Source: Actinomycetes bacterium
Lineage (GTDB): Bacteria > Actinomycetota > Acidimicrobiia > Acidimicrobiales > RAAP-2
Reading direction: 5' to 3'
Assembly (NCBI GenBank): GCA_021848365.1
Contig: JAJZUS010000001.1
Coordinates: forward strand, 711,517-775,516
Length of the DNA: 64,000 bases
Shown here: in pieces, positions 1 to 64,000 of the stretch
Layout of the letters: each line of letters opens with the position of its first letter
Position numbering within the stretch: position 1 is the first letter of the stretch
Notes under the pieces: model-generated
What the model saw: the letters and a program-made list of their open reading frames with translations, nothing else
Told to the model about the DNA's origin: nothing
Databases searched by the model: none
Made by a program: the position numbers and the translations under genes

Positions 1-1
1 G

Positions 2-691
2 AATACTGTCGCGATCAGCCTCGACACCTCCTCGACGGGCTGTTCGTTGAGCAGCAGCGGCGTCGTGAGCTTCACGGGAGTCGGAACCTGCGTCATCGAC
101 TTCAACGACCCGGGCAGCACCAACTGGTCGACGGCGAGCACCTCCCAGTCGATCTCGGTAAGCGCCCTGGTGACTAGTCCCGTGACCGTGAACGCGATCG
201 TAACGACGTCGACGACGCCCGGACAGGTTGATGTCGGTAGCTCCGGATATCGTCCCACGGCGAGGTCGACTTTCGGTTACGCCGTACAGGTCAGGGTGGA
301 CCCACGCTCATCGAATGTGTGCCAGATGACCGCGAACGGCCTGGTCCGCTTCATCGGAGCTGGTACCTGTCTCCTCGATTACACAACGGACGGCGCGAAT
401 GAGGTTCAGCAAGCGATTCGGGTGAATGCCTTCAAGGTCGTCCGAGAAGTGGGCTCGGCGATTCAGGGCCGACTCACGACCATCAGGATCGTGGGGGAGG
501 GCTTCTACGGGAGACCACATGTCACGAGCAACCTCGCGGGCGTGCGAGCGCAGGTCGTGAGGGACAATGGCCGAATCCTGTTCGTTCGAATCAGCACGCC
601 GCGGTCGGCGCGCGACGGAGTCCACGAGTTGAAGATCGTCCTTGGGGATGGCGCGACGGCCGTCGTGAGGTACGACCAGCGAAGTCACTGA
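2..691 (+). CDS. Ig-like repeat surface protein, C-terminal part (5' end outside window)
   Basis: The reading frame is open from base 2, so this is the 3' end of a longer gene. Two copies of an Ig-like repeat can be seen. Each has a first Cys, a G-V/L-V-x-F-x-G-x-G-T-C block and then an aromatic-acidic pair: about residues 13-32, and again at about 100-120 with CQM...GAGTC. The paired Cys residues probably form a disulfide inside each repeat, as in bacterial Ig-like or invasin-type extracellular domains. The last ~75 residues look like a different beta-rich, IPT/TIG-like end domain without a sorting motif or membrane anchor. The likely role is an extracellular adhesin or cell-surface protein; substrate unknown. 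A strong terminator follows 19 bases after the stop. Confidence 0.7.
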   Translation, partial: NTVAISLDTSSTGCSLSSSGVVSFTGVGTCVIDFNDPGSTNWSTASTSQSISVSALVTSPVTVNAIVTTSTTPGQVDVGSSGYRPTARSTFGYAVQVRVDPRSSNVCQMTANGLVRFIGAGTCLLDYTTDGANEVQQAIRVNAFKVVREVGSAIQGRLTTIRIVGEGFYGRPHVTSNLAGVRAQVVRDNGRILFVRISTPRSARDGVHELKIVLGDGATAVVRYDQRSH

Positions 692-709
692 CGAGACGTG
701 TGGTCGTCT

Positions 710-747
710 GCACACAGCCCCTCCCTAAGTGGGGAGGGGCTGTGTGC
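710..747 (+). terminator. Strong hairpin terminator after the Ig-like gene
   Basis: A perfect 16-bp GC-rich stem (710-725 paired with 732-747) with a 6-base loop begins 19 bases after the stop codon. There is no T-run, which is common in high-GC actinobacteria. No gene follows on the plus strand for about 370 bases. Confidence 0.8.
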
Positions 748-1107
748 TGTACGGTCCTCGCGGTGTCCGACGTTCGGATTGCAATCACGATTACGTCGAT
801 CTGTCACGTCGCGCGGTCCTCGCGGTGAAGCCGATCCGGTTGCCGGGCTGGCCTCCACCTTTCTGACATGTGGGGTAGTTCAGTTTCACTGGCGCGCCTC
901 GCTAGTTCTGCGGAGTGCACGCGCCTCAAGGCAGGCCCTGCCTCGTGCTGACTCGGGGTGAGTCAAGGGGGATCGCCAGGGGGTCGGTGCCGTTGATCCC
1001 GTGGATCCCGCGCGCTCGATCCTTGATTCTCCGTACAGGTTGACCAGCACTTTCGCACATGCTGCCCACATTGTCTGCTCGCGCGTAGTGAGCGAGTCAT
1101 TTCCTGC
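748..1107. other. Intergenic stretch without a supported gene
   Basis: Short frames here lack recognisable protein features. The only structure noticed is a 14-base direct repeat, CGGTCCTCGCGGTG, at 752-765 and 814-827. I assign no function to it. Confidence 0.5.
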
Positions 1108-1143
1108 TACAGTTCGTTCGTGTTCATTTCAAGAGAAATTGAA
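1108..1143 (+). promoter_or_regulatory. arsR promoter and probable ArsR operator
   Basis: A -10-like TACAGT at 1108-1113 ends only six bases before the GTG start at 1120, so the transcript is probably leaderless; there is no Shine-Dalgarno sequence. An imperfect palindrome, TTCATTTC at 1123-1130 against GAAATTGAA at 1135-1143, overlaps the transcription start and first codons. That is a typical place for an ArsR-type repressor to block its own promoter. The assignment is inferred from position and symmetry. Confidence 0.5.
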
Positions 1144-1452
1144 TCAATAGTTCTTGAGTTATCGGAGAGTCTCTCTGCGCTAGCCGATCCGGTCCGGCTC
1201 ACGATCATCCGCTCCCTCGGTACGGGCCAGAAGTGTGTGTGCGATCTTCAGGATCAAGTTCCGGTTGCTGCGAACTTGCTCTCGTATCACCTGCGCATCT
1301 TGCGTGAGGCCGGCCTCGTCACGGCCACTCGACGCGGACGCTGGATGGATTACCAGCTCGACCTCGAAGGCTTCTCGCGTCTGTGGAGTTCCGCAGATGA
1401 CGCGGGGGTTCCGTTGGTGAGTGCACGTCGCGAGCAGGAGGTAGGGAACTAA
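1120..1452 (+). CDS. arsR: ArsR/SmtB-family metalloregulatory repressor
   Basis: The 110-aa protein has the compact winged-helix form of ArsR repressors, with A-L-A-D-P-x-R-L (about residues 20-27) and S-Y-H-L-R-I-L-R-E-A-G-L in the recognition helix. The KCVCDL motif (about residues 38-43) matches the cysteine-bearing CVC metal site of arsenic/antimony sensors of the ArsR type. The protein should release the promoter when metalloid binds. The GTG start at 1120 follows a -10 element too closely for a ribosome site, suggesting leaderless translation. The stop overlaps the next gene's ATG (TAATG), so it heads a four-gene operon with the channel, permease and thioredoxin downstream. Confidence 0.85.
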   Translation: MFISREIESIVLELSESLSALADPVRLTIIRSLGTGQKCVCDLQDQVPVAANLLSYHLRILREAGLVTATRRGRWMDYQLDLEGFSRLWSSADDAGVPLVSARREQEVGN

Positions 1453-2615
1453 TGGGAAGCGTCTCGTCACACAGCCGGGTCACCCACGGACGTGCGAGCG
1501 CTCCAGTAGGTACTTCGGCGGCGTCCGTGTCGAAGTCCCGCCTGGAGGACTTCCATCCCGGTTGGTTCGGAGCGGTGATGGGCACGGGTGTCGTGGGCAT
1601 CGCCGCCTACCTCAACCCTGGCCATGCGGCAGGCACCGCGGGTGGCTTCGAGTGGTTCGGCGAGTTGATGACGATCACCGCGGCGGCTCTAGGGATCGCC
1701 CTGGGGGTGCCCTACGTGGCCCGTTGGTTTCGCCAGCCGGCGGCGACGCGTCGCGACCTGCACAACCCGTTGACCGGAGCACTGTACGGCACCTTCCCCG
1801 GTGGTGTACTCGTTCTCGGTGCCGCGGCTGCGCTGGTGGGGCCGTCGATCGTCGGAGTTGGTACGGCCCGCGCCCTGGATGCGGCGTTCGCGTGGGTGGG
1901 TGTGCCCCTGGCCTTTGCGATCAGCGTCATCTTCGCCCAGCTCCTCTTCGCGCGCAGCGAGATCGACCACGAGGTCATCAACGGCTCGTGGTTTATTCCG
2001 CCAGTCGTCAACATCGTGGTCCCGATGACGCTCCTCCCCCTGATTCCGGGCAGCTCCCCGGCGACGGCCCGACTTCTGTTGCTGGCATCGTATGGATTCT
2101 GGGGGATGGGATTCTTCCTCTTCGTCGTCGTCCTCGCGACGCTGCATCACCGATTGGTCAATCATCCTCTGCCCCACGCGGGTCTGGCCTCCACACTGTG
2201 GATACCCCTGGGGCCGTTGGGGGTCGGTGCCCTCACTTTGATGAAGATGGCGGACGCGTCCGGGGCGGTCTTCGGAGCCTCAGGTTCGAGCATTCAGCAG
2301 CTGTCACTCGTGGCAGCCAGTGCGATGTGGGGATTCGGGATCTGGTGGCTGACTATCGCGATCGCGACTCTCGTGAGATACCTGAGCCAGGGACCGCTTC
2401 CCTACGGACCGGGCTGGTGGGCCTTCATCTTCCCTCTCGGAGCCTTCACGGTTGCTGACCTCAGCGTGGCGAGGGCGTGGCAGACCGGACTCATCGAATG
2501 GTTCGGCTTCGGACTCTTCGTTCTCCTGGTTCTCTCGTGGCTCGTGGTGGCAGTGACGTCAGTGAAGTTCGTCGTCGCGAAAGGACGTCGGCACGATGCT
2601 GCACCTCGGTCGTAA
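1452..2615 (+). CDS. TDT-family (TehA/SLAC1-like) membrane transporter
   Basis: The 387-aa protein has about ten hydrophobic membrane segments. It starts with the family signature H-P-G-W-F-G-A-V-M-G-T-G (about residues 34-45), typical of tellurite-resistance/dicarboxylate (TDT) transporters and SLAC1-like anion channels. Members move anions such as malate, sulfite or nitrate, and TehA is linked to tellurite tolerance; substrate here is not determined. The ATG overlaps the arsR stop and is preceded by an AGGAGG-like site in the arsR 3' end. Placement between arsR and an ArsP-like permease suggests an anion flow coupled to metalloid or oxyanion stress. That link is inference. Confidence 0.8.
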   Translation: MGSVSSHSRVTHGRASAPVGTSAASVSKSRLEDFHPGWFGAVMGTGVVGIAAYLNPGHAAGTAGGFEWFGELMTITAAALGIALGVPYVARWFRQPAATRRDLHNPLTGALYGTFPGGVLVLGAAAALVGPSIVGVGTARALDAAFAWVGVPLAFAISVIFAQLLFARSEIDHEVINGSWFIPPVVNIVVPMTLLPLIPGSSPATARLLLLASYGFWGMGFFLFVVVLATLHHRLVNHPLPHAGLASTLWIPLGPLGVGALTLMKMADASGAVFGASGSSIQQLSLVAASAMWGFGIWWLTIAIATLVRYLSQGPLPYGPGWWAFIFPLGAFTVADLSVARAWQTGLIEWFGFGLFVLLVLSWLVVAVTSVKFVVAKGRRHDAAPRS

Positions 2616-3669
2616 CGCGTCGCGCGTCTCTCCGCGCGAGGCGAGCGCGCGCACGCTCAGTAAGAGCCGAGCCCTCTCGTTGGGGGCTGCGGGACTCGTT
2701 GTGTGGTTCGGACTCTACAGTCAACTCGGCCCGATAGCCGGCTGGCTCACTTACAGCCTCCTCGGTCTCAGCCCCGGTTCTCACCTAGCCAGTTCGGTCG
2801 ACTTCTTCCTGACTGACGTGCCCAAGATCTTCCTGCTGCTGGGCGGCATCATCCCGTTGGTGCACGTCGTGCGCAGCTACTTCCCCCCCGAGAGAGTGAA
2901 GAGGGTCGTAGCGGGCAAGGGTGAGTTCGTCGGCACGGTGCTGGCGGCCCTTCTCGGCACCGTCACGCCCTTCTGCTCGTGCTCGGCGGTGCCGATGTTC
3001 ATCGGTTTCGTCGAGTCAGGTCTGCCACTTGGGGTCACCTTCGGGTTCCTTATCGCCTCGCCAGTGGTCAACGAGGTGGCGCTCGTGCTGCTTGCCGGAC
3101 TGTTCGGCTGGAAGATCGCGCTGCTCTACGTCGGCCTGGGATTGGTCGTGGCCGTCGTGGGTGGCGTGGTGATCGGCCGACTTCACCTGGAGTCCCAAGT
3201 CGAGGAATACGTGTACCAGATCAAACTCGGAGAGCAGGTTGGCGTACGGCCCGCCCTCGCCCAACGCGTGACCGAGGCGGCGACGTACACCAAGGACATT
3301 CTGCGTCGGGTCTCACTGTGGGTCCTCGGCGGCATCGTCTTTGGTGCGGCGATTCACGGCTATGCACCTACGGGTTTCGTCGCACACTACGCAGGACGAG
3401 GGAATCCTCTCGCCGTTCCCCTGGTCGTGATCATCGCGATCCCCCTCTACTCCAACGCGGCGGGCACGATTCCCATCGTCCAGGCGCTGATACAGAAGGG
3501 TCTGCCGATGGGTACGACCTTGGCGTTCATGATGGCGATCACGGCCATCTCTACGCCCGAGATGATCATCTTGCGGCGAGTGATCAAGCCCAAGCTGATC
3601 GCCGTCTTCATCGGTGTGGTGACCATGGCGATCATCCTGATGGGCTACGTGTTCAATGCTGTGCTGTAG
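2596..3669 (+). CDS. ArsP/YraQ-type permease (DUF318 family)
   Basis: The 357-aa integral membrane protein carries the family motif T-P-F-C-S-C-S-A-V-P (about residues 118-127) with paired Cys in a membrane segment. It also has repeated G-x-P-x-G-x-T-x-x-F and A-S-P-x-x-N-E-V blocks in both halves (the second is A-I-P-L-Y-S-N-A-A-G). The family includes ArsP, which exports trivalent organoarsenicals using conserved Cys residues, and YraQ-like permeases of unknown substrate. The start overlaps the 3' end of the TDT gene by 20 bases, and a thioredoxin-like gene lies 100 bases downstream. Both fit an arsR-controlled metalloid operon. Substrate specificity is not shown by the sequence. Confidence 0.8.
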   Translation: MLHLGRNASRVSPREASARTLSKSRALSLGAAGLVVWFGLYSQLGPIAGWLTYSLLGLSPGSHLASSVDFFLTDVPKIFLLLGGIIPLVHVVRSYFPPERVKRVVAGKGEFVGTVLAALLGTVTPFCSCSAVPMFIGFVESGLPLGVTFGFLIASPVVNEVALVLLAGLFGWKIALLYVGLGLVVAVVGGVVIGRLHLESQVEEYVYQIKLGEQVGVRPALAQRVTEAATYTKDILRRVSLWVLGGIVFGAAIHGYAPTGFVAHYAGRGNPLAVPLVVIIAIPLYSNAAGTIPIVQALIQKGLPMGTTLAFMMAITAISTPEMIILRRVIKPKLIAVFIGVVTMAIILMGYVFNAVL

Positions 3670-3769
3670 ACGGGCGTGGGGCATCTGGCTAGTTGGCGAC
3701 ATCGCGGAGACAGCGCCGCGACACGGAGCGAGCGTCTCGAGCGTTGACGTCGGATAGAGGAGGAAGCTG

Positions 3770-4003
3770 ATGAATGTGAAGGTTCTGGGGACTGGGTGCA
3801 CCAACTGCGTGCGCTTGGAAGCTCTCGTACGTGAGGTCGCCGAACGCGGAGGCCTCGACGTCGAGGTGGAGAAAGTGACCGAGATCCCGGACATCATGGC
3901 GTACGGCGTCATGAGCACTCCGGGCCTGGTGATAGATGGCGAGTTGAAGAGCGCGGGTCGTATTCCCGCACGTCATGAGCTTCTCGAGTGGCTGAGTCGA
4001 TGA
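3770..4003 (+). CDS. Mini-thioredoxin (redox-active disulfide protein)
   Basis: This 77-aa protein has the small thioredoxin fold seen beside permease-DUF318 genes. It starts with V-K-V-L-G-T-G-C-T-N-C (CTNC redox motif at about residues 9-12) and contains the cis-Pro segment M-S-T-P-G-L-V-I-D-G. Relatives act as thiol-disulfide partners for metal or metalloid handling. A clear GGAGGAAG ribosome site precedes the ATG. It is the last gene of the arsR operon; the probable role is keeping permease or substrate thiols reduced. Confidence 0.8.
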   Translation: MNVKVLGTGCTNCVRLEALVREVAERGGLDVEVEKVTEIPDIMAYGVMSTPGLVIDGELKSAGRIPARHELLEWLSR

Positions 4004-4074
4004 CACTGGGACAGTGAATACGTGGGCACCGCTCTGGTACGACGTTGGATCACTTCGGACGAACCACGACGACG

Positions 4075-4138
4075 TAGGCTAGACAGGACCTTCGCGCGGA
4101 ACTCTCCGCGGAGCCTCACGCGGACGTCCCGCCCCCGT
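4075..4138. repeat. Left direct repeat of tRNA-Arg leader and 5' end (putative attL)
   Basis: Bases 4091-4138 match 20881-20928 in 44 of 48 positions. The right-hand copy is the leader of tRNA-Arg(CCT) plus its first eight bases (GCCCCCGT). The -10-like TAGGCT is also shared (4075-4080 and 20865-20870). After GCCCCCGT the left copy diverges and does not encode a tRNA. This is what an element inserted at the 5' end of the tRNA gene would leave behind. The alternative is a decayed duplicate of the tRNA locus. Confidence 0.6.
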
Positions 4139-4632
4139 GGGACTTCCGCGAATTAGGGGTGATCAGGACTTCTAAGCGGTCGAGGGTCACGTAGATCTCC
4201 TGAGGTTGGAACGTGTACGTAGGTCGTTTGGAACGCGCTTGCGGGTGGAGACAAAGGTATGGTCTCCTAAGCGGCGTGCCCCGCCTTTCTTTGTCTTCTT
4301 GGGCGACGGCCATTACTTCGCAGTCGTCGGCTTTGCCATGGCGGAACTGAGGGCGGGTGTGGAGGTCAGGTGGGCAAGAGGAGCCGAACGAGCTTCGCAC
4401 CGAGGGCTTGGAAGGTCCGGAGGTCCAGGCTCGGCGAACATCTTCTCGAGGACCTTTGGCGGCGTGATTCATACGCTCAGGTGTTGGAATGGGCGGTTGA
4501 CCATCAGCCGGGGTACGGTCGCAGGCGCCCATTCAGTTTGAAGACGACCAGGGCGGAGTGGAACGCTTATCGTCGTGCCAAAGGCAGATTCTGGCGGCGG
4601 GGCAGCGGCGCTGTAGGTCTTGAACTGCCGTT
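4139..4632. other. Left margin of island, no supported gene
   Basis: Overlapping frames exist on both strands here (for example a minus-strand frame from 4532 to 4116), but none has a ribosome site, a family signature or convincing amino-acid composition. I treat the stretch as non-coding or decayed. Confidence 0.4.
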
Positions 4633-4707
4633 GTTCCAGGGATGTTCCATAAGCACTTGCGCGCGGGCTCTCAGCGTGTCATTATGTTCTCGGAACAACG
4701 AGGGAAC
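4633..4707 (+). promoter_or_regulatory. Promoter flanked by paired GTTCC operators
   Basis: A plausible sigma-70-type promoter has TTGCGC at 4657-4662, a 17-base spacer and CATTAT at 4680-4685. Two GTTCC words 11 bases apart (4633-4637, 4644-4648) lie upstream. Two inverted GGAAC words, also 11 bases apart (4692-4696, 4703-4707), lie downstream. This symmetrical flanking, with helical spacing, suggests a repressor that binds both sides of the promoter of the GTPase gene. Confidence 0.5.
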
Positions 4708-4723
4708 AACCAATGGAGGCCCC

Positions 4724-6967
4724 ATGACCAAGTACTACACCGCCACCAAAAGCCGATCGCAGGGACGCGAGGGATGGGCAGTGATCTTTCGACATCCCGT
4801 GCGTAAGGACGCCTCGGGCAAGACGGGTCGCCGGGTGCGCCGGGGCCTCGGAACTGCCGACGAGTCGGTTGCCAACCAACTTGTCAGCGACCTCAATGAG
4901 ATTCTCCAGCGCCCCGAACTGTGGGAGCCCGCCGCTCGGGTTGGTCTGGTTGCTCGCTTCGACGAGCGAGTCCTTGACATCTTCTATGACGGCATAGAGC
5001 CGTCAGCGCACGATCCCGAGCATCTGCGCGATGAGGTGCTTCCCATGCCCGGCGTGGAGGACGGGTACCACTCGGTGCTGATGCTCGGGACCACCGGTGC
5101 AGGCAAGACCACGTTGGTACGCCAGTTCCTTGGCACAGATCCTGACACCGAGCGCTTCCCCTCGACATCCACAGCGAAAACAACGGTCGCGGACACTGAG
5201 TTGATTTTCAGTCGTGATCCGATGTTCCGAGCAGTGGTTACGTTCGTTGGACGAGACGAAGTCATCGACTACCTCACCGAGTGCGTCTCCGAGGCTGCGC
5301 TGGCCATCCTCCGCAAGGCATCTGAACCAGATCAGCGTCGCCGCCTGCTGGACCACCCCAACCAGCGCTTCCGCTTCAGCTACATCCTCGGCCGGGGGAA
5401 GCTCACGATGACAGACGACGGAGATGACGACTTCGATGTTGACGAAGCCGAAGCGTCATCCAGCGAATTGATCGACCTCTCCGCGACGGAGGCGGTGGTC
5501 GTGAACGCACTGGGGATCCTGCGGACCCTCGTTGCCGAGTACGAGGAGCAGACTCGCGAACTGGCCACCGAAGACGGTGACGAGCGTCTCCTAGAGGAGC
5601 TGCGCGAGGAGTGGCTCGACTCTGAGTTGCGCGGAGACGATCGTTTCCACGCTGTGGTCGATACCTTGTTCGACGAGATCGAGAAGCGTTTTGATCTGCT
5701 CGTATCTGGTGAAGTTACGAAGAACCGCCAGGGATGGCCGATTAGTTGGTCATGGGAGACTGAGGATCGCACTGACCTGGTGAAGGCCGTGACCCGCTTC
5801 TCCAGCAATTACGCGCCGCTGTTCGGCTCGCTCCTCACCCCGCTCGTCAATGGCATTCGCGTTAGTGGACCGTTCCGGCCCGAGTGGGGCGGAGGCGCCG
5901 ACGCGCCGAAATTGGTCATCATCGACGGCGAAGGACTCGGCCACACCCCGACGTCAGCGGTAGCGCTGTCAACAGCCGTATCAAAGCGCATCGAGGTGGT
6001 CGACGTTGTGCTCCTCGTTGACAACGCTGCGCAGCCCATGCAGGCAGCACCAGTTGCGGCCATGAAGGCAGTGGCGACCTCGGGTAACGCCAGCAAGTTG
6101 TTGGTAGCGTTCACCCACTTCGACATGGTCAGGGGGGACAACTTGCCGTCTGTGACGGACCGCCAGACCCACGTGAAGGCGTCCGTTGACAACGTGCTGA
6201 AGTCCGTTGGTGAAGACGTCGGACCGTTCGCTGAACGCATCTTGCGCCAGCGTATTGACAAGGCCTGTTTCTTCGTGGGCGGAATCGACGAGCAGCTCGA
6301 CATGAACAAGAAGCGGGATAAGCGAACCATCGACCAACTTCAGACCCTGCTCGAAGTCATCGATCACATCACGGATGAGGTGGTGACGGCCGAGACCCGA
6401 CCCGTATACGACCGCCTCAACCTCGTCCTGGCTGTGCGCGAGGCGGCTAACGGCTTCCATGAGCGCTGGGCGGGGTTGCTTGGCATCAACTACGTGCATG
6501 GCATTCCGAAGGAGCACTGGACGCGAATCAAGGCCCTGTCGCGCCGGTTTGCCGAGGGTTTCGCTGACGAGTACGACACGCTAAAGCCCGTGGGCGAGTT
6601 GAAGCGTGAGTTGGACGAGCAAATTTACCGCATGCTGCAACAGCCAGTGCGGTGGGAAGGTCCCGCCCCGACAGACGAAGACAAGCAGTTAATAATTGAC
6701 GCATTGGCAAAAGCCATTTCCAAGGAGACGACAGTCCTGACATCACGTCGCATCAACGCCGACCGGAAGAAGGCGTGGCAGGAAGCGTACGCGGAGTACG
6801 GGACGAACTCCACCTTCCGACGGGCACGTATCATCTCCAACGAGGTGTATGACCGTGCCGCACCGGTACCGACCGTGACGCCTTCGCCGGATCAGAACAA
6901 CTTCCTGCACGAGGTCACCGCTGTCGTCGACGCAGTCGCTGCCAACCTAAACGTGAAGCTTTTGTAG
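4724..6967 (+). CDS. Large P-loop GTPase-like protein with integrase-arm-like N-terminus
   Basis: The 747-aa protein starts at ATG 4724, after GGAGG, rather than at upstream in-frame codons. Residues 1-60 resemble the arm-type DNA-binding domain of phage integrases: a short basic beta-sheet segment with W-A-V-I-F, R-R-V-R-R-G-L-G-T and then an A-N-Q-L-V helix. A nucleotide-binding domain follows. Walker A GTTGAGKT is at 122-129, a DxxG-type D-G-E-G at 401-404, and T-H-F-D at 464-467 in the place of the N/TKxD base-recognition motif. A 270-residue insertion with an acidic run near 229-245 separates Walker A from DxxG. The C-terminal ~250 residues are helical and unknown. I do not recognise the family; a dynamin/GIMAP-like defence GTPase is possible. 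Confidence 0.6.
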   Translation: MTKYYTATKSRSQGREGWAVIFRHPVRKDASGKTGRRVRRGLGTADESVANQLVSDLNEILQRPELWEPAARVGLVARFDERVLDIFYDGIEPSAHDPEHLRDEVLPMPGVEDGYHSVLMLGTTGAGKTTLVRQFLGTDPDTERFPSTSTAKTTVADTELIFSRDPMFRAVVTFVGRDEVIDYLTECVSEAALAILRKASEPDQRRRLLDHPNQRFRFSYILGRGKLTMTDDGDDDFDVDEAEASSSELIDLSATEAVVVNALGILRTLVAEYEEQTRELATEDGDERLLEELREEWLDSELRGDDRFHAVVDTLFDEIEKRFDLLVSGEVTKNRQGWPISWSWETEDRTDLVKAVTRFSSNYAPLFGSLLTPLVNGIRVSGPFRPEWGGGADAPKLVIIDGEGLGHTPTSAVALSTAVSKRIEVVDVVLLVDNAAQPMQAAPVAAMKAVATSGNASKLLVAFTHFDMVRGDNLPSVTDRQTHVKASVDNVLKSVGEDVGPFAERILRQRIDKACFFVGGIDEQLDMNKKRDKRTIDQLQTLLEVIDHITDEVVTAETRPVYDRLNLVLAVREAANGFHERWAGLLGINYVHGIPKEHWTRIKALSRRFAEGFADEYDTLKPVGELKRELDEQIYRMLQQPVRWEGPAPTDEDKQLIIDALAKAISKETTVLTSRRINADRKKAWQEAYAEYGTNSTFRRARIISNEVYDRAAPVPTVTPSPDQNNFLHEVTAVVDAVAANLNVKLL

Positions 6968-6971
6968 GGAT

Positions 6972-6994
6972 CTGCTCCAGGACTCTTGGAGTAG
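6972..6994. terminator. Possible convergent terminator
   Basis: An 8-bp stem with one G-T pair (CTCCA/TGGAG core) and a 7-base loop lies between the stops of two converging genes (6967 and 7019). There is no T-run, so the call is weak. Confidence 0.3.
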
Positions 6995-7018
6995 CTCAGA
7001 CTCCCCGCTAGTTCCAGT

Positions 7019-8359
7019 TCAAGACTTGAGGCTGTCCCAGAAGTGGGGCGCGAAGACGCTTAGTGGATTTTCGACATCAGACGCCTCGTCCAGCGTCTTG
7101 CGAATTTGGGCGGCGATTTGTGCTTTCAGGGACTCCAGCTGCGGCACAAACGAATAGATATCTGTCGTGTCGACGACGACCGTTCGAACTTGACTTATGT
7201 CGAAAGGGAGTTTGTCGGCTAGCCTACTGATCTGGACAATCGGCTTTCTTACTGCGTGTCTCAATGCAAGTTCATAGAAGACATTTGGATTGTGATACGA
7301 AAGATCAACAATAACAAGTTTACTGGCTACGATGTGCTCGATAACTTGACCAGTAATCATGCCTGCTTCGCCAATCTTGTCCGCACGGACAAGATTGAGA
7401 CCGAATTCGGCTAGGGCAGGCTCGATCAGTGCGCCCATGAAAAGATCGGAATGCTTTCGTTGATCACTTCCTTCTTCTACGATTGGTGTGATGTAGAAGC
7501 AGACTGTATCCATATTGGCCCGTCGTGACTCTGAACCAACTGGCGAAGTGGAATGTGATTGTGCTTCTACTGACGCGGTTGTTTGTCCCTGTTGACCTCG
7601 AGGTCCTGGAAGGAAATCATCAACAACCGTGTCGATGCTCACGAATCGCTCGGCACCACTAATCGATCGAAGGACGCCTAGGAACTTCGTGTTGACCGTG
7701 AATGTGTCGATGCACTCGGCTACGTCGTCGGCAGGCACACCCAATTCTCGCGCTTTGTCGGCAAGAACGGCCTGAACTGGGAGCCGGTTGCCGAGGTATG
7801 TCTCGTAAAGATTCTTGAAGATCGGGTTGCTCTCAATAGCGAGCCTGAACCTTGCCCGAAGCTGGGCGGCTGGCGAAACATCATCTGCAACGGCAGTCAA
7901 CCCTTCTGGCGTGAGAGCCAATTGCTCAGCAGAATAGCTCCCCGTCGTCAGTCCATATTTGGCGCTATTGGTGATCAATTGCCTTGAGGCCCCGCTGTCC
8001 GGACTTTTGCCCATCGTGTCGAACAGTGTGATTCGCCGAACTGGCTGACCAGACCCATTCTTGAAGATCGCAGAGGCCAACTCAAGTGCGTCTTCAAATG
8101 TTGCCGCTGGGAAAAGTGTGGTCCTACGAGTTCGGCGCGTGGCGCCATCTCTTGCGCCAACTGCCTTAGGGGGAGCGGTCTTCTTTGTAGTCGTCGCATT
8201 TCGAGTTGCGGGTGCGGCAGAAACACTCGCATCCTTTATGTCCTTGTCGACCCCAGGACCTGGTGAGACGCGACGTTCATCTGTAATGTCGCCTCGGTCT
8301 TCGACTTCAAGCGCGGTGACCTCTTGTGAATCACCCTTAGTTGTGGATGTGAGTGACAT
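7019..8359 (-). CDS. Winged-helix plus TIR/deoxyribosyltransferase-like effector protein
   Basis: The 446-aa product is read from the ATG at 8359. Residues 1-80 are polar and probably disordered. Residues ~80-270 look like two small helical/winged-helix domains (L-T-P-E-G-L, then A-R-F-R-L-A-I...). The C-terminal ~150 residues have the Rossmann-like pattern of TIR-like and nucleoside 2-deoxyribosyltransferase-like proteins: V-C-F-Y-I-T-P-I, G-E-A-G-M-I-T, V-I-V-D-L-S and H-N-P-N-V-F-Y-E-L-A-L-R-H. The Glu in N-V-F-Y-E is the likely active carboxylate. Such domains cleave nucleotides in several antiviral systems, but a defence role here is inference. The gene is visibly richer in A+T than the flanking chromosome and converges on the GTPase gene. 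Confidence 0.6.
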   Translation of the reverse strand: MSLTSTTKGDSQEVTALEVEDRGDITDERRVSPGPGVDKDIKDASVSAAPATRNATTTKKTAPPKAVGARDGATRRTRRTTLFPAATFEDALELASAIFKNGSGQPVRRITLFDTMGKSPDSGASRQLITNSAKYGLTTGSYSAEQLALTPEGLTAVADDVSPAAQLRARFRLAIESNPIFKNLYETYLGNRLPVQAVLADKARELGVPADDVAECIDTFTVNTKFLGVLRSISGAERFVSIDTVVDDFLPGPRGQQGQTTASVEAQSHSTSPVGSESRRANMDTVCFYITPIVEEGSDQRKHSDLFMGALIEPALAEFGLNLVRADKIGEAGMITGQVIEHIVASKLVIVDLSYHNPNVFYELALRHAVRKPIVQISRLADKLPFDISQVRTVVVDTTDIYSFVPQLESLKAQIAAQIRKTLDEASDVENPLSVFAPHFWDSLKS

Positions 8360-8405
8360 GAACGGAACTCTATAGGGGCATTGTGACACCAACGGAATTG
8401 GCCCC

Positions 8406-8411
8406 ATTATA
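8406..8411 (-). promoter_or_regulatory. Consensus -10 element for the effector gene
   Basis: On the minus strand TATAAT occurs 46 bases before the ATG at 8359. It is a perfect -10 hexamer, which is unusual in this GC-rich window. The -35 is not clear. A second weaker TATAGA lies just upstream of the start. Confidence 0.45.
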
Positions 8412-8520
8412 CCTGATCAGATGAGATAAGTGGTTCGCGAGTGAATCGAGGCGACAGATTGAAAAGGAACCTGGGGTAGATCAAACTGTCGGAGCTGCTG
8501 GCGGGAGTTCGCGTGATTCT

Positions 8521-9879
8521 TCACACGGGTGGTAAATCTGCGGCACTCCCAAATGACGTTGTCGATGTGTCGGCGGAATACGCGGCCAGCGAATTGGAAA
8601 GCAGGCCCCATGACATTAAGTCGAGTACTTGCCGCCGCCAGCCCTTACCCGAGGCCCTATCGGCGATCAGCGTCCTCTTGTAGCCCGCGTTGATCGACTC
8701 GCTATCGTTTCGGATCCCGTAGAGCACGGGGAAGTGCTTGTCCGACTCGGGGAGGAGCCGCAGTTGATCTGGTCGGCCGTACCCTCGCTCTCCGGGCTGC
8801 GGGTGAGGGCTGATCCATCCTACGAATGGGTCCCGTGGACAGGTGATGGTGATACCCAATGTGAAGCGCCAACCCTCCTTGCCTCTCTCATACCGACGCA
8901 CCTGTTTTCGTACGAGTGGCTCAGATAGCACTAGCCCGCCGCCGTCGTCGAAGCTGACTTCGTGGATCGAGCCATTCTGGGCGACGAGGGTGTGCGTGCA
9001 CGTGCGCCGTCCCACCACATGGCTCCACTCTCCGAGCGGCACCTGGCGGTGGACTCGCTCGTCTCCCACGCGTCGACCCGCGTGGACCTTGTTCACGACG
9101 ATGAGGCCGAGCTCGCTCATCAGGGTCTCGTGGTGAACGCCGCGGAAGGCCCCGTCGTAGACGACGGCCTGGATGGCGTCGCCGGCCACCGCGTGAACCT
9201 GGCGGATGAGACGGATCGCCTCGTCGGCCTCGTGTCCACGCTCCTGGACCCGGCCGACCGCGAGGACGACACGCTGCTGGGCGAGGGGACCGCGCACCGC
9301 GATGGCGACCAGATTGTTGCCGTAAATCTGGCCGTCGTGGCGGGTGTGCTCCTCGGCATCGGGGTCCTGACGACCATGATCGGCACGGTTGTAGAGGGGA
9401 CGCACGACGGTGCCGTCGCCGTAGATGGTGCGACTCGGGTGCGGGCGAGTGCGTGACCCCCCGGTGGGAAGGAGCAGGCCGGTTCCTCGGGCCAGTGCCA
9501 CCGAGTGGGTGGTGAAGGCGACCTGGAGGACTTCCAGGTTCTCCTCACTCGTCAGGTGCTCGCGCACGTGGCGGTAGGTGTCGGCGAGGAGGACGGGCGC
9601 GTTCGGATCCATCTCGACGCCGAGGGGATGTCGGGCCGCGCCCTTGTTGTAGAGCTCGACGACGTGCGCCCAGGTGTCGCCACTCAGAAGCTCGGCGTCC
9701 AGACGGTTGGACGAGCGGTAGACGCGCGCCATCGCGCCGTAGGCGAGGTGCATCGCGAGTGGGTGACGCCGCGTACGCCGGGTGAGGTCGCTGAGTTCGG
9801 CCGCGAGGTCGTGGATCAGGGGACAGGCGAAGAGGGCTTCGAGCTGCTCGGCGACGGCCGGCGGGCGATACCTTGTCAC
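8521..9879 (-). CDS. DDE-transposase-like protein (cluster gene 4)
   Basis: Translation most likely starts at GTG 9879, which overlaps the upstream gene's stop (GTGA), giving 452 aa. The catalytic core is recognisable from three carboxylate motifs: I-Y-G-D-G-T-V-V (first Asp), V-Y-D-G-A-F-R-G (second Asp) and N-D-S-E-S-I-N-A-G-Y-K-R (Glu followed by basic residues). These resemble the RNase H-fold cores of IS4/IS1182-type transposases. Residues 1-150 are helical and could bind DNA. The gene is homologous by eye to the frameshifted gene at the other end of the cluster (11758-13273). It is co-transcribed with two recombinase-like genes, so it may belong to a composite transposon. No terminal inverted repeats were recognised. 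Confidence 0.6.
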   Translation of the reverse strand: MTRYRPPAVAEQLEALFACPLIHDLAAELSDLTRRTRRHPLAMHLAYGAMARVYRSSNRLDAELLSGDTWAHVVELYNKGAARHPLGVEMDPNAPVLLADTYRHVREHLTSEENLEVLQVAFTTHSVALARGTGLLLPTGGSRTRPHPSRTIYGDGTVVRPLYNRADHGRQDPDAEEHTRHDGQIYGNNLVAIAVRGPLAQQRVVLAVGRVQERGHEADEAIRLIRQVHAVAGDAIQAVVYDGAFRGVHHETLMSELGLIVVNKVHAGRRVGDERVHRQVPLGEWSHVVGRRTCTHTLVAQNGSIHEVSFDDGGGLVLSEPLVRKQVRRYERGKEGWRFTLGITITCPRDPFVGWISPHPQPGERGYGRPDQLRLLPESDKHFPVLYGIRNDSESINAGYKRTLIADRASGKGWRRQVLDLMSWGLLSNSLAAYSADTSTTSFGSAADLPPV

Positions 9880-10775
9880 GAGCGCTCCTCCATGGAGAGG
9901 GCGTCGCGCGCGGTGTCGAGGCTGGCGACGCCGAGGGCGAGGGTGGCCGCTTCGATTCCTGAGGTGAGGAGCACCTGGTGGGCTCCCCAGAGGCGGATCG
10001 AGCTTGGCCGGACGACGGGTCCGTCCACCCCCGCCGCCGTCATGACCTTGCTCAAGAGGTTCGCGACGGCCGCCTGAGCGGTGTGGGAATCGGCGTAGCC
10101 ACCGCGGCGTGAGACGACGAAGGTGTCGGGAGAGGGCCCTTGGGCCCGATAGATGCGGGCGAATGCGCGCTGTCCCCACGGGCTGAGGCGTCCCTCACGA
10201 GCGCGGATCGGGCTCGCCCCCGGGAGCCGGACCACGCCGCGTGCGACCTCGATGTCACGCCAGCGGATCTGGGGGATCTCTCCCGAGGTCGCTGTCGCCT
10301 CGGCCAGGGCGACCGCGAGGACGGCCCGATCAGACGAGCGAGCTCGTCCGAGAGCCGCCACACGCACTCTGGTCATCTCCCCGTCATCGAGTCGGCGCAC
10401 CTGGCGTGTCGTCCTAGGGGGAAGGAGGAGATCACGCGTCGGGTCGTCGGCGCTCGGCTCTACCTCTCGCAGGGTCGCGAACAGCCCCGTGAGGGCCGTT
10501 CGGCGCAGATGCACGGTGGCGAGCGACGGCGGGGCACCCCGGTGCGTTCTCGCCCAGACGAAGCCCTCGCAGTCCTCGAGGCTCACTTGCAGCAAGGTTG
10601 CTACCCCCTGGCTCGAGAGGCGTGCGCCGAATCGCCGGATGAGCCCTGACAGGCGTGCGGCGGTCGCGGACGTCCTCACCTGGCTCGCCCAGAGCTCGAG
10701 CACGACGCTCAGCTCTGCGTCGAGGCCGCCTCCTCGAGCTCGTCTCCACTCACTGGATCCTTCGGCACCTGGCAT
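9876..10775 (-). CDS. Degenerate tyrosine-recombinase-like protein (cluster gene 3)
   Basis: The 299-aa protein has the two-domain layout of XerC/D-like integrases. There is a SAM-like N-terminal domain (with L-R-R-T-A-L-T-G-L-F), then a catalytic-type core starting L-D-D-G-E-M and running to S-I-R-L-W-G-A-H-Q-V...L-G-V-A-S. The usual active residues are mostly missing. The first Arg (of T-G-x-R-x-S-E) is replaced in A-T-A-T-S-G-E-I. Only the Arg of HxxR remains, in P-S-S-I-R. LGH is LGV, and the nucleophilic Tyr position holds a non-Tyr residue. It is probably a structural or DNA-binding partner rather than an active enzyme. The stop overlaps the next gene start (GTGA). Confidence 0.55.
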   Translation of the reverse strand: MPGAEGSSEWRRARGGGLDAELSVVLELWASQVRTSATAARLSGLIRRFGARLSSQGVATLLQVSLEDCEGFVWARTHRGAPPSLATVHLRRTALTGLFATLREVEPSADDPTRDLLLPPRTTRQVRRLDDGEMTRVRVAALGRARSSDRAVLAVALAEATATSGEIPQIRWRDIEVARGVVRLPGASPIRAREGRLSPWGQRAFARIYRAQGPSPDTFVVSRRGGYADSHTAQAAVANLLSKVMTAAGVDGPVVRPSSIRLWGAHQVLLTSGIEAATLALGVASLDTARDALSMEERS

Positions 10776-10803
10776 GACGCCACCGTGCCGGAGGGTGGAC
10801 CTG

Positions 10804-10817
10804 GCGCACTCACCGCC
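10804..10817 (-). repeat. Third, diverged copy of the cluster repeat
   Basis: GCGCACTCACCGCC matches 12 of 14 bases of the repeat at 13340-13353. It lies at the junction of two recombinase-like genes and overlaps the stop codon at 10810. Confidence 0.35.
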
Positions 10818-11712
10818 GACGTGCCGGGAGGTGCTCGCGGATCCCGATCTCTCGGGCCACGCTCATGAGGTCGTGATGCCCTAGGAAGTGGGCTGCGGCC
10901 TCGAGGCCGTGCGCGTCATAGACGCGCCGGGCCGACGTGTTGCGGATGGACAGGGGCGTCACGGACTCGTCATTGCCGAGACCCGCCCTGATCAAGACCT
11001 TTCGCACGACCATGAGGATGCTCGACTGGATCTTGCCGGCGTCACGGGACCGCCCGCCGTAGAGGAGGGGAGCCTCAGGATCGGTCTCGGCACAGAGTCT
11101 CGTGAGCGACGCCCGCGCCCAGGGTGGGACCTCGAGGACGCGCGCCCCAGCCATGGGGTAGCCGTAGGAAGACTCGCGCTGCGTGCCCGGTGCGCGGATC
11201 CCACTCGCCTGGGCGCTCCCGTCGAAGGCCACCAACGACGAGGTGAGCTTGGCGAGTTCGCCGCTCACCAGTCCCGCGTCGAGGGATCCCACGCTCGATG
11301 TCGCTGCAATGCTTCCCAGTGCGCTGTGGCGCACCAGTCCGATCTCGACCTCGCTCAGCGGTCGACGCCGCAGCACGGTCGGTGACGACCAGGCGGGCCG
11401 AGCCGGGCGCGAGCCGGGAATCTGACTGAGGCGCTCCAGAACCCCGAGCGTCGCCCAGCGATCAATGCGCTCCTCCCACTCGGTGGGAGCAGCGAGAAAG
11501 CGGTCGATCGCCCCGGTGGGGGAGAAGCGCTCGAGCGTGTTATCGAGTTCCTCGGCGAGCACCTCCACCTTCTTGATGGCTGCATCGCTGTAGGTCCCGA
11601 CAGCGTGCAGGCGCTGGCCGAGATTCGTGGGTAGCCCCGTGTCGTGCCAGCTCTGCCAGCGCGAGGTCGGGTCGTTCGGGCCAGTGGTTGATGTGGTCGT
11701 TGTGTTCGTCAT
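10810..11712 (-). CDS. Degenerate tyrosine-recombinase-like protein (cluster gene 2)
   Basis: The protein has 300 aa from ATG 11712; an in-frame GTG at 11757 directly after the upstream stop is possible but would be inside a repeat. The C-terminal core aligns with the neighbouring recombinase-like protein and with the integrase pattern: P-L-S-I-R-N-T-S-A-R-R-V-Y-D-A-H-G and then F-L-G-H-H-D-L. The second Arg and the LGH motif are kept. The first Arg is replaced (A-G-L-V-S-G-E-L), HxxR begins with L, and Ile stands where the catalytic Tyr should be (A-R-E-I). The ~100 N-terminal residues are helical. It is likely a non-catalytic recombinase-fold protein working with its neighbours. Confidence 0.55.
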   Translation of the reverse strand: MTNTTTTSTTGPNDPTSRWQSWHDTGLPTNLGQRLHAVGTYSDAAIKKVEVLAEELDNTLERFSPTGAIDRFLAAPTEWEERIDRWATLGVLERLSQIPGSRPARPAWSSPTVLRRRPLSEVEIGLVRHSALGSIAATSSVGSLDAGLVSGELAKLTSSLVAFDGSAQASGIRAPGTQRESSYGYPMAGARVLEVPPWARASLTRLCAETDPEAPLLYGGRSRDAGKIQSSILMVVRKVLIRAGLGNDESVTPLSIRNTSARRVYDAHGLEAAAHFLGHHDLMSVAREIGIREHLPARRR

Positions 11713-11741
11713 GCCCGTGACGGTCGGGCTGACCCACGCTC

Positions 11742-11761
11742 GCGCAATCGCCACCACTTAG
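11742..11761 (-). repeat. Cluster direct repeat, copy 2
   Basis: GCGCAATCGCCACCACTTAG differs at two positions from 13340-13359. The two copies bracket the frameshifted DDE-like gene almost exactly, so that gene looks like an inserted unit of about 1.6 kb. The copies could also be a shared regulatory element upstream of each gene. Confidence 0.55.
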
Positions 11762-13273
11762 GAGACCGTGGCGATCACCGACTTGCGCCGGCGCCCGCGG
11801 CGATCCAGACGGGCCTCGTGCTGGGCGCACCGGGTGTGACGGGCGACGTGGACGCCCCAGGCGATGGCGTTGCACAGGAGACCAGCGCCGATGATGTCGA
11901 GGTAGAAATTCTGAGGTTCGAGACTCCCGGCCCGGTTCCGGGGAAGGAGACTCTTGAGCCAGGAGAAGGAAGACTCGACGTCGCTGCGCAGCCCGGGCAG
12001 ACCCTCGATCTGGAAGCACGCTTCCGGCAGGGGACGAACCCAGTCGGCGAGGGTCAGGCTCTTCCCGCGCCCGCGTCCAGGGCGCGTGTCCGCGTAGTCC
12101 AGCTCGGCGAGGAACGCTCCGGTCCGACACGGCACACGCAAGGTTCCGACAGCGCGCAGATCGTTATCGGCCGGCTCGAATCGTAGGTCGACGCATTCCA
12201 CGTAGGCGGCCTCGAGGGTGACCTCCGTGCCCGGTGGGACCGAGACCACGGCGCCGTCGAGAGCCCAGAGCTCGTGGTGGCACGGAACAGTGCCGACGTC
12301 ATGGGTCTCGGTGCGAAGGAAGCGGACCGCGAGGCGCTCCTTCGGCGCGACCTTGTCCCCCGAACGGCGTCGAGCGCCTTTGCCCTTTCGCTTCTCGCGC
12401 TGACCCTCCGAGCGATACCCCACGCGCTGCAACTCGCTGGGCAAGAGGACGTGGGGAGTGTTCGCGGCCGCCTCGGACATCTCGACCACGGGAACGACGC
12501 CTCGGGTGAGGAGGTCGCGGACGTGAGTGCCCTGCATCAGCCGGTCGTAGACGACGTGGGTGACACCCCCCTCGGCTCGTGAGATCACTCGCGTGAGCAG
12601 ACGCATCGCCGAGCCGATCTCGTTGCGGTCGAGGAAGAGGTCCACGCCGAGGATCACCCGCTGCCAGCGCCGACGCCCGTGCACCCCGACGAGGGAGATG
12701 GGAACCCCCACCAAGGTCTCGTTGCCCTTCTTGCCCTTGAAGTGAGGCCCGAAACGAGGATTCGTGATCGCCCGAGAGCCCTTGACCTGGCCGTCCTCGT
12801 CGACGGTCACGTCGGACATCGGAGCGAAGACCGAGCGCCTCGCCGTAGATGACCGAGCCGGGTGCGGGTCGGTCCCAGCGGGGCGAGACTGATCCGTCCA
12901 GCAGCCCGGCGGACTTCGCCAGCTCGACCGCAAGATCCGTGAAGGTGATCGAGAGCGCTTCCCACGCTGCGTCGTCGAGCTCGCGGCGCAACTTCTGGAG
13001 CTGGTCGTAGGTCGGAGGCTTCTTGGGCAGTTCACGACTCACCCGCGCGGCCGACTGGCGCACCATCTCCCAGAGCGCGGTCGAGCGCAGGGCCGAGTCC
13101 AGCGCGTTCGCCGAACCGAAGGCCCACCGACCCGCGAGGAAGATGACGATTGCCACCCCTTCGCGTTCTGCGAGGCGATTCGAGGGCAGGTGGCGGATGA
13201 GCACTCCGGCGAGTTCCTCGAGACCGGGCATGGCGGCCACGGCCTCGAGGTCGGAGATGGGGTTGCGATCCAC
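11758..13273 (-). pseudogene. DDE-transposase-like gene with frameshift (cluster gene 1)
   Basis: The product is encoded in two frames. The first runs from GTG 13273 (preceded by AAAGGA) to V-I-Y-G-E near 12845. The second continues from V-F-A-P-M-S-D near 12828 to the TAA at 11758. Both parts match the DDE-like protein at 8521-9879 in order: helical N-terminus, I-Y-G-(D/E), V-Y-D-R-L-M-Q-G, and a final D-V-E-S-S-F-S-W-L-K-S block. Joining the parts restores a ~505-aa protein, so a one-base insertion around 12836-12842 is the simplest explanation. A programmed frameshift or a sequencing error is not excluded. The first carboxylate is Glu here rather than Asp. The downstream recombinase-like genes follow without a gap. 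Confidence 0.6.
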
Positions 13274-13339
13274 GTTTCTTGTTCCTTTCGGCACTCGACA
13301 TCGAGCGCTGGAAGGGCACGGTGGGGCGACATGCTCTCT
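13274..13339. other. Upstream region of the DDE-like cluster
   Basis: This short divergent region holds the ribosome site AAAGGA (minus strand, near 13283-13288) that supports the GTG start at 13273. No further gene is seen. Confidence 0.4.
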
Positions 13340-13359
13340 GCGCAATCGCCGCCATTTAG
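13340..13359 (-). repeat. Cluster direct repeat, copy 1
   Basis: GCGCAATCGCCGCCATTTAG at 13340-13359 matches 18 of 20 bases of 11742-11761 in the same orientation. It lies 67 bases upstream of the frameshifted DDE-like gene and could be a transposon end, a recombination site or an operator. Confidence 0.55.
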
Positions 13360-13431
13360 CTGACTGAGTGCTGCTCGGTCGCCAGTCCTGGTCAGAGGAA
13401 GCGCATCGTCTCGCGACGAAGGTCCCGTGTC

Positions 13432-16419
13432 ATGGCAGTAGGCCAAAATGGTGCGATGTCCCGACCTTCACCGTTGCGAGGCGCAGCCGGTTGGACGGTC
13501 CTCGCTGGGCCCGAGGCGCTCGGTCGGTCACTCCTCCTCACGCAGGGCACCGCCGCGCCCACACCGTGGGCGAGCGCTCCGCGCCTCTCGTTGAACGAGC
13601 GCACACTGGCGGACGGTCAGACGCTGCAACGTGTTCGTCGCGCGTTCCTTACTCGCTCTCGTGTCGTCTACGAGGTCAGTCCGTCATTTCCCGCACCCGG
13701 CTGGGGCGTCGAAGGCGGTCAGATCTGGGATCTCGACGTGACCTTCGACTTCATCACCGAGGCGATCTGGCGCCTCGCTCGGGCGAACTCGATCGACGCT
13801 CGAAATCCGGAGAACCCCGTTTGGCCCTTGGCAGCGATGGCCCTCTCTGCGGGCGCCGTCCCTGATGACTCAGGACGATCGGACGTCAGGCTTCCGGACG
13901 GGCGTTACGCGTGGTGCGACGGGGGCCCGCTTCACCTGTGGTCGCCGACTGACGCACGCATAGACGACGTGGCCGTCGTGCCGCGCGTCTCGTTGACTCG
14001 GGGTCTCCTCACTCCACTCTCTGACCAGCCGACGTCCGCCGCTCTCGCGCCGGACCAGCTGGCCGCAGTGAACGATCCCTCGGCACGGGCGCGAATCATC
14101 GCGCCGGCGGGCTCGGGCAAGACCAGGGTTCTGGTGGAGCGAGCCCGCCACATCCTCGCGACGGGCGTGCCCGCCGATGCCGTGACACTCGTGGCCTTCA
14201 ACAAGCGGGCCCAAGAGGAGATGCGTGATCGAACCCGTGATCTCCCAGCCCTGCGTATCCAGACGCTGAACGCCCTGGCCCTCTCGATCCTCAACGGCAC
14301 GAACGGCTTCGAAGGTCGCGAAGCATCTGTACGCACAATCAACGAGCGCGACGTGCGATCCATCATCGACCAGTTCGTAAAGTTCCCTCGCGTGGCAAAT
14401 ACCGATCCAGCCGCAGCCTGGATCGACGCCTTGAGCCAGGTCCGTCTGGGCCTTCAGTCGCCCGAAGAGGTGGAGCGCGCCTTCGGCGGCGACGTCGAGG
14501 GCTTCGCTGACGTCTTCCGGCGCTACCGCCAGCACCTCGCCGACAATCGCCTCGTCGACTTCGACGAGCAGATCTATCTCGCCATCGAGCTACTTCTTCG
14601 GAATTCCGAGGTCCGACGGAGCGCCGAGAGGCGAGGCGAGGTCCTCCTCGTCGACGAGTTCCAGGACTTGACGCCCGCACACATGCTCCTCCTACGTCTG
14701 CTGGCCGGACCGCAACTCGCCATCTTCGGTGTCGGCGACGACGACCAGACGATCTACGGCTATTCGGGCGCCACGCCGGAGTGGCTGGTGCAGTTCGAGG
14801 ATCACGTCCCCGAGGTGGTCCATCACGCCCTCGAAGTGAACTACCGCTGCCCAGCCCCCGTGGTGGCCGCCGCCGCCAACCTCCTGACTCGCAACTCCGT
14901 TCGCGTCCCCAAGCAGATCCGCCCCGGACCGTCGAACGCGCGTGATCCAAAGTCGTTCGTCGTTGCCAGGGTCGACGACCAAGTCGAGACCGTTCTCGAG
15001 CACGTTCGCGGTCTGATGTCCGAAGGCTCAGCGCCTGAGAGCATCGCGATCCTCTCGCGCGTGAACGCGAATCTGGTGCCGGTGCAAGTCGCCCTGCTCG
15101 CTGGGGACGTCCCGGTCAACGTGCGAGACGACGGGAACTTCATACGCAACTCGGCCGTGGCGTCGGCCCTCGCCTGGCTGCGCTTGGCAGTCGATCCCGG
15201 TCGCATGTCGGGTTCCGATATCGAACTCGCTGCGCGCCGCCCGGGTCGGGGGATCTCGCCCAAGGTCCGTGACTGGATGGGTGAGCAGCACTCGCTCGAG
15301 GGTCTCAAGCGATTGGCCGAGCGACTGGACACGAAGGACTCGCAGAAGATACAGGGCTTCGTCGGAGATCTTCGCCGAGCCATCGCGTTCGCGGCGAAAG
15401 CGACGACGCCGACCCTGGTCGAGTACATCCGCCGGGTCATCGGGCTCGACCAGGCGTTGTCAACGCTGGACGCCTCGCATCAGGGGCGCAACAGCTCGTC
15501 CGTATCTGACGGTCTTCGCAGCCTCGTAGCGCTCGGGCATCTCCATGAAGACCCGAGGACCTTCGACGGGTGGCTGAAGCGGATGCTGGCCGCTCCGTCT
15601 GACGAGCGCGGCGTCACCTTGGCCACCGTGCACCGCGTCAAGGGGCTCGAGTGGCCCCACGTCGTCGTCTACGACGCGAGCGCCGACATCTTCCCGCATC
15701 GACTGAGCACTGACTTCGACGAGGAGCGTCGCGTGTTCCACGTCGCGATCACCCGTTGCCGGACCTCGCTTCTCATCACCGCCGACCGCGGAGCGCCGTC
15801 GATCTTCCTCGATGAGTTGCGTCAGCCCTACACCGCTCCCCAGAAGGCCACGCGTGAGACAACCTCTCGGAAGGACGAGCGATCGTCGAGTCCGCTCGGT
15901 GCGTCGCGCCGCTCACCTCCTCGCGATTCTCAGGTCACCACCGCTCGGTCACGGGGCGCACAAGACTCGAACGGTCCGAATCCGGTGCCGGCGCACGTGG
16001 GCATGAGGTTCAAATGGGGTGGTTACGATTTCACGGTTCGTGGCGTCGAAGCCGACGGCGTCGTGGTCACGACTGGTGACTCACAGCAGACCAAGTTGCC
16101 TTTCGGCTGGACGTTCACGGTCGACGGTGAGAAGACGACCCTCGTAGCGCCACTTGCGGGAAGAATTCACCGGACGGAGTCAGTCGGTGAGGTCAATGTC
16201 GGGCTCTTCGAGGCTCTCAAGGCATGGCGTCTCGAGCAGGCGAAGGCGGATGAAGTCCCGGCATACGTGGTCTTTCACGACCGCACGCTGGAGGACATCT
16301 GTCGAGCACTTCCCCGCACCATGGACCAACTCCTCGCGATCAGTGGTATTGGGCCAGTGAAGGCGGATCGCTACGGCGATCAGATCCTCGCAGTAGTGAG
16401 TGAGTCCCGGCAAAGCTGA
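13432..16419 (+). CDS. UvrD/Rep-type superfamily 1A helicase with N-terminal extension and HRDC domain
   Basis: All SF1A helicase motifs are present in this 995-aa protein. Walker A APAGSGKT is at about 224-231, D-E-F-Q-D at 408-412, G-D-D-D-Q-T-I-Y-G-Y-S-G-A (motif III), N-Y-R-C-P (motif IV), T-V-H-R-V-K-G-L-E-W near 730 and V-A-I-T-R-C-R near 771. An HRDC-like C-terminal domain (about 924-990, with I-S-G-I-G-P-V-K-A-D-R-Y) should bind DNA ends or forks. The first ~210 residues are not helicase and I do not recognise them, which sets the protein apart from chromosomal UvrD/PcrA. Its position inside the island, followed by an EVE-DUF3883 nuclease-like gene, suggests a defence role similar in principle to UvrD-containing systems such as Gabija. 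That role is inferred. Confidence 0.8.
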   Translation: MAVGQNGAMSRPSPLRGAAGWTVLAGPEALGRSLLLTQGTAAPTPWASAPRLSLNERTLADGQTLQRVRRAFLTRSRVVYEVSPSFPAPGWGVEGGQIWDLDVTFDFITEAIWRLARANSIDARNPENPVWPLAAMALSAGAVPDDSGRSDVRLPDGRYAWCDGGPLHLWSPTDARIDDVAVVPRVSLTRGLLTPLSDQPTSAALAPDQLAAVNDPSARARIIAPAGSGKTRVLVERARHILATGVPADAVTLVAFNKRAQEEMRDRTRDLPALRIQTLNALALSILNGTNGFEGREASVRTINERDVRSIIDQFVKFPRVANTDPAAAWIDALSQVRLGLQSPEEVERAFGGDVEGFADVFRRYRQHLADNRLVDFDEQIYLAIELLLRNSEVRRSAERRGEVLLVDEFQDLTPAHMLLLRLLAGPQLAIFGVGDDDQTIYGYSGATPEWLVQFEDHVPEVVHHALEVNYRCPAPVVAAAANLLTRNSVRVPKQIRPGPSNARDPKSFVVARVDDQVETVLEHVRGLMSEGSAPESIAILSRVNANLVPVQVALLAGDVPVNVRDDGNFIRNSAVASALAWLRLAVDPGRMSGSDIELAARRPGRGISPKVRDWMGEQHSLEGLKRLAERLDTKDSQKIQGFVGDLRRAIAFAAKATTPTLVEYIRRVIGLDQALSTLDASHQGRNSSSVSDGLRSLVALGHLHEDPRTFDGWLKRMLAAPSDERGVTLATVHRVKGLEWPHVVVYDASADIFPHRLSTDFDEERRVFHVAITRCRTSLLITADRGAPSIFLDELRQPYTAPQKATRETTSRKDERSSSPLGASRRSPPRDSQVTTARSRGAQDSNGPNPVPAHVGMRFKWGGYDFTVRGVEADGVVVTTGDSQQTKLPFGWTFTVDGEKTTLVAPLAGRIHRTESVGEVNVGLFEALKAWRLEQAKADEVPAYVVFHDRTLEDICRALPRTMDQLLAISGIGPVKADRYGDQILAVVSESRQS

Positions 16420-16505
16420 TCACCGCGCTCAGACTCTTCAGTTGAATGGGCTTCAGTCGAGAAGAGCGACTTCCCAGCCCGTCTAGGTGACCACAGTGAA
16501 GTTGA

Positions 16506-16750
16506 CGTAAGGAGAGTGACCACATCAACGAGAAACAAGGGGACTCAGGGACCAGCTTCTGCGACATCCTGGAACGACCACTCGTCTCGGCACTCGACGA
16601 GCACGATAAGCGTAAGCGTTTTGAGAACTGCGTTCGCCGATTCATGAGGACGAAGCCGGAAAATCTTCCTGGAGCGGCGGGCGCTGAAGAAAAGCGGCTT
16701 GGGAAAGATGGGTCAGCTGACGATGGCTCGCATATCATCCGCCAATGGTG
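16506..16750 (+). other. Possible small coding frame lacking a normal start
   Basis: The frame from 16506 to the TGA at 16748-16750 is open and has protein-like composition (about 80 aa; contains F-C-D-I-L-E-R-P-L, D-K-R-K-R-F-E-N and R-R-F-M-R-T-K-P-E-N). It overlaps the next gene's ATG by a few bases, as in an operon. An AAGGAG sits near 16509-16514, but no in-frame ATG or GTG follows until 16642. ATC at 16524 would be the best-spaced codon. It may be a start-less remnant or a non-canonical start. Confidence 0.3.
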
Positions 16751-17788
16751 ACGTTCCCAGAGCACACAAATACGTGGTGGCGTCAGGATCCCAGTGAGAA
16801 CATCTGGTTCGAGGCGACGGATCGCCAAGATTTAGGTGCGAATCTCCTCGCCCCAGTGTCTAAGAATGCCGGTCAGAAGCTCGTGGCATTCGTACGGCCG
16901 GGCGACCTCGTCCTGCACTACTACAAGCCTCGCAAAAGTGTTGTCGCGTATTCGATTGCTGAGGGAGTTCCGTACGAGTCGGTGATCCGGTGGCCGGATC
17001 GCGAGTTGTCGCCCGAAAGGCCTGCATATGCGATTGCACTGAGCCACTTCACGTTCTTCGACGAGCCGTTATCACTGGCTGAGATCCAGGAGAGGGACGG
17101 GGAGATCAGGCGCATCCGGGGACAAATTGGGCGCAGGGAGGACGGGGCATCTATCTACTTCCCGTTCCAACTGCGCTCTTCGGAACCCATCCGTCCGTCC
17201 GAGGGCGCCTATCTGACGAAACTGCCAAGGGCGGTCTTCGACTTGTTCCCGAAGCTTGAGCCAGCACGAGACTTGCAGGCGCGGGTCCGGATTCCTCCCG
17301 GCCACCTCAAGACGAAGGACTCGGTTCCATCACCCCCTCCCGCTGGTGGTCGAAAGTCGGTAACTGGGCGTCAGCTAGACGTCCGGAAGAAGTTGGCAGC
17401 GGAGAACTACGCCATCGAGTGTGCGAGCAGATACCTAGTGGGTCGTGGTTACACAGTGCAAGACGTGAGCAACCAGGCCTCCCTTGGATATGACCTCCTT
17501 GCATCAAGGGAGTCTGAGCAGGTTGGTTGCGAGGTCAAGGGGAGTGTGAATGATCGAGTCGCGGTAGACCTTCAGTCGTCCGAAGTGGATTTCGCTAGGG
17601 AGGCGGGCGAGCACATTCGATCGCTTCTCTACGTGGTCGACCAGATCCAATTGGAAGATCGTGCAGGCGAGTTCATTGGGGTCGACGGGCGAGAACGAGA
17701 CTACTGGGACTGGCTTCCAGCGAAGAACGCTCTTACGCCCACTGCCTTCAGGTTCATTCTCCCGTCTCACCATCTGGCGCGAGATTGA
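16745..17788 (+). CDS. EVE-like plus DUF3883 (PD-(D/E)xK-type) putative modification-dependent nuclease
   Basis: The 347-aa protein has two parts. Residues ~5-170 look like an EVE/PUA-type domain: N-T-W-W, N-I-W-F-E-A, then V-R-P-G-D-L-V-L-H-Y-Y and A-Y-S-I-A. Such domains bind modified bases. Residues ~215-345 match DUF3883: E-N-Y-A-I-E-C-A-S-R-Y-L, G-Y-T-V-Q-D-V-S, G-Y-D-L-L-A and E-V-K-G-S. The D...ExK arrangement is that of PD-(D/E)xK nucleases. Together they suggest a type IV-like restriction enzyme against modified phage DNA. It lies 325 bases downstream of the UvrD-like helicase on the same strand, so the two may form one defence module. The function is inferred from domain families. 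Confidence 0.65.
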   Translation: MVTFPEHTNTWWRQDPSENIWFEATDRQDLGANLLAPVSKNAGQKLVAFVRPGDLVLHYYKPRKSVVAYSIAEGVPYESVIRWPDRELSPERPAYAIALSHFTFFDEPLSLAEIQERDGEIRRIRGQIGRREDGASIYFPFQLRSSEPIRPSEGAYLTKLPRAVFDLFPKLEPARDLQARVRIPPGHLKTKDSVPSPPPAGGRKSVTGRQLDVRKKLAAENYAIECASRYLVGRGYTVQDVSNQASLGYDLLASRESEQVGCEVKGSVNDRVAVDLQSSEVDFAREAGEHIRSLLYVVDQIQLEDRAGEFIGVDGRERDYWDWLPAKNALTPTAFRFILPSHHLARD

Positions 17789-17866
17789 GAACTCGAGTCA
17801 AGGCCGCGGCGTCGGGTGCCGAGTCGCCCGGGTTGAGGAGCCGCTCGCCGAGAAGTGGCTTAGGGA

Positions 17867-18035
17867 ATGCAGGTGGAGATCGGGGCGGCCAAACTGACTG
17901 GCTGGGTGCCGTACTTCGCGCTAGTCAAGGTCGAGACTGACTGCGTGCGAGTCATCGGGGGCATTGATGAAACGCTGACTTCGGTCAATGACACCCGCCA
18001 GTCAATTGCCTGCCGCGAACGGGATTGTCGCCAGG
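17867..18035 (+). pseudogene. 5' part of small ORF split by IS21
   Basis: The frame begins ATG 17867 (product starting M-Q-V-E-I-G-A-A-K-L). Removing the IS21 element and one CCAGG copy joins it in frame to 20314-20420, giving about 91 residues before TGA. The product is not recognised and the start has only a weak ribosome site. Confidence 0.4.
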
Positions 18036-18872
18036 TGTCGGAGTACATCCCAACGTGTCGTTCAAAGTACACGTCAACGTGTCGGTCGACGGGAACTTCT
18101 TATCAGGTCCTGGGCTCACCCCCCCCTTCACTCCGAGTCGGTCCTTCAGCCGGTAGCTCGGGCCGTTGATGGAGATCACCTCGCAGTGGTGCAGGAGCCG
18201 GTCGAGGATGGCCGTGGCCAGCACGTCGTCGCCGAAGACCTGGCCCCACTCGGCGAAGGACTTGTTCGAGGTCACGACGATCGAGCCCTTCTCGTAGCGG
18301 CGCGAGACGAGCTGAAAGACCATGTTGGCGTCCGCGCGTGAGAGCGGCAGGTAGCCGACCTCGTCGATGACGAGTAGGGACGGCTTCAGGTAGGTCTGGA
18401 GCTTCTTGGCAAAGCGCCCCGTCGCATCAGCCTCGCGCAGGTTGCGCACCAGATCATCGAGGCTCGTGAAGTAGATCGAGAAGCCCGCCTGGCAGGCCGC
18501 GACTGCGAGGCCCACGCCGAGCATGGTCTTGCCCACTCCCGGCGGGCCGAGCAGGGCGACGTTGGACTTCTCGCGCACGAACTCCAGACTCGCGAGGTCA
18601 CGCACCTTGCGCTTGTCCAGGTCGGGCTGGAAGGCGAAGTCGAACTCGTCGAGGCTTCGGTGATGGGGCAGTCCCGAGAGCTTGAGGGCGTTGACGAAGC
18701 GCTTGGAGTTCCTGACCCCGCTCTCCTCGTCGAGCACGAGGTCGAGGAACTCGAGGTATCCGAGTTCGCTGGCCTCGGCCCGCTCGAGCAGGCTCGTCAG
18801 GCTCACCTCCAGGTTCCCCAGGTGCAGCCGGGCGGCTGCCTCGCGCACGCGGTCACTGGTCAGCTCGCTCAT
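17985..18872 (-). CDS. istB: IS21-family helper ATPase IstB
   Basis: This AAA+ ATPase assists the IS21 transposase in target selection. Walker A GPPGVGKT and Walker B L-L-V-I-D-E-V-G-Y-L-P are present, followed by S-N-K-S-F-A-E-W-G sensor-like and L-L-H-H-C-E-V-I-S-I-N-G segments typical of IstB. The start overlaps the istA stop (18869-18872). The reading frame has no stop before the left IS end at 18036. It continues through the terminal repeats into flanking DNA to 17985, giving 295 aa instead of the usual ~260. The extra C-terminal tail therefore partly depends on the insertion site. Confidence 0.9.
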   Translation of the reverse strand: MSELTSDRVREAAARLHLGNLEVSLTSLLERAEASELGYLEFLDLVLDEESGVRNSKRFVNALKLSGLPHHRSLDEFDFAFQPDLDKRKVRDLASLEFVREKSNVALLGPPGVGKTMLGVGLAVAACQAGFSIYFTSLDDLVRNLREADATGRFAKKLQTYLKPSLLVIDEVGYLPLSRADANMVFQLVSRRYEKGSIVVTSNKSFAEWGQVFGDDVLATAILDRLLHHCEVISINGPSYRLKDRLGVKGGVSPGPDKKFPSTDTLTCTLNDTLGCTPTPGDNPVRGRQLTGGCH

Positions 18873-20308
18873 ATCGCCACCGCCAGGGCCTCGTAGTCAC
18901 TGAGGGGCCGCGCGGCGACGCTGACCGCCGCGGCCAGTGAGCGGGCCCCGAGGAACTCGGCCTCGGGCCTCAGCGGAGCCGCGAGCTCGTGGACCAGCGA
19001 GGCGCTCGAGCGCCCGTCGGGCAGGCCCTCCCAGTGGGCCTCCTCGACGACCCAGGTGCCCCGGGTGCTCGCGCGCGCGTGGGCCGCGAGCAGCTCGCCG
19101 GTGAGACTGAAGATCTGAACCTCGCCCGCCCTCACCCGCAGCTCGACGCGCATGGGGCGACGATCGCTCCTCCAGGGCACGCTGTAGAGCGAGGCCTCGA
19201 AGCTGACCAGGCAGTCCTTAGCGACGCTGCGCAGGTGGCGCTCGGTGACGTGATCGTCGCTCAGTGGCAGGGGAAGTAGACCCGCGCGGTCGGCCTCGGC
19301 CCGCAGCGCGATCACCTCACCGTGGGTGCGATGCGCTTGGGCCCGGCGCCACGGGAGCCAGGCGTCGTAGGCGAGCTGCATCGATTCGGGCGAGTCAAAG
19401 TCCCGGCCCATCAGCACCCCGTGGCGCACGACGTCCACCTGACGCTCGACGCGGCCCTTGGCCTGGGGCCGATAGGGGGCGGCCACGTGGATGGCAAAGC
19501 CGTAGTGGCTGGCCATGGCGATCGCCTCGCGATGCAGCGGCACCTCCTCACCGCGGCCCACGTGGCGCCTCACCACGGTCTTGGTGCGGTCGTAGAGGAT
19601 GCTTGCCGGCACGCCGCCGAAGTGCCGAAAGGCGGCCACGTGGGTCTCCCAGAAGCTCGTGAGGTCCTGAGACGTCGTGAACAGGCAGAACGGGTCGCGG
19701 CTGAACGAGAGCGTCATGTGGAAGCTGTAGACGTGCAGCGGCCCCGTGGGGGTCTCAATCACCCCCTCGTCGCCCCAGTCGACCTGGGCCTGGGCGCCGG
19801 GCAGGACCTCGAAGCGCCGGTGCAGCTCCGGGGCCACGGGATTCAGTCGGCCCCGGGCCTCGGCCAGATACATCTTCACGCGCTGGTAGCTATGGGCAAA
19901 GCCGTGCTCGGCGACCAGGCGCTGGTGGATCACCGTGCCGCGCGGGCGCGGCTCCTTCACCAGCCAGGCGTCGATGAGTCCCGTATAGGGCGCGATCACC
20001 TTCTCCGGGTGCGTCCTTCCCACCCGCCGTGGTGGACCCGTGGGCGCCTCGGGCTCCAGATACTTCCTCACGGTGCGCCAGTCGCACCCTGTCTCGCGGC
20101 CGATCTCGGCCCAGCTCATCCCGGACGCCCTCAGGCGCCCGAAGCGTCGAACATCCATCCATCTCTCCTCTGAGATCATGGGCGAGTCATCCTCTCGGTG
20201 GCAGTTGGTCCTGACACCGAGAGGATGGCACCTCGCCCATCGAGTAACTAGACGTCGAGCGACACGTTCAGGTGTACCTGAAGCGACACGTCAGGGTGTA
20301 CGCGGACA
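18036..20308 (-). mobile_element. IS21-family insertion sequence with 5-bp target duplication
   Basis: The element encodes istA and istB. Its ends are imperfect inverted repeats beginning TGTC, with an internal ACGTGTCG word present twice at each end (near 18053 and 18077, mirrored near 20260 and 20284). It is bracketed by CCAGG at 18031-18035 and 20309-20313, a 5-bp target duplication. Deleting it restores a reading frame across the site. The element appears structurally complete. Confidence 0.85.
18869..20179 (-). CDS. istA: IS21-family transposase IstA
   Basis: The 436-aa transposase has an N-terminal helix-turn-helix (W-A-E-I-G-R-E-T-G-C-D-W-R-T-V-R-K-Y-L). It also has the retroviral-integrase-type DDE core of IS21: A-Q-V-D-W-G-D, I-L-Y-D-R-T-K-T-V-V and K-G-R-V-E-R-Q-V. 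Length and order are normal for the family. The stop overlaps the istB start, as usual for translationally coupled istAB. Confidence 0.93.
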   Translation of the reverse strand: MISEERWMDVRRFGRLRASGMSWAEIGRETGCDWRTVRKYLEPEAPTGPPRRVGRTHPEKVIAPYTGLIDAWLVKEPRPRGTVIHQRLVAEHGFAHSYQRVKMYLAEARGRLNPVAPELHRRFEVLPGAQAQVDWGDEGVIETPTGPLHVYSFHMTLSFSRDPFCLFTTSQDLTSFWETHVAAFRHFGGVPASILYDRTKTVVRRHVGRGEEVPLHREAIAMASHYGFAIHVAAPYRPQAKGRVERQVDVVRHGVLMGRDFDSPESMQLAYDAWLPWRRAQAHRTHGEVIALRAEADRAGLLPLPLSDDHVTERHLRSVAKDCLVSFEASLYSVPWRSDRRPMRVELRVRAGEVQIFSLTGELLAAHARASTRGTWVVEEAHWEGLPDGRSSASLVHELAAPLRPEAEFLGARSLAAAVSVAARPLSDYEALAVAI

Positions 20309-20313
20309 CCAGG

Positions 20314-20420
20314 TTTCCAGCCAGCTGCTGACGAGGTTCGGCGCATCCGTTCGCGGCCGACTCTGGCGCCCAAGCGGACGGAGTGACTTCACTGGGATGA
20401 AAATCCCGACAGTCATGTGA
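20314..20420 (+). pseudogene. 3' part of small ORF split by IS21
   Basis: Continuation of the frame that starts at 17867. After removal of the IS element the codon split at 18035 is completed by 20314-20315 and the frame stays open to TGA at 20418-20420. Product unrecognised. Confidence 0.35.
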
Positions 20421-20440
20421 GATTCGGTTCTGCGAGCCCC

Positions 20441-20782
20441 TCAGGCCGCCAGGTACCTCCCGCGTGAGGGCCTGAGGACGAGTCCCTGCTTGAGGAGGTA
20501 GTCGAGTGTGGCGGTCACGGCTTCTCTGCTGTCGTTCCTGCCTTCAGCGCTCAATCGAGTGGTGATCTCCGATGGGGTGAGGGTTCCTGGAGTTGTTCGA
20601 AGTACAGCGAGAATCGCATCAGTGCGGGGTAACTCATTGAGATCACTCACTTTCGACAAGCCAGCACGGAGGCTCTCTAGTTCGGCCTCAGTACCTCGAA
20701 GTGCGGCCGCCGCGAGTGCGACTTCTGCCCGTTGCCTTGACCGAAGAGCCTCAAGCTGAGCGATTCTCTGCGCAGTCTCCAC
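20441..20782 (-). CDS. Small coiled-coil plus winged-helix protein
   Basis: The 113-aa protein starts with a ~45-residue Ala/Glu/Arg-rich helix (A-Q-R-I-A-Q-L-E-A-L), probably a coiled coil. It ends with a winged-helix pattern: A-I-L-A-V-L-R, L-T-P-S-E-I-T-T-R-L, then V-T-A-T-L-D-Y-L-L-K-Q-G-L-V and R-G-R-Y. It resembles small DNA-binding or regulatory proteins often found near island ends. An AT-rich patch (20783-20820), with a TATAAC-like word, precedes it and may hold its promoter. Specific function unknown. Confidence 0.55.
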   Translation of the reverse strand: METAQRIAQLEALRSRQRAEVALAAAALRGTEAELESLRAGLSKVSDLNELPRTDAILAVLRTTPGTLTPSEITTRLSAEGRNDSREAVTATLDYLLKQGLVLRPSRGRYLAA

Positions 20783-20864
20783 CCAACTACTATAACAAAG
20801 TAAAAATAAAATCTATCTTTCTTTCCTGTTACGCCCGTAACTCTGTCGATTGCGCGTCTCCGCC

Positions 20865-20928
20865 TAGGCTGAGACTGTCTTTCGCGCGGAACTCTTCGCG
20901 GAGCTTCACGCGGAAGTCCCGCCCCCGT
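20865..20928. repeat. Right direct repeat overlapping the tRNA-Arg 5' end (putative attR)
   Basis: TAGGCT at 20865-20870 looks like the tRNA -10 box. The segment 20881-20928 repeats 4091-4138 with four mismatches and runs into the first eight bases of the tRNA. The repeat itself contains CGCGGA three times. The tRNA stays intact on this side, so the element would have supplied a new leader and 5' end. Confidence 0.6.
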
Positions 20929-20995
20929 AGCTCAGGGGATAGAGCATCGGTTTCCTAAACCGTGAGCGTAGGTTCGAGTCCTACCGGGGGCACCA
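20921..20995 (+). tRNA. tRNA-Arg (anticodon CCT)
   Basis: A full cloverleaf can be drawn. The acceptor GCCCCCG pairs with CGGGGGC, the D arm is GCTC/GAGC, the anticodon loop TTCCTAA carries CCT, and the T arm is GTAGG/CCTAC with TTCGAGT in the loop. The discriminator is A, and CCA is encoded (20993-20995). The outermost anticodon-stem pair is a T-T mismatch. It reads AGG codons. Confidence 0.92.
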
Positions 20996-20996
20996 T

Positions 20997-21024
20997 CGCA
21001 ATCAGGACAGTGGACCTGATTGCG
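20997..21024 (+). terminator. Hairpin after tRNA-Arg
   Basis: A 10-bp stem (CGCAATCAGG with CCTGATTGCG) and 8-base loop start two bases after the encoded CCA. This is a likely tRNA transcript terminator without a T-run. Confidence 0.6.
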
Positions 21025-21121
21025 GCCGTATTCCGGTTGGCTCTTGGTGGCTCACCGTGCCTGAGTACGGATCGCCAGGTGTGTCCCACTCGTGTCCCAC
21101 GAACGGTGCTCGTCAAGAGTC

Positions 21122-21137
21122 CGAGGGCCTGCCCTCG
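21122..21137 (-). terminator. Possible terminator of the GDSL hydrolase gene
   Basis: A 6-bp stem CGAGGG/CCCTCG with a 4-base loop lies about 60 bases after the GDSL gene stop. It is short and lacks a T-run. The rest of 21025-21196 shows only a small repeated word, GTGTCCCA. Confidence 0.3.
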
Positions 21138-21196
21138 CGGTGCTCGAAATGAGGCAACTCTGCGGGGCCCCTCACCATCGTCACGGCCGTGCGACG

Positions 21197-22132
21197 TTAC
21201 TTGTGCACCACGGACTCCACCGTCTGGGCGAGAATCGCCTGTCCACCCACGCTCGGGTGGACCCCGCAACCCGTCATGGTGCTGCCCGTGTAGAGCTGAG
21301 TGAGGAGACCGGCGTTGCACGAGTTACCCGCGGAGTACTGGGCCGCCTGGCTGAACGCGTTGTAGCCGTCGGCGATCTCCACGTTGTATCCCGCGCCGCC
21401 CTGGTCCAGGGCCTGATTGATCGCTTGGCTGCCCGCCGATGCCAACGCGTTGGAGTAGTCCGTCGAGTAGTAGTTGACGAGAACGATCTGACCCTTGAAG
21501 TGGGCGGTGACACGCAGTGCGTGCAGTATGGTGGTCACGTTCTTCTTGACCGTTGCGAGCACGGGCGCCAACTCCGTCGGGGCGGCGCACTGGTCCGTGG
21601 TGGTCTCTTGGCAGATGAATCCATCATTGGCACCGATCATCAGCGTGATCAAGCTGGTTCGCGGGTGCGTCTTCAAGTACTGCAGGGCGTAGGCCATCTG
21701 GCTGCCCGTGTACGACACGTGCAGCGGGTAGAGCGATCGGTACCCCCCCGCCGCGAGCGTTCCCGTCGTGCTCAGGTGATTCTCGCAGCCGTTGCTCTGT
21801 GCGCTGACACTGAGGAAGCTCGACGAGGTCTCACCCGGGCACGAGGCGTTCGTCACGTGCAGACCGAGAGCGGCGGCCACGTCTTCGGGGAAGCCCACGA
21901 AGTTGGCGGCCGAGCTGTAGTCGGGGGCGGGCACCGTCGTCGATTCGCGATAGCCGAAGGAGACCGAGTCACCGAGTGCCAAGTAGTCGCTACCCGGCGT
22001 GACGAGCGCGACGCTCGGGAGGTGTCGAGCAGCGGGCGCGCTCGAGGCACTGGCCGACGCCGTGACGAGCCCCATCGACATCACGATCACCGTGCTCGCG
22101 CGACGGGCAACCGACCACATTCGACGATTCAT
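21197..22132 (-). CDS. Secreted SGNH/GDSL-family hydrolase
   Basis: The ATG at 22132, preceded by GGGAGA, gives 311 aa with a Sec signal peptide (basic start, hydrophobic core, A-S-A-S-A-S). SGNH block I is A-L-G-D-S-V-S (nucleophile Ser), block III is M-I-G-A-N-D-G and block V is G-V-H-P-S, containing the catalytic His. Family members are extracellular esterases or lipases. The residue three before the His, usually Asp, reads Cys (C-G-V-H), so either the acid is supplied elsewhere or the triad is a dyad. Several Cys pairs fit an exported protein. It is the first chromosomal gene beyond the tRNA. Confidence 0.8.
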   Translation of the reverse strand: MNRRMWSVARRASTVIVMSMGLVTASASASSAPAARHLPSVALVTPGSDYLALGDSVSFGYRESTTVPAPDYSSAANFVGFPEDVAAALGLHVTNASCPGETSSSFLSVSAQSNGCENHLSTTGTLAAGGYRSLYPLHVSYTGSQMAYALQYLKTHPRTSLITLMIGANDGFICQETTTDQCAAPTELAPVLATVKKNVTTILHALRVTAHFKGQIVLVNYYSTDYSNALASAGSQAINQALDQGGAGYNVEIADGYNAFSQAAQYSAGNSCNAGLLTQLYTGSTMTGCGVHPSVGGQAILAQTVESVVHK

Positions 22133-22380
22133 GATCTCCCTCTTTCCACTCACTGCTTCCTCGGCGTCACGCACAACGTGCTTGCCCGGGTCTATCACGC
22201 CACCCGACTGAGTCGACCCTCACCGAACTGGCTCGGGATGGGCTCGGCCCTCCTCATCGTCTACTCGCGGGCGCGACGACGGCGTCGAGGGGGGATGGCG
22301 AGCGCGCGGGAGATGGGTAGCGGCCGTCGCCACCGGTCTCGGGCCGTACGTCCCCTGCGGGCGAATCCGCCCTCGTTACA

Positions 22381-24045
22381 ATGAGCCGGTCGACTCGACG
22401 CGGACGGGGGAGGGGTACGTTGCGCGTGCGACTCCTTGGTGCGGTCGCGCTGGCGGTGGCGGCCATGCTCCCCTCGTTTCGAGCGCAGGCCGCGACGTCG
22501 CCGTGGGCCCTCATCGCGCACGAGCCGACCTTCATGTCGGGCTCGCCGGGAGCGATGTTCCTCCTCACGAATGGTCGGGTCCTGGTCCAGGATCAGGGTG
22601 CGAACAACGGCGGCGGCGCCCAGTGGTGGCTGTACTCTCCCGACGCGAAGGGGGGGTACCAAGACGGGACCTGGTCGCCGACCGGCAGCCTGCCCTCCGG
22701 TTACGCCCCCGAGTACTTCGCGTCGGGAGTCATGCCCGACGGACGGGTGGTCATCGAGGGTGGCGAGTTCAACGGCACGGGTACCTTCGTGGCGACTCAT
22801 GACGGCGCCGTCTACGACCCCGCGACGGGCGTCTGGGCCCCCCTCGCTCCGCCGTCGGGCGGATCGGGTTGCTGGTCCACCATTGGCGACGCCCCGTCGG
22901 TCGTACTCGCGAGCGGCACCTTCTTCATGGGGAGTTCCGGTACGGACGCCAGTACCTGCGCCGCCCTCCTCGACGCGTCGTCACTGACGTGGACGACGAC
23001 GGGGGCGGGCAAGGGCGACCCGTACCCCGAAGAGGGCTTCACCCTCCTGCCCAACGGCGACGTGCTCGACGTCAACACCGGTGTGACGTCGGGGACGCCC
23101 GGCGGGGTGCGCAGCACGGAGACCTACGACCCGCAGACCGGGACCTGGAGTTCGGCGGGCGACACGCCGAGCGCGCTCGACAGCTCGGGGGAGGTCGGCC
23201 CGGCCGCGCTCATGCCCGACGGCGTCGTCTTCGCCGAAGGGGCCACGTCCGCGACCGCCCTGTACGACACGGCGACCGGAACGTGGTCGGCGGGGCCGAC
23301 CATGCCTTCGGTCGGCGGCCAACAACTCACCGCCACCGACGCGTGCTCGGCCGTTCTCCCGAACGGCAACGTGCTCTTCGACGCCAGTCCCGACATGCAG
23401 GTCGGGACGCACTGGTTCGTCTACAACGGCTCGGCCATCTCCCAGATATCCGACGACGCCGCACTGTCGTCGTCGAGCGAGCGGAGCAACTTCTGCAACG
23501 CCCTCGATCTCCCGAATGGTCAGGTGCTCGTGAACGAGCGGGCGGGAGCGACCCCGATGGAGGTGTTCACGCCGTCGGGTGCACCCGACCCCTCGTGGGC
23601 CCCGACGGTGTCGTCAACGCCTTCGACCGTGGTGGTCGGTCGCTCGTACTCGATCCAGGGCACCCAGTTCGGCGGTCTTGACGAGGGGGCGTCCTTCGGT
23701 GACGACTACAACCCGCAGTCGAACTACCCCCTCGTTCGAGTGACGAACCGGGTGAGCGGACGCGTCACCTACGCGCGCACGTCGGGCTCGACGGGCCTGT
23801 CCGTGGGTCCGGGGACGCCTGGGTCGACGACGTTCGTCCTGCCCGCGAGCGCGCCCGACGGCCCGTCGACGCTCCAGGTAGTCGTGAACGGCATCGCCTC
23901 CACGCCGTCGGCGGTCTCCGTCACGGGCGGCGCCGCGGCGCCCCGTCCCGCGCGGATCATCACCCTCACCTGCGTCCGTGGGCGCGCCCTGCGTCGCGTG
24001 CGCGGGCGTCACCCCCGTTGTCCGACCGGGTGGCGGTTGAGGTAG
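22381..24045 (+). CDS. Secreted Kelch-like beta-propeller protein
   Basis: The 554-aa protein has a basic signal peptide ending A-Q-A-A-T. Repeats of the Kelch/galactose-oxidase type follow: L-P-N-G-x-V-L, Y-D-P-x-T-G-x-W and x-G-G, seen at least five times. After about residue 400 there is an IPT-like Ig domain (P-S-T-V-V-V-G-R-S-Y-S-I-Q-G-T-Q-F) and then a very basic C-terminal tail. Such proteins are extracellular carbohydrate-binding or copper-radical-oxidase relatives. I see no clear copper ligands, so an enzymatic role is not supported. An initial GC-rich stretch precedes the ATG without a strong ribosome site. Confidence 0.7.
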   Translation: MSRSTRRGRGRGTLRVRLLGAVALAVAAMLPSFRAQAATSPWALIAHEPTFMSGSPGAMFLLTNGRVLVQDQGANNGGGAQWWLYSPDAKGGYQDGTWSPTGSLPSGYAPEYFASGVMPDGRVVIEGGEFNGTGTFVATHDGAVYDPATGVWAPLAPPSGGSGCWSTIGDAPSVVLASGTFFMGSSGTDASTCAALLDASSLTWTTTGAGKGDPYPEEGFTLLPNGDVLDVNTGVTSGTPGGVRSTETYDPQTGTWSSAGDTPSALDSSGEVGPAALMPDGVVFAEGATSATALYDTATGTWSAGPTMPSVGGQQLTATDACSAVLPNGNVLFDASPDMQVGTHWFVYNGSAISQISDDAALSSSSERSNFCNALDLPNGQVLVNERAGATPMEVFTPSGAPDPSWAPTVSSTPSTVVVGRSYSIQGTQFGGLDEGASFGDDYNPQSNYPLVRVTNRVSGRVTYARTSGSTGLSVGPGTPGSTTFVLPASAPDGPSTLQVVVNGIASTPSAVSVTGGAAAPRPARIITLTCVRGRALRRVRGRHPRCPTGWRLR

Positions 24046-24098
24046 GGGTGCCGAGTGTCGGTCACGGCCGAACGCGACGTCGTCGGTAGGATCGGCCC

Positions 24099-25328
24099 GT
24101 GAGCGACGCGAGACCCCCGCTCGCCCCGTCGGCCAATCGACTGACCCCGATGGGCTTCGTCATGGCCTTCGGCGTCGTCAGCATGCTGGCCGACTTCGTC
24201 TACGAGGGGGCTCGCAGCATCGTCGGTCCGTACCTCGCCACGTTCGGGGCGAACGCCGCCGTCGTCGGTCTGGTCACCGGCGCCGGCGAGGCCGTGGCCC
24301 TGATGCTCCGGCTCGTGACGGGCCCGCTCTCGGATCGCACCCGCAAGTACTGGCCGATCTCCATCGCCGGATACGTGATCACGGTCGTCGCCGTGCCCCT
24401 GCTCGGCGCGGTGACGGCGACGTGGCAGGCGATCACGGGCGTGATCGCGGAGCGCTTCGGCAAGGCCGTGCGCACGCCGGCGCGTGACACCATGCTCGGG
24501 CACGCGAGCTCGAGCGTGGGACGAGGGAGGGCGTTCGCGCTCCACGAGGCCCTCGACCAGTCCGGCGCGATGCTGGGTCCGCTCCTCGTGGCGGGCATGG
24601 TGGCCCTCTCGGGCTATCGCCTGGGATTCGCCATCCTGGCCGTTCCCGGCGCCCTCTCGCTCGTCGCGCTGGCCTGGCTCCGTCGCGCGGTGCCGACGCC
24701 CGAGGCGTACGACGCGGCGGTCGCGACGGCGCCCGTCGCGTCGTCACGGGTCGAGCCCTGGTGGCGATTCTCCGCCCGCTACTGGGCCTACAGCGCGTTC
24801 ACGGCGCTCAGCATGCTCGGCTTCGCTACGTTCGGCGTGCTCGCCTACCACGCGGACGTCGCGCACGTCCTGCCCGTCTGGCAGATCCCGGTCCTCTACG
24901 CCGCGGCCATGGGCGTCGACGCGATCGGGGCCCTCCTCTCGGGGTGGCTCTACGACCGCGTGGGGCTGCGCGGCCTCGTCGCAGTACCGGTCCTGACGGC
25001 GATCCTGCCCTTCCTCGCCTTCTCGTCACGAGCGGACCTCGTGTGGGCCGGGGGCCTGCTCTGGGGACTCGCCTTCGGGATCCACGAGTCGACGATGCGC
25101 GCGGCCGTGACCGACCTCGTGCCCGGTCACCGGCGCGGGACCGGCTACGGCACCTTCACCGCCGTCTACGGCCTGGCCTGGCTGGTGGGCGGGTCGGTCA
25201 TCGGGGCCCTCTACGACACGTCCCGTACCGGCCTGCACGTCTTCGTCGTGGTGACCCAGGTCGCCGCCCTCGCGGTGTTCCTCCCGCTCGCGTCGCGCGA
25301 GCGCCGGCGAGACCGCGTGAGCGGCTGA
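24099..25328 (+). CDS. MFS transporter
   Basis: The 409-aa protein has about twelve hydrophobic segments and the major-facilitator loop between TM2 and TM3 (G-P-L-S-D-R-T-R-K-Y-W). A second loop, G-W-L-Y-D-R-V-G, comes in the second half. The GTG start gives a short hydrophilic N-terminus. The pattern is like uncharacterised drug/sugar MFS exporters (K-A-V-R-T-P-A-R-D in the TM4-5 loop). Substrate unknown. It stands alone on the plus strand between secreted proteins. Confidence 0.75.
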   Translation: MSDARPPLAPSANRLTPMGFVMAFGVVSMLADFVYEGARSIVGPYLATFGANAAVVGLVTGAGEAVALMLRLVTGPLSDRTRKYWPISIAGYVITVVAVPLLGAVTATWQAITGVIAERFGKAVRTPARDTMLGHASSSVGRGRAFALHEALDQSGAMLGPLLVAGMVALSGYRLGFAILAVPGALSLVALAWLRRAVPTPEAYDAAVATAPVASSRVEPWWRFSARYWAYSAFTALSMLGFATFGVLAYHADVAHVLPVWQIPVLYAAAMGVDAIGALLSGWLYDRVGLRGLVAVPVLTAILPFLAFSSRADLVWAGGLLWGLAFGIHESTMRAAVTDLVPGHRRGTGYGTFTAVYGLAWLVGGSVIGALYDTSRTGLHVFVVVTQVAALAVFLPLASRERRRDRVSG

Positions 25329-25363
25329 CGAGTGCCCGGCGCGGACCCGGCGAGTGGCGTCGC

Positions 25364-26359
25364 CTACGGGTTGGGAGGCGTCGCCCGGTTGAGGGCGAAC
25401 CCGGGGCTCTGGACGCTCCAGCCCGTTCCGAGGCCCAGCGTGGCGGCCGTGAGGACCGTCGTCCACTGGGCATCGGGGATCGGAGCGGTGAGGGTCGCGC
25501 TGACGGCTCGACGGATCACGCTCGGACCGTTCGGTGGGCCGAAGGAGACGTAGGTCCAGTACTGGTGGGTCGTCGAGTCGTAGTAGCCGCTCGGCACCCC
25601 TCCGCTGTTCTGACTGGGCTGGCCGACGTACCCGTAGGGGCCGCGGAGGGCCGAGCTCGAGTACGCGACGACGCTCGGCCCCTCGGAGACCTCCATCACC
25701 CACTGTCGCCCGGCGCTGAAGAGGGAGGGGTCGGAAGCGATGGGCTGGGCGGGTGAGATGTCGACGGTGACGCGCGACCCGGGGTCGAGCCGAAAGACCG
25801 CCCCGTTGCTGCCGGGCACCTCGGTCGCCGAGTCGACGACCTTCTGGCAGGACGTCGCGGGCGGCGGACAGCCCGCCGGGTCGTAGCCGACGCCCGTCAC
25901 GACGAGTCCGCTGAGCATGAGACGTCCGGACGGGTCGAGGAGGATCGACGGGTCCACGAGGTTCCCGTGGAGCCCCTTGATCTTCACGGTGACGGGAGGG
26001 CTCGGGACGCCGTTCGCCTCGTTGACTCGGATGAGGGTCAGCCCGCCGCCGGGGCCTCCCGGGGTGAGCGCGTAGAGGTAGATGGTCCCCCCGCGTCGGA
26101 CGAGGTCGGGGACCGAGCCCGGGAAGGAGCGCCACTCGGGGATCGGGGCCCAGTGGAGGCCGTCGCGTGACTGGACGAGGTACACGTGGTGGGTCGCGGG
26201 GTTCGGGCACTGGGCAACCCGGCACGCGAGGACCGCCATCAGGTAGGGCTGGGTCGCGAAGGGTGTGGTCCCGGCCGACGCGACGCCACCGAGCAGGGAC
26301 GCCACGAGGGCGACGGCGGCCAGTGGCCCACTGCGCCCGATCGCTCGACGGAGCCTCAC
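25364..26359 (-). CDS. Secreted five-bladed-propeller-like protein
   Basis: The 331-aa protein has a signal peptide (L-A-A-V-A-L-V-A-S-L-L-G-G-V-A-S-A). Regularly spaced D-P-S-I/L and S-V-P-D-L-V blade motifs are reminiscent of glycoside hydrolase family 43/62 propellers (V-D-P-S-I-L-L-D, A-S-D-P-S-L-F). Two internal Cys pairs may form disulfides. No complete GH43 catalytic triad was verified, so the enzymatic assignment is open. It is the last gene of the minus-strand run that begins at 30337, and starts 25 bases after the isochorismatase-like gene. Confidence 0.5.
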   Translation of the reverse strand: MRLRRAIGRSGPLAAVALVASLLGGVASAGTTPFATQPYLMAVLACRVAQCPNPATHHVYLVQSRDGLHWAPIPEWRSFPGSVPDLVRRGGTIYLYALTPGGPGGGLTLIRVNEANGVPSPPVTVKIKGLHGNLVDPSILLDPSGRLMLSGLVVTGVGYDPAGCPPPATSCQKVVDSATEVPGSNGAVFRLDPGSRVTVDISPAQPIASDPSLFSAGRQWVMEVSEGPSVVAYSSSALRGPYGYVGQPSQNSGGVPSGYYDSTTHQYWTYVSFGPPNGPSVIRRAVSATLTAPIPDAQWTTVLTAATLGLGTGWSVQSPGFALNRATPPNP

Positions 26360-26383
26360 ATCAGCGGAGTGTAGGGCGTGGCG

Positions 26384-26956
26384 TCACGGGGCGTCGAGAG
26401 CCCCCCGGCGCTCTATCCACTGTGCGGTGGTGAGCACCTCCGCCTGACGGGGGAAGACCTTCTCGGTGAGGACCCGGTGGACCTCCTCGTCGAGGTCGGC
26501 ACAGGCGTCGGCGAGGACCGTGATCGCGTAGTCCTCGTCGGCCGCGCGACGCACGGTGGAGAGGACGACGCCGCTCGTGGCGATCCCGCAGAGGACCAGG
26601 TGGTCGATCGATCGCGAGCGCAGCACCACGTCGAGGTCGCTGCCCGCGAAGGCGCTGACGCGCCGCTTGGTGACGACGATCTCGCCGGGGCGCGGCGCCA
26701 CGCCCTCGTGCACCCGGGTGGCGGGGGCGCTCTCGTCCATCGACATCGACCCGGCCAGTCGGGCGAAGCCCGCGTTGCGGGGCGAGATCTCCGGGGCGCC
26801 CTCGCGAAAGGCGACCCGGACGAAGATGACCGGGACACCGGCGCGGCGGGCGGCGTCGAGGGCCGTCGCGGCCGTCGCGACCACCTCTCGACCGCGATCC
26901 CCGTAGCGCTCGAGGATGCCGTTCTGCAGGTCCATGATCACTAGGGCACTCGTCAC
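26384..26956 (-). CDS. Isochorismatase-like hydrolase lacking the nucleophilic Cys
   Basis: The 190-aa protein has the isochorismatase fold: A-L-V-I-M-D-L-Q-N-G with the catalytic Asp near residue 9 and V-T-K-R-R with the Lys. The nucleophile motif is G-I-A-T-S-G-V-V-L-S-T, where the usual Cys of the G-x-x-T-x-x-C-V pattern is Val. Many relatives share this GIATSGVV form, so it is a distinct subfamily that may not be a cysteine hydrolase. Substrate unknown. It is in line with the sulfurtransferase gene, probably one transcript. Confidence 0.7.
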   Translation of the reverse strand: MTSALVIMDLQNGILERYGDRGREVVATAATALDAARRAGVPVIFVRVAFREGAPEISPRNAGFARLAGSMSMDESAPATRVHEGVAPRPGEIVVTKRRVSAFAGSDLDVVLRSRSIDHLVLCGIATSGVVLSTVRRAADEDYAITVLADACADLDEEVHRVLTEKVFPRQAEVLTTAQWIERRGALDAP

Positions 26957-26999
26957 GAGTCACTCTCCTTCTCGGGGGCGGGCTCGCCCGGGGACGTCG

Positions 27000-27821
27000 T
27001 CATCCGGCGTCCGTCCCCGTCGCGACGCGTCGGCTCGGGTCCGCGCTGTACTGCGACCACGAGCCCGGGAAGAGGCGTCCCCGTCCCAGTCCCGCGTGCT
27101 CGAGCACCAGCAGGTTGTGACAGGCCGTCACCCCCGAGCCGCAGTAGGAGATGACGTCGGCTCCCTCGCGTACGCCCACGGCGCGGAAGCGGTCGCGGAT
27201 CTCGGCGAGGGGGCGCAGGCGTCCCACGTCGTCGAGGTGCTCGCGGCAGGGCACGTTGTGGGCGCCGGGGATGTGTCCGGCGCGCGGATCGATCGGCTCC
27301 TGCTCGCCCCGGTAGCGCACCGGGTCGCGCGCGTCGATCACGACGAGCTGACCCCCGGACGCCTCGTCGATGGTGGCGAGGCGGTCGACGGGCCAGGCGC
27401 GAGCCGTGAAGGTGGCCGGACGCGGCGTCGAGGGACCCGACGCGAGGGCTCCCGTCCACGCCGCGAGCCCACCGTCGAGGAGGGCGGCCGCGTGCCGGGT
27501 CGCGCGCAGCATCCAGACCAGGCGGGCGGCGATCACCCCACCCTGGTCGTCGTAGGCGACGACGACGGCGTCGTCGTCGATGCCGCAGTGAGCCATCCCG
27601 TCGGCGAAGACGGTCGGATCGGGCAGGGGGTGCCGGCCGCCGTCGGGGCTCGCGGGACCGGCGAGCCATCGCTCGAGGTCGACGAAGACGGCACCGGGGA
27701 GGTGGGCCTCGTCGAAGGCCCGCGCCCCGTCGCGCCCGTCGAGGTACCAGCGCACGTCGGCGAGCACGACCTCGTCGGCGTGCTCGCGCAACCAGTCGGC
27801 GTCGACGATCGGGTCGATCAC
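27000..27821 (-). CDS. sseA: 3-Mercaptopyruvate sulfurtransferase (two-domain rhodanese)
   Basis: The 273-aa protein has two rhodanese domains, the usual length. The C-terminal active loop is C-G-S-G-V-T-A, the form typical of 3-mercaptopyruvate sulfurtransferases (thiosulfate enzymes have C-R-K-G-V-T). The N-terminal domain has H-L-P-G-A-V-F-V-D and the second H-I-P-G-A-H-N-V-P, the conserved loops before the active strand. It would transfer sulfane sulfur to thiols or cyanide in the cytoplasm. ATG 27821. Confidence 0.85.
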   Translation of the reverse strand: MIDPIVDADWLREHADEVVLADVRWYLDGRDGARAFDEAHLPGAVFVDLERWLAGPASPDGGRHPLPDPTVFADGMAHCGIDDDAVVVAYDDQGGVIAARLVWMLRATRHAAALLDGGLAAWTGALASGPSTPRPATFTARAWPVDRLATIDEASGGQLVVIDARDPVRYRGEQEPIDPRAGHIPGAHNVPCREHLDDVGRLRPLAEIRDRFRAVGVREGADVISYCGSGVTACHNLLVLEHAGLGRGRLFPGSWSQYSADPSRRVATGTDAG

Positions 27822-27907
27822 GGGAACCTCCGGTGGTTACGTCGCCCGCGACCACCGGTCGATCGACCGGTCGCGCGGGCGCGGGTGGGGGTCGAGACGT
27901 CCACGAC

Positions 27908-28819
27908 TCAACTCCGCAGGACGACGTTGCGGGGCTCGTCTCCGCTCTCTCGTCGCGCGACCTGCTCGCGCACCAGCGCGGCGATGCGCGGGGCCATCGC
28001 ACCGGTGGCGCCGCCGACGTGGGGCGTCAGCAGCACGCCGGGTCGCTCCCAGAGGGGGTGCTCGGGGGGTAGCGGCTCGGGGTCGACGACGTCGAGTGCG
28101 AGTCGTAGGCGCGGCGTCGCTCGAACCAGGGCATCGGTGTCGGCGACGGCGCCGCGGGCCACGTTGACGACGAGGCCCGCGTCGGGGATCGCGGCGAGGA
28201 AGTCGTCGTCGACGAGGCGGGTCGTCGCGGGGGTGAGGGGGACGGCCAGCGCGACGATGTCGGCGCGGGCGAGTTCGCGGGCGAGGTCGCCCCAGCCGCT
28301 CACCGGACGTCCGTCGACCTCCCGAGCGCGCCGGGCGATCGCGCGCACCTCGACCTCGAAGGGCTCGAGGCGCTGGGCGATCGCGCGGCCCACCCCGCCG
28401 TAGCCGACGAGCAGGACTCGTCGGTCGGCCAGTCCCGGATACCACTCGCGTCGCCAGCGGTGGGACGTCGCGTCGCGGACGAAGTCGTCGAGGCCCCGCT
28501 GGGCGGCGATCATGAGCCCCACCGCGAGCTCGGCCGTCGCCGACTCGTGCACCGAGGCCGCGTTGGCGAAGACGAGTCCCGGGGGCAGGTGCTGCGCCAC
28601 GCCGTCGTAGCCGATGGACTGCCCCTGGACGAGGCCGACGGTGAGTCCCTCGAGGGCGTGGAGGACCTGGGGGCCGGTGAGGTAGGGGATGACCACGACG
28701 TCGATCTCGTTCCACGGGGCGGGTCCCCGGAGGTCCCAGACGGCGGTCTCCAGGCCCGGGACGTCGGCCACCGCCTCCGCGAGCTCGGGGGTCGGGACGG
28801 TCAGTCGCACGGGCTCCAT
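27908..28819 (-). CDS. D-isomer-specific 2-hydroxyacid dehydrogenase family protein
   Basis: The 303-aa protein carries the NAD-binding signature V-L-L-V-G-Y-G-G-V-G-R-A-I-A (about residues 133-146), N-V-A-R-G-A-V-A-D with the substrate-site Arg, the D-P-E-P-L-P Glu loop and L-T-P-H-V-G-G with the catalytic His. It reduces or oxidises a 2-hydroxy acid, but the substrate (glyoxylate, hydroxypyruvate, phosphonate-type) is not visible. It starts 4 bases after the RNase-III-like gene ends, so translation is coupled in the minus-strand operon. Confidence 0.85.
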   Translation of the reverse strand: MEPVRLTVPTPELAEAVADVPGLETAVWDLRGPAPWNEIDVVVIPYLTGPQVLHALEGLTVGLVQGQSIGYDGVAQHLPPGLVFANAASVHESATAELAVGLMIAAQRGLDDFVRDATSHRWRREWYPGLADRRVLLVGYGGVGRAIAQRLEPFEVEVRAIARRAREVDGRPVSGWGDLARELARADIVALAVPLTPATTRLVDDDFLAAIPDAGLVVNVARGAVADTDALVRATPRLRLALDVVDPEPLPPEHPLWERPGVLLTPHVGGATGAMAPRIAALVREQVARRESGDEPRNVVLRS

Positions 28820-28823
28820 GCTC

Positions 28824-29558
28824 TCACGAGCGAGCCGGCGACGCGGGGGGCTCCGCCCCGAGGCGGGGGAGGACGCCGGCCGCGACGACGGCCCTCACCG
28901 CCCCGATCCAGCCCTCTCGCCAGTAGGCGCCGCCGACGCGCGTATAGAGACGCACGACCGCCGCGGCGTCGCGGTGCACTCGTGGCGCGCTCGAGACGCC
29001 GCGAGTGCGGCGGGCCAGCGCGCCGAGGCGGGCGCGGCGGATGAGGGCGTCGCGACGATCGGAGAGGACGCGATGAGGGGCGTCGGGGTGTTCGAGGCAG
29101 ACCCAGTCGGCGGCGACGGCCCGGAGGGCGACCGAGCCCACCGTCGCGGTGGCCCGGTGTGACGCGGCCCGGGTGGGGAGGTCGCCGTAGCGGTCGACGA
29201 ACCCGGTGACGCGACGGGCGAGGTCGGCGGCGGCCTCGTAACCCCGCGCGAGGTGGGCGGCCCCGATGACGGCCTCGATGACGTCCCCGGTGTCGGCGCT
29301 CGTGCAGCGTCGGAGCGTGTGGTGAAAGACGGCGTCGAGGTGGCGATTGCTCACGAGCTCGGCCGCCACCTCGAAGGACAGGTCGCGTCGGGCGACGTCG
29401 GCGTAGAGGGCGAGGCCGAGGATCGCGTCACCGAGGAACTCCAGCCGGCTGAATCCGTCGTGCCAGGGTGAGAGCGCGACGCCCGCGGTGACGGGGTCGG
29501 AGAGGTGGAAGCCGAGTGCGGCCTCGGCGCAGTCGAGGTCGACCGACGGATGGCTCAC
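28824..29558 (-). CDS. Ribonuclease III-type protein with a second, degenerate RNase III-like half
   Basis: The 244-aa protein begins with an RNase III domain. R-L-E-F-L-G-D-A-I-L carries E40 and D44, and G-D-V-I-E-A-V-I-G-A carries D92 and E95, so all four metal-binding carboxylates are present. No dsRNA-binding domain follows. Residues ~130-235 look instead like a second RNase III unit. V-G-S-V-A-L-R-A-V-A-A-D-W-V resembles the signature helix, then L-S-D-R-R-D-A-L-I...L-G-A-L-A-R-R-T follows, and D-A-A-A-V-V-R-L-Y stands where D-x-x-E-A should be; the catalytic acids are lost. A housekeeping rnc normally has one domain plus a dsRBD. The GTG start overlaps the stop of the enoyl-CoA hydratase gene. 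Confidence 0.65.
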   Translation of the reverse strand: MSHPSVDLDCAEAALGFHLSDPVTAGVALSPWHDGFSRLEFLGDAILGLALYADVARRDLSFEVAAELVSNRHLDAVFHHTLRRCTSADTGDVIEAVIGAAHLARGYEAAADLARRVTGFVDRYGDLPTRAASHRATATVGSVALRAVAADWVCLEHPDAPHRVLSDRRDALIRRARLGALARRTRGVSSAPRVHRDAAAVVRLYTRVGGAYWREGWIGAVRAVVAAGVLPRLGAEPPASPARS

Positions 29559-30337
29559 GCCGGGCGGGTCCAGCGAGCGGGCCGCTTCTCGAGGAAGGCG
29601 GTGATGGCCTCCTGCGAGTCGGGGATCAGCACCGCCGACGCCATGACCTCGGAGGCGAGATCGTAGGCCGCGCTGAGGGGCAGGTCGATCTGGGCGTAGA
29701 AGGCCCGCTTGCCGATGGCCTTCGACTCCACGCTGCCGCGCGTCGCTCGAGCGAGGAGCTCACGGGTGGACTCGTCCAACGTCTCGTCCTCGACGACGCG
29801 ATTGACGAGACCCCAGTCGGCCGCCGTCGTCGCGTCGATGGCGTCACCCGTCATGCCCATCTCGAGGGCCCGCCGTCGGCCGATGAGCCGTCCGACGGCG
29901 ACGAGTGGGGTCGTGCAGAACAACCCGCCCTTGCCGCCGGGCGTCGCGAAGCTCGCCGATCGGGAGGCGACCGCCAGGTCGCAGGCGGCCACGAGCTGGC
30001 ATCCGGCCCCGGTCGCCAGGCCGTGGACGCGAGCCACCACGGGCTGGGGGATCTCGCGCAGCGTGCGCATCATGACCGAGCAGGAGTGGAAGAGCGAGCG
30101 GCTGGCGACGAGGTCGGCCCCCGCCATCTCGCCGAAGTCGTGACCGGCGCTGAAGATCCGCCCGGCCGCCGCGATCACGACGCCGGTCGCGTCGCTCGAC
30201 CCGATCTCGACGAGCGCGTCGGTGACGTCCGCGATCATCGCCCGGGTCAGCACGTTGAGGCGCTCGGGTCGGTTCAGGGTGAGCGTCACGACGTCGTCGA
30301 CGCGCTCGACCAAGATGTTCTCGTAGGGACCGGGCAT
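29555..30337 (-). CDS. Enoyl-CoA hydratase/isomerase family protein
   Basis: The 260-aa protein read from ATG 30337 has the crotonase fold: V-T-L-T-L-N-R-P-E-R-L-N-V-L, the oxyanion-hole segment I-F-S-A-G-H-D-F-G-E-M, A-T-G-A-G-C-Q-L-V-A-A-C-D-L-A and a C-terminal K-R-P-A-R-W. It would hydrate or isomerise acyl-CoA intermediates in fatty-acid or aromatic-acid oxidation. The start was moved from 30481 because the earlier residues are not crotonase-like and overlap the divergent cyclase promoter. First gene of the minus-strand run. Confidence 0.85.
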   Translation of the reverse strand: MPGPYENILVERVDDVVTLTLNRPERLNVLTRAMIADVTDALVEIGSSDATGVVIAAAGRIFSAGHDFGEMAGADLVASRSLFHSCSVMMRTLREIPQPVVARVHGLATGAGCQLVAACDLAVASRSASFATPGGKGGLFCTTPLVAVGRLIGRRRALEMGMTGDAIDATTAADWGLVNRVVEDETLDESTRELLARATRGSVESKAIGKRAFYAQIDLPLSAAYDLASEVMASAVLIPDSQEAITAFLEKRPARWTRPA

Positions 30338-30404
30338 GGTGCCTCCCGTCGTCGCCCTATTCTCCCTCGCGCCGGGCGTGGTAGACAACACCGGAGGAGT
30401 GACG

Positions 30405-32111
30405 GTGACGGACGAGACGCGCCAGGTCGGGGCGACCGACATCCAGATGTTCTTCGACCAGTTGCCGGACGTGGTCCTCATCCTGTCCGAGGATGGCCGG
30501 CTCCTGTGGGCGAACCGCTACGCGGAAGAGGTCTTCGGCCTCGGCCTCGAGGACACGATCGGGGTCTCGGCGCTCGACTTTATCCACCCCGACGACCTGG
30601 AGATGGCGGCCCGCTCCTTCGAGTCGATCCAGGGGAAGCGGACCGGCAACCCCATCGAGATGCGCGTACGGATCGGTCGCGAGTGGCGCCTGATCGAGCT
30701 CATCGGGCGTCCGGTGCCCTGGTTCGCCCCGGGAGCCATCCTCTTCAGCCTGCGTGACATCACCGAGCGCCGTCGCTTCGAGATCGCCCACGACGACGTG
30801 GCCCTGTTCCGCTCGCTGCTCGGTTACTCGCCGACGGTGACGCTGCTCGTCGATCCCGACGGTCGGATTCGCGCGTCCTCGGCCGCGCTCACTCGTCAGC
30901 TCGGCCTCGACCCGGAGTCCCTCGAGGGTCGACCGCTCACCGATCTCGTGGAGGGCGGTGACGTGGCGACCGTCCACGACGCCATGGTCCGCGCCGCGGC
31001 GTCCCCCCCGGGGACGGCGGTCAGTGTCGTAGCGCGACTGCGGCGCTACGACGGCTCGCCCGTCCCCTACGAGATGTCCTTCGTCGACCTGCGCGACGAC
31101 GGGACCGTGGGGGGCATGGTGATCTCCGCGCACGACGTCACCTCGCGGATGGCCATCGAGGCCGAGATGCGCGCGGCGCTCGACGAGGGCAAGGCGGCCA
31201 ACTCCGCGCTGCGCGCGACGCTGGAGTCGGTGGTGGACGGCGTTCTCGCCGTCGACCTCGATCGGCGGGTCCTCATGGTCAACCGTCAGTTCGTCGAGAT
31301 GTGGGGCCTCTCGGAGGAGCAGGTGGCCGCTCGCGACGATCGGGTGCTGCTCGCGGCCGTGCTCGAGAGGCTCGACGATCCGGTGGAGTTCATGCGGCGC
31401 GTCGAGGACCTCTACGCTCACCCCCACGTCTCGTCCCAGGACGAGGTGCGACTGCGTGACGGGAGGGTCTTTCAGCGTTTCTCGACGCCCCAGACGATCG
31501 ACGGGGTGGTGGTCGGACGCGTGTGGGGTTTCCTCGACGTCACCGCCCAGCGGATGCTCGAGGGCGAGCTCAGCGCCAAGGCCTTCCGCGACAACCTGAC
31601 CGGACTCGCCAACCGAGCGCACTTCCTCGACTTCCTCGATCACGCCGCGGCCCGGGCGGCCCGCGCCGGCACCCGGCTCGCGGTGCTCTTCATCGACGTC
31701 GACCACTTCAAGGGCGTGAACGACCGGTTCGGCCACGCGAGCGGGGACGCCCTGCTTCGTGAGTTCGCCGAGCGGATGCGGGAGTGCCTGCGCGCGAGCG
31801 ACACGGCCTCACGTCTGGGGGGCGACGAGTTCGCGGTGCTCGTGGAGGACGTGGGCGGCGCCGAGGAGATCGTCGCGCTCGCCGAACGTCTGCGGGCCTG
31901 CCTGACGGCGCCCGTCATCGTGGAGGCGCACCCCATCGAGGCGTCGGTCTCGATCGGGGTGGCGATCGCCGAGCCCGGCGACGCACCCCTGTTGACGCTG
32001 CGACACGCCGACGTGGCGATGTACCGGGCGAAGCGCCTGGGGCGCGATCGCGTGGCGGTCTACGAGCCCGAGTCGGACCGGCCAGGGGTGACCGCGGAAC
32101 CGACCCCGTAG
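30405..32111 (+). CDS. Triple-PAS diguanylate cyclase
   Basis: GTG 30405 follows GGAGGA by six bases, giving 568 aa. Three PAS-like sensor domains are visible (about 10-125, 135-260, 275-395; N-R-Y-A-E-E-V-F-G-L-G, D-P-D-G-R-I-R-A-S-S, L-A-V-D-L-D-R-R-V-L-M-V-N-R), ending with D-I-T or D-V-T linkers. A GGDEF domain follows with the intact active site R-L-G-G-D-E-F-A-V-L. An R-A-S-D inhibitory site five residues before GGDEF predicts product feedback. It makes cyclic di-GMP in the cytoplasm; no membrane segment is evident. It is divergent from the enoyl-CoA hydratase gene with a 67-base gap. Confidence 0.9.
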   Translation: MTDETRQVGATDIQMFFDQLPDVVLILSEDGRLLWANRYAEEVFGLGLEDTIGVSALDFIHPDDLEMAARSFESIQGKRTGNPIEMRVRIGREWRLIELIGRPVPWFAPGAILFSLRDITERRRFEIAHDDVALFRSLLGYSPTVTLLVDPDGRIRASSAALTRQLGLDPESLEGRPLTDLVEGGDVATVHDAMVRAAASPPGTAVSVVARLRRYDGSPVPYEMSFVDLRDDGTVGGMVISAHDVTSRMAIEAEMRAALDEGKAANSALRATLESVVDGVLAVDLDRRVLMVNRQFVEMWGLSEEQVAARDDRVLLAAVLERLDDPVEFMRRVEDLYAHPHVSSQDEVRLRDGRVFQRFSTPQTIDGVVVGRVWGFLDVTAQRMLEGELSAKAFRDNLTGLANRAHFLDFLDHAAARAARAGTRLAVLFIDVDHFKGVNDRFGHASGDALLREFAERMRECLRASDTASRLGGDEFAVLVEDVGGAEEIVALAERLRACLTAPVIVEAHPIEASVSIGVAIAEPGDAPLLTLRHADVAMYRAKRLGRDRVAVYEPESDRPGVTAEPTP

Positions 32112-32134
32112 TTCGGCTCGGTGACGCGCTCGGT

Positions 32135-32185
32135 CGCCCGGTGAGGGTGGAGTCGCCGCGGACGCGAGGTGTCGGGCACCGGGCG
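32135..32185. terminator. Possible bidirectional hairpin between converging genes
   Basis: CGCCCGGTG at 32135-32143 is complementary to CACCGGGCG at 32177-32185, with a 33-base loop that can fold further. It lies between converging genes. Confidence 0.3.
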
Positions 32186-32196
32186 GTTGGGGACCT

Positions 32197-32727
32197 TCAC
32201 GGGCTCATCGCCGGGCACCCGACGACCCCGACGTCAAGGGTGAGCACTCTCGAGGCGCCCGTGGGGTGCCCGTTGCTCGGCGCGAGGAACCCCATCTCCG
32301 CCCCGTGCGGGGTCGCGACCGAGAAGGCGCCCCCCTGGTTCGTCCGTAGGGTGAGGCGACGCCCGAGATGGGCTCGCGCGTGGGCCATGGTCTCGCCGAG
32401 GACCAGTCCGGTGTCCGTGCGCACGGGGGGCGTTCGCCCGGGCCCCGCGCTGGCCCCGACGAGTCGTCCCCGATCGAAGTACAGGTGGAGCGCCCCCCAG
32501 GTCGCGGTGGCGGTGACCCCGCAGTTCGCGAGGTCGGGCGTCGGGGCGACGCGGCCGCGGGCCCCGAGGGTCCGGTCGAGGCGCGCCACCGCGGTACGGA
32601 GGGGCGAGCCGAACGCCACGCCGCCGACGGAGTGGCCGGCGAGCACGAGGGGACTCGCCGCCGCGGCGGGACCCCCGACTGCGATGCTCGCGAGGAGCAG
32701 GCTGACGAGGATCCCGCGGCGACGCAT
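32197..32727 (-). CDS. Secreted small protein of unknown function
   Basis: The 176-aa product has a clear signal peptide (basic R-R-R, hydrophobic L-L-L-A-S-I-A-V-G, cleavage near A-A-A-A-S). The mature domain has two Cys, probably one disulfide, and repeated V-G-A/G-V-x-F-G-S-type strands (V-G-G-V-A-F-G-S-P-L). No family recognised. The start codon touches the malic enzyme stop (32727), so it is likely co-transcribed with it. Confidence 0.6.
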   Translation of the reverse strand: MRRRGILVSLLLASIAVGGPAAAASPLVLAGHSVGGVAFGSPLRTAVARLDRTLGARGRVAPTPDLANCGVTATATWGALHLYFDRGRLVGASAGPGRTPPVRTDTGLVLGETMAHARAHLGRRLTLRTNQGGAFSVATPHGAEMGFLAPSNGHPTGASRVLTLDVGVVGCPAMSP

Positions 32728-34115
32728 CAGGCCATCGCCGCCCGGGCCGCCTTGCCGACGGCGTCCGCCACGGCCTTCACCACGCTCGGGTTGAAGACGG
32801 TCGGCACGATGTAGTTGGGCGAGAGGTCGTCGGAGTTGACGGCGTCGGCGATCGCTCGTCCGGCGGCCACCTCGATCTCCTCGGTGATCTTCGACGCCCC
32901 GGCGTCGAGCAGCCCGCGGAAGATGCCCGGGAAGGCCAGCACGTTGTTGATCTGGTTCGGCTCGTCGCTACGACCCGTCGCGACGATCGCCGCGTGACGC
33001 CGGGCCACCTGGGGGTCGATCTCGGGGTCGGGGTTGGCGAGGGCGAACACGATGGACTTGGGGGCCATGCGCATGATCTGCTCCTCGGTCACGAGGTTGG
33101 GCCCGCTCACGCCGATGAAGACGTCGGCGTCCTGGAGGGCGTCGCCGAGGTCGCCCCGTCGTCCCGCGGTGTTGGTGTGGGTCGCGAGCCACCGGCGATC
33201 CTCGTCGAGGCGTTCGTCGTCGGGGTCGAGGATGCCGTGGCGGTTGACGCCGATGACGTCGCCCACGCCCTCGTGCATGAGCAGCTTGGCGATGGCGACC
33301 CCCGCCGCCCCCACGCCGAGGAGTGCGACGGTGACGTCCTTCATCTCCTTGCCGACGACGCGCAGGGCGTTGCGCAGGGCGGCGTAGACGACGACGGCCG
33401 TGCCGTGCTGGTCGTCGTGGAAGACGGGGATGTCCAGCATCTCGCGCAGCCGCGCCTCGATCTCGAAGCAGCGGGGCGCCGCGATGTCCTCCAGGTTGAT
33501 GCCGCCGAAGACCGGGGCGAGGACCTGGACCGTGCGCACGATCTCGTCCACGTCCTGGGTCGCGAGGCAGACCGGCCAGGCGTCGATGTCGGCGAAGCGC
33601 TTGAAGAGGAGGGCCTTGCCCTCCATCACGGGCAGGGCCGCCTCCGGCCCGATGTTGCCCAGGCCCAGGACCGCCGACCCGTCGGTCACGACGGCCACCG
33701 TGTTGCGCTTGATGGTGAGCTTGCGAGCGAGCGAGACGTCGTTGGCGATGGCGTTGGAGATGCGCGCCACGCCCGGGGTGTAGGCCATCGAGAGGTCGTC
33801 GCGGGTCTTGAGGGCGATCTTCGGGCGCACCTCGATCGTGCCGCCCAGGTGGAGGAGGAACGTGCGGTCGCTCATCGCGTGGACCTCGGCCCCCGCGACG
33901 GCGCCCACCACGCGACCGAGCGTCTCCGCGTGGTCCTCGTTGGACGCGTTGCAGGTCACGTCGACCACCATGCGCCCGTCGATGGGCTCCCCGACGTCGA
34001 GGGCCGTGACGAGCCCGCCCGCGTCGGCGATCGCCGCGGCGACGTTCGGGATGGTTCCCGCGCCGTCGAGGATGACGCGCATGGTGATGGAGTACGAGGC
34101 GCTGGGGGCGTTCAT
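32727..34115 (-). CDS. NAD-type malic enzyme with N-terminal ACT-like domain
   Basis: The start at ATG 34115 (after AAAAGGAAG) gives 462 aa. Residues ~5-85 resemble an ACT regulatory domain. The malic enzyme core follows: [49 protein letters not shown], and the nucleotide-binding [11 protein letters not shown]. It decarboxylates malate to pyruvate with NAD(P). It has no C-terminal phosphotransacetylase domain, unlike MaeB fusions. The ACT-like domain may sense an amino acid or other effector. Confidence 0.9.
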
Positions 34116-34136
34116 GGCTTCCTTTTCGTCGTGTCT

Positions 34137-34162
34137 CACCGGTGGCGAGCCCGCCACCGGTG
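34137..34162 (-). terminator. Hairpin between nitrilase and malic enzyme genes
   Basis: A perfect 11-bp stem (CACCGGTGGCG with CGCCACCGGTG) and 4-base loop, 49 bases after the nitrilase-like stop and 22 bases before the malic enzyme start. It is a terminator or attenuator. Confidence 0.6.
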
Positions 34163-34210
34163 CCAGGGTCATGCTAGGCCCGGTCCGCTGGCCCCCGGGG
34201 TCGAGCGAGG

Positions 34211-35056
34211 TCAGGCCCCGGCGATCCGGACTCGACGACGGTAGAGGGTGGGTCGCCGGAAGCGGAGCACGGCGATCTGCTCGCGACGACGGGCGACCTC
34301 GTCGAGGTCGATGTCGGCGACGACCACCTGGGGATCGTCGCCGTGGGAGCGGGCCCGCACGTCACCCCACGGCCCGACGATCATCGCGTGCCCGTAGGTG
34401 GCGATGCCCTCGGTGGTGACGCCCGCCTGCGTCGCCGCGACCACGAAGGCGTGGTTCTCGATGGCGCGGGCTCGCACCAGGACGTCCCAGTGGCTCGCGC
34501 CGGTGCCCGCGTTGAAGGCGGCCGGGATCGCGAGGACCTCCGCCCCCCGGGCGCTGAGGGCTCGGTAGAGCTCCGGGAAGCGCACGTCGAAGCAGACCGA
34601 GAGGCCGAGGTCGAAGGGGCGCAGGTGCGCGACTACGAGCTCGTCGCCTCGCGAGAGGCCGTCGGACTCGCGGTAGCGAACCGTCCCCGGCACGTCGACG
34701 TCGAAGAGGTGCGTCTTGCGGTAGCGGGCGACGATCCGGCCGTGCGGTCCGATGACGACGCTCGTGTTGTAGGGGAGACCGTCCGTTCGCTCGAGGAGGC
34801 TGCCGACGTGCACGATCACGCGGTGGCGTCGGGCGAGGGCGGCGAGGGCGCGGGTCGTCGGGCCGGGAATCGTCTCGGCCGCGGCCGCGTAGCCACGCGT
34901 CGGCCCGAGGAAGGGCGTGTACTCCGGCAGCTGGACGTACGTCGCGCCCCGGTCGGCGGCCTCGCTCACGAGTCGCACGGCCGCCGCGCGATTCGCGGCG
35001 AGGTCCGTTCCCGAGTTCATCTGCACCGCCGCCACTCGGACCACGCGCGAGCTCAC
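34211..35056 (-). CDS. Carbon-nitrogen hydrolase (nitrilase superfamily)
   Basis: The 281-aa protein has the nitrilase-superfamily triad blocks: Q-L-P-E-Y-T-P (Glu), Y-R-K-T-H-L-F-D (Lys) and G-L-S-V-C-F-D-V-R-F-P-E-L-Y-R (Cys nucleophile). It resembles the Nit1/omega-amidase branch, which hydrolyses amides such as deaminated glutathione or alpha-ketoglutaramate. The GTG at 35056 was chosen because the TACAGT -10 element lies seven bases before it and upstream residues are not family-like, implying a leaderless message. Confidence 0.85.
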   Translation of the reverse strand: MSSRVVRVAAVQMNSGTDLAANRAAAVRLVSEAADRGATYVQLPEYTPFLGPTRGYAAAAETIPGPTTRALAALARRHRVIVHVGSLLERTDGLPYNTSVVIGPHGRIVARYRKTHLFDVDVPGTVRYRESDGLSRGDELVVAHLRPFDLGLSVCFDVRFPELYRALSARGAEVLAIPAAFNAGTGASHWDVLVRARAIENHAFVVAATQAGVTTEGIATYGHAMIVGPWGDVRARSHGDDPQVVVADIDLDEVARRREQIAVLRFRRPTLYRRRVRIAGA

Positions 35057-35063
35057 GGCCCGT

Positions 35064-35069
35064 ACTGTA
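35064..35069 (-). promoter_or_regulatory. -10 element giving a leaderless nitrilase transcript
   Basis: TACAGT on the minus strand ends seven bases before GTG 35056, with no ribosome site between. The same hexamer and spacing are found at arsR. Confidence 0.45.
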
Positions 35070-35148
35070 GGCGCCCCGACCGTCCCGACCACGTCGGAGC
35101 CGTGTGTAGCCTGGGCGTGCGCGCGGTCGCGGCACACGGGGAGGCGAC

Positions 35149-36381
35149 ATGCCCTACGAGTTCACCGAGCGGGGCCGCCAGGTCCTCGAGGAGGTTCGCC
35201 GGTTCATGGCGGCCTCGATCGAGCCCGCGGAACCCGTGTTCTACGAGCAGCTCGCGGAGCTCGGTCCCGACGGCTATCCCCCGATCCTCGACCGCCTGAA
35301 GAGCGAGGCGCTGCAGCGCGGGTTGTGGAACCTCTTCCTGCCCCACCTCAACGCCGATCACCCGGGCACCCCGCTCTCCAACCTCGACTACGCGCCCATC
35401 TCCGAAGTCCTCGGTCGCGTGGGGTTCGCCTCCGAGGTCATGAACTGCAACGCGCCCGACACCGGGAACATGGAGATCCTCAACCTCTACGGCTCCGAGC
35501 GGGTGAAGGCCGAGTGGCTGGCCCCCCTGCTCGCGGGGGAGATCCGCAGCGCCTTCTCCATGACCGAGCCCGACGTCGCGTCGTCGGACGCGACCAACAT
35601 CGGCCTGTCGATCCAGCGCGACGGCGACGAGTACGTGCTGAACGGTCGCAAGTGGTTCTCGAGCGGGGCGCGCTCGCCGCGCTGCCGCGTGCTGGTCGTC
35701 ATGGGCAAGTCCGACCCGGCGGCACCGCGGCACCGTCAGCAGTCGATGATCGTCGTGCCGCGCGATGCGCCGGGCGTGTCGATCGGCCTCGAGCCACACG
35801 TCTTCGGCTACGACGAGCGGGGCGGCCATCCCGAGGTCGTCTACCGCGACGTGCGGGTCCCGGCCGACTACCTCCTCGGCGAGGAGGGCGGAGGCTTCGC
35901 CATCGCCCAGGCCCGCCTCGGGCCGGGGCGGATCCATCACGCGATGCGCACCCTCGGGGTGGCCGAGCGAGCCCTCGAGCTCATGGTCCAGCGCTCCCTC
36001 GAGCGACACACCTTCGGCTCGAGCCTCGCCCACAAGGGGCTCATCCAGGACTGGATCGCCGAGTCCCGCATCGAGATCGACATGGCGCGCGAGTACGTGC
36101 TGTCGGCCGCTCACCAGATGGACACGGCCGGGAACAAGGGCGCGGCGTCGGCGATCGCCGGGATCAAGGTCGCCATCCCCAACGTCGCCCTCAAGGTCAT
36201 CGATCGCGCCATCCAGGTCCACGGTGCCGCGGGCGTGACCCAGTTCACCCCGCTCGCCCACATGTACGCCGGGGTGCGGACCCTCCGCATCGCCGACGGA
36301 CCCGACGAGGTCCACAAGATGACGATCGCCCGGCGCGAGATCCGCAAGTTCAGCCGGGACTTCCACATCTCGGGCGGCTGA
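35149..36381 (+). CDS. Acyl-CoA dehydrogenase (ACAD10/11-like)
   Basis: The 410-aa flavoenzyme has F-S-M-T-E-P-D-V-A-S-S-D (FAD/substrate loop), L-N-G-R-K-W-F-S-S-G-A, L-G-P-G-R-I-H-H-A-M-R and the C-terminal V-H-G-A-A-G-V-T-Q-F-T-P-L-A-H-M-Y-A, followed by D-G-P-D-E-V-H. The sequence resembles the long-chain ACAD10/11-type branch. It oxidises an acyl-CoA to an enoyl-CoA. GGGGAGGCGAC precedes the ATG. Confidence 0.87.
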   Translation: MPYEFTERGRQVLEEVRRFMAASIEPAEPVFYEQLAELGPDGYPPILDRLKSEALQRGLWNLFLPHLNADHPGTPLSNLDYAPISEVLGRVGFASEVMNCNAPDTGNMEILNLYGSERVKAEWLAPLLAGEIRSAFSMTEPDVASSDATNIGLSIQRDGDEYVLNGRKWFSSGARSPRCRVLVVMGKSDPAAPRHRQQSMIVVPRDAPGVSIGLEPHVFGYDERGGHPEVVYRDVRVPADYLLGEEGGGFAIAQARLGPGRIHHAMRTLGVAERALELMVQRSLERHTFGSSLAHKGLIQDWIAESRIEIDMAREYVLSAAHQMDTAGNKGAASAIAGIKVAIPNVALKVIDRAIQVHGAAGVTQFTPLAHMYAGVRTLRIADGPDEVHKMTIARREIRKFSRDFHISGG

Positions 36382-37686
36382 TCACCCGAGCGCTCGCAGT
36401 ACTGCGGTGATCGCCGACGCGAGGTCGGAGGAGCGCGCGTAGGTGGCCAGGCGCGCTCCGGCGAGACCGTGGGCCAGCGCCGAGAGCGACGCCGCCGCCA
36501 GTGGCTCGTGCCCTCGAGCGAGGGCCGCGCCGACGAGGCCCGCGAGCACGTCGCCACTCCCGGCCGTCGCGAGGGAGGGCGTGCCCGCGTGCACCACGCG
36601 GGTTGCGCCATCGGGCGCCGCGACGACCGTCGTGGGTCCCTTCAGCAGCACGACGCAGCCGGTCTGCTCGGCGAGCTCGCGCGTCGCCGCGAGGCGGTCC
36701 GGACCCGGCGCGTGTCCGGTGAGGCGCGCGTACTCGCCGTCGTGCGGGGTAAGGACCCAGGCCGCGTCGGGTGGGCGATGCGCGAGCAGCTCGGTGCTTA
36801 GCGCGTCGGCGTCGACCACGACGGGGACCGTGACGCCCGAGAGGATCGAGGGGAGGCGCGCCGGAGCGTCGGTCCCGAGGCCCGGCCCCACGACGACCGC
36901 GCGCGACCGCGGATCGACGGAGGTCCCGGTCTCACGCACCACCTCGGCCGGTAGGCCGTCGAGTGGTCCGGCCCACTCCCACGCCCGGATCATGGAGGCC
37001 CCACCGGCCAGCGCGCCGCGCGTGACGAGCTCCGCGGCGCCTCGCATGGAGGGCGATCCGGCGATCACGCTCAGCGCGTGACGCCACTTGTGGTCGTCGC
37101 GGTGGGCTCGCACGTAGCCGGCGAGGTCGGACGGTTCGAGGAGGAAGGTCGTGGGGGTCCCCGTGATGTCGAGGGTCTCGAGGCGCAGGTCCCCGCACCG
37201 CTCCGCCGCGTCGCCGGTGAGGTGAGCGGGCTTCAGGGCGCCGAGTGCCAGGGTCCGGGTCGCCCACGGGGGTGATCCGAGGACCGCGCCGGTCGCCGCG
37301 TCGACGCCCGACGGCAGGTCGACGGCGAGAACGGGCGTTCCCGCCGTGACGGCGGGCGCGCGGTAGGGGCGGCGACAGCCGAGTCCGAAGGCCGCGTCGA
37401 CCACGAGGTCGTAGCCGGACAGGCGGTCGGGCTGCTCGGCAACGGGGATGACCTCGACGCGCGCTCCGCGAGCGGCGAGGTGACGGGCGGCGATTCGCCC
37501 GTCGGCCCCGTTCAGCCCGGGGCCGACGACGACCGCGACGTGGGCGCCGTAGGTGGAGGGGAGTAGGTCGCGCGCCTCGCGGGCGACCGCGTAGCCGGCC
37601 GCGCCGACGAGGGCGTCGGTCCCGCGCTCGGCGACCGCGGTGGCGTCAGCCGCCCGCATGGCCGCGACGTCGAGGACCGGCCACAC
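36382..37686 (-). CDS. Bifunctional NAD(P)HX epimerase/dehydratase
   Basis: The 434-aa fusion repairs hydrated NAD(P)H. The N-terminal YjeF-N part has V-V-V-G-P-G-L-N-G-A-D-G (the usual pattern is G-N-N-G-G-D-G, so the loop is atypical) and A-V-D-L-P-S-G-V-D. The C-terminal YjeF-C kinase-like part has L-T-P-H-D-G-E-Y, V-L-L-K-G-P-T-T-V-V and A-G-S-G-D-V-L-A-G-L, the ATP/ADP site with catalytic Asp. The gene ends right at the stop of the opposing acyl-CoA dehydrogenase gene. Confidence 0.88.
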   Translation of the reverse strand: MWPVLDVAAMRAADATAVAERGTDALVGAAGYAVAREARDLLPSTYGAHVAVVVGPGLNGADGRIAARHLAARGARVEVIPVAEQPDRLSGYDLVVDAAFGLGCRRPYRAPAVTAGTPVLAVDLPSGVDAATGAVLGSPPWATRTLALGALKPAHLTGDAAERCGDLRLETLDITGTPTTFLLEPSDLAGYVRAHRDDHKWRHALSVIAGSPSMRGAAELVTRGALAGGASMIRAWEWAGPLDGLPAEVVRETGTSVDPRSRAVVVGPGLGTDAPARLPSILSGVTVPVVVDADALSTELLAHRPPDAAWVLTPHDGEYARLTGHAPGPDRLAATRELAEQTGCVVLLKGPTTVVAAPDGATRVVHAGTPSLATAGSGDVLAGLVGAALARGHEPLAAASLSALAHGLAGARLATYARSSDLASAITAVLRALG

Positions 37687-37688
37687 GG

Positions 37689-38012
37689 TTAGCCCAGTGG
37701 TTCGGTCACGACGGCGGTGCCGTAGGCGAGGATCTCCTGGAAGGTGTTGGCCAGCTCGTTGGAGTCGTAGCGCATCGCCACGACGGCCGTGGCGCCCATC
37801 GCCTCGGCCGCCTCCACCATCCGGGCGAGGGCCTCGGAGCGGCTCTGCTGCAGTTGGGTCGTGAGGCCTCGCAGCTCCCCTCCGCCGAGGGACTTCAGCG
37901 CGGCGCCGATCTGGGCGCCGACGTTGCGCGTCCGCACGGTGAGGCCGTTCACCTCTCCGAGCACCTTGGTGATGCGGAATCCCGGTAGGTCATTCGTGGT
38001 AACGACAATCAT
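37689..38012 (-). CDS. YbjQ/UPF0145 family protein
   Basis: The 107-aa protein matches the UPF0145 (DUF74) family: L-P-G-F-R-I-T-K-V-L-G-E-V-x-G-L-T-V-R, A-L-x-S-L-G-G-G-E-L, and M-G-A-T-A-V-V-A-M-R-Y-D. Members form pentameric rings and are sometimes called heavy-metal-binding, but their role is unknown. It lies 3 bases upstream of the NAD(P)HX repair gene on the same strand. Confidence 0.9.
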   Translation of the reverse strand: MIVVTTNDLPGFRITKVLGEVNGLTVRTRNVGAQIGAALKSLGGGELRGLTTQLQQSRSEALARMVEAAEAMGATAVVAMRYDSNELANTFQEILAYGTAVVTEPLG

Positions 38013-38076
38013 GGGGACCTCCTGGCGTCACTGTACGCCGCGCGGCCTAGGGTGAGGTCGACACGAGGAGGACGCG

Positions 38077-38835
38077 ATGACGGCACTGCACAGCGATCGG
38101 AGTGGGCTCGGCGAGGCGGGGACGCTGACCTGGTTGGGTCACGCGACGGTCCTGCTCACCACGACCACGGGGACTCGCGTCATCTTCGACCCGTGGCTCG
38201 AGAACCCCAAGAGCCCCGCGGACCTCGACGCGGTGGGGCCCGTTGACGTGATCGCGGTGACCCACGGTCACTTCGATCACATGGGCTCGGTCGTCCCCCT
38301 CGCCACCGCGACCGGCGCCACGGTGGTCTGCGTGCCGGAAATGGCCGCGTACTTCGCCTCCGTGGGCCTCAGCAATCTCGTCGAGATGAACAAGGGCGGC
38401 ACCGTGAAGGTCGGTGACGTCGCCCTGACCATGGTCTCGGCCGATCACTCGTGCGGCGTGGCGGCCGGCGACGGCGTGCCCAACATCTACGGGGGCAACC
38501 CGGTGGGCTTCATCGCCCGGCTCCCCGAGGGCAACGGTGGTCCGATCTACGTCTCGGGGGACACCAACGTCTTCGGTGACATGGCCCTCATCCGCGAGCT
38601 GTACCACCCCGAGCTCGCCCTTATGCCGATCGACGGCCACTACAACATGGGTCCCTGGGAGGCGGCCCACGCGGTGCGGCTGCTCGGCGTCAGCCGATTC
38701 GCCCCGTACCACTACGGGACGTTCCCGCTGCTGGCGGGCACCCCGCAGGAGGTCCGCACCCACCTCGCCGCGCTGGGATCGTCCGCGACCGTCGTGGACG
38801 TCAACCCGGGTGGCTCGGTGCCCCTCGTCGGCTAA
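38077..38835 (+). CDS. Metallo-beta-lactamase-fold hydrolase (UPF0173)
   Basis: The 252-aa protein has the MBL metal motif T-H-G-H-F-D-H-M (about residues 62-69), L-G-H-A-T-V-L in the first strand, A-D-H-S in the middle, Y-V-S-G-D-T-N-V-F with the bridging Asp and G-H-Y-N-M-G near the end. This is the UPF0173 metal-dependent hydrolase pattern; physiological substrate unknown. AGGAGGACGCG precedes ATG 38077. Its stop overlaps the opposing membrane protein gene. Confidence 0.87.
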   Translation: MTALHSDRSGLGEAGTLTWLGHATVLLTTTTGTRVIFDPWLENPKSPADLDAVGPVDVIAVTHGHFDHMGSVVPLATATGATVVCVPEMAAYFASVGLSNLVEMNKGGTVKVGDVALTMVSADHSCGVAAGDGVPNIYGGNPVGFIARLPEGNGGPIYVSGDTNVFGDMALIRELYHPELALMPIDGHYNMGPWEAAHAVRLLGVSRFAPYHYGTFPLLAGTPQEVRTHLAALGSSATVVDVNPGGSVPLVG

Positions 38836-39461
38836 CCGCCGATCAGCACGCGCCAGCTACTCGCGTGCGGCGCCACGAGCGTCGCGACGATGAGGCCGAC
38901 GACCACGCTCGCGGCGAGCACCCACTGGCGCGTCGTGGCGCCACGCACCTGTCGTCGGGTGAAGCGGATCCAGTCGCGCGGGGCGAAACGGGCCGTCTCC
39001 ACGAGGTGGCCGAGAACGTGGATGCTCATCGCCCCGAACCACAGGACGAACGACGCGCGGTGGATCGTGAAGAGCTGGGCGTGCCAGCTCGCGGGAGCCC
39101 CGACGACCAGGAGGAGTCCCGAGCCCAGCAGGACCCAGGTGAGGATCACGACGAAGGGACCGAGGAGGCGGAGGAGCATCGCGGGCGGTCCCCGGCGCAC
39201 GTACTCTCGCTCGCCCAGGTAGTAGCGGACCATGCGGTAGCCCGTGGTGCCGGTCTTCACGAGCACCGGGGGGATGAGCAGGGCGCCGATGAAGACGTGG
39301 GGCGTCAGCAGCGACCCGATCGCCACGATGGTGAGTCCCTCGACGAAGAGCAGGACGAAGATGATCGCGGCGAGACCACTCGTGAGCCGAGTGTTGCCGT
39401 CAACCCCGCCCGAGCGAGACTGCTCGCGGGGGCGGGCGTGGAGGGGAGCGCGACGAGCCAT
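38832..39461 (-). CDS. Integral membrane protein, possible cytochrome b561-like
   Basis: The 209-aa protein has about five membrane segments. Conserved-looking His residues lie in T-P-H-V-F-I-G, W-H-A-Q-L-F-T-I-H-R-A and M-S-I-H-V-L-G-H, positions that could ligate b-type haem as in cytochrome b561/DUF4405 proteins. Family assignment is tentative. A basic N-terminus precedes the first segment. Single gene on the minus strand. Confidence 0.5.
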   Translation of the reverse strand: MARRAPLHARPREQSRSGGVDGNTRLTSGLAAIIFVLLFVEGLTIVAIGSLLTPHVFIGALLIPPVLVKTGTTGYRMVRYYLGEREYVRRGPPAMLLRLLGPFVVILTWVLLGSGLLLVVGAPASWHAQLFTIHRASFVLWFGAMSIHVLGHLVETARFAPRDWIRFTRRQVRGATTRQWVLAASVVVGLIVATLVAPHASSWRVLIGG

Positions 39462-39603
39462 GTGACGACGAAAGAAGGGGGGAGCGGGTCGGACCCGGTC
39501 GGAAGAATCCTACCGGTGACCCGTTGGCCGACGGTCCTCGATTCGTAATGTCCGGCTAAGAATCACCTGGTGGCGGCGGGCTCCCATTGTGTACGCTGCG
39601 CCC

Positions 39604-40503
39604 ATGATCCCCGAACCCGACCAGACCGGTCACGCCCCCTTCGGCCCCCTCGAGACCTGGTACCGGGTCACGGGGGATCTCGACAGTGACCTCCTTCCCC
39701 TGATCGTCATGCACGGGGGGCCGGGGGTCGCCCACAACTACACGCTCGCCATCGCGGAGCTCGCGCGGACCGGGCGCCCGGTGATCCACTACGACCAGGT
39801 CGGCTGCGGGCTCTCCACCCACTTGCCCGAGCGAGGTCCGGACTTCTGGACCGTCGACCTCTTCCTCGACGAGTTCGAGAACCTGCGCGGCCACCTCGGG
39901 ATCGACCGCTACCACCTGCTCGGCCAGTCGTGGGGCGGGATGCTCGCGGCCGAGCACGCCGTTCGCCAGCCGCGCGAGTTGGCCTCGCTCGTCATCTCGA
40001 ACTCGCCGGCGTCGATGGAGCTGTGGGTCGCCGAGGCCCACCGGCTGCGGGCGGATCTCCCGCCCGAGGTGCGTGACGCCCTCGACCACCACGAGGCCGC
40101 GGGGACGACCGACCACCCCGACTACCTCGCCGCGACGCAGGTCTTCTACGACCGTCACGTGTGCCGGGTCGTGCCGAACCCGCCGGAGCTCGTCGCGTCG
40201 ATGGAACAGCTGAACGCCGATCCGACCGTGTACCAGACGATGAACGGGCCGAACGAGTTCTTCTGCATCGGCACGCTGCGCACCTGGTCGGTGGTTGATC
40301 GACTCGACGCGGTACGGGCACCGACGCTGCTCTGCTCCGGGCGCTACGACGAGGCGACGCCCGCGACGGTCCAGCCGTTCGCGGACCGCATCGCGGGGGC
40401 CCGGTGGGAGGTCTTCGAGGAGTCGAGCCACATGCCGTTCGTGGAGGAGGCGGAGCGCTACCTCCGGGTGGTGGGGGACTTCCTCGCCGAGCACGACGGC
40501 TAG
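39604..40503 (+). CDS. Proline iminopeptidase-type alpha/beta hydrolase
   Basis: The 299-aa protein has the alpha/beta hydrolase nucleophile elbow G-Q-S-W-G-G, the oxyanion/N-terminal H-G-G-P-G-V motif, D-Q-V-G-C-G-x-S and a C-terminal S-S-H-M-P-F with the catalytic His. HGGPG plus GQSWGG is typical of peptidase family S33 iminopeptidases, which remove N-terminal residues, often Pro. ATG 39604 was preferred to GTG 39589 because the family begins near here. The downstream kinase gene follows after 9 bases. Confidence 0.82.
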   Translation: MIPEPDQTGHAPFGPLETWYRVTGDLDSDLLPLIVMHGGPGVAHNYTLAIAELARTGRPVIHYDQVGCGLSTHLPERGPDFWTVDLFLDEFENLRGHLGIDRYHLLGQSWGGMLAAEHAVRQPRELASLVISNSPASMELWVAEAHRLRADLPPEVRDALDHHEAAGTTDHPDYLAATQVFYDRHVCRVVPNPPELVASMEQLNADPTVYQTMNGPNEFFCIGTLRTWSVVDRLDAVRAPTLLCSGRYDEATPATVQPFADRIAGARWEVFEESSHMPFVEEAERYLRVVGDFLAEHDG

Positions 40504-40512
40504 GTCGTCGCG

Positions 40513-41430
40513 GTGGCCCGGCTGATCGTCCTCGACAGCGTCATCGTCGACCTCGTGCTGCGGGTGGTGGGACTACCACTCCGGGGCGGGGACGTCGAGA
40601 GCGACGAGGGGCGCGTTGTCGTCGGCGGCGGGCTCAACGTGGCGCGGGCGGCCCGTCGTCAGGGGGTCGAGGTCACCTACGCGGGCCACCTCGGACGCGG
40701 ACCCTTCGCGACGAGCGCCCGGGACGCCCTCGACGCGGCCGACGTGGACGTGATCGTCGCTCCGACGGGCGAGCGCGACCTCGGCGTCTGCGTCGTGCTG
40801 GTCGACCCGGTGGGGGAGCGGACCTTCGTGACGTCGCCGGGGGCGGAACTGGACCTCTCGGCCGCCGACCTCGAGCTCGCGCGCCCGCAACCGGGCGACA
40901 TCGTCTACGCCTCCGGGTACAACCTCGTCTACCCCTCGCTCGCCGCCACCGCGGCTCCGTGGCTGAGGGGACTCGACGACGGCGTGATCCTCGCCTTCGA
41001 CGGAGGAGCTCGCGTGGGCGACATCCCGGAGTCGGTCCTCGCTCCAGTCCTCGATCGCGTCGACTGGCTCCTCCTCAACCGCGACGAGTGTCGCGTCGTC
41101 TCGGGGGCTTCGGACGTCGCCGACGGAGCGCGACGCCTCGCCGGCGCGACGCGCCGAGTCGTCGTGCACGACGGGGCGCGGGGCTGCTGGGTCGCCGGTG
41201 ACGGGTCGGTGGTACCGGTGCAGGGGTTTCCCGTCGTGGCGCGCGACACCAACGGGGCCGGTGACGTGCACAACGGCGTCTTCCTCGCGGGACTGCTGCG
41301 GGGGGAGGACGCCGTCACCGCCGCACGACGCGCCAACCTAGCGGCGGCCCTAGTCGTCCAGGGTGACGGACCCGCGGCGGTGGTGAGTGCCGGGGAGATC
41401 GACGCGGCCTTCGCGTCGCTTCAGAAGTAG
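40513..41430 (+). CDS. PfkB/ribokinase-family sugar kinase
   Basis: The 305-aa kinase has V-V-G-G-G-L-N-V-A-R-A-A near residue 40 (the GG-x-N-A pattern of PfkB proteins) and D-T-N-G-A-G-D-V-H-N-G near 255, the anion hole with the catalytic Asp. GTG start nine bases after the iminopeptidase stop, with the same strand and spacing, implies co-transcription. Substrate (sugar or nucleoside) unknown. Its 3' end overlaps the opposing trmO gene by 10 bases. Confidence 0.82.
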   Translation: MARLIVLDSVIVDLVLRVVGLPLRGGDVESDEGRVVVGGGLNVARAARRQGVEVTYAGHLGRGPFATSARDALDAADVDVIVAPTGERDLGVCVVLVDPVGERTFVTSPGAELDLSAADLELARPQPGDIVYASGYNLVYPSLAATAAPWLRGLDDGVILAFDGGARVGDIPESVLAPVLDRVDWLLLNRDECRVVSGASDVADGARRLAGATRRVVVHDGARGCWVAGDGSVVPVQGFPVVARDTNGAGDVHNGVFLAGLLRGEDAVTAARRANLAAALVVQGDGPAAVVSAGEIDAAFASLQK

Positions 41431-41879
41431 TCGCGGCCGAGCTCGTCGCTCCAGGGCGCGACGCGTAGGTCGCCGCGGGGCTGGCTCCAGCGGAACACCG
41501 GCTTGATGTCGAGGACCGGGGTGCCGTCGATGCCGTCGAGCCCGCGGGCGGTGAAGGAGCGCTCGGTCCACGACTCCACGGCCACGGTCGTGAGGAGGAG
41601 TCGGTTCGGGCGGTCCTTGTTGCGCTGGGCGAAGACGCCCACCTCGGGCCACGCGGGGTTGCCCCGGGGGTGCCGGGTCCACGGCGCGGGCGGCACGTCG
41701 TCGGCCCAGTCGGCGAGGAAGATCACCTCGACGTGGGAGAACTCGCGAAGGCCGACGAGGGCCTCGGAGGGGACGTCGGTCGCGAGTTCGATCGTGGAGA
41801 GGACGTCGTCCCAGTGGTCGTCGAGGGCCTCCTGACGATTGTTGCGTATGAAGGCGACGGGACGGACGAGGAACTCCAT
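41421..41879 (-). CDS. trmO: tRNA N6-threonylcarbamoyladenosine methyltransferase TrmO-like
   Basis: The 152-aa protein starts at ATG 41879 and has the TrmO/TsaA-type beta-barrel motifs: V-G-L-R-E-F-S-H-V-E-V-I-F, F-A-Q-R-N-K-D-R-P-N (matching R-S-P-x-R-P-N with changes) and D-G-I-D-G-T-P-V-L-D-I-K-P. Such proteins methylate t6A37 of tRNA with S-adenosylmethionine. The altered S-P to K-D in the substrate loop could mark a different specificity. Confidence 0.8.
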   Translation of the reverse strand: MEFLVRPVAFIRNNRQEALDDHWDDVLSTIELATDVPSEALVGLREFSHVEVIFLADWADDVPPAPWTRHPRGNPAWPEVGVFAQRNKDRPNRLLLTTVAVESWTERSFTARGLDGIDGTPVLDIKPVFRWSQPRGDLRVAPWSDELGRDYF

Positions 41880-41940
41880 GGGGTCATGGTAACCAGGACC
41901 CACCCCGCGGCGCAGTAGGGTGAGACCTCGCGAGTTCACC

Positions 41941-42564
41941 ATGGCGGAACTGACCTTTACCTACGGAACGATGGCGGCCGGCAAGTCCACGCTGGCCCTC
42001 CAGCTCTGCTGGCAACTGCGGGAGAACCGGTCGGACGTGGCCCTGTGGACCTTCGGCGACCGCAGTGCCGCCGGCACCGTGACCAGTCGGATCGGCATCG
42101 AGGCCGAGGCCGAGGCGGTGCCGGCCGGAACGGACCTCGAGCCCTTCGTCGCCGCGCTCCTCGAGCGTCGGGTGGCCATCCTGGTGATCGACGAGGTCCA
42201 GTTCGCCAGCGTCGACCAGATCGACGCCCTCGCGCGACTCGTCGACGACCACGACGTCGACGTGCACACCTTCGGGCTGTCGGCCGACTTCCTGCTCAAC
42301 GTCTTCCCCGGCTCGGCCCGCCTCTTCGCCATCGCCGACTGGGCACACGAGCTGCCCCTCACCTCGAACTGCTGGTGTGGGCGCAAGGGACGCTGCAACG
42401 CGAGGGTCGTCTCCGGCGTGGTCGCCCGGGCCGGGGACCAGTTCGTCTACGGCGACGTCCAGACGGGCGTGGTCCACTACCAGGTCCTCTGCCGCACGCA
42501 CTACCGACTGGGCCAGCTGGGACCCGACGCGGTCGCTCAGAAGAAGGCGGCGCAGAGGTCGTAG
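41941..42564 (+). CDS. tdk: Thymidine kinase
   Basis: The 207-aa protein has the type II thymidine kinase P-loop G-T-M-A-A-G-K-S-T-L-A-L, the Walker B/DEVQF motif I-L-V-I-D-E-V-Q-F, and the zinc-binding tail C-W-C-G-R-K-G-R-C...C-R-T-H. It salvages deoxythymidine using ATP. Start at ATG 41941; an upstream ATG would add an unneeded leader. The gene ends inside the opposing pfk gene by 28 bases. Confidence 0.9.
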   Translation: MAELTFTYGTMAAGKSTLALQLCWQLRENRSDVALWTFGDRSAAGTVTSRIGIEAEAEAVPAGTDLEPFVAALLERRVAILVIDEVQFASVDQIDALARLVDDHDVDVHTFGLSADFLLNVFPGSARLFAIADWAHELPLTSNCWCGRKGRCNARVVSGVVARAGDQFVYGDVQTGVVHYQVLCRTHYRLGQLGPDAVAQKKAAQRS

Positions 42565-43565
42565 AGCTCGCGGGGCAGGCGTCGCTGACCCCCCGCGACG
42601 ACCTCGAGCGGGCGCAGGACGATCTCCGCCCCCCGCACGAGGGGGATCACTCCGAAGGTGCCCTCGACCGCGGCCTCGTAGGCGGCCGCTCCGACCCGAG
42701 TCGCCCAGATGCGGTCGTAGGCGGTGGGGCTGCCCCCGCGCTGGAGGTGACCGAGGACCGTGGTGCGAACTTCGAAGCCCCCGTGCTCGTCGATGCGCTT
42801 GGCGACGAAGTGGCCCACGCCACGGGTGGCGAGGCGGACCCCCCGAACGCCCTCGGTCGAGAGCTCGCCGGCCTCGGTCCCCCCGAGGGTCGAGAGGTTG
42901 ACGCCCTCGGCGACCGCCACGATGGAGAAGCCGTAGCCGGCCGACCGTCGCCGAACGAGGTGGGCGATGATGTCCTCCATGGTCAGGGGGAACTCGGGGA
43001 CGACGATGAGGTCGGCGCCCCCGGCGAGCCCGCCGAGCGCCGCGACCCAACCGGTCGAGCGCCCCATCGTCTCGACGACCATGACCCGGTGGTGGGAAGC
43101 AGCCGTCGTGTAGAGGCGGTCCAGGGACTCCGCGACGATGGAGATGGCGGTGTCGAATCCGATGCAGTAGTCCGTTCCGAGCAGGTCGTTGTCGAGCGTC
43201 TTCGGCACGCCCACGACGGGAGCGCCGCGCTCGGCGAGCCAGTGGGAGATCCGCTGGGTGCCGTCGCCACCGATCGCGACCAGGCCGTCCAGGTGCTCGG
43301 CGATGTTCGCGAGGACGCGGTCGCGACCCCCGGCGGGATTGTCGAGGTCGTAGCGGGCGGTGCCGAGCAGGGTGCCGCCCAGCCCCACCACGCCCGCGAG
43401 GTCCTGCTCCTTCAGCGGTCGGGCGGTGTAGTCGGCGAGGCCGGACCAGCCGTTCGATATGCCGATCACCTCGTGCCCGTCGCGCAGCGCCATGAGCGCC
43501 ACCGCCCGGATCGCGGCGTTCAAGCCCGGCGCGTCGCCGCCGGCCGTCAGTACTCCGATTCGCAT
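42537..43565 (-). CDS. pfkA: 6-Phosphofructokinase
   Basis: The 342-aa enzyme has the PfkA signatures: G-V-L-T-A-G-G-D-A-P-G-L-N, I-G-G-D-G-T-Q-R, P-K-T-L-D-N-D-L, and M-G-R-S-T-G-W-V. The residue after GGD is Gly, usual for ATP-dependent enzymes, while Lys in P-K-T-L-D-N-D is shared with pyrophosphate enzymes. This mixed pair is known from actinobacterial group III enzymes and predicts ATP use. Start ATG 43565. Confidence 0.9.
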   Translation of the reverse strand: MRIGVLTAGGDAPGLNAAIRAVALMALRDGHEVIGISNGWSGLADYTARPLKEQDLAGVVGLGGTLLGTARYDLDNPAGGRDRVLANIAEHLDGLVAIGGDGTQRISHWLAERGAPVVGVPKTLDNDLLGTDYCIGFDTAISIVAESLDRLYTTAASHHRVMVVETMGRSTGWVAALGGLAGGADLIVVPEFPLTMEDIIAHLVRRRSAGYGFSIVAVAEGVNLSTLGGTEAGELSTEGVRGVRLATRGVGHFVAKRIDEHGGFEVRTTVLGHLQRGGSPTAYDRIWATRVGAAAYEAAVEGTFGVIPLVRGAEIVLRPLEVVAGGQRRLPRELYDLCAAFF

Positions 43566-43652
43566 AGACCCAACCCGTCTCTCTGCGCCCTCCATGCTAG
43601 GCGACCTCTCCGCGGGGACCCGGGCGGCGACGCGTCCAGGAAATCGCTGAGA

Positions 43653-43696
43653 GATGACCGCGCGTTCACGTTCCGTTCATCTGACCTCTCTACGCT
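43653..43696 (+). promoter_or_regulatory. PHO box and promoter of pstB
   Basis: Three 7-base words, GATGACC, GTTCACG and GTTCATC, lie exactly 11 bases apart (43653, 43664, 43675), matching the direct-repeat PHO box of actinobacterial PhoP. The box ends 10 bases before a TACGCT -10 element (43691-43696). Phosphate-starvation control of pstB is predicted. Confidence 0.7.
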
Positions 43697-43722
43697 GCGG
43701 TCGTCGTCGACCGAGGTGGGAC

Positions 43723-44559
43723 ATGGACGAGGTGACCCGGCAGAAGGCAACTCCGAACGAGGTCGATCGCGCCCTCGCTCACCTCGACCCCGACGCCGGT
43801 CGGCCCTCGAACGTGGTCGACGTTCGCAGCCTGAGCCTGCAGTTCGGGGCGAAGACGGTCATCAGCGACGTCACGATCCCCTTCGAGCGCGGCACGATCA
43901 CGGCGCTCATCGGCCCGACCGGCTCGGGCAAGTCGACCTTCCTGCGCACGCTCAACCGCATGAACGACCGGGTCGTGGGCTTTCGTCACGAGGGGGAGGT
44001 CCTCCTCGACAACGAGAGCATCTGGTCGTCGTCCCAGGACCTGCTCTCGCTGCGTCGGCGCGTCGGCATGCTCTTCCAGCGACCCAATCCGTTCCCGATG
44101 TCGATCAAGGACAACGTCGTGGCGGGGGTCAAGGCGCACGGCATCGCCAAGGGGCGTGAGCTCGACGTGGTCGCCGAGACGCGACTGCGCGAGGTCGGGC
44201 TGTGGAACGCCGTGAAGGATCGCCTGAACGACTCCCCGTACCGCCTCTCGGGAGGTCAGCAGCAGCTGCTGTGCCTCGCGCGGGCCCTCGCCGTCGGACC
44301 CGAGGTCCTCCTCCTCGACGAGCCCACCTCGGCGCTCGACCCGCTCTCGACCGAGGCCGTCGAGAACCTGTTGCGCACCCTCGTCCCCGCGCTCACCCTG
44401 ATCGTGGTGACCCACAACCTCGGCCAGGCCCGGCGAGTCTCCGACCGCACGATGTTCTTCTACGAGGGTCGTCTCGTCGAGCACGGTCCCACCCCGGCCC
44501 TCTTCGAGTCCCCCCGCGACCCCGACACGGCCCGTTACGTCAACGGGTTGATGGGCTGA
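43723..44559 (+). CDS. pstB: Phosphate ABC transporter ATP-binding protein PstB
   Basis: The 278-aa ATPase has Walker A GPTGSGKST, F-Q-R-P-N-P-F-P-M (the PstB-specific Q-loop), signature L-S-G-G-Q-Q-Q and Walker B V-L-L-L-D-E-P-T-S-A-L-D, followed by the H-loop T-H-N. It powers high-affinity phosphate uptake with PstA/PstC. ATG 43723 follows GAGGTGGG. It is the first gene of the cluster, whereas pstB is usually last; the PHO box upstream gives it its own promoter. Confidence 0.95.
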   Translation: MDEVTRQKATPNEVDRALAHLDPDAGRPSNVVDVRSLSLQFGAKTVISDVTIPFERGTITALIGPTGSGKSTFLRTLNRMNDRVVGFRHEGEVLLDNESIWSSSQDLLSLRRRVGMLFQRPNPFPMSIKDNVVAGVKAHGIAKGRELDVVAETRLREVGLWNAVKDRLNDSPYRLSGGQQQLLCLARALAVGPEVLLLDEPTSALDPLSTEAVENLLRTLVPALTLIVVTHNLGQARRVSDRTMFFYEGRLVEHGPTPALFESPRDPDTARYVNGLMG

Positions 44560-44582
44560 GGGTTACGCAGAAATCAACTGAG

Positions 44583-44626
44583 CATCACCCCAGGGTCACG
44601 AGTGGTTCACCCGGGGTGTTTACCGT
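44583..44626 (+). promoter_or_regulatory. PHO box and promoter of pstS
   Basis: CATCACC, GGTCACG and GTTCACC are spaced by 11 bases (44583, 44594, 44605), and a TACCGT -10 element begins at 44621. The distance from box to -10 is 10 bases, as at pstB. GAGGAGG precedes the GTG start. Confidence 0.7.
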
Positions 44627-44653
44627 GAGGCGTCACCAACGAGGAGGAATGAA

Positions 44654-45787
44654 GTGACGACAACCTTGCGCAGTGGAGTCCGTCTGATGACGGTGCTCAC
44701 GATCGCGGGTGCTCTGACGGCGACCGGTCTGTCGACCGCGGCGTCAGCGGGCACCAAGAAGAAGCCGAAGGCGGCCGCGCCGGCGACCATCACCGTCGAG
44801 AAGCCGGCGGCCGCGAACCTGACCGAGACGGGCAGCACCCTGCTCTACCCGCTCTGGAACATCTGGGGCCCCGCCTACCACCACACCTACCCGCAGGTGA
44901 CCTTGACGACGGCCGGCACGGGCTCGGGCACGGGCATCGCCGACGCGACGAACAACACCGTCAACATCGGCTCCTCGGACGCCTACCTCTCGCCCTCGAC
45001 GGTGGCGGCGAACCCGGGTCTGCTCAACATCCCCCTCGCCATCTCCTACCAGGTGATCGCGTACAACATCCCCGGCGTGACCGCGCACCTCAAGCTGAAC
45101 GGCACGATCCTCACGAAGATCTACCTCGGGCGCATCACCCGCTGGGACGACCCGGCGATCGCGAAGCTCAACCCGGGGATCAACCTCCCCGGCACCACCA
45201 TCGTCCCGGTGCACCGCGCCGACGGCAGTGGTGACACCTTCCTGTTCAGCCAGTACCTGGCGCGTCAGGACGGCCCGGAGTGGGGCTCGGGCAACTACGG
45301 GACGTCGGTGACGTGGCCGGCGCTGCACAGCGCCCTCTCGGCCCAGGGCAACGGCGGCATGGTGACGACGTGCCAGGCGACGCCCGGGTGCATCGCCTAC
45401 ATCGGCATCAGCTTCCTGGCCCAGGCGCAGAAGGCTGGCCTCCAGTACGCGCAGCTGCTCAACGGGAACGGCCAGTACATGATGCCGACGGCGCAGGCGG
45501 TCGCGAAGGAGGCGGCCCAGTACGCCAACATCACCCCGGCGAGCGGCGCCATCTCGATGATCAACGGCCGCGTCAACGGCGGCTACCCGATCATCAACTA
45601 CGAGTACGGCATCGTCAACAAGAACCAGACGAGCGCCTCGACCGCGCAGGCCGTCCGCTCGCTGCTCGAGTGGGCCATCAGCCCCAAGTTCGGCAACCAG
45701 ATGAAGTTCCTCAACCAGGTGAACTTCCTCCCGCTGCCGGCGAAGGTGGTCGCTCAGTCGTACAAGCAGATCAAGTCGATCAAGTAG
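44654..45787 (+). CDS. pstS: Phosphate-binding protein PstS
   Basis: The 377-aa protein has a signal peptide ending near A-S-A-G. The PstS ligand loops are G-S-T-L-L-Y-P-L-W, G-T-G-S-G-T-G-I and H-R-A-D-G-S-G-D-T-F with phosphate-contacting Ser/Asp, and V-N-I-G-S-S-D-A. It captures phosphate outside the membrane for PstCA. No lipobox Cys is seen in the signal region, so lipid anchoring is not predicted; another retention mechanism or secretion would be needed. Confidence 0.93.
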   Translation: MTTTLRSGVRLMTVLTIAGALTATGLSTAASAGTKKKPKAAAPATITVEKPAAANLTETGSTLLYPLWNIWGPAYHHTYPQVTLTTAGTGSGTGIADATNNTVNIGSSDAYLSPSTVAANPGLLNIPLAISYQVIAYNIPGVTAHLKLNGTILTKIYLGRITRWDDPAIAKLNPGINLPGTTIVPVHRADGSGDTFLFSQYLARQDGPEWGSGNYGTSVTWPALHSALSAQGNGGMVTTCQATPGCIAYIGISFLAQAQKAGLQYAQLLNGNGQYMMPTAQAVAKEAAQYANITPASGAISMINGRVNGGYPIINYEYGIVNKNQTSASTAQAVRSLLEWAISPKFGNQMKFLNQVNFLPLPAKVVAQSYKQIKSIK

Positions 45788-45809
45788 GGGACGAGGAGGG
45801 AGCCGCTTC

Positions 45810-46874
45810 GTGACCGTCCCCTCCACCCCCCGTTCGGCGACCCCGGTGGCGCGCGACCCGCGCGCCACCGGGGTTCGTCGTCACCGGCGAGAGGACCGCG
45901 CTTGGCGCATCGGCGGCCGGCTGGCGACGATCCTCCCCATCGTCGGCTTCGCCTTCGTCATGATCGTGCTCGCGGTGAAGGCCTGGCCGGCCTTTCGGGT
46001 GAGCGGACTCGGCTTCATCACCCACAGCGCATGGCAGCCGGGCAACACCTACGGCGGGACCCAGCGCGTCCACGGCGTCCTCATTCCCCAGGGCGCTACC
46101 TACGGGGCCTGGCCGATGCTCCTCGGCACCCTTCAGACCTCCGCGATCGCCCTGCTCGTGGCCCTGCCGATCTCGATCGGTACCGCGTTCGCGCTGACCG
46201 AGCGCCTGCCCAAGTGGCTGAGCGCCCCGCTGGGCTTCTTCGTCGAGATCCTCGCGGGCGTGCCCAGCGTCATCATCGGACTCTGGGGCGTCCTCGTGCT
46301 GGGCCCCTTCCTCTCGCGCGACGTCTACCCGATCGTCGCGAACCACCTACCCAACGTCCCGGTGCTGCGGTACTTCCGTGGGTCGGTCGGCTACGGCGAG
46401 GGGCTCCTCACCTCGGGTCTCGTGCTCGGCCTCATGATCGTCCCGGTCATCGCCTCGACGACCCGCGACCTCTTCCTCCAGGTCCCGCCCCTGCCGAAGG
46501 AGGGGGCCCTGGCTCTCGGCATGACCGACGCCGAGGTCGCGCGGCGCGTCACGATCCCCTGGGTTCGCTCGGGGATCATCGGGGCCACCGTGCTCGGCCT
46601 CGGCCGGGCCCTCGGTGAGACGATCGCCGTCGCGATGGTCTCGGGATCCGTGCTCGGCACCGTCGCGCCCAACGTCTACGGCACGATGACGACGATCGCC
46701 GCCACCATCGTCACCCAGCTCGACTCGGCCGCCACCGACGGGACGGGCTTCGCGGTGGCGACCCTCGCCGAGGCGGGCCTGGTGCTCGCGATCATCTCGG
46801 TCGTCGTCAACCTGCTCGCTCGCACGATCGTGCGCCGAGCCGGGCGCATGGCCGCCCCGGTGGGGAGGGCGTGA
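45810..46874 (+). CDS. pstC: Phosphate ABC transporter permease PstC
   Basis: The 354-aa permease has about six membrane segments and the inner-membrane-permease EAA-type loop L-P-K-E-G-A-L-A-L-G-M-T. The L-G-R-A-L-G-E-T-I-A-V motif and the PstC-like F-A-L-T-E-R-L-P segment are typical. GTG start after GGAGGGAG. A strong hairpin (45840-45874) lies in the first codons. Its stop overlaps the pstA start (GTGATG). Confidence 0.9.
   Translation: MTVPSTPRSATPVARDPRATGVRRHRREDRAWRIGGRLATILPIVGFAFVMIVLAVKAWPAFRVSGLGFITHSAWQPGNTYGGTQRVHGVLIPQGATYGAWPMLLGTLQTSAIALLVALPISIGTAFALTERLPKWLSAPLGFFVEILAGVPSVIIGLWGVLVLGPFLSRDVYPIVANHLPNVPVLRYFRGSVGYGEGLLTSGLVLGLMIVPVIASTTRDLFLQVPPLPKEGALALGMTDAEVARRVTIPWVRSGIIGATVLGLGRALGETIAVAMVSGSVLGTVAPNVYGTMTTIAATIVTQLDSAATDGTGFAVATLAEAGLVLAIISVVVNLLARTIVRRAGRMAAPVGRA
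45840..45874 (+). other. Perfect hairpin at the start of pstC
   Basis: A 16-bp stem (ACCCCGGTGGCGCGCG with its complement) and 3-base loop covers codons 11-22 of pstC and lies 53 bases after the pstS stop. It could act as an attenuator or RNA stabiliser that keeps PstS above the permease level, as intergenic structures do in other transport operons. Confidence 0.6.
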
Positions 46875-47764
46875 TGAGCGTCGTTCCAGCGAGCTACCCC
46901 TCGACGCGCTGGCGTCGGGCGAAGGTCGGCCTCTTCCGGGCCTTCACGATCCTGGCGCTCGCCTTCGTCATCGGGCCGGCCCTGTGGATCATCGGGGGCG
47001 TCGTCGTGAAGGCCGTGCCCGGATGGCGGTGGAACGTGCTCACGACGCTCTCCCAGGGGACGAGCGGCGGGCTCGAGAACGCCATCGTTGGAACGCTGCT
47101 CCTGATGCTCGGCGTGACCGTGGTCGCGGGGTCGATCGGGATCCTGACGGGCATCTACCTCGCCGAGATCGCTCCGCCCACACGTCGGGGCCGCTCGAGT
47201 GGCGCGGTGGTTCGCGTGGTGATCGACGTCCTCTCCGGGTTCCCCTCCATCGTGCTGGGCTACGTCGGCTACGTCGCCCTGGTCGTCGGGCTCCACTGGG
47301 GGTACTCGTTCCTGCCAGCGGTGCTGATCCTCTCGCTCATGGTGATCCCCTACATCGCCAAGGCAACCGAGTCGGCCCTGCACCAGGTGCCGACCAGCTA
47401 CCGCGAGGGGGCCGAGGCCCTCGGCATGTCACTCGGGTACGGGTTGCGCAAGGTGGTCGTGCGCTCGGCCCTGCCTGGCATCGTGACCGGCCTGCTCCTG
47501 GCCCTGGCGATCGCCGGCGGTGAGACGGCGCCCCTCCTCTACACGGCCGGGGCCTCCAACACCCTCCCGTCGATCGCGCCCCTGCACCATCCGGTCGCCT
47601 ACCTGACGTACTACGTCTGGACCGACTGGAACCAGCCGATGGCCTCGGCCCACGTGGTCTCCTACGACGCGAGCCTGATCCTGATCGTGATGGTGTTGAC
47701 CCTCCTCGTCGTCTCGCGCGTCATCGTCGCGCGCACCCAGCGGCACTCCGAATCCGCTCGCTGA
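46871..47764 (+). CDS. pstA: Phosphate ABC transporter permease PstA
   Basis: The 297-aa permease has six membrane spans, with Y-R-E-G-A-E-A-L-G-M-S (EAA loop) and A-I-A-G-G-E-T-A-P-L-L-Y-T, typical of PstA. The start GTG/ATG overlaps the pstC stop. It is the last gene of the pst cluster; phoU is not adjacent. Confidence 0.92.
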   Translation: MMSVVPASYPSTRWRRAKVGLFRAFTILALAFVIGPALWIIGGVVVKAVPGWRWNVLTTLSQGTSGGLENAIVGTLLLMLGVTVVAGSIGILTGIYLAEIAPPTRRGRSSGAVVRVVIDVLSGFPSIVLGYVGYVALVVGLHWGYSFLPAVLILSLMVIPYIAKATESALHQVPTSYREGAEALGMSLGYGLRKVVVRSALPGIVTGLLLALAIAGGETAPLLYTAGASNTLPSIAPLHHPVAYLTYYVWTDWNQPMASAHVVSYDASLILIVMVLTLLVVSRVIVARTQRHSESAR

Positions 47765-47801
47765 CCCCGGCTACCCTCGGGGAAGGCGAAGGGGGATCGT
47801 C

Positions 47802-49202
47802 ATGGCACGGGAACTATGGCAGTGGGGAGCGGGGGAGCTCGCCGAGCTCATCCGCTCGGGTGAGGCGTCGTCACGCGAGGTGGTCTCGTCCCACCTCGAG
47901 CGCATCGCGGCCGTCAACCACCAGATCAACGCGGTCGTCGAGGTCCGTCCCGAGGAGGTCCTGCGCGAAGCCGACGCCGCCGACGCGCGCCGGGCGCGCG
48001 GGGAGGCCCTGGGACCCCTCCACGGGGTGCCGGTGACGGTGAAGACCAACATCGACGTCGCCGGCTACGCGACGACCGAAGGGTCGAGCGCCCTCGCCGA
48101 TCGTCGGGCCGACCTCGACGCGCCGGCCGTCGAGCGAGTCCGCTCGGCCGGTGGGGTGGTCCTCGCCAGGACGAACATGCCGGACCTCGGGCTGCGGGTC
48201 AACACCGAGTCGTCCCTCTACGGCCCCACGCACAATCCCTGGCGCCACGGCGTCACGGCCGGGGGCTCGTCGGGCGGCGAGGCGGCCGCCATCGCGAGCG
48301 GCATGAGCCCGCTCGGCCTGGGCAACGACATCGGCGGCTCACTGCGTAACCCCGCCTACGCCTGCGGCATCGCATCGATCAAACCCTCCCGGGGGCGGGT
48401 TCCCATGGCGAGCGTGACCGATCCGACGCAGCGCCCGATCAACTCGCAGGTCATGGTCGCCGAGGGCGTGCTCGCCCGGCGCGTCGACGACGTCCGGCGG
48501 GGCCTGCGGGTCGTCATGGGCTCGCACCCTCGCGACCCGCAGGCGGTCGACGTCCCCCTCGAGGGCCCCGCTCGACCACGACGGGTCGCCCTCGTGCCGA
48601 CCCCGAGCGGCGGGTCGACCGATCCCGGGGTCGCGGAGGGAGTCCGAACCGCCGGACGAGCCCTGGAGGCGGCCGGCTACCAGGTGGACGAGATCGAGCC
48701 ACCGAAGCTCTTCGACGCCTACTTCGCCTGGAGCGAGCTGATGATGACGAGTCTCAAGGTCGCCACGCCCCTCATCTGGCCGGTGATCGGTGAGGACGGG
48801 CGACGGTTCCTCGATCTGAGCACCGTCGAGTTCCCGGACCACGCCGAGGCGCTCTACGCGATGCACCAGACGCGCTTCGCGGTCGAGTCGGCGTGGCGGG
48901 CCTTCATGGAGGAGTATCCCCTCATCGTCGGGCCGACCTGGACGCAGCCGCCCTTCGCCCACGGCTTCGACATCCGGGACGTCGAGTCCGCTCTGGTCGT
49001 CGCCGAGATGTTCCGCTTCGTCCTCCCGGCGAACCTGATGGGCCTGCCCGCGGCGTGCGTGCCGACGGGGGTGGCGAACGGACTGCCCGTGGGGGCGCAG
49101 ATCATCGGCCTCATGTACCGCGACGACCTGTGCCTGGACGCGGCGGAGGTCGTCGAGCGCGAGGTGGGGTCGCTCACCCCGATCGACCCCCGAGCCTCGT
49201 GA
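47802..49202 (+). CDS. Amidase-signature family amidase
   Basis: The 466-aa enzyme has the amidase signature triad: V-K-T-N (Lys), G-G-S-S-G-G-E and D-I-G-G-S-L-R (cis-Ser and nucleophile Ser). Length is normal. Substrate is not evident; indole-3-acetamide or general amide hydrolysis are options. The stop overlaps the acetyltransferase start by GTGA. Confidence 0.87.
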   Translation: MARELWQWGAGELAELIRSGEASSREVVSSHLERIAAVNHQINAVVEVRPEEVLREADAADARRARGEALGPLHGVPVTVKTNIDVAGYATTEGSSALADRRADLDAPAVERVRSAGGVVLARTNMPDLGLRVNTESSLYGPTHNPWRHGVTAGGSSGGEAAAIASGMSPLGLGNDIGGSLRNPAYACGIASIKPSRGRVPMASVTDPTQRPINSQVMVAEGVLARRVDDVRRGLRVVMGSHPRDPQAVDVPLEGPARPRRVALVPTPSGGSTDPGVAEGVRTAGRALEAAGYQVDEIEPPKLFDAYFAWSELMMTSLKVATPLIWPVIGEDGRRFLDLSTVEFPDHAEALYAMHQTRFAVESAWRAFMEEYPLIVGPTWTQPPFAHGFDIRDVESALVVAEMFRFVLPANLMGLPAACVPTGVANGLPVGAQIIGLMYRDDLCLDAAEVVEREVGSLTPIDPRAS

Positions 49203-49648
49203 GCCTCGGCGTCCGGCCCATCCGTCCTCCCGACGTCCCGGCGGCGGTGCGAGCCATCCTCGACGGGGCGGCCGTCCCCGACGCGGAGGATCCCGAGGAC
49301 GTCGCGTCGTACTGGGCGGCCGTCGAATCGACGCGCGAGCGCGGCGGCGAGGTCCTCGTCGCCGAGGACGACGGTGTCGTGGTCGGCGTCTGCCAGCTGG
49401 TGGTCTTCCGTCACTTCATGCACCAGGGCGGGTGGTGCGCCGAGATCGAGAGCGTCTTCGTCCGCGCCGATCATCGGGGACGGGGTGCGGGCGCCGCCCT
49501 CATCGCCGCGGCCGAGTCACGGGCGCGCGCGGCCGGCTGCTACCGCATCCAGCTGACGAGCCGTAACGAGCGTCTCGACGCCCACCGCTTCTACGTGGCC
49601 CACGGCTACGGCGCGACCCACCAGGGGTTCAAGAAGTCGCTGGCGTGA
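49199..49648 (+). CDS. GNAT-family N-acetyltransferase
   Basis: The 149-aa protein has the acetyl-CoA motif V-R-A-D-H-R-G-R-G-A-G-A-A-L-I and the flanking V-V-G-V-C-Q-L strand, E-I-E-S-V-F. The start GTG 49199 overlaps the amidase stop, so expression is coupled. Substrate unknown. The end overlaps the opposing carbonic anhydrase gene by 20 bases. Confidence 0.85.
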   Translation: MSLGVRPIRPPDVPAAVRAILDGAAVPDAEDPEDVASYWAAVESTRERGGEVLVAEDDGVVVGVCQLVVFRHFMHQGGWCAEIESVFVRADHRGRGAGAALIAAAESRARAAGCYRIQLTSRNERLDAHRFYVAHGYGATHQGFKKSLA

Positions 49649-50129
49649 CCTCGTGCAGGGCGCCCGAGTCGACGTCGAAGACGAATCCCCGTAGGTCGGT
49701 GGTGTCCACGAAGGGGCTCATCTCGAGCGCCGTCATCGTCGCGCGCACGTCGGCCTCGACGTCGCGGTAGGCGCCGAGCCGGAACGGGGGAGCGAATCCC
49801 ACGTCGGCCGCGATCTCGGCCGACAGCTCCTCCTCGGCGAAGGCTTCGAGGCCGCAGCGCGTGTGGTGGATCACCATGATCGAGCGCGTCCCGAGGAGGC
49901 GCTGGCTGAGCATCAGGGAGCGGATCGTGTCCTCCGTGGCGAGGCCGCCCGCGTTGCGCACCAGGTGCACCTCACCGAGGTCGAGACCGAGGGCGCCGAA
50001 GAGGTCCAGCCGAGAGTCCATGCAGGTGAGGACGGCGAGGTGCAGGCGCGGGGCGGTGTCGAGGGGGCGCTGGCCGTGACGCGTGACGTACGTGCGATTC
50101 GCGTCCAGGCGATCGTCGATCGTTCCCAC
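49629..50129 (-). CDS. Beta-class carbonic anhydrase
   Basis: The 166-aa enzyme has the zinc ligands and dyad of beta-carbonic anhydrases: L-T-C-M-D-S-R-L-D (Cys, Asp-Arg) and H-H-T-R-C-G-L (His, Cys). N-A-G-G is also present. It interconverts CO2 and bicarbonate. GTG 50129 was chosen because the family starts near here. It is divergent to the AhpD-like gene. Confidence 0.87.
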   Translation of the reverse strand: MGTIDDRLDANRTYVTRHGQRPLDTAPRLHLAVLTCMDSRLDLFGALGLDLGEVHLVRNAGGLATEDTIRSLMLSQRLLGTRSIMVIHHTRCGLEAFAEEELSAEIAADVGFAPPFRLGAYRDVEADVRATMTALEMSPFVDTTDLRGFVFDVDSGALHEVTPATS

Positions 50130-50187
50130 GGCGCCGAGTCTACGTAGGGGGGTGCGCCCGAGTCCTACGCTGGGGCTGGAGGTACCT

Positions 50188-50553
50188 ATGAAGAGCAACG
50201 ACGAGGTTCGATCCGAACTGCGAGGCCCGGCGCTCGAGCTGCGGGGACTGGTGCCCGACGTCCTCAAGGGCTACGGCGAGATGTCGCGAGCGGCGATGGC
50301 TCCGGGCGAGCTCAGCGTCGGGATGAAGGAGCTCCTCGCCATGATGGTGGCCATCACCCGTCAGTGCGACGGCTGCGTCGTCACCCACGCCCGCGGACTC
50401 GTGCGCCAGGGGGTGACGCGCCAGCAGGTGGCCGAGGCCGTGGGCGTCGCCATCTTGATGAACGGGGGGCCGGGGACCGTGTGGGGACCGCGGGCCCTAC
50501 ACGCCTACGACGAGGCCTTCGCCGAGCGCCAGGAGTCCACGACCCAGGCCTGA
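50188..50553 (+). CDS. AhpD/carboxymuconolactone-decarboxylase family protein
   Basis: The 121-aa protein has the AhpD-like redox motif C-D-G-C-V-V-T-H-A with upstream M-K-E-L-L-A-M. The helical fold and size match peroxidase-type CMD proteins. It could reduce peroxides via a partner. ATG after GGAGGTACCT. Confidence 0.85.
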   Translation: MKSNDEVRSELRGPALELRGLVPDVLKGYGEMSRAAMAPGELSVGMKELLAMMVAITRQCDGCVVTHARGLVRQGVTRQQVAEAVGVAILMNGGPGTVWGPRALHAYDEAFAERQESTTQA

Positions 50554-50630
50554 GCGGCGGCTCGGGCCGAGGGTGGAGCGCCCTCGATGGACCGCCCGGG
50601 TGGTGTGATCCGGCTCGTGGGTGGCGTGAC

Positions 50631-51659
50631 GTGAGCCCGAGCGCCGCCGAGCGACGGCGGAAGGGGACGGGGCTCCTGCGCCGGACGGTCGCCGTCGTCA
50701 TCGCGGGGTTGGCGCTCTACACGCTCGCCCCCGCGCTCACGGCGGTCCTCGCCTCGTGGCCCCGCCTCTCGACGCTGGCGCCCCTCTGGGTCGTCGCCAC
50801 CCTCTTCGGCGAGGCGGCCAGCATCGCCTGCTCGGTGGGTCTCCTCCGACTGGCGGTGCGGGTCGGGCGGGTGCGGGACGTCGCCGCGGCCTCGCTCGCC
50901 GGTGCCGCCGTCACCAACACCGTGCCCGGCGGGGACGTCGTCGGCGCCGGGGTGCAGTTTCGGATGCTCCAGCGTGCGGGCATCGACACCGCCGACGCGG
51001 CAGGTGGCCTCGCCGTCGCCTCGACCTTGGACGTCGCCGGCCACTTCCTCCTACCGGTCTTCGCCCTGCCAGCCCTCGGAGGGGCGGACGTCAGCCGTGA
51101 CCTCACCGACGCGGCCGTGCTCGGCGTCGGGGGCTTCGTGATCATCGTCCTGGCGGCCCTCACCGCCCTCGCCTACGACACCCCGCTGCGCGTCCTCGGC
51201 CGCGGCGTCGAGTGGGTGGTCACGCACGTCGCACGGCGCCGACCGTGGTCGACGCCGCTCCCCGCCCGTCTGCTCGCCCAGCGCGACCTGGTGCGCCGGG
51301 AGCTGGGGCGGCACTGGTGGCACGCCGCGCTGCTCGTCGCGGGGCACATCGGCTTCGACTACGCGAGCCTCCTGGCGGCCCTGCACGCCGCTGGGGCGCG
51401 GCCCAACGCCGCCGCGATCATGGTGGTCTACTCGGCGGCCGCGGTCGTGGCCCTCGTCCCGATCACCCCGGGTGGCCTCGGGGTCGTCGAGGCGAGCCTC
51501 GCGAGCCTGCTCGTCCTCGCCGGCGTCCCGAGCACCCGAGCGGTGCTCGGGACCCTGGCCTACCGCATCGGCTCGTACTGGCTCCCGATCGCCTCGGGCG
51601 CGCTCGCCTACGTCGACTTCCGACGCCGCTTCCCCGGGGTCTCCGACCCGCCGGAGTGA
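50631..51659 (+). CDS. YbhN/UPF0104-type integral membrane protein
   Basis: The 342-aa protein has about seven to eight membrane segments and the family loops A-V-T-N-T-V-P-G-G-D and P-I-T-P-G-G-L-G-V-V-E-A, typical of the lysylphosphatidylglycerol-synthase TM region (DUF2156-less) and YbhN proteins. These transport or flip lipids or are of unknown role. Start at GTG 50631. Confidence 0.8.
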   Translation: MSPSAAERRRKGTGLLRRTVAVVIAGLALYTLAPALTAVLASWPRLSTLAPLWVVATLFGEAASIACSVGLLRLAVRVGRVRDVAAASLAGAAVTNTVPGGDVVGAGVQFRMLQRAGIDTADAAGGLAVASTLDVAGHFLLPVFALPALGGADVSRDLTDAAVLGVGGFVIIVLAALTALAYDTPLRVLGRGVEWVVTHVARRRPWSTPLPARLLAQRDLVRRELGRHWWHAALLVAGHIGFDYASLLAALHAAGARPNAAAIMVVYSAAAVVALVPITPGGLGVVEASLASLLVLAGVPSTRAVLGTLAYRIGSYWLPIASGALAYVDFRRRFPGVSDPPE

Positions 51660-51785
51660 GGCTCGCGCGGGCCAGTGGCGAGATCGGCGAGGGGCGCGGG
51701 CCCACTTCGGCCCCCGGACCCGTGCGCTCGCCGCGGTAGTGGTCCGCGAACCCCTCGACGACTTCCGCTCGTCTCGCGTGCCAGC

Positions 51786-51995
51786 GTCGTCGTTGAGGAC
51801 AGCCCGGTGGGCGCCGGGGCGGGACTCGCGGCCGGGATGCGGGTCCTCGGCCTGGCGAGTGATCTCGTGCCGCGCGCCGCGCTGGGCTCGCTCGGGATCG
51901 AGGTCATGACGAGCGTGCGGGAACTACCGACGCGGCTCGGGGTCGCCGACCCGCCCGCGCGCGGCGCCGCGACCGGGGCGCGATCGGCTCAGTAG
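51786..51995 (+). pseudogene. C-terminal remnant of a HAD-like hydrolase
   Basis: The frame reads V-V-V-E-D-S-P-V-G-A-G-A-G-L-A-A-G-M-R-V-L-G, the third/fourth HAD motif of beta-phosphoglucomutase-like phosphatases, then ~40 residues to TAG. The nucleophile DxD part is missing and the 125 bases before it have no HAD-like continuation in any frame. A decayed 5' deletion is likely. Confidence 0.55.
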
Positions 51996-52672
51996 ATCCA
52001 GACGAGGGTGCCGATCGGCATCCGATTGCTCGCCCAGATCCAGTCCATGGCGGCGTTGCTCACGCGGACGCAGCCGTGCGACGCGGGCTGGGGAGGAACG
52101 GAGGCCGACCCGTGAATGGCGAAGCCGCCACTGAAGTACTTCGGGCGCCACATCTCCCCGAGGGGGCTGACGTCGAGGCCGTTGACCTGACGGAAGATGC
52201 GGAACTGGCCGCGCGGCGTGACGGCGACGCCGCTCAGACCGTTGGTCGAGTACGCGTAGCCCCCGCCGGTCGACGTGTTGAGCGTCGCGACGAGTCGGCC
52301 GTCGCGCACCAGCAGGAGGAGGTCGGTCGACAGGTTGATCTCGACGACCGCGCCGTGGGTGCTGCGGGGCTTCGGACGCACCCCGCGGGCGATGGCCCCC
52401 TGCGTCAGGGGACCGACGACGCCGTCGCGGGAGAGGCCGGCCGCCTTCTGGACCGCGAAGACGGCCTGCTGGGTCGCGTCGTTGACGACGCCGGTCACCG
52501 GTCCCAGCCAGTAGCCGAGTCCGGCGAGGTGACGTTGCAGGGCGACGACGGCCGGACCGCGAGAGCCGAGGGAGAGGAGGGGGGTCGCCGCCCCCGCCGG
52601 GGACGCGATCGCCCCCGCCGGAGCCAGGCTCACGGCCACCGTGAGCGCCCAGGCGACGCGACGCCGTCTCAC
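51989..52672 (-). CDS. L,D-transpeptidase with peptidoglycan-binding domain
   Basis: The 227-aa protein has a signal peptide (R-R-R-R then A-G-A-I-A-S-P-A-G-A-A), a peptidoglycan-binding domain (G-S-R-G-P-A-V-V-A-L-Q-R-H-L) and a YkuD domain with the catalytic S-H-G-C-V-R-V-S-N. It crosslinks peptidoglycan outside the membrane. The stop overlaps the HAD remnant in the opposite direction. Confidence 0.9.
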   Translation of the reverse strand: MRRRRVAWALTVAVSLAPAGAIASPAGAATPLLSLGSRGPAVVALQRHLAGLGYWLGPVTGVVNDATQQAVFAVQKAAGLSRDGVVGPLTQGAIARGVRPKPRSTHGAVVEINLSTDLLLLVRDGRLVATLNTSTGGGYAYSTNGLSGVAVTPRGQFRIFRQVNGLDVSPLGEMWRPKYFSGGFAIHGSASVPPQPASHGCVRVSNAAMDWIWASNRMPIGTLVWIY

Positions 52673-52734
52673 GCCCCCAGCCTGGGCGGCGCGAGGGATC
52701 CTGTCAAATCCGGGTCACCCCGGGGGATCGGCGA

Positions 52735-53994
52735 TCACCCTCCGACGTCGTACGGGAGGTGGGTGACGCCGTTCACGAAGCTCGACGCGAGTTGCGTCGG
52801 GGCTCCGGAGGCGTGGACGCCGGGCATGACGGAGAAGAGCTCGCGCCAGACCACGGCGATCTCGCGGCGGGCCAGGTGGGCGCCGAGGCAGAAGTGCGGG
52901 CCCGGGGCCCCGAAGCCGAAGTGGTCGTTCGGCGTCCGCCCCAGGTCGAAGCGGTAGGGGTCGTCGAAGGCGTCCTCGTCGCGGTTGGCCGAGTTGTAGA
53001 ACAGGAGGACCTTGTCGCCGGCGTGCAGGTCCACCCCCGAGAGGGTGACGTCCCCGGCGAGGGTGCGCCGCATCCAGATCACTGGCGACGCCCACCGCAC
53101 GATCTCGTCGACCGCCGTCGGCGTCAGGGCCGCGACGTCCCGACGCCAGCGCTCGCGCTGCTCGGGGTGCTCCGTGAGGGCGATGAGGGCGTGGGCGATG
53201 GCCGTGCGGGTGGTCTCGTTCCCCGCCGTGACGAGCAGGACGAAGAACGAGGAGAGCTCCTGGGCGCTGAGGCGCTCCGACTCGATTTCGGCGTTCACCA
53301 GAGCGCTCGTCAGGTCGTCGACCGGATTCTCCCGGCGGTAGGCCCCGAGCTCCTCCATCAGGCCGGTCAGGGTGGCGCCGGCCTCGAGGAAGGCGACGAC
53401 CGGGTCCGTCCCCTCCGCGATGAACTGGGGATCGCCGCTCGAGAGGATGACGTTCGAGCACCGCAGCATCGTCCCGTGCTCCGACGGCGGTATGCCCATC
53501 ATGTTCCCGATGATCTCGACGGGAAAGGGAGCCGCCACGTCGGTGACGAAGTCCCCGGTGCCCCGCTCCCGGGCGTCGCTCACCACGCGGTGCGCGACCC
53601 GCTCGATGTCGTCCTCGATGGCCCGCACGGTCCGGGGATTGAACGCGTTCGCCACGATCCGCCGCAGTCGGGCGTGGCGGGGGTTGTCGGTGGAGATCAT
53701 GCCCGAGAAGTACTCCACCATCTCCGGGGGCAGGTCGAGCTGGGAGACGGCACCCGGTCCCGAGAGGAAGAGCTCGGGGTGGCGCGAGGCGGTCGCCACG
53801 TCGCGGTAGCGGGTGAGTGCCCAGTAGCCGTTGCCGCGCGGGAACTCGACCGCCGTGCCCTCGATGACGGGGTCCTCGAAGTGGGCGACGGGGCTCTCGC
53901 GGCGCAGCAGCGCGAAGGCCGCCTCTCGCTCGGACCAGGGCCGCCGCCAGAAGTCCATGGTTGACAGGTCGATGTCCTCGAGGCGCCACTGCAT
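52735..53994 (-). CDS. Cytochrome P450
   Basis: The 419-aa enzyme has the haem loop F-G-F-G-A-P-G-P-H-F-C-L-G-A-H with the Cys thiolate ligand, the I-helix T-A-G-N-E-T-T, and E-x-x-R in the K helix. Length and pattern are like actinobacterial class I P450s. Substrate unknown; electron partners are not adjacent. ATG 53994. Confidence 0.9.
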   Translation of the reverse strand: MQWRLEDIDLSTMDFWRRPWSEREAAFALLRRESPVAHFEDPVIEGTAVEFPRGNGYWALTRYRDVATASRHPELFLSGPGAVSQLDLPPEMVEYFSGMISTDNPRHARLRRIVANAFNPRTVRAIEDDIERVAHRVVSDARERGTGDFVTDVAAPFPVEIIGNMMGIPPSEHGTMLRCSNVILSSGDPQFIAEGTDPVVAFLEAGATLTGLMEELGAYRRENPVDDLTSALVNAEIESERLSAQELSSFFVLLVTAGNETTRTAIAHALIALTEHPEQRERWRRDVAALTPTAVDEIVRWASPVIWMRRTLAGDVTLSGVDLHAGDKVLLFYNSANRDEDAFDDPYRFDLGRTPNDHFGFGAPGPHFCLGAHLARREIAVVWRELFSVMPGVHASGAPTQLASSFVNGVTHLPYDVGG

Positions 53995-54050
53995 GGGGGC
54001 AGCGTAGCGAGCCCCGACACGTCGCCGCGGAAAACCGGCAGACTGTTCGG

Positions 54051-54383
54051 GTGACTTCGTTGACCGACGAGCAGCGTCGCGCCCGACTCGAGGCGCTCCA
54101 GTCCCTCATCGACCTCATGCGGCCGGCCGTGCAGGCCGACGGTGGAGACCTCGTCCTGGTGCGGGCCGACGTCGAGGCCGGTGTCGTCGAGGTCGAGCTC
54201 CAGGGGGCGTGCTCCAGCTGCGCGATCTCGTCGGACACCATCCAGGGCGGAGTGACGAGGATCCTCACCGATCGCCTCGACTGGGTGACCGAGGTCATCG
54301 GGGGCGTCGACGAGGAGGCCGACCTCGAGGCCTCGATGGCCCTGGGCACCGGCGGCTACGTCCCGCGCTACCGCAAGCTCTGA
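54051..54383 (+). CDS. NifU C-terminal-domain iron-sulfur scaffold protein
   Basis: The 110-aa protein has the NifU-like motif G-A-C-S-S-C-A-I-S (CxxC cluster site) and L-I-D-x-x-R-P-A-V-Q-A-D-G-G-D-L. It transiently carries an iron-sulfur cluster. Start at GTG 54051. Adjacent to the P450 gene, in the opposite orientation. Confidence 0.85.
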   Translation: MTSLTDEQRRARLEALQSLIDLMRPAVQADGGDLVLVRADVEAGVVEVELQGACSSCAISSDTIQGGVTRILTDRLDWVTEVIGGVDEEADLEASMALGTGGYVPRYRKL

Positions 54384-54426
54384 CCCGGCGCCGGGGATGA
54401 CCCGTCACGACACCGCCCGCGGGCTC

Positions 54427-54449
54427 TATTATTTAGTTAGGTGAACTAA
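54427..54449 (+). promoter_or_regulatory. MarR promoter with operator overlapping the start
   Basis: A -10 TATTAT is at 54427-54432. A perfect inverted repeat TTAGTT-N5-AACTAA (54433-54449) follows it and reaches the ATG. Autorepression of the MarR-MFS operon is the likely role. Confidence 0.65.
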
Positions 54450-54868
54450 TGGATGCGGTGACTCTCGACGACACGGCGGTCCGGCTGCGGCGGGCCGTGA
54501 CCCGACTCCATCGCAAGTTGCGCCAGAGCGCGCTGGCGGGCGTCTCGCCGGCGCAGGCGTCGCTGCTCGGCACGATCGACCGGATGGGTCGGCCCTCGCT
54601 GGGCGACCTCGCGGCCGCCGAGCAGGTCCAGCCGCCGACCGTGACCCGGCTGGTCCGGGATCTGGAAGGAGCGGGGCTGCTCGAGAGGGTGCGCGACGCC
54701 CACGACGGTCGCTGCACGCGCGTCGTCCTCACGACCCGGGGGCGTCGCGAGGTGGAGCGCATCCGTCGCCGCAAGGATGAGTTCCTCGAACGCGCCCTCG
54801 CCCACGTGGACCGTCGTCGCGCGGACGAGCTCGTCGCCCTGCTCGAGGCCGTGGTGGAGGCGGAATGA
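54449..54868 (+). CDS. MarR-family transcriptional regulator
   Basis: The 139-aa winged-helix protein has S-L-G-D-L-A-A-A-E-Q-V-Q-P-P-T-V-T-R-L-V-R-D-L-E and the wing D-A-H-D-G-R-C-T-R-V-V-L-T. Its stop overlaps the MFS gene start (ATGA), the standard layout of a ligand-responsive efflux operon. Confidence 0.88.
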   Translation: MDAVTLDDTAVRLRRAVTRLHRKLRQSALAGVSPAQASLLGTIDRMGRPSLGDLAAAEQVQPPTVTRLVRDLEGAGLLERVRDAHDGRCTRVVLTTRGRREVERIRRRKDEFLERALAHVDRRRADELVALLEAVVEAE

Positions 54869-56109
54869 GTGCGGTCCGGGCCTTCTCCTCGCGAACCTTC
54901 GCGGCGCTGCGGGTGCGCAACTTCCGCCTCTACTTCATCGGTCAGCTCATCTCCGTCTCCGGGACCTGGATGCAGTCGGTCGCCCAGGGCTGGCTGGTCC
55001 TCCAGCTGACGGGTTCGTCGGTCGACCTCGGGATCGCCATCGCCCTGCAGAGCCTGCCGATGCTGGTCGCCGGCTCCTACGGCGGCGTCATCGCCGACCG
55101 CTACGACAAGCGGACCATCCTCTACGGGACCCAGGCCGGAGCGGGCCTGCTCGCGCTGGTGCTGGGGGTCCTCGTCTCGGTCCATCACGTCAACGTCACG
55201 ACCATCTACGTGCTGGCCACCCTGCTCGGGGTGGTGAACCTCTTCGACATGCCGGCGCGCCAGGCCTTCGTCCAGCAGATGGTGGGCCGGGACCTGATCA
55301 CGAACGCGGTGAGCCTCAACAGTGTGCTGATGAACGCCGGGCGCCTGGTCGGACCGTCGCTCGCCGCGGGATTCATCGCGCTGGTGGGCGACGCCGCCTG
55401 CTTCTACGCGAACGCCGCCTCCTACGTCGCGGTCCTCGTGGCACTGGTGATGATGGACGGCGCCACCTTCTTGCCGATGCGTACGGTGGCCCGTGAGAAG
55501 GGGCAGCTGCGGCGGGGTCTGCGCTACGTGTACGAGACGCCGAACCTGCGCAACGTCATCCTCGCCATCACCGTCATCGGGACCTTCGCGTTCAACTTCA
55601 CCGTCACGCTGCCGCTCTTCGCCCGCACCACCTTCCACCAGCGCACGGCCACGGACTACGGCCTGCTGCTCGCGGCGATGGGACTCGGGGCGATCATCGG
55701 TGGGCTCTACATCGCGCACCGGTCCCGTCCGACCGTGCGACTGATCACCGGCCTGGCGGTGGGCTTCGGCGTCTTCATGGGGGCGGCGGCCCTGGCGCCG
55801 TCCATCGGCTGGGCCGAGGTGTTGATGGTGCCCACCGGGGCCTTCTCCATCGCCTACATGTCGTCCTCCAACGCGATGCTCCAGCTCAACTCGAGCCAGG
55901 AGATGCGGGGCCGGGTGATGAGCCTCTACGCGATCGCCTTCCAGGGGACGACGCCCATCGGCGCCCCCCTCGTCGCCGCGATCATCGCCGTGACGAACCC
56001 CCGGATCGGCATCGGACTCGGCGCCGTCCTCACGCTCGCGACCGGGTTGGGCCTGGTGGTGACGCTGCGTCGCCGCTCGGCGGAGGTCTCGTCGCTCCAG
56101 CCGGCCTGA
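54865..56109 (+). CDS. MFS transporter (EntS/MFS_3-like)
   Basis: The 414-aa exporter has 12 hydrophobic segments. N-F-R-L-Y-F-I-G-Q-L-I-S-V-S-G-T-W-M-Q opens the protein, and G-V-I-A-D-R-Y-D-K-R is the TM2-3 loop. It is an MFS_3-type exporter, possibly of drugs or siderophores. Co-transcribed and probably controlled by the MarR gene upstream. Confidence 0.88.
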   Translation: MSAVRAFSSRTFAALRVRNFRLYFIGQLISVSGTWMQSVAQGWLVLQLTGSSVDLGIAIALQSLPMLVAGSYGGVIADRYDKRTILYGTQAGAGLLALVLGVLVSVHHVNVTTIYVLATLLGVVNLFDMPARQAFVQQMVGRDLITNAVSLNSVLMNAGRLVGPSLAAGFIALVGDAACFYANAASYVAVLVALVMMDGATFLPMRTVAREKGQLRRGLRYVYETPNLRNVILAITVIGTFAFNFTVTLPLFARTTFHQRTATDYGLLLAAMGLGAIIGGLYIAHRSRPTVRLITGLAVGFGVFMGAAALAPSIGWAEVLMVPTGAFSIAYMSSSNAMLQLNSSQEMRGRVMSLYAIAFQGTTPIGAPLVAAIIAVTNPRIGIGLGAVLTLATGLGLVVTLRRRSAEVSSLQPA

Positions 56110-57330
56110 TCAGCGGGCGGAGGGCTCCTTCGGCAGGCCCAGCACACGCTCGCCCACGATGTTGCGCTGGATCTCCGCGGTGCCGCCCCAGATCGTCTCG
56201 GAGCGCGAGAAGAAGAACGAGGCCTGCAGGTCGGAGACCGGGTAGTCGGCCCGGCCGCGCCGCCGCGGGGCGTCGGGCGTGGGCGGGGTGCCCGTGAGCA
56301 CCTGCCCGCTCATCCCCAGGACGTCGATGGCGAGCTCCATCATGTCGCGGTGGGTCTCGGACCAGAACATCTTGTTCCCCGCGCCGAGTCGCAGCGTCTC
56401 GTGCGTGCCGTTGAGGGCGTCGGTCAGTGATCGGTAGCCGTTGACCTGCATGACCTTCACCTTCGACCAGGCCCGCACCAGGCGGTCGCGGACGAGCCGA
56501 TCGTCGGTCCGGCCGTGGCGTCGGGCGGCCTCGAGGATCTCCTCCCACTCGACGAGGAAGCGGCGGTAGCCGGTGGTGGCCGACGAGCCGCGCTCGAAGC
56601 CGAGCGTCGTCATGGCGACCTTCCAGCCGTTGTTGACCCCGCCGACGACGTTCGCGGCGGGGCACCGGGCGTCGGTGAAGAAGACCTCGTTGAACTCGGC
56701 CGTGCCGTCCACCTGCGTGATCGGGCGGACCTCGATCCCGGGCTGGTTCATCGGCACCAGGAGGTAGCTGATCCCGGCGTGCAGGGAGGCCGTCGGATCG
56801 GTGCGCGCCAGTAGGAAGACGTAGTCGGCGTACTGGGCCTGCGTCGTCCAGACCTTCTGGCCGTTGATCACCCACTCGTCACCGTCGAGGACGGCCGAGG
56901 TCGCGAGGCTCGCGAGGTCCGATCCCGAATTGGGCTCGCTGAAGCCCTGGCACCAGGTGATCGTCCCGTTGAGGATGCCCGGGATGAACGTCTGCTTCTG
57001 CTCCTCGGTGCCCCACTGCAGGATCGTCGGTCCCACCAGGGTGTCCCCGAAGAAGTCGGCGCGCAGCGGTGCGCCCGCGCGGGCGAACTCCTCCGCGAGC
57101 ACCACTTGCTGGATGAGGGTGAGGCCGCGCCCACCGTACTCGACCGGCCAGCCGGCGCAGATCCACCCTCCCTCGAAGAGCCGCTGGGTCCACGTGCGAT
57201 TGAACTCGGCGCGCTCGCTGGGGCTCTGTTCGAAGCCCGGGTCGAACCACCCCTCGGGGAGGTTGGCCTCGAGCCACTGGCGGATCTCGGTGCGGAACGT
57301 CTCGGCCTCGGGCGGATAGGTCAGATCCAT
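56110..57330 (-). CDS. Acyl-CoA dehydrogenase
   Basis: The 406-aa flavoprotein read from ATG 57330 has W-C-Q-G-F-S-E-P-N-S-G-S-D-L-A-S-L (FAD/substrate motif), V-I-N-G-Q-K-V-W-T-T and a C-terminal I-W-G-G-T-A-E-I-Q-R-N-I-V-G-E-R. Resembles FadE-type enzymes involved in acyl-CoA or steroid side-chain oxidation; substrate unknown. Tail-to-tail with the MFS gene, no space. Confidence 0.88.
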   Translation of the reverse strand: MDLTYPPEAETFRTEIRQWLEANLPEGWFDPGFEQSPSERAEFNRTWTQRLFEGGWICAGWPVEYGGRGLTLIQQVVLAEEFARAGAPLRADFFGDTLVGPTILQWGTEEQKQTFIPGILNGTITWCQGFSEPNSGSDLASLATSAVLDGDEWVINGQKVWTTQAQYADYVFLLARTDPTASLHAGISYLLVPMNQPGIEVRPITQVDGTAEFNEVFFTDARCPAANVVGGVNNGWKVAMTTLGFERGSSATTGYRRFLVEWEEILEAARRHGRTDDRLVRDRLVRAWSKVKVMQVNGYRSLTDALNGTHETLRLGAGNKMFWSETHRDMMELAIDVLGMSGQVLTGTPPTPDAPRRRGRADYPVSDLQASFFFSRSETIWGGTAEIQRNIVGERVLGLPKEPSAR

Positions 57331-57415
57331 ACCCGCAGCGTAGCCACGGCCCGGCCGTGGAGTTGTGGGCCGTCGCCCGCCTGGGCGAGAATGGTCAATC
57401 CGATCCGGGGGTGCC

Positions 57416-58786
57416 GTGTCACGTACGATTCGCCAGACCATCGCCGAGACGCGGGCGTCGGCCGCGCGGACCCGCTCGCTCGTGGTGCCCGGACGTCGGC
57501 CGCCCCGTCCGCCCGCCCCGGGGGGGCACCGGGTGGCCTTCCTCGTCTACCGGGGTAACCCCCAGTGCGGGGGACAGGGCGTCTACACCCGCCACCTGAC
57601 CCGCGAGCTGGTCGCTCTGGGCCACAGCGTCGAGGTCTTCGCCGGTCCGCCGTGGCCCCAACTGGACGAGGGGGTGGGATTCACCCCCGTGCCCGGTCTC
57701 GACCTCTACCGCGACCCCGACCCCTTCCGGATCCCGCACCCCCGCGAGTTGCGCAGCCGCGCCGACCTGATCGAGTTCGGGACGATGCTGTTGGCGGGCT
57801 TCGGCGAGCCGCTGGCCTTCTCGTTGCGGATCCGACGGATCCTGCGACGTCGCCGGGGCGAGTTCGATATCGTCCACGACGACCAGTGCCTGGGCACCGG
57901 CATCCTCGGGCTCGTCCGCGACGGCTGGCCCCTCCTCGAGACGCTGCACCACCCGATCACGGTCGATCGGTCGATCGCCCTCGACCACGCCGAGACGGCG
58001 TGGAAGCGCCTCACCACCCGGCGCTGGTTCGGCTTCTTGCGCATGCAGGTCCGCGTCGCGCGTCGCCTGCCGGCCGTCCTCACCGTCTCGCACAACTCGA
58101 AGACGGACATCGCCGCCCAGATGCACGTGCCCCTCGAGCGCCTCACGGTGGTACCGGTCGGCGTCGACCACACCGTCTTTCGCCCCTACGCGGACGTGAC
58201 GCCCCGTCCGGGGCGGATCATGGTCACCTCGAGCAGCGACGTCCCGATGAAGGGCCTCGTCCCGCTGCTCGAGGCGATCGCCAAGCTGCGCACCGAGCGA
58301 GAGCTCGACCTCGTGGTGATCGGTCGCCCCCGACCCGGGGGCCGGGTCGATCGGGCCCTCGAGCGACTCGGACTGCGGGACGTCGTCACGACGATCAGCG
58401 GCGTGAGCGACGAGGAGCTGGCCCGCCTCTACGGCGAGGCCCAGGTGGCCGTGGTGCCGAGCCTCTACGAGGGCTTCTCGCTCCCGGCGATCGAGGCGAT
58501 GAGCTGCGGGGTGCCCGTCGTCGCCACGACCGGTGGCGCACTGCCGGAGGTGGTCGGGGAGAGCGGCGTCACCGGACTCCTCGTTCCGCCGAACGACCCC
58601 GACGCCCTCGTCGGCGCGTTAGGTCGGCTGCTCGACGATCCCGACCTGCGGGCCCGCCTGGGCGCCGCCGGCCGAGAGCGCGTGATCGAGCGCTTCACCT
58701 GGCAGGTCACGGCGCGCGGGACGGCCGCGTGCTACGACGCGATCTTGCGGGGGAGTCCCCTGCCCGAGTCGATGCAGTTCGACTGA
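57416..58786 (+). CDS. Glycosyltransferase family 4-like (GT-B)
   Basis: The 456-aa enzyme has the GT-B N-terminal G-G-Q-G-V-Y-T-R-H-L, V-P-V-G-V-D-H-T-V-F, and the C-terminal nucleotide-sugar site P-S-L-Y-E-G-F-S-L-P-A-I-E-A-M-S-C-G-V-P-V-V-A. It transfers a sugar to an unknown acceptor in the cytoplasm. Start GTG 57416 because the ~35 basic residues after it lead directly into the fold. TGATG overlap with the next gene. Confidence 0.87.
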   Translation: MSRTIRQTIAETRASAARTRSLVVPGRRPPRPPAPGGHRVAFLVYRGNPQCGGQGVYTRHLTRELVALGHSVEVFAGPPWPQLDEGVGFTPVPGLDLYRDPDPFRIPHPRELRSRADLIEFGTMLLAGFGEPLAFSLRIRRILRRRRGEFDIVHDDQCLGTGILGLVRDGWPLLETLHHPITVDRSIALDHAETAWKRLTTRRWFGFLRMQVRVARRLPAVLTVSHNSKTDIAAQMHVPLERLTVVPVGVDHTVFRPYADVTPRPGRIMVTSSSDVPMKGLVPLLEAIAKLRTERELDLVVIGRPRPGGRVDRALERLGLRDVVTTISGVSDEELARLYGEAQVAVVPSLYEGFSLPAIEAMSCGVPVVATTGGALPEVVGESGVTGLLVPPNDPDALVGALGRLLDDPDLRARLGAAGRERVIERFTWQVTARGTAACYDAILRGSPLPESMQFD

Positions 58787-59502
58787 TGCTGACCGCCCGC
58801 TACGACCGACTCGGCGTCCACCCCGGGGACCGTCTCTTGGATCTCGGGTGCGGGTTCGGGCGCCACGCCTTCGAGGCGGCGCGCCGGGGAGCCGCGGTCG
58901 TCGCCCTCGACGCCGGTCGCGCCGAGGTCGAGGGCGTCGTCGCCACCTTCGTCGCCATGACCGAGGCGGGGGAGCTCGACCCCGCTCGCCAGCACGCCGC
59001 CGTCGTCCAGGGCGACGCGCTCGCCCTCCCCTTCGCCGACGGCGCGTTCGACCGCATCATCTGCAGCGAGGTCCTCGAGCACATTCCCGACGATCGCGGC
59101 GCGATCGACGAGCTCACCCGTGTGCTGCGGCCGGGCGGGACGATCGCCGTCACCGTGCCGCGCTTCGGGCCCGAACTCGTCAACTGGGCCCTGTCGGACG
59201 AGTACCACATGGTCCCGGGAGGGCACGTGCGGATCTACCGGCGTCGGGTGCTCGAGTCCCGACTCGCCGCCGCCGGCCTGCGCGTGACGGGGCACCACTA
59301 CGCCCACGGCCTGCACAGCCCCTACTGGTGGCTCAAGTGCCTCGTGGGCACGACCAACGACGAGCACGGGGCGGTGCGCGCCTACCACCGGCTGCTCGTC
59401 TGGGACATCGTGAAGCGCCCGTGGCTCACCCGGGCTGCCGAGGCAGTGCTGAGCCCCCTCATGGGCAAGTCCCTCGTCATCTACGCGGCGAGGGCGGAGT
59501 GA
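58786..59502 (+). CDS. Class I SAM-dependent methyltransferase
   Basis: The 238-aa enzyme has the SAM motif L-L-D-L-G-C-G-F-G-R-H-A-F-E, D-A-L-A-L-P-F-A-D-G-A-F-D and V-L-E-H-I-P-D. The start overlaps the glycosyltransferase stop (TGATG), and its own stop overlaps the next start (GTGA), so translation is coupled with both. Acceptor unknown. Confidence 0.87.
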   Translation: MLTARYDRLGVHPGDRLLDLGCGFGRHAFEAARRGAAVVALDAGRAEVEGVVATFVAMTEAGELDPARQHAAVVQGDALALPFADGAFDRIICSEVLEHIPDDRGAIDELTRVLRPGGTIAVTVPRFGPELVNWALSDEYHMVPGGHVRIYRRRVLESRLAAAGLRVTGHHYAHGLHSPYWWLKCLVGTTNDEHGAVRAYHRLLVWDIVKRPWLTRAAEAVLSPLMGKSLVIYAARAE

Positions 59503-60569
59503 CGACCACGATCTCCGGTCTGGGCGGCGTCCCCGGGGTCCTACGCGACGACGAGGTCGCCCGGACCGGACAGTACCTGGCGGACCTGGTGGGCGCGAAC
59601 GGCCAGATCCCGTGGTGGCCGGGTGGTCACACCGACCCCTGGAACCACGTCGAGGTGGCCATGGCCCTCACGGTGACGGGCCACCTCGACGAGGCCCGGG
59701 CCGCCTACGACTGGCTCGAACGGACCCAGTTGGGCGACGGCAGCTGGTTCAACTACTACCGCGGGCCCGTCGTCGTCGACGCGCGTCTCGACACCAACGT
59801 GTGCGCCTACGTGGCGACGGGCCTCTACCACTACCTGGCCGTGACGGGCGACGTCGACGGGGCCGCGGCCCGCTTCGCGGTCGTCGACGGGGCCCTCGAC
59901 TTCGTCGTCCGGTGGCAGATGGAGGACGGGACGCTGCGCTGGTCGCTCGACGCGACGGGCCGCCCCGAGGGCTATGCGCTGCTCACGGGTTCGTCGTCGG
60001 CGTACCACGCCCTGGTGTGCGGGCTGGCCCTGGCCGAGCGGCTCGGGGAGGACCGTCCCGCGTGGCGCGACGCGGCGGCCCGTCTGGGTCACGCCATCGC
60101 CCGCCACCCCGGGGCCTTCGCTCCGAAGAACGAGTTCGCGATGGACTGGTACTACCCGGTGCTCGCCGGAGCCCTCACCGGGGCGGCGGCCGAGGCCCGG
60201 ATCGACGAGGGCTGGGAACGTCACGTCATGGCGGGCCACGGCGTGCGGTGCGTCTCCACGAACGACTGGGTGACGGCGGCGGAGACGGCCGAGTGCGTGA
60301 TCGCCCTCGACGCCCTCGGACGAACCGGAGCGGCGCTCGACCTCTTCGCCCTCACCGCGCGTCACCGGCGCGAGGACGGCGCCTACTGGACCGGCCTCGC
60401 CTATCCCGACGCCGTGACCTTCCCCGATCGGGAGGTCACCAGCTACACCGCCGCCGCCGTCCTGCTCGCCGCGGACGCGCTCACCTCGTCGACCGGGGGC
60501 GCCGACCTCTTCCGCCACGGTCGACTCTCGGGCCCGGGCGAGATCGCCGAGCCGGGCTGTCGCCCCTAG
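59499..60569 (+). CDS. Prenyltransferase/squalene-cyclase-like alpha-alpha barrel protein
   Basis: The 356-aa protein has repeated helix pairs with Q-x-x-D/G-G-S-W-like signatures (L-G-D-G-S-W-F-N-Y-Y, E-D-G-T-L-R-W-S-L, R-E-D-G-A-Y-W-T-G). This suggests an alpha-alpha barrel of prenyltransferase/terpene-cyclase or glycosidase-like type. No cyclase D-x-D-D motif is seen, so a cyclase activity is not supported. GTGA overlap with the methyltransferase. Confidence 0.6.
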   Translation: MTTTISGLGGVPGVLRDDEVARTGQYLADLVGANGQIPWWPGGHTDPWNHVEVAMALTVTGHLDEARAAYDWLERTQLGDGSWFNYYRGPVVVDARLDTNVCAYVATGLYHYLAVTGDVDGAAARFAVVDGALDFVVRWQMEDGTLRWSLDATGRPEGYALLTGSSSAYHALVCGLALAERLGEDRPAWRDAAARLGHAIARHPGAFAPKNEFAMDWYYPVLAGALTGAAAEARIDEGWERHVMAGHGVRCVSTNDWVTAAETAECVIALDALGRTGAALDLFALTARHRREDGAYWTGLAYPDAVTFPDREVTSYTAAAVLLAADALTSSTGGADLFRHGRLSGPGEIAEPGCRP

Positions 60570-61186
60570 CGCCGTCGCAGCACGCGTAGCGACCCGGCCG
60601 CCGACAGCTCGTCGAAGCCGTCCTCGAGCGCGGCCCGGTAGATCTCGTAGGGGGGTCGACCACCGTCGCGCGGGTCGGGGAAGACGTCGTGGATGAGGAG
60701 TCGCCCACCCCGGGTGACCTTGGGCGCCCACCCCTCGTAGTCGGCCCACGCCACGTCCGCCCCGTGACCTCCGTCGATGAACAGGAGGTCGAGGGGCGGG
60801 GCGAAGTGGGCGGCGACGACCGAGGACTCCCCGACGAGCCCGACGACCGTCGACTCGAGACCCGCCCGCGCGATCGTCCGCTGCCACCAGGGCAGGGTGT
60901 TGAGACGTCCGTCGACGGGGTCCACGAGCTCGGCGTCGAAGTGCTCCCAGCCGGCCTGGTTCTCCTCGCTCCCGTGGTGGTGGTCGAGGGAGAAGAGGAC
61001 GCTGCCCGAGACCGCGGCGGCGGCTCCGAGGTAGACCGCCGACTTCCCGCACCAGGCACCGATCTCGAGCCACGTGCCCCGGGGGCGCTCGCTCCCGAGG
61101 CGCAGACCGGCGGCGTGGAGGGCCTCCCCCTCGGCGTCGGGCATGAATCCCTTGGCCGCTCGCGCGACCGCGAGCCAGTCGCTCAC
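60566..61186 (-). CDS. Class I methyltransferase (Methyltransf_24-like)
   Basis: The 206-aa protein has L-E-I-G-A-W-C-G-K-S-A-V-Y-L, L-D-H-H-H-G-S-E, L-L-F-I-D-G-G-H-G and a late L-I-H-D-V-F. These fit TylF/Methyltransf_24-like SAM enzymes with metal-binding Asp/His. It converges on the prenyltransferase-like gene (3' overlap of 4 bases) and overlaps the downstream GDT1 gene stop by 4 bases. Possibly part of the same pathway. Confidence 0.78.
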   Translation of the reverse strand: MSDWLAVARAAKGFMPDAEGEALHAAGLRLGSERPRGTWLEIGAWCGKSAVYLGAAAAVSGSVLFSLDHHHGSEENQAGWEHFDAELVDPVDGRLNTLPWWQRTIARAGLESTVVGLVGESSVVAAHFAPPLDLLFIDGGHGADVAWADYEGWAPKVTRGGRLLIHDVFPDPRDGGRPPYEIYRAALEDGFDELSAAGSLRVLRRR

Positions 61187-61776
61187 CCCCGTACCGCCGA
61201 GATCGCGCTCAGGACTCCGAGGACGGCGAAGACGAGTCCCCCGAGCAGGCGCACCGCCCTGAGCGGGACGCGCCGGAGCAGGACGCGTCCCCCGTAGGCG
61301 CCGAGCACCGAGATGGCGATCAGGGCGATCGAGGACGCGAAGAACACGTCGAGGGGCTCGTGGGTGCGCGCGGACAGGTTGGCCGCCTGGATCTGCGTGA
61401 GGTCGCCGAACTCGCCGACGAAGATGACCGTGAAGGCCGTCGCGATCTCCCGCCGGCGGGTTCCCGACCGCTCCGCGGCCCCCTCGCGCTCGCCCTCCTG
61501 CTCCTCGGCCTTCTCGGGGACGAAGAGGAGGTAGCCCGCTCCCGCGAGGAAGAGGGCCGCCACCACGGCCTCGCGCGCCCGCCCCGGCAGCAGCGTGATC
61601 AGGCTGCCGGCGGCGGTCGCGATGGCCATCTGGGCGACGAAGGCGCTCGAGGCACCCGCGACGATCGACGACGGCCGGGCCCGGGTCGACATGACGACCG
61701 TGGCGATCATCGTCTTGTCCGGCAACTCGAGGACGAACATCAGGGCGATGATGCCCAGGAACGTCCCGACGCTCAT
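61183..61776 (-). CDS. GDT1/TMEM165 (UPF0016)-family cation transporter
   Basis: The 197-aa membrane protein has two copies of the family motif: E-L-P-D-K-T in the first half and E-F-G-D-L-T in the second, the cation-binding acidic residues. Six hydrophobic segments with a charged central loop. The family exchanges Ca2+ or Mn2+ for protons (MneA/TMEM165). Start ATG 61776, moved from 61905. Confidence 0.87.
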   Translation of the reverse strand: MSVGTFLGIIALMFVLELPDKTMIATVVMSTRARPSSIVAGASSAFVAQMAIATAAGSLITLLPGRAREAVVAALFLAGAGYLLFVPEKAEEQEGEREGAAERSGTRRREIATAFTVIFVGEFGDLTQIQAANLSARTHEPLDVFFASSIALIAISVLGAYGGRVLLRRVPLRAVRLLGGLVFAVLGVLSAISAVRG

Positions 61777-61780
61777 GGCC

Positions 61781-64000
61781 CTAGAACTGCTGTCGCACGG
61801 CGTCGGCGAAGCGCAGGCCGACCCCCAGACGCTCGAGCTGCTGGTCGACCGTCGCCGGGTAGCCCCCGGGCACCGGGTGGGCGCGGTGGAAGGCCTCGAC
61901 CTCACCGGCGAGTACCGGGTCGGTGAAGAAGGTCGTGATCCCGGCCGCCATGCGCGAGTGGTGGCTCACCGAGAACCGTGCCAGGGCCTCGTCCCAGCGA
62001 CCGGTGAGGAAGCGCCAGACGGCCGGCCCGGTGTGCGGGTTGGACATCAGCAGCGGCAGGATCATCGGTCCGTCCTGACTGCGGAAGTCGGTGAGGCACC
62101 GCTCCGCCGCGTCGAGGGCGGTGGCGGGGTCGTTGAACCCCCGCAGAGAGGTCAGGTACCGCATCTCCTCCTGCGGTGTCGCGGCGCCCCGGTAGCGCTC
62201 GAGGAACGTGGCGTAGTCTCCCGGGCGGTCCTGGTCCGCGACCACGCGCAGGATCGTTCCGGCGAGGTCGCCGTCCATCTCGTTCGCCTCGAACCGACGC
62301 ACGGCCTCGGCGCGAACGCCCTCGTCGCGAACGACGAGTCCCATGAGTCCGATGATCGTGGCCCGCAACTGCGGGGTGAGCTCACCCTCACCGGCCCGGC
62401 GGTCCCACCCGAGACGAGCGAACTGCGGGGCGACGAGGGCGCGAACCTGCTCGACGACCGTCGCCCGGGCCGCTCCGTCGAGGGCCCGAACCATGTGGTC
62501 GACGGCCGTCGCGACGACGGCCCAGGGGGTCGGCTCGTCGGCGTCGCCCAGGCCCTCGGCGATGCGGTAGAAGTCGCTCCACCCCACGCGCCCGGCGAAG
62601 AGGAGGGCCCAGCTGTCGGCGACCAGGGTGGCTCGCTCGAGCTCGTCGAGCTCGGCGATCCGCGGCCCTAGGGCGGCCAGCTCCGCCGCCCCGTATCGCG
62701 AGCGGAAGACGCCCGAACCGCCCGCATTGACGACCACCGGCAGCGTCGCCGAGACCGTGAGGGGCTCGCCGCCGAGGAGGTGGTGCGCCACCTCGCCACC
62801 GTCGAGGGACCGGGTGAGGACGGGGACGAGCCAGCGGTCGCCGATCGCGCCCTTGTTCGCGGGGTCGCCGTAGGTGAAGGGCTCCTGGCGGATGACGCCG
62901 TTCTCCAGGGTGACGAGCGGGTGCCCCCCCTGCAGGATGAAGGAGTTCATGATGTCGCGCACCGGCTGGCCCGAGGCCTCCTCGAGGGCGTCCCACAGGT
63001 CGGTGGTGACGGTGTTCGCGTAGCTGTGTCGCGTCAGGTAGAGGCGGATGCCGTCACGGAAGGTGGTGTCGCCGAGGTACTGCTGGAGCATGCGCAGGAC
63101 CGAGCCGCCCTTCTCGTAGGTCAGCACGTCGAACATGCCCTGGGTGTCGTTGGGCGAGATGACCTCGTACTCGATCGGTCGGGTCGAGGTCAGCCCGTCA
63201 ACGCCGAGGGCGAGGTCCCGCATGCTGATCTGGTCGGGCCAGATCCGCCACGACGGGCGGAAGGCGTCGGTGCACAGGAGCTGCATGAACGTGGCGAAGG
63301 CTTCGTTCAGCCAGATCCCCTCCCACCACTCCATGGTGACGAGGTCGCCGAACCACATGTGGGCGAGCTCGTGGTGTACCACCTCGGCGACGCGCTGGAT
63401 CTCCGCCTGGGAGGCCGTCGCCGGGTCGACCAGGAGCGCGGTCTCGCGGTAGGTGATGCAGCCCAGGTTCTCCATGGCGCCGAAGGCGAAGTCGGGGATG
63501 GCGACCATGTCGACCTTCTCACCGGGGTAGGGGATGCCGAAGTAGTCGCGGTAGTAGCGCAGGCCGAAGGCTCCCGCCTCGAGGGCGAGGGCGCTCAGGT
63601 GGCCCTTACCGATCGGGTAGACGACCCGCAGGGGGACGCCGTCGACGTCGACGGGCGCGGTCTCCTCGAAGGGTCCGACGACGAAGGCGACCAGGTACGT
63701 CGACATCGTCATGGTGGGGGAGAAGCGCACGACGCGCTGACCATTGCCGAGGTCCGTGTCGCTCACAACGGGGCTGTTGGAGTAGGCGGCCAGGTGGCTC
63801 GGGACGGTGAGCGTGGTCTCGAAGGTCGCCTTGAACGACGGCTCGTCCCAGCAGGGGAAGGCCTGTCGGGCGTCGGAGTGCTCGAACTGCGTCGTCGCGA
63901 TTACGCGGGTCTCGCCGGCCTCGTCGACGTAGGTCGAGCGATAGAACCCCACCAGCTGATCGTTGAGGATCCCGGTGAAGGCGATCTCCACGACGGCGGG
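61781..64000 (-). CDS. pepN: M1-family aminopeptidase N (5' end outside window)
   Basis: At least 739 residues are present; the N-terminus lies beyond base 64000. The zinc site H-E-L-A-H-M-W-F-G-D plus downstream N-E-A-F-A is complete, and G-A-M-E-N-L-G-C-I-T-Y-R-E (G-x-M-E-N) binds the peptide N-terminus. The ERAP1-like C-terminal helical domain follows. It removes N-terminal amino acids from peptides in the cytoplasm. The gene ends 4 bases before the GDT1 start codon. Confidence 0.93.
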   Translation of the reverse strand, partial: PAVVEIAFTGILNDQLVGFYRSTYVDEAGETRVIATTQFEHSDARQAFPCWDEPSFKATFETTLTVPSHLAAYSNSPVVSDTDLGNGQRVVRFSPTMTMSTYLVAFVVGPFEETAPVDVDGVPLRVVYPIGKGHLSALALEAGAFGLRYYRDYFGIPYPGEKVDMVAIPDFAFGAMENLGCITYRETALLVDPATASQAEIQRVAEVVHHELAHMWFGDLVTMEWWEGIWLNEAFATFMQLLCTDAFRPSWRIWPDQISMRDLALGVDGLTSTRPIEYEVISPNDTQGMFDVLTYEKGGSVLRMLQQYLGDTTFRDGIRLYLTRHSYANTVTTDLWDALEEASGQPVRDIMNSFILQGGHPLVTLENGVIRQEPFTYGDPANKGAIGDRWLVPVLTRSLDGGEVAHHLLGGEPLTVSATLPVVVNAGGSGVFRSRYGAAELAALGPRIAELDELERATLVADSWALLFAGRVGWSDFYRIAEGLGDADEPTPWAVVATAVDHMVRALDGAARATVVEQVRALVAPQFARLGWDRRAGEGELTPQLRATIIGLMGLVVRDEGVRAEAVRRFEANEMDGDLAGTILRVVADQDRPGDYATFLERYRGAATPQEEMRYLTSLRGFNDPATALDAAERCLTDFRSQDGPMILPLLMSNPHTGPAVWRFLTGRWDEALARFSVSHHSRMAAGITTFFTDPVLAGEVEAFHRAHPVPGGYPATVDQQLERLGVGLRFADAVRQQF

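Follow-up and report, generated by a model that had tools for sequence, protein, structure and literature searches.

A DDE-transposase-like and tyrosine-recombinase-fold gene cluster as the likely transposition module of an undescribed family of large transposons

Why should two DDE-transposase-like genes and two genes for tyrosine-recombinase-fold (YR) proteins lie together on one strand of an actinobacterial contig? The question is raised by a stretch of 64,000 nt from an Actinomycetes bacterium (JAJZUS010000001.1, 711,517-775,516; hereafter the window, to which all coordinates refer), in which an original prediction, made from sequence alone, placed such a cluster at 8521-13273 and suggested an undescribed transposition system. 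All four genes (DDE-A, YR1, YR2 and DDE-B) are present there on the minus strand. Our analyses support the suggestion in refined form: the cluster is likely (probability roughly 0.78) to act as the transposition module of large unit transposons that form a family not described before, many relatives have a single YR and a single DDE gene, the YR proteins appear catalytically dead, and insertion favours the 5' ends of tRNA genes. We call the family undescribed because nothing matching it emerged from the family libraries or the literature searched, and the term rests on those searches only; the literature search, which left out most subscription papers and ISfinder, returned no transposon combining a DDE transposase with a dead YR.

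The cluster and its enclosing element

The predicted arrangement of abutting or overlapping genes held: the DDE-A stop abuts the YR1 start and YR2 overlaps DDE-B by 4 bp, with 34 bp separating YR1 from YR2. The predicted homology of the two DDE-like genes held as well (25% identity, E 5.9e-11). DDE-A is not one open frame in the window. Its homologue at locus L019, a single frame of 502 aa, matches two overlapping window frames (13273-12707 and 12867-11812), so the window DDE-A carries a frameshift. The same gene order recurs in L019 and L025 at 33-79% identity, which argues that the four frames are not chance; in L019 one opposite-strand gene sits between YR1 and YR2. In the phylogeny YR1 falls in a five-row group of YR1 proteins with support 99. 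The four-gene form was seen only in Acidimicrobiales-type loci (the window, L019 and L025), and in many relatives a lone YR-like gene is coupled to a lone DDE-like gene. None of the four cluster proteins reached the cut-off for a family in Pfam or NCBIfam. PADLOC gave no match for them, and PHROGs a single weak one, in which YR1 resembles an integrase family (E 0.024); no relatives of DDE-B were found in phages at E 0.1.

The predicted interval proved to be merely the middle of a far larger element, which we call Y (Table 1). Its boundaries came from a direct-repeat search, in which a 48-nt direct repeat connected the right end of a tandem upstream element of the same family, X, with 20881-20928, at the tRNA. 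The two 12-bp inverted repeats of element Y match each other perfectly, and the element is inserted exactly at the start of tRNA-Arg(CCT); the same tRNA gene scores 66.7 bits against Rfam RF00005 in L232. In two tandem junctions from same-genus genomes (G021 C11 and G005 C71), right and left ends are exactly 8 bp apart. Gene composition, ends, duplication and position at the tRNA 5' end are direct observations; that the four-gene cluster is the machinery that moved element Y is inferred, with high confidence. The subterminal near-repeats at the right end, an arrangement that by eye resembles that at other right ends, could possibly form a binding array for the transposase or YR protein, a function that is inferred.

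Table 1. Coordinates of element Y, its genes and its flanks in the window
Feature	Coordinates	Strand	Details
Element X (same family, tandem upstream), right end	4091-4130	+	94% like that of element Y
Target duplication, left copy	4131-4138	+	GCCCCCGT, 8 bp, identical to 20921-20928
Element Y, encloses four-gene cluster	4139-20920		16,782 bp; 12-bp inverted ends, 8-bp duplication
Left terminal inverted repeat of Y	4139-4150	+	GGGACTTCCGCG, 12 bp
GTPase-like protein	4370-6967	+	865 aa; TIGR00231 small_GTP E 0.0016, below cut-off
Protein with TIR-like C-terminus	7019-8407	-	462 aa; PADLOC 'TIR' effector E 2.5e-6; no Pfam match
DDE-B, transposase-like	9879-8521	-	452 aa; D155, D242, E394; Y387-x2-R390-x3-E394-x6-K401
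YR2, tyrosine-recombinase fold	10775-9876	-	299 aa; lacks catalytic Tyr and His
YR1, tyrosine-recombinase fold	11757-10810	-	315 aa; inferred dead
DDE-A, transposase-like	13273-11758	-	frameshifted here
UvrD/Rep helicase with HRDC	13432-16419	+	PF00580 1.4e-42
Protein with NO VEIN C-terminal domain	16745-17788	+	PF13020 1.6e-6
IS21-type insertion (istB, istA) within Y	17985-20179	-	PF01695 3.3e-93, rve 4.6e-11
Winged-helix, AbiEi-antitoxin-like protein	20441-20782	-	113 aa; PF13338 3.7e-5, 24.2 bits (cut-off 25)
Right end of Y, subterminal near-repeats	20881-20920	+	94% like 4091-4130
Right terminal inverted repeat of Y	20909-20920	-	GGGACTTCCGCG, 12 bp, read on minus strand
Target duplication, right copy	20921-20928	+	first 8 nt of tRNA-Arg(CCT)
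tRNA-Arg(CCT), target gene	20921-20995	+	intact; ARAGORN

Family scans run inside element Y revealed no recombinase gene besides the module and the IS21 insertion. Among the cargo, the 462-aa TIR-like protein is a possible defence effector; the GTPase-like protein has a sub-threshold P-loop match to TniB (E 0.096). The module occupies the middle of the element and is not near its right end. Searching ab initio near DDE-B for duplications and inverted ends that might bound the cluster gave only chance-like pairs (in the positive control the true pair came last among 11 candidates), and a similarity between the sequence after DDE-B and that before the tRNA was discarded, shuffles being as good in 11 of 300 cases.

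The ends of element Y recur elsewhere. In the same genome they bound a 1.49-kb non-autonomous copy (G000 C3, 635-2127) flanked by a 10-bp duplication, AGTTGGGGGT, and this mini-copy probably interrupts another gene. The same ends adjoin tRNA-Arg sequence in three same-genus genomes (G005, G471 and G030); no module was found in the stretches examined beside these ends, and a DDE-B search found nothing in G005 and G030. At four loci (L221, L222, L226 and L230) only nucleotides 1-42 of the tRNA are present in the flank; an intron in the same-genus tRNA-Arg fragments was tested for and none was found. The window end patterns were tried at L019, L241 and L242, with no end found for L019, and the ab initio end search at L019, L020 and L025 produced nothing convincing.

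Recombinase-fold proteins and their DDE-like partners

The prediction of two tyrosine-recombinase-fold genes is confirmed by three lines of evidence. A profile of 13 YR members matches XerA at 7.1e-9 and XerD at 1.2e-7, four of these members match Phage_int_SAM_1 (best 2.8e-5), and a YR2 model, low in confidence over its last 76 residues, retrieves XerA first in Foldseek (2.8e-5). An active integrase needs a Tyr nucleophile and an R-H-R core, and the YR-like proteins have neither. With active-site columns chosen from the XerD/XerA alignment, the nucleophile is present in none of 39 proteins (the column is gapped in two) and the HxxR His in none, while the HxxR Arg is found in 17, the first Arg in five and the later His in three; the Ser directly after the HxxR His position is kept in 38. 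This set comprises proteins of at least 255 aa, with L217-L219, L038 and L181 left out and four identical sequences dropped. The loss of these residues is plain from the alignment, and from it we infer that the proteins are catalytically dead. The YR protein is nevertheless a regular partner of the DDE protein, since a YR gene lies within 400 bp of 49 of the 53 DDE genes of at least 400 aa; the DDE-A genes of L020 and L202 have no adjacent YR.

The DDE-like proteins, by contrast, retain their catalytic residues. An alignment of 27 proteins has nine invariant columns, D, D, R and E among them, and across a set of 49 (at least 370 aa; L217-L219 and L038 left out as repeats, six identical cores dropped) the conserved positions hold D in 47, D in 49, Y in 36, R in 47, E in 45 and K in 18, the K position being D in 25. 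DDE chemistry is on this basis very likely, if inferred. In Pfam, PF01609 DDE_Tnp_1 alone is matched by three or more members, and weakly (9 of 27 at E<=1, best 0.004); DDE-B itself does not match it, and PDB sequence searches with DDE profiles returned chance-like matches only. The structural model of the DDE protein is poor (pLDDT 37), and the fold thus lacks structural confirmation. The two outcomes that would have refuted the original prediction were not borne out: the DDE-like proteins match no characterised non-transposase family above cut-off, and the genes are not unrelated neighbours, travelling together in L019, L025 and the mycobacterial pairs described below.

tRNA genes and mycobacterial relatives

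Across the family, 38 of 74 DDE places are followed within 800 bp by the 5' end of a tRNA gene on the same strand, in 36 cases at 50-221 bp, and seven tRNA kinds are involved. Places here are genes, so that a four-gene locus counts twice; fragments are included, and L217-L219, L038 and L039 are left out. A YR gene was found at 22 of the 38 tRNA-linked loci, covering four of the seven kinds. The tRNA-linked loci where no YR was found consist of fragments or short stretches or sit at contig ends. If the YR protein chose the tRNA, its clades might be expected to follow tRNA identity, a pattern that the shuffles do not support: on a tree of 37 proteins (the 39-protein set without L213 and L215), with 'no tRNA' as a state, 13 label changes were counted against a shuffled mean of 14.2, and 44 of 200 shuffles were as low. 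Without that state there were five changes (no shuffle comparison was made), and the 'no tRNA' state was itself clustered (8 changes versus 12.2 in shuffles). The branching of the YR tree does not follow tRNA identity, and a role for YR in choosing which tRNA is therefore unproven.

In mycobacteria the YR/DDE pair sits about 200 bp inside one end of transposons of 26.7-89.9 kb, the right end falling about 200 bp past the DDE stop; next to the pair, these copies have an HTH gene and three other genes in common. The left-end pattern matched 11 times in 9 of 18 genomes (reversed control 0). Of 12 left/right end pairs tested, 11 share an exact 8-10-bp duplication, which argues for recent movement; in eight of the 11 a single contig or record holds both ends, at a distance of 26.7-89.9 kb, and in three (G541, G639 and G611) the ends are on different contigs. 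Left ends L166 and L170, having no right end to match, fall outside this count. Half of the 16 right-end flanks start 2-3 bp ahead of tRNA-Arg(CCT), and the others lie elsewhere. An empty site is shown for one mycobacterial relative, the insertion site of pMK12478 being uninterrupted in 10 of 12 plasmid records that hold both flanks.

A model, its rivals and known systems

We propose that a DDE transposase with an IS4-type Y-R-E-K signature would cut at the GGGAC/GTCCC ends and paste the element by IS4-like cut-and-paste, with an 8-10-bp staggered target cut. Its nucleophile-less partner would serve as a DNA-binding subunit that most likely steers insertion to tRNA 5' ends, as TnsD steers Tn7 to att; this role of target selector is inferred, and the balance of evidence tips only slightly in its favour. 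There is also a second insertion mode, away from tRNA genes. In this scenario the 16.8-kb element inserted at the 5' end of tRNA-Arg(CCT), where it forms a tandem with an older element. A bolder version, for and against which we see equal grounds, is that a tyrosine integrase lost its chemistry and was exapted as the subunit with which a DDE transposase reads its target; the result would be a transposon class that homes to tRNA 5' ends and carries up to 90 kb. In this version the four-gene form would double the machinery, perhaps with one DDE/YR pair per end or per target mode.

The closest rival accepts the same transposon and makes the dead YR an end-binding architectural subunit or an operon repressor, with target choice residing in the DDE protein or accessory genes. 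In its favour, YR and DDE genes abut or overlap, the right-end subterminal repeats (judged by eye) could bind a YR dimer, the YR phylogeny does not follow tRNA identity, the HTH gene and its three companions lie beside the mycobacterial pair, and a dead YR acting as a DNA-binding repressor has a precedent in MrpR (PMC10516654). Against it stand the regular proximity of YR to long DDE genes, a count of which accessory-gene regularity was not part, and the background knowledge that integrase-fold proteins are the classic readers of tRNA-gene att sites. We rate it as less likely than not, and behind targeting by YR.

The other two rivals are much weaker. Element Y could be an ordinary island moved by an active tyrosine integrase encoded elsewhere, with the four genes as passengers. 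Such islands usually sit at tRNA genes, the window module lies mid-island, same-genus islands with the same ends have no detected module, and the 42-nt fragments suggest that this tRNA gene has received other integrations. This is nonetheless very improbable: instead of a long identity block, the junction shows a short duplication and inverted repeats at a tRNA 5' end, such ends occur at unrelated sites, each with its own duplication, the family scans run on element Y show no recombinase gene besides the module and the IS21, and in mycobacteria the module sits at one end of independently inserted elements. Alternatively, the module may be a domesticated or dying relic, in which IS4-like transposases and integrases decayed together and became immobile. 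The frameshift in DDE-A and the fragmentary state of several relatives fit this idea, which we consider equally remote: catalytic residues are kept, the exact mycobacterial duplications point to recent movement, and an identical copy of the pMK12478 DDE protein is encoded in three genomes, two of which have it at tRNA-Arg and one at another site. Other plasmids have empty sites for the pMK12478/pMAC109a insertion, a finding that counts against a relic for the family and not for the window copy.

Returning to the proposed transposon, the nearest known systems are the IS4 family in chemistry and Tn7 in lifestyle. IS4-family members (IS4, IS10, IS50/Tn5 and IS231) share a DDE triad, a Y-(2)-R-(3)-E-(6)-K signature around the glutamate, short inverted ends and target repeats of about 10 bp (8-13), the signature and repeats being published hallmarks (PMC2266710). 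The signature is exact in DDE-B, and the duplications fit in the window (8 bp), the mini-copy (10 bp) and the 11 mycobacterial pairs; membership by sequence (DDE_Tnp_1) is not met, with weak matches only and none for DDE-B. Unlike the short, single-transposase IS4 elements, the new units span 16.8-89.9 kb, usually have a YR-fold gene and target tRNA 5' ends. Tn7 and its relatives are large cargo transposons that make a short target duplication and combine a site-specific mode at a conserved gene with a second mode that includes plasmids. The new family is likewise large and cargo-bearing, with a short duplication and a site-specific plus an alternative mode (the 8 of 16 mycobacterial flanks versus the rest), but its site is inside the tRNA 5' end and its shared core is DDE plus dead YR; no TnsA, TnsB, TnsC or TnsD homologues were found by Pfam and NCBIfam in the four proteins and three neighbours, or by Pfam in further cargo.

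The original contrast with known systems was too strong on one point, since Tn3-family transposons with TnpI or TnpS+TnpT combine a DDE transposase with a tyrosine recombinase (PMC7157771). There, however, the YR is an active resolvase on a res site (PMC7157771), whereas the YR of the new family has lost its nucleophile; Tn3 target duplications are 5 bp, against 8-10 bp here. Tn554-type trios and RIT elements have several active YR-fold genes in one operon and no DDE gene, and the new cluster, likewise with several YR-fold genes, differs in having DDE genes and dead YRs. MrpR (YopR) of the SPbeta prophage has the tyrosine-recombinase fold, has lost recombinase function and is now a DNA-binding repressor (PMC10516654), but it keeps the tyrosine and has no known DDE partner.

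If our reading is correct, this is a new family of large, site-specific DDE transposons that accounts for islands carried by actinobacteria at tRNA genes, tRNA-Arg(CCT) among them, and for large cargo blocks on mycobacterial plasmids. Should the dead integrase prove to do the targeting, two great recombinase classes would be joined in one machine, offering a new CRISPR-free route for inserting large DNA at a fixed site. In the annotated plasmids we have seen, genes of this family are labelled 'hypothetical protein' or 'integrase'.

Residues and fold of the four-gene cluster

Neighbouring genes of the window cluster, which had been predicted to form a possible undescribed DDE-Y-Y-DDE transposition system, abut, overlap or lie 34 bp apart, and sequence comparison shows that the proteins of the two DDE-transposase-like genes, DDE-A and DDE-B, are homologous. 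Nine columns are invariant across 27 aligned DDE proteins, D155, D242, R390 and E394 among them, and DDE-B carries the full Y-x2-R-x3-E-x6-K signature. Pfam gave only weak matches to DDE_Tnp_1, the sole hint common to several DDE members. The window DDE-A is split over two overlapping frames, to which a single-frame homologue in L019 (a same-genus locus) aligns, and we therefore regard it as frameshifted; L025 also has one frame. Frameshift, pseudogene and assembly error each remain possible.

The two genes between, YR1 and YR2, encode proteins of tyrosine-recombinase fold. Both XerA (7.1e-9) and XerD (1.2e-7) are matched by a profile built from 13 family members, of which four match the Pfam domain for integrase N-termini, the best at 2.8e-5. 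The model predicted for YR2, with a mean pLDDT of 65.8 and its final 76 residues poor, has XerA as its top structural match, all 14 matches at E<=0.001 being tyrosine recombinases or integrases. With active-site columns set by alignment to XerD and XerA, none of 39 YR-like proteins has a tyrosine in the Tyr column (Leu in 17, Ala in 7, others, and 2 gaps) and none has the His of the HxxR motif; 17 proteins retain the Arg of that motif, 5 the first Arg and 3 the later His. As both Tyr and HxxR His are missing, the YR is regarded as dead and the chemistry can only sensibly sit in the DDE protein, whose catalytic role is inferred and very likely.

Coordinates of features in the window
Feature	Position	Strand	Remark
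Element X	1-4130		upstream tandem element (part in window)
Right end of element X	4091-4130		part of 48-nt repeat
48-nt direct repeat	4091-4138 and 20881-20928		94% alike
8-bp duplication GCCCCCGT	between X right end and Y left end		also at tRNA-Arg(CCT) junction
Element Y left end GGGACTTCCGCG	begins 4139
GTPase-like gene	4370-6967		inside element Y
TIR-like effector gene	7019-8407		inside element Y
DDE-B	9879-8521	minus	fourth of four genes
YR2	10775-9876	minus	third of four genes
YR1	11757-10810	minus	second of four genes
DDE-A	13273-11758	minus	first of four genes
Element Y right end CGCGGAAGTCCC	closes 20920		tRNA-Arg(CCT) next
tRNA-Arg(CCT)	20921-20995		sole tRNA in window

Gene order and distribution among relatives

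The DDE-YR-YR-DDE order on which the original prediction rested was met again in L019 (genome G021, on a contig shared with L024) and in L025. In L019 YR1 and YR2 are separated by an opposite-strand DUF6994 gene (8391-9176); cargo may perhaps be able to enter the middle of the module. In L020 and L202, DDE-A is followed after a gap by YR2-DDE-B, and even a profile search found no second YR there. DDE-A is accompanied by a YR in three loci (L204, L205 and L206), DDE-B by two YRs in L209, and L203 is a tandem of two YR-DDE pairs, while many relatives elsewhere have a single YR and a single DDE gene. Among DDE genes at least 400 aa long, a YR lies within 400 bp in 49 of 53; the four exceptions are DDE-A of L020, DDE-A of L202 and two genes that stand at the start of a contig.

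DDE-B relatives occur in 10 of 61 genomes searched among relatives and, phylum-wide with a 7-row profile, in 19 of 396. Within the order, 25 of 397 genomes match the DDE-A profile, a count that includes some matches of DDE-B or single-DDE type. Six plasmid records carry relatives (five Mycobacterium, one Streptomyces), and a phage search for DDE-B relatives found none. A mycobacterial DDE query matches in 18 of 248 genomes in the genus of G382, which we take to be Mycobacterium because three of its genomes carry exactly the DDE protein encoded by plasmid pMK12478.

Two copies on contig C1 of G555 (L218 at 934656, L219 at 962947) are separated by 28 kb and do not differ in their DDE cores, and a third, more distant copy in this genome is located at tRNA-Arg(CCT). 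On the Streptomyces plasmid (L060, 12718-16983) the YR-DDE pair has, at a distance of 1.8 kb, two genes annotated as integrases together with a DUF6262 gene, which look like a Tn554-type trio.

Element ends, duplications and tRNA targets

Three mycobacterial plasmid contexts were compared (pMK12478 with pMAC109a, pMyong1 with pP2-4a, and CP012886), and all share a conserved right end terminating in GACGTCCC, about 200 bp outside the YR-DDE pair. The insertion in pMK12478 and pMAC109a, 44.1 kb long with ends GGGAC...GTCCC, is flanked on both sides by a perfect 9-bp repeat, CGTCCCACC; of the 12 plasmid records having both flanks, 10 show this site without an insertion. The unit in CP012886 measures 85.7 kb (repeat CGGCCACGG) and that in pMyong1 26.7 kb (repeat GTGATGTCC); pMyong1-type copies have a broken YR gene. 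The left-end pattern gave 11 matches across 9 of 18 module-bearing genomes, against none for the reversed control. Exact duplications were present in 11 of 12 tested left/right end pairs, nine of them 9 bp long, one 10 bp and one 8 bp; the remaining pair, in G639, had no matching duplication, and its ends might come from two different elements. Both ends lie within one contig or record in eight of the 11, and on separate contigs in the G541, G639 and G611 pairs. Four tRNA-Arg pairs (G541, G483, G693 and G669) are individually less telling, since all use one kind of site.

The window cluster lies in the 16,782-bp element Y, alongside GTPase-like, TIR-like, UvrD helicase, NO VEIN-domain, IS21 and AbiEi-like wing cargo. 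The right ends of elements Y and X are 94% alike; for X, the window's left-end pattern found no left end within 40 kb upstream. Since the base preceding each copy of the duplication is C, it could also be read as 9 bp long, which would leave the ends unequal by one base; we prefer 8 bp because right and left ends are spaced by 8 bp in G021 C11 and G005 C71, tandem insertions as in the window. The adjoining TIR-like and GTPase-like genes are possibly anti-phage cargo. Element X carries a SLAC1-type transporter, an ArsP-type permease and, by eye, an ArsR-like gene.

In the window's own genome, L237 (G000 C3, 635-2127) is a non-autonomous copy of 1.49 kb that has the same ends, a 10-bp duplication and one cargo gene, by eye for a predicted secreted protein; it appears to interrupt another gene. 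The 12-nt end pattern by itself is not specific (14 matches in six genomes, 5 for the reversed control), and the argument for the ends rests instead on pairing, duplications and tRNA.

The tRNA-Arg(CCT) starts 2-3 bp into 8 of 16 mycobacterial right-end flanks, and the duplication therefore takes in the first tRNA nucleotides. Among the non-mycobacterial loci first scanned, 14 of 23 have a same-direction tRNA 5' end after the DDE gene. Over all 74 places collected, which count DDE genes or fragments, a same-strand tRNA 5' end follows the DDE within 800 bp in 38, at 50-221 bp in 36 of these: Arg(CCT) 25, Lys(TTT) 4, Ala(TGC) 2, Phe(GAA) 2, Thr(GGT) 2, Thr(TGT) 2 and Arg(CCG) 1. Of these 38, 22 also showed a YR gene, the tRNAs concerned being Arg(CCT), Lys, Phe and Thr(TGT). 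The 36 places without a tRNA include four-gene loci, plasmids, mycobacterial insertions elsewhere and fragments. Right ends in G005, G471 and G030 adjoin just the first 42 nt of tRNA-Arg(CCT), from which other integrations at the anticodon loop may tentatively be inferred. Same-genus islands with family ends (L239, L240, L243 and L245, in these three genomes) lie in several cases beside such a 42-nt start; no module was found in the stretches fetched.

Proposed mechanism and possible role of the dead recombinase

The likeliest mechanism is cut-and-paste excision and insertion of the element by the DDE transposase, with the dead YR as a DNA-binding protein. DNA binding by the YR is inferred, with a precedent in MrpR, a dead YR turned into a DNA-binding protein (PMC10516654). 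Whether it reads the target or binds the ends is not settled, with target reading somewhat the likelier. Reading tRNA genes is a classic function of integrase-fold proteins, and the regular partnership with the DDE gene, in a survey that did not extend to accessory genes, may speak for target reading. An end-binding role is a possible alternative, and the YR tree, which shows no clustering by tRNA, is in its favour.

The IS4 family is defined by a Y-R-E-K signature together with repeats about 10 bp long (PMC2266710). Our family resembles IS4 in chemistry and Tn7 in lifestyle, but fails the membership features of both. No DDE/dead-YR transposon is described in the literature searched or in four family libraries (ISfinder was not covered), and within these bounds the system is probably undescribed, as originally proposed.

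Left of the YR gene, the mycobacterial copies (L057, L058 and L059) have four genes in common, a divergent HTH gene and three that are uncharacterised; these could be accessory or target factors.
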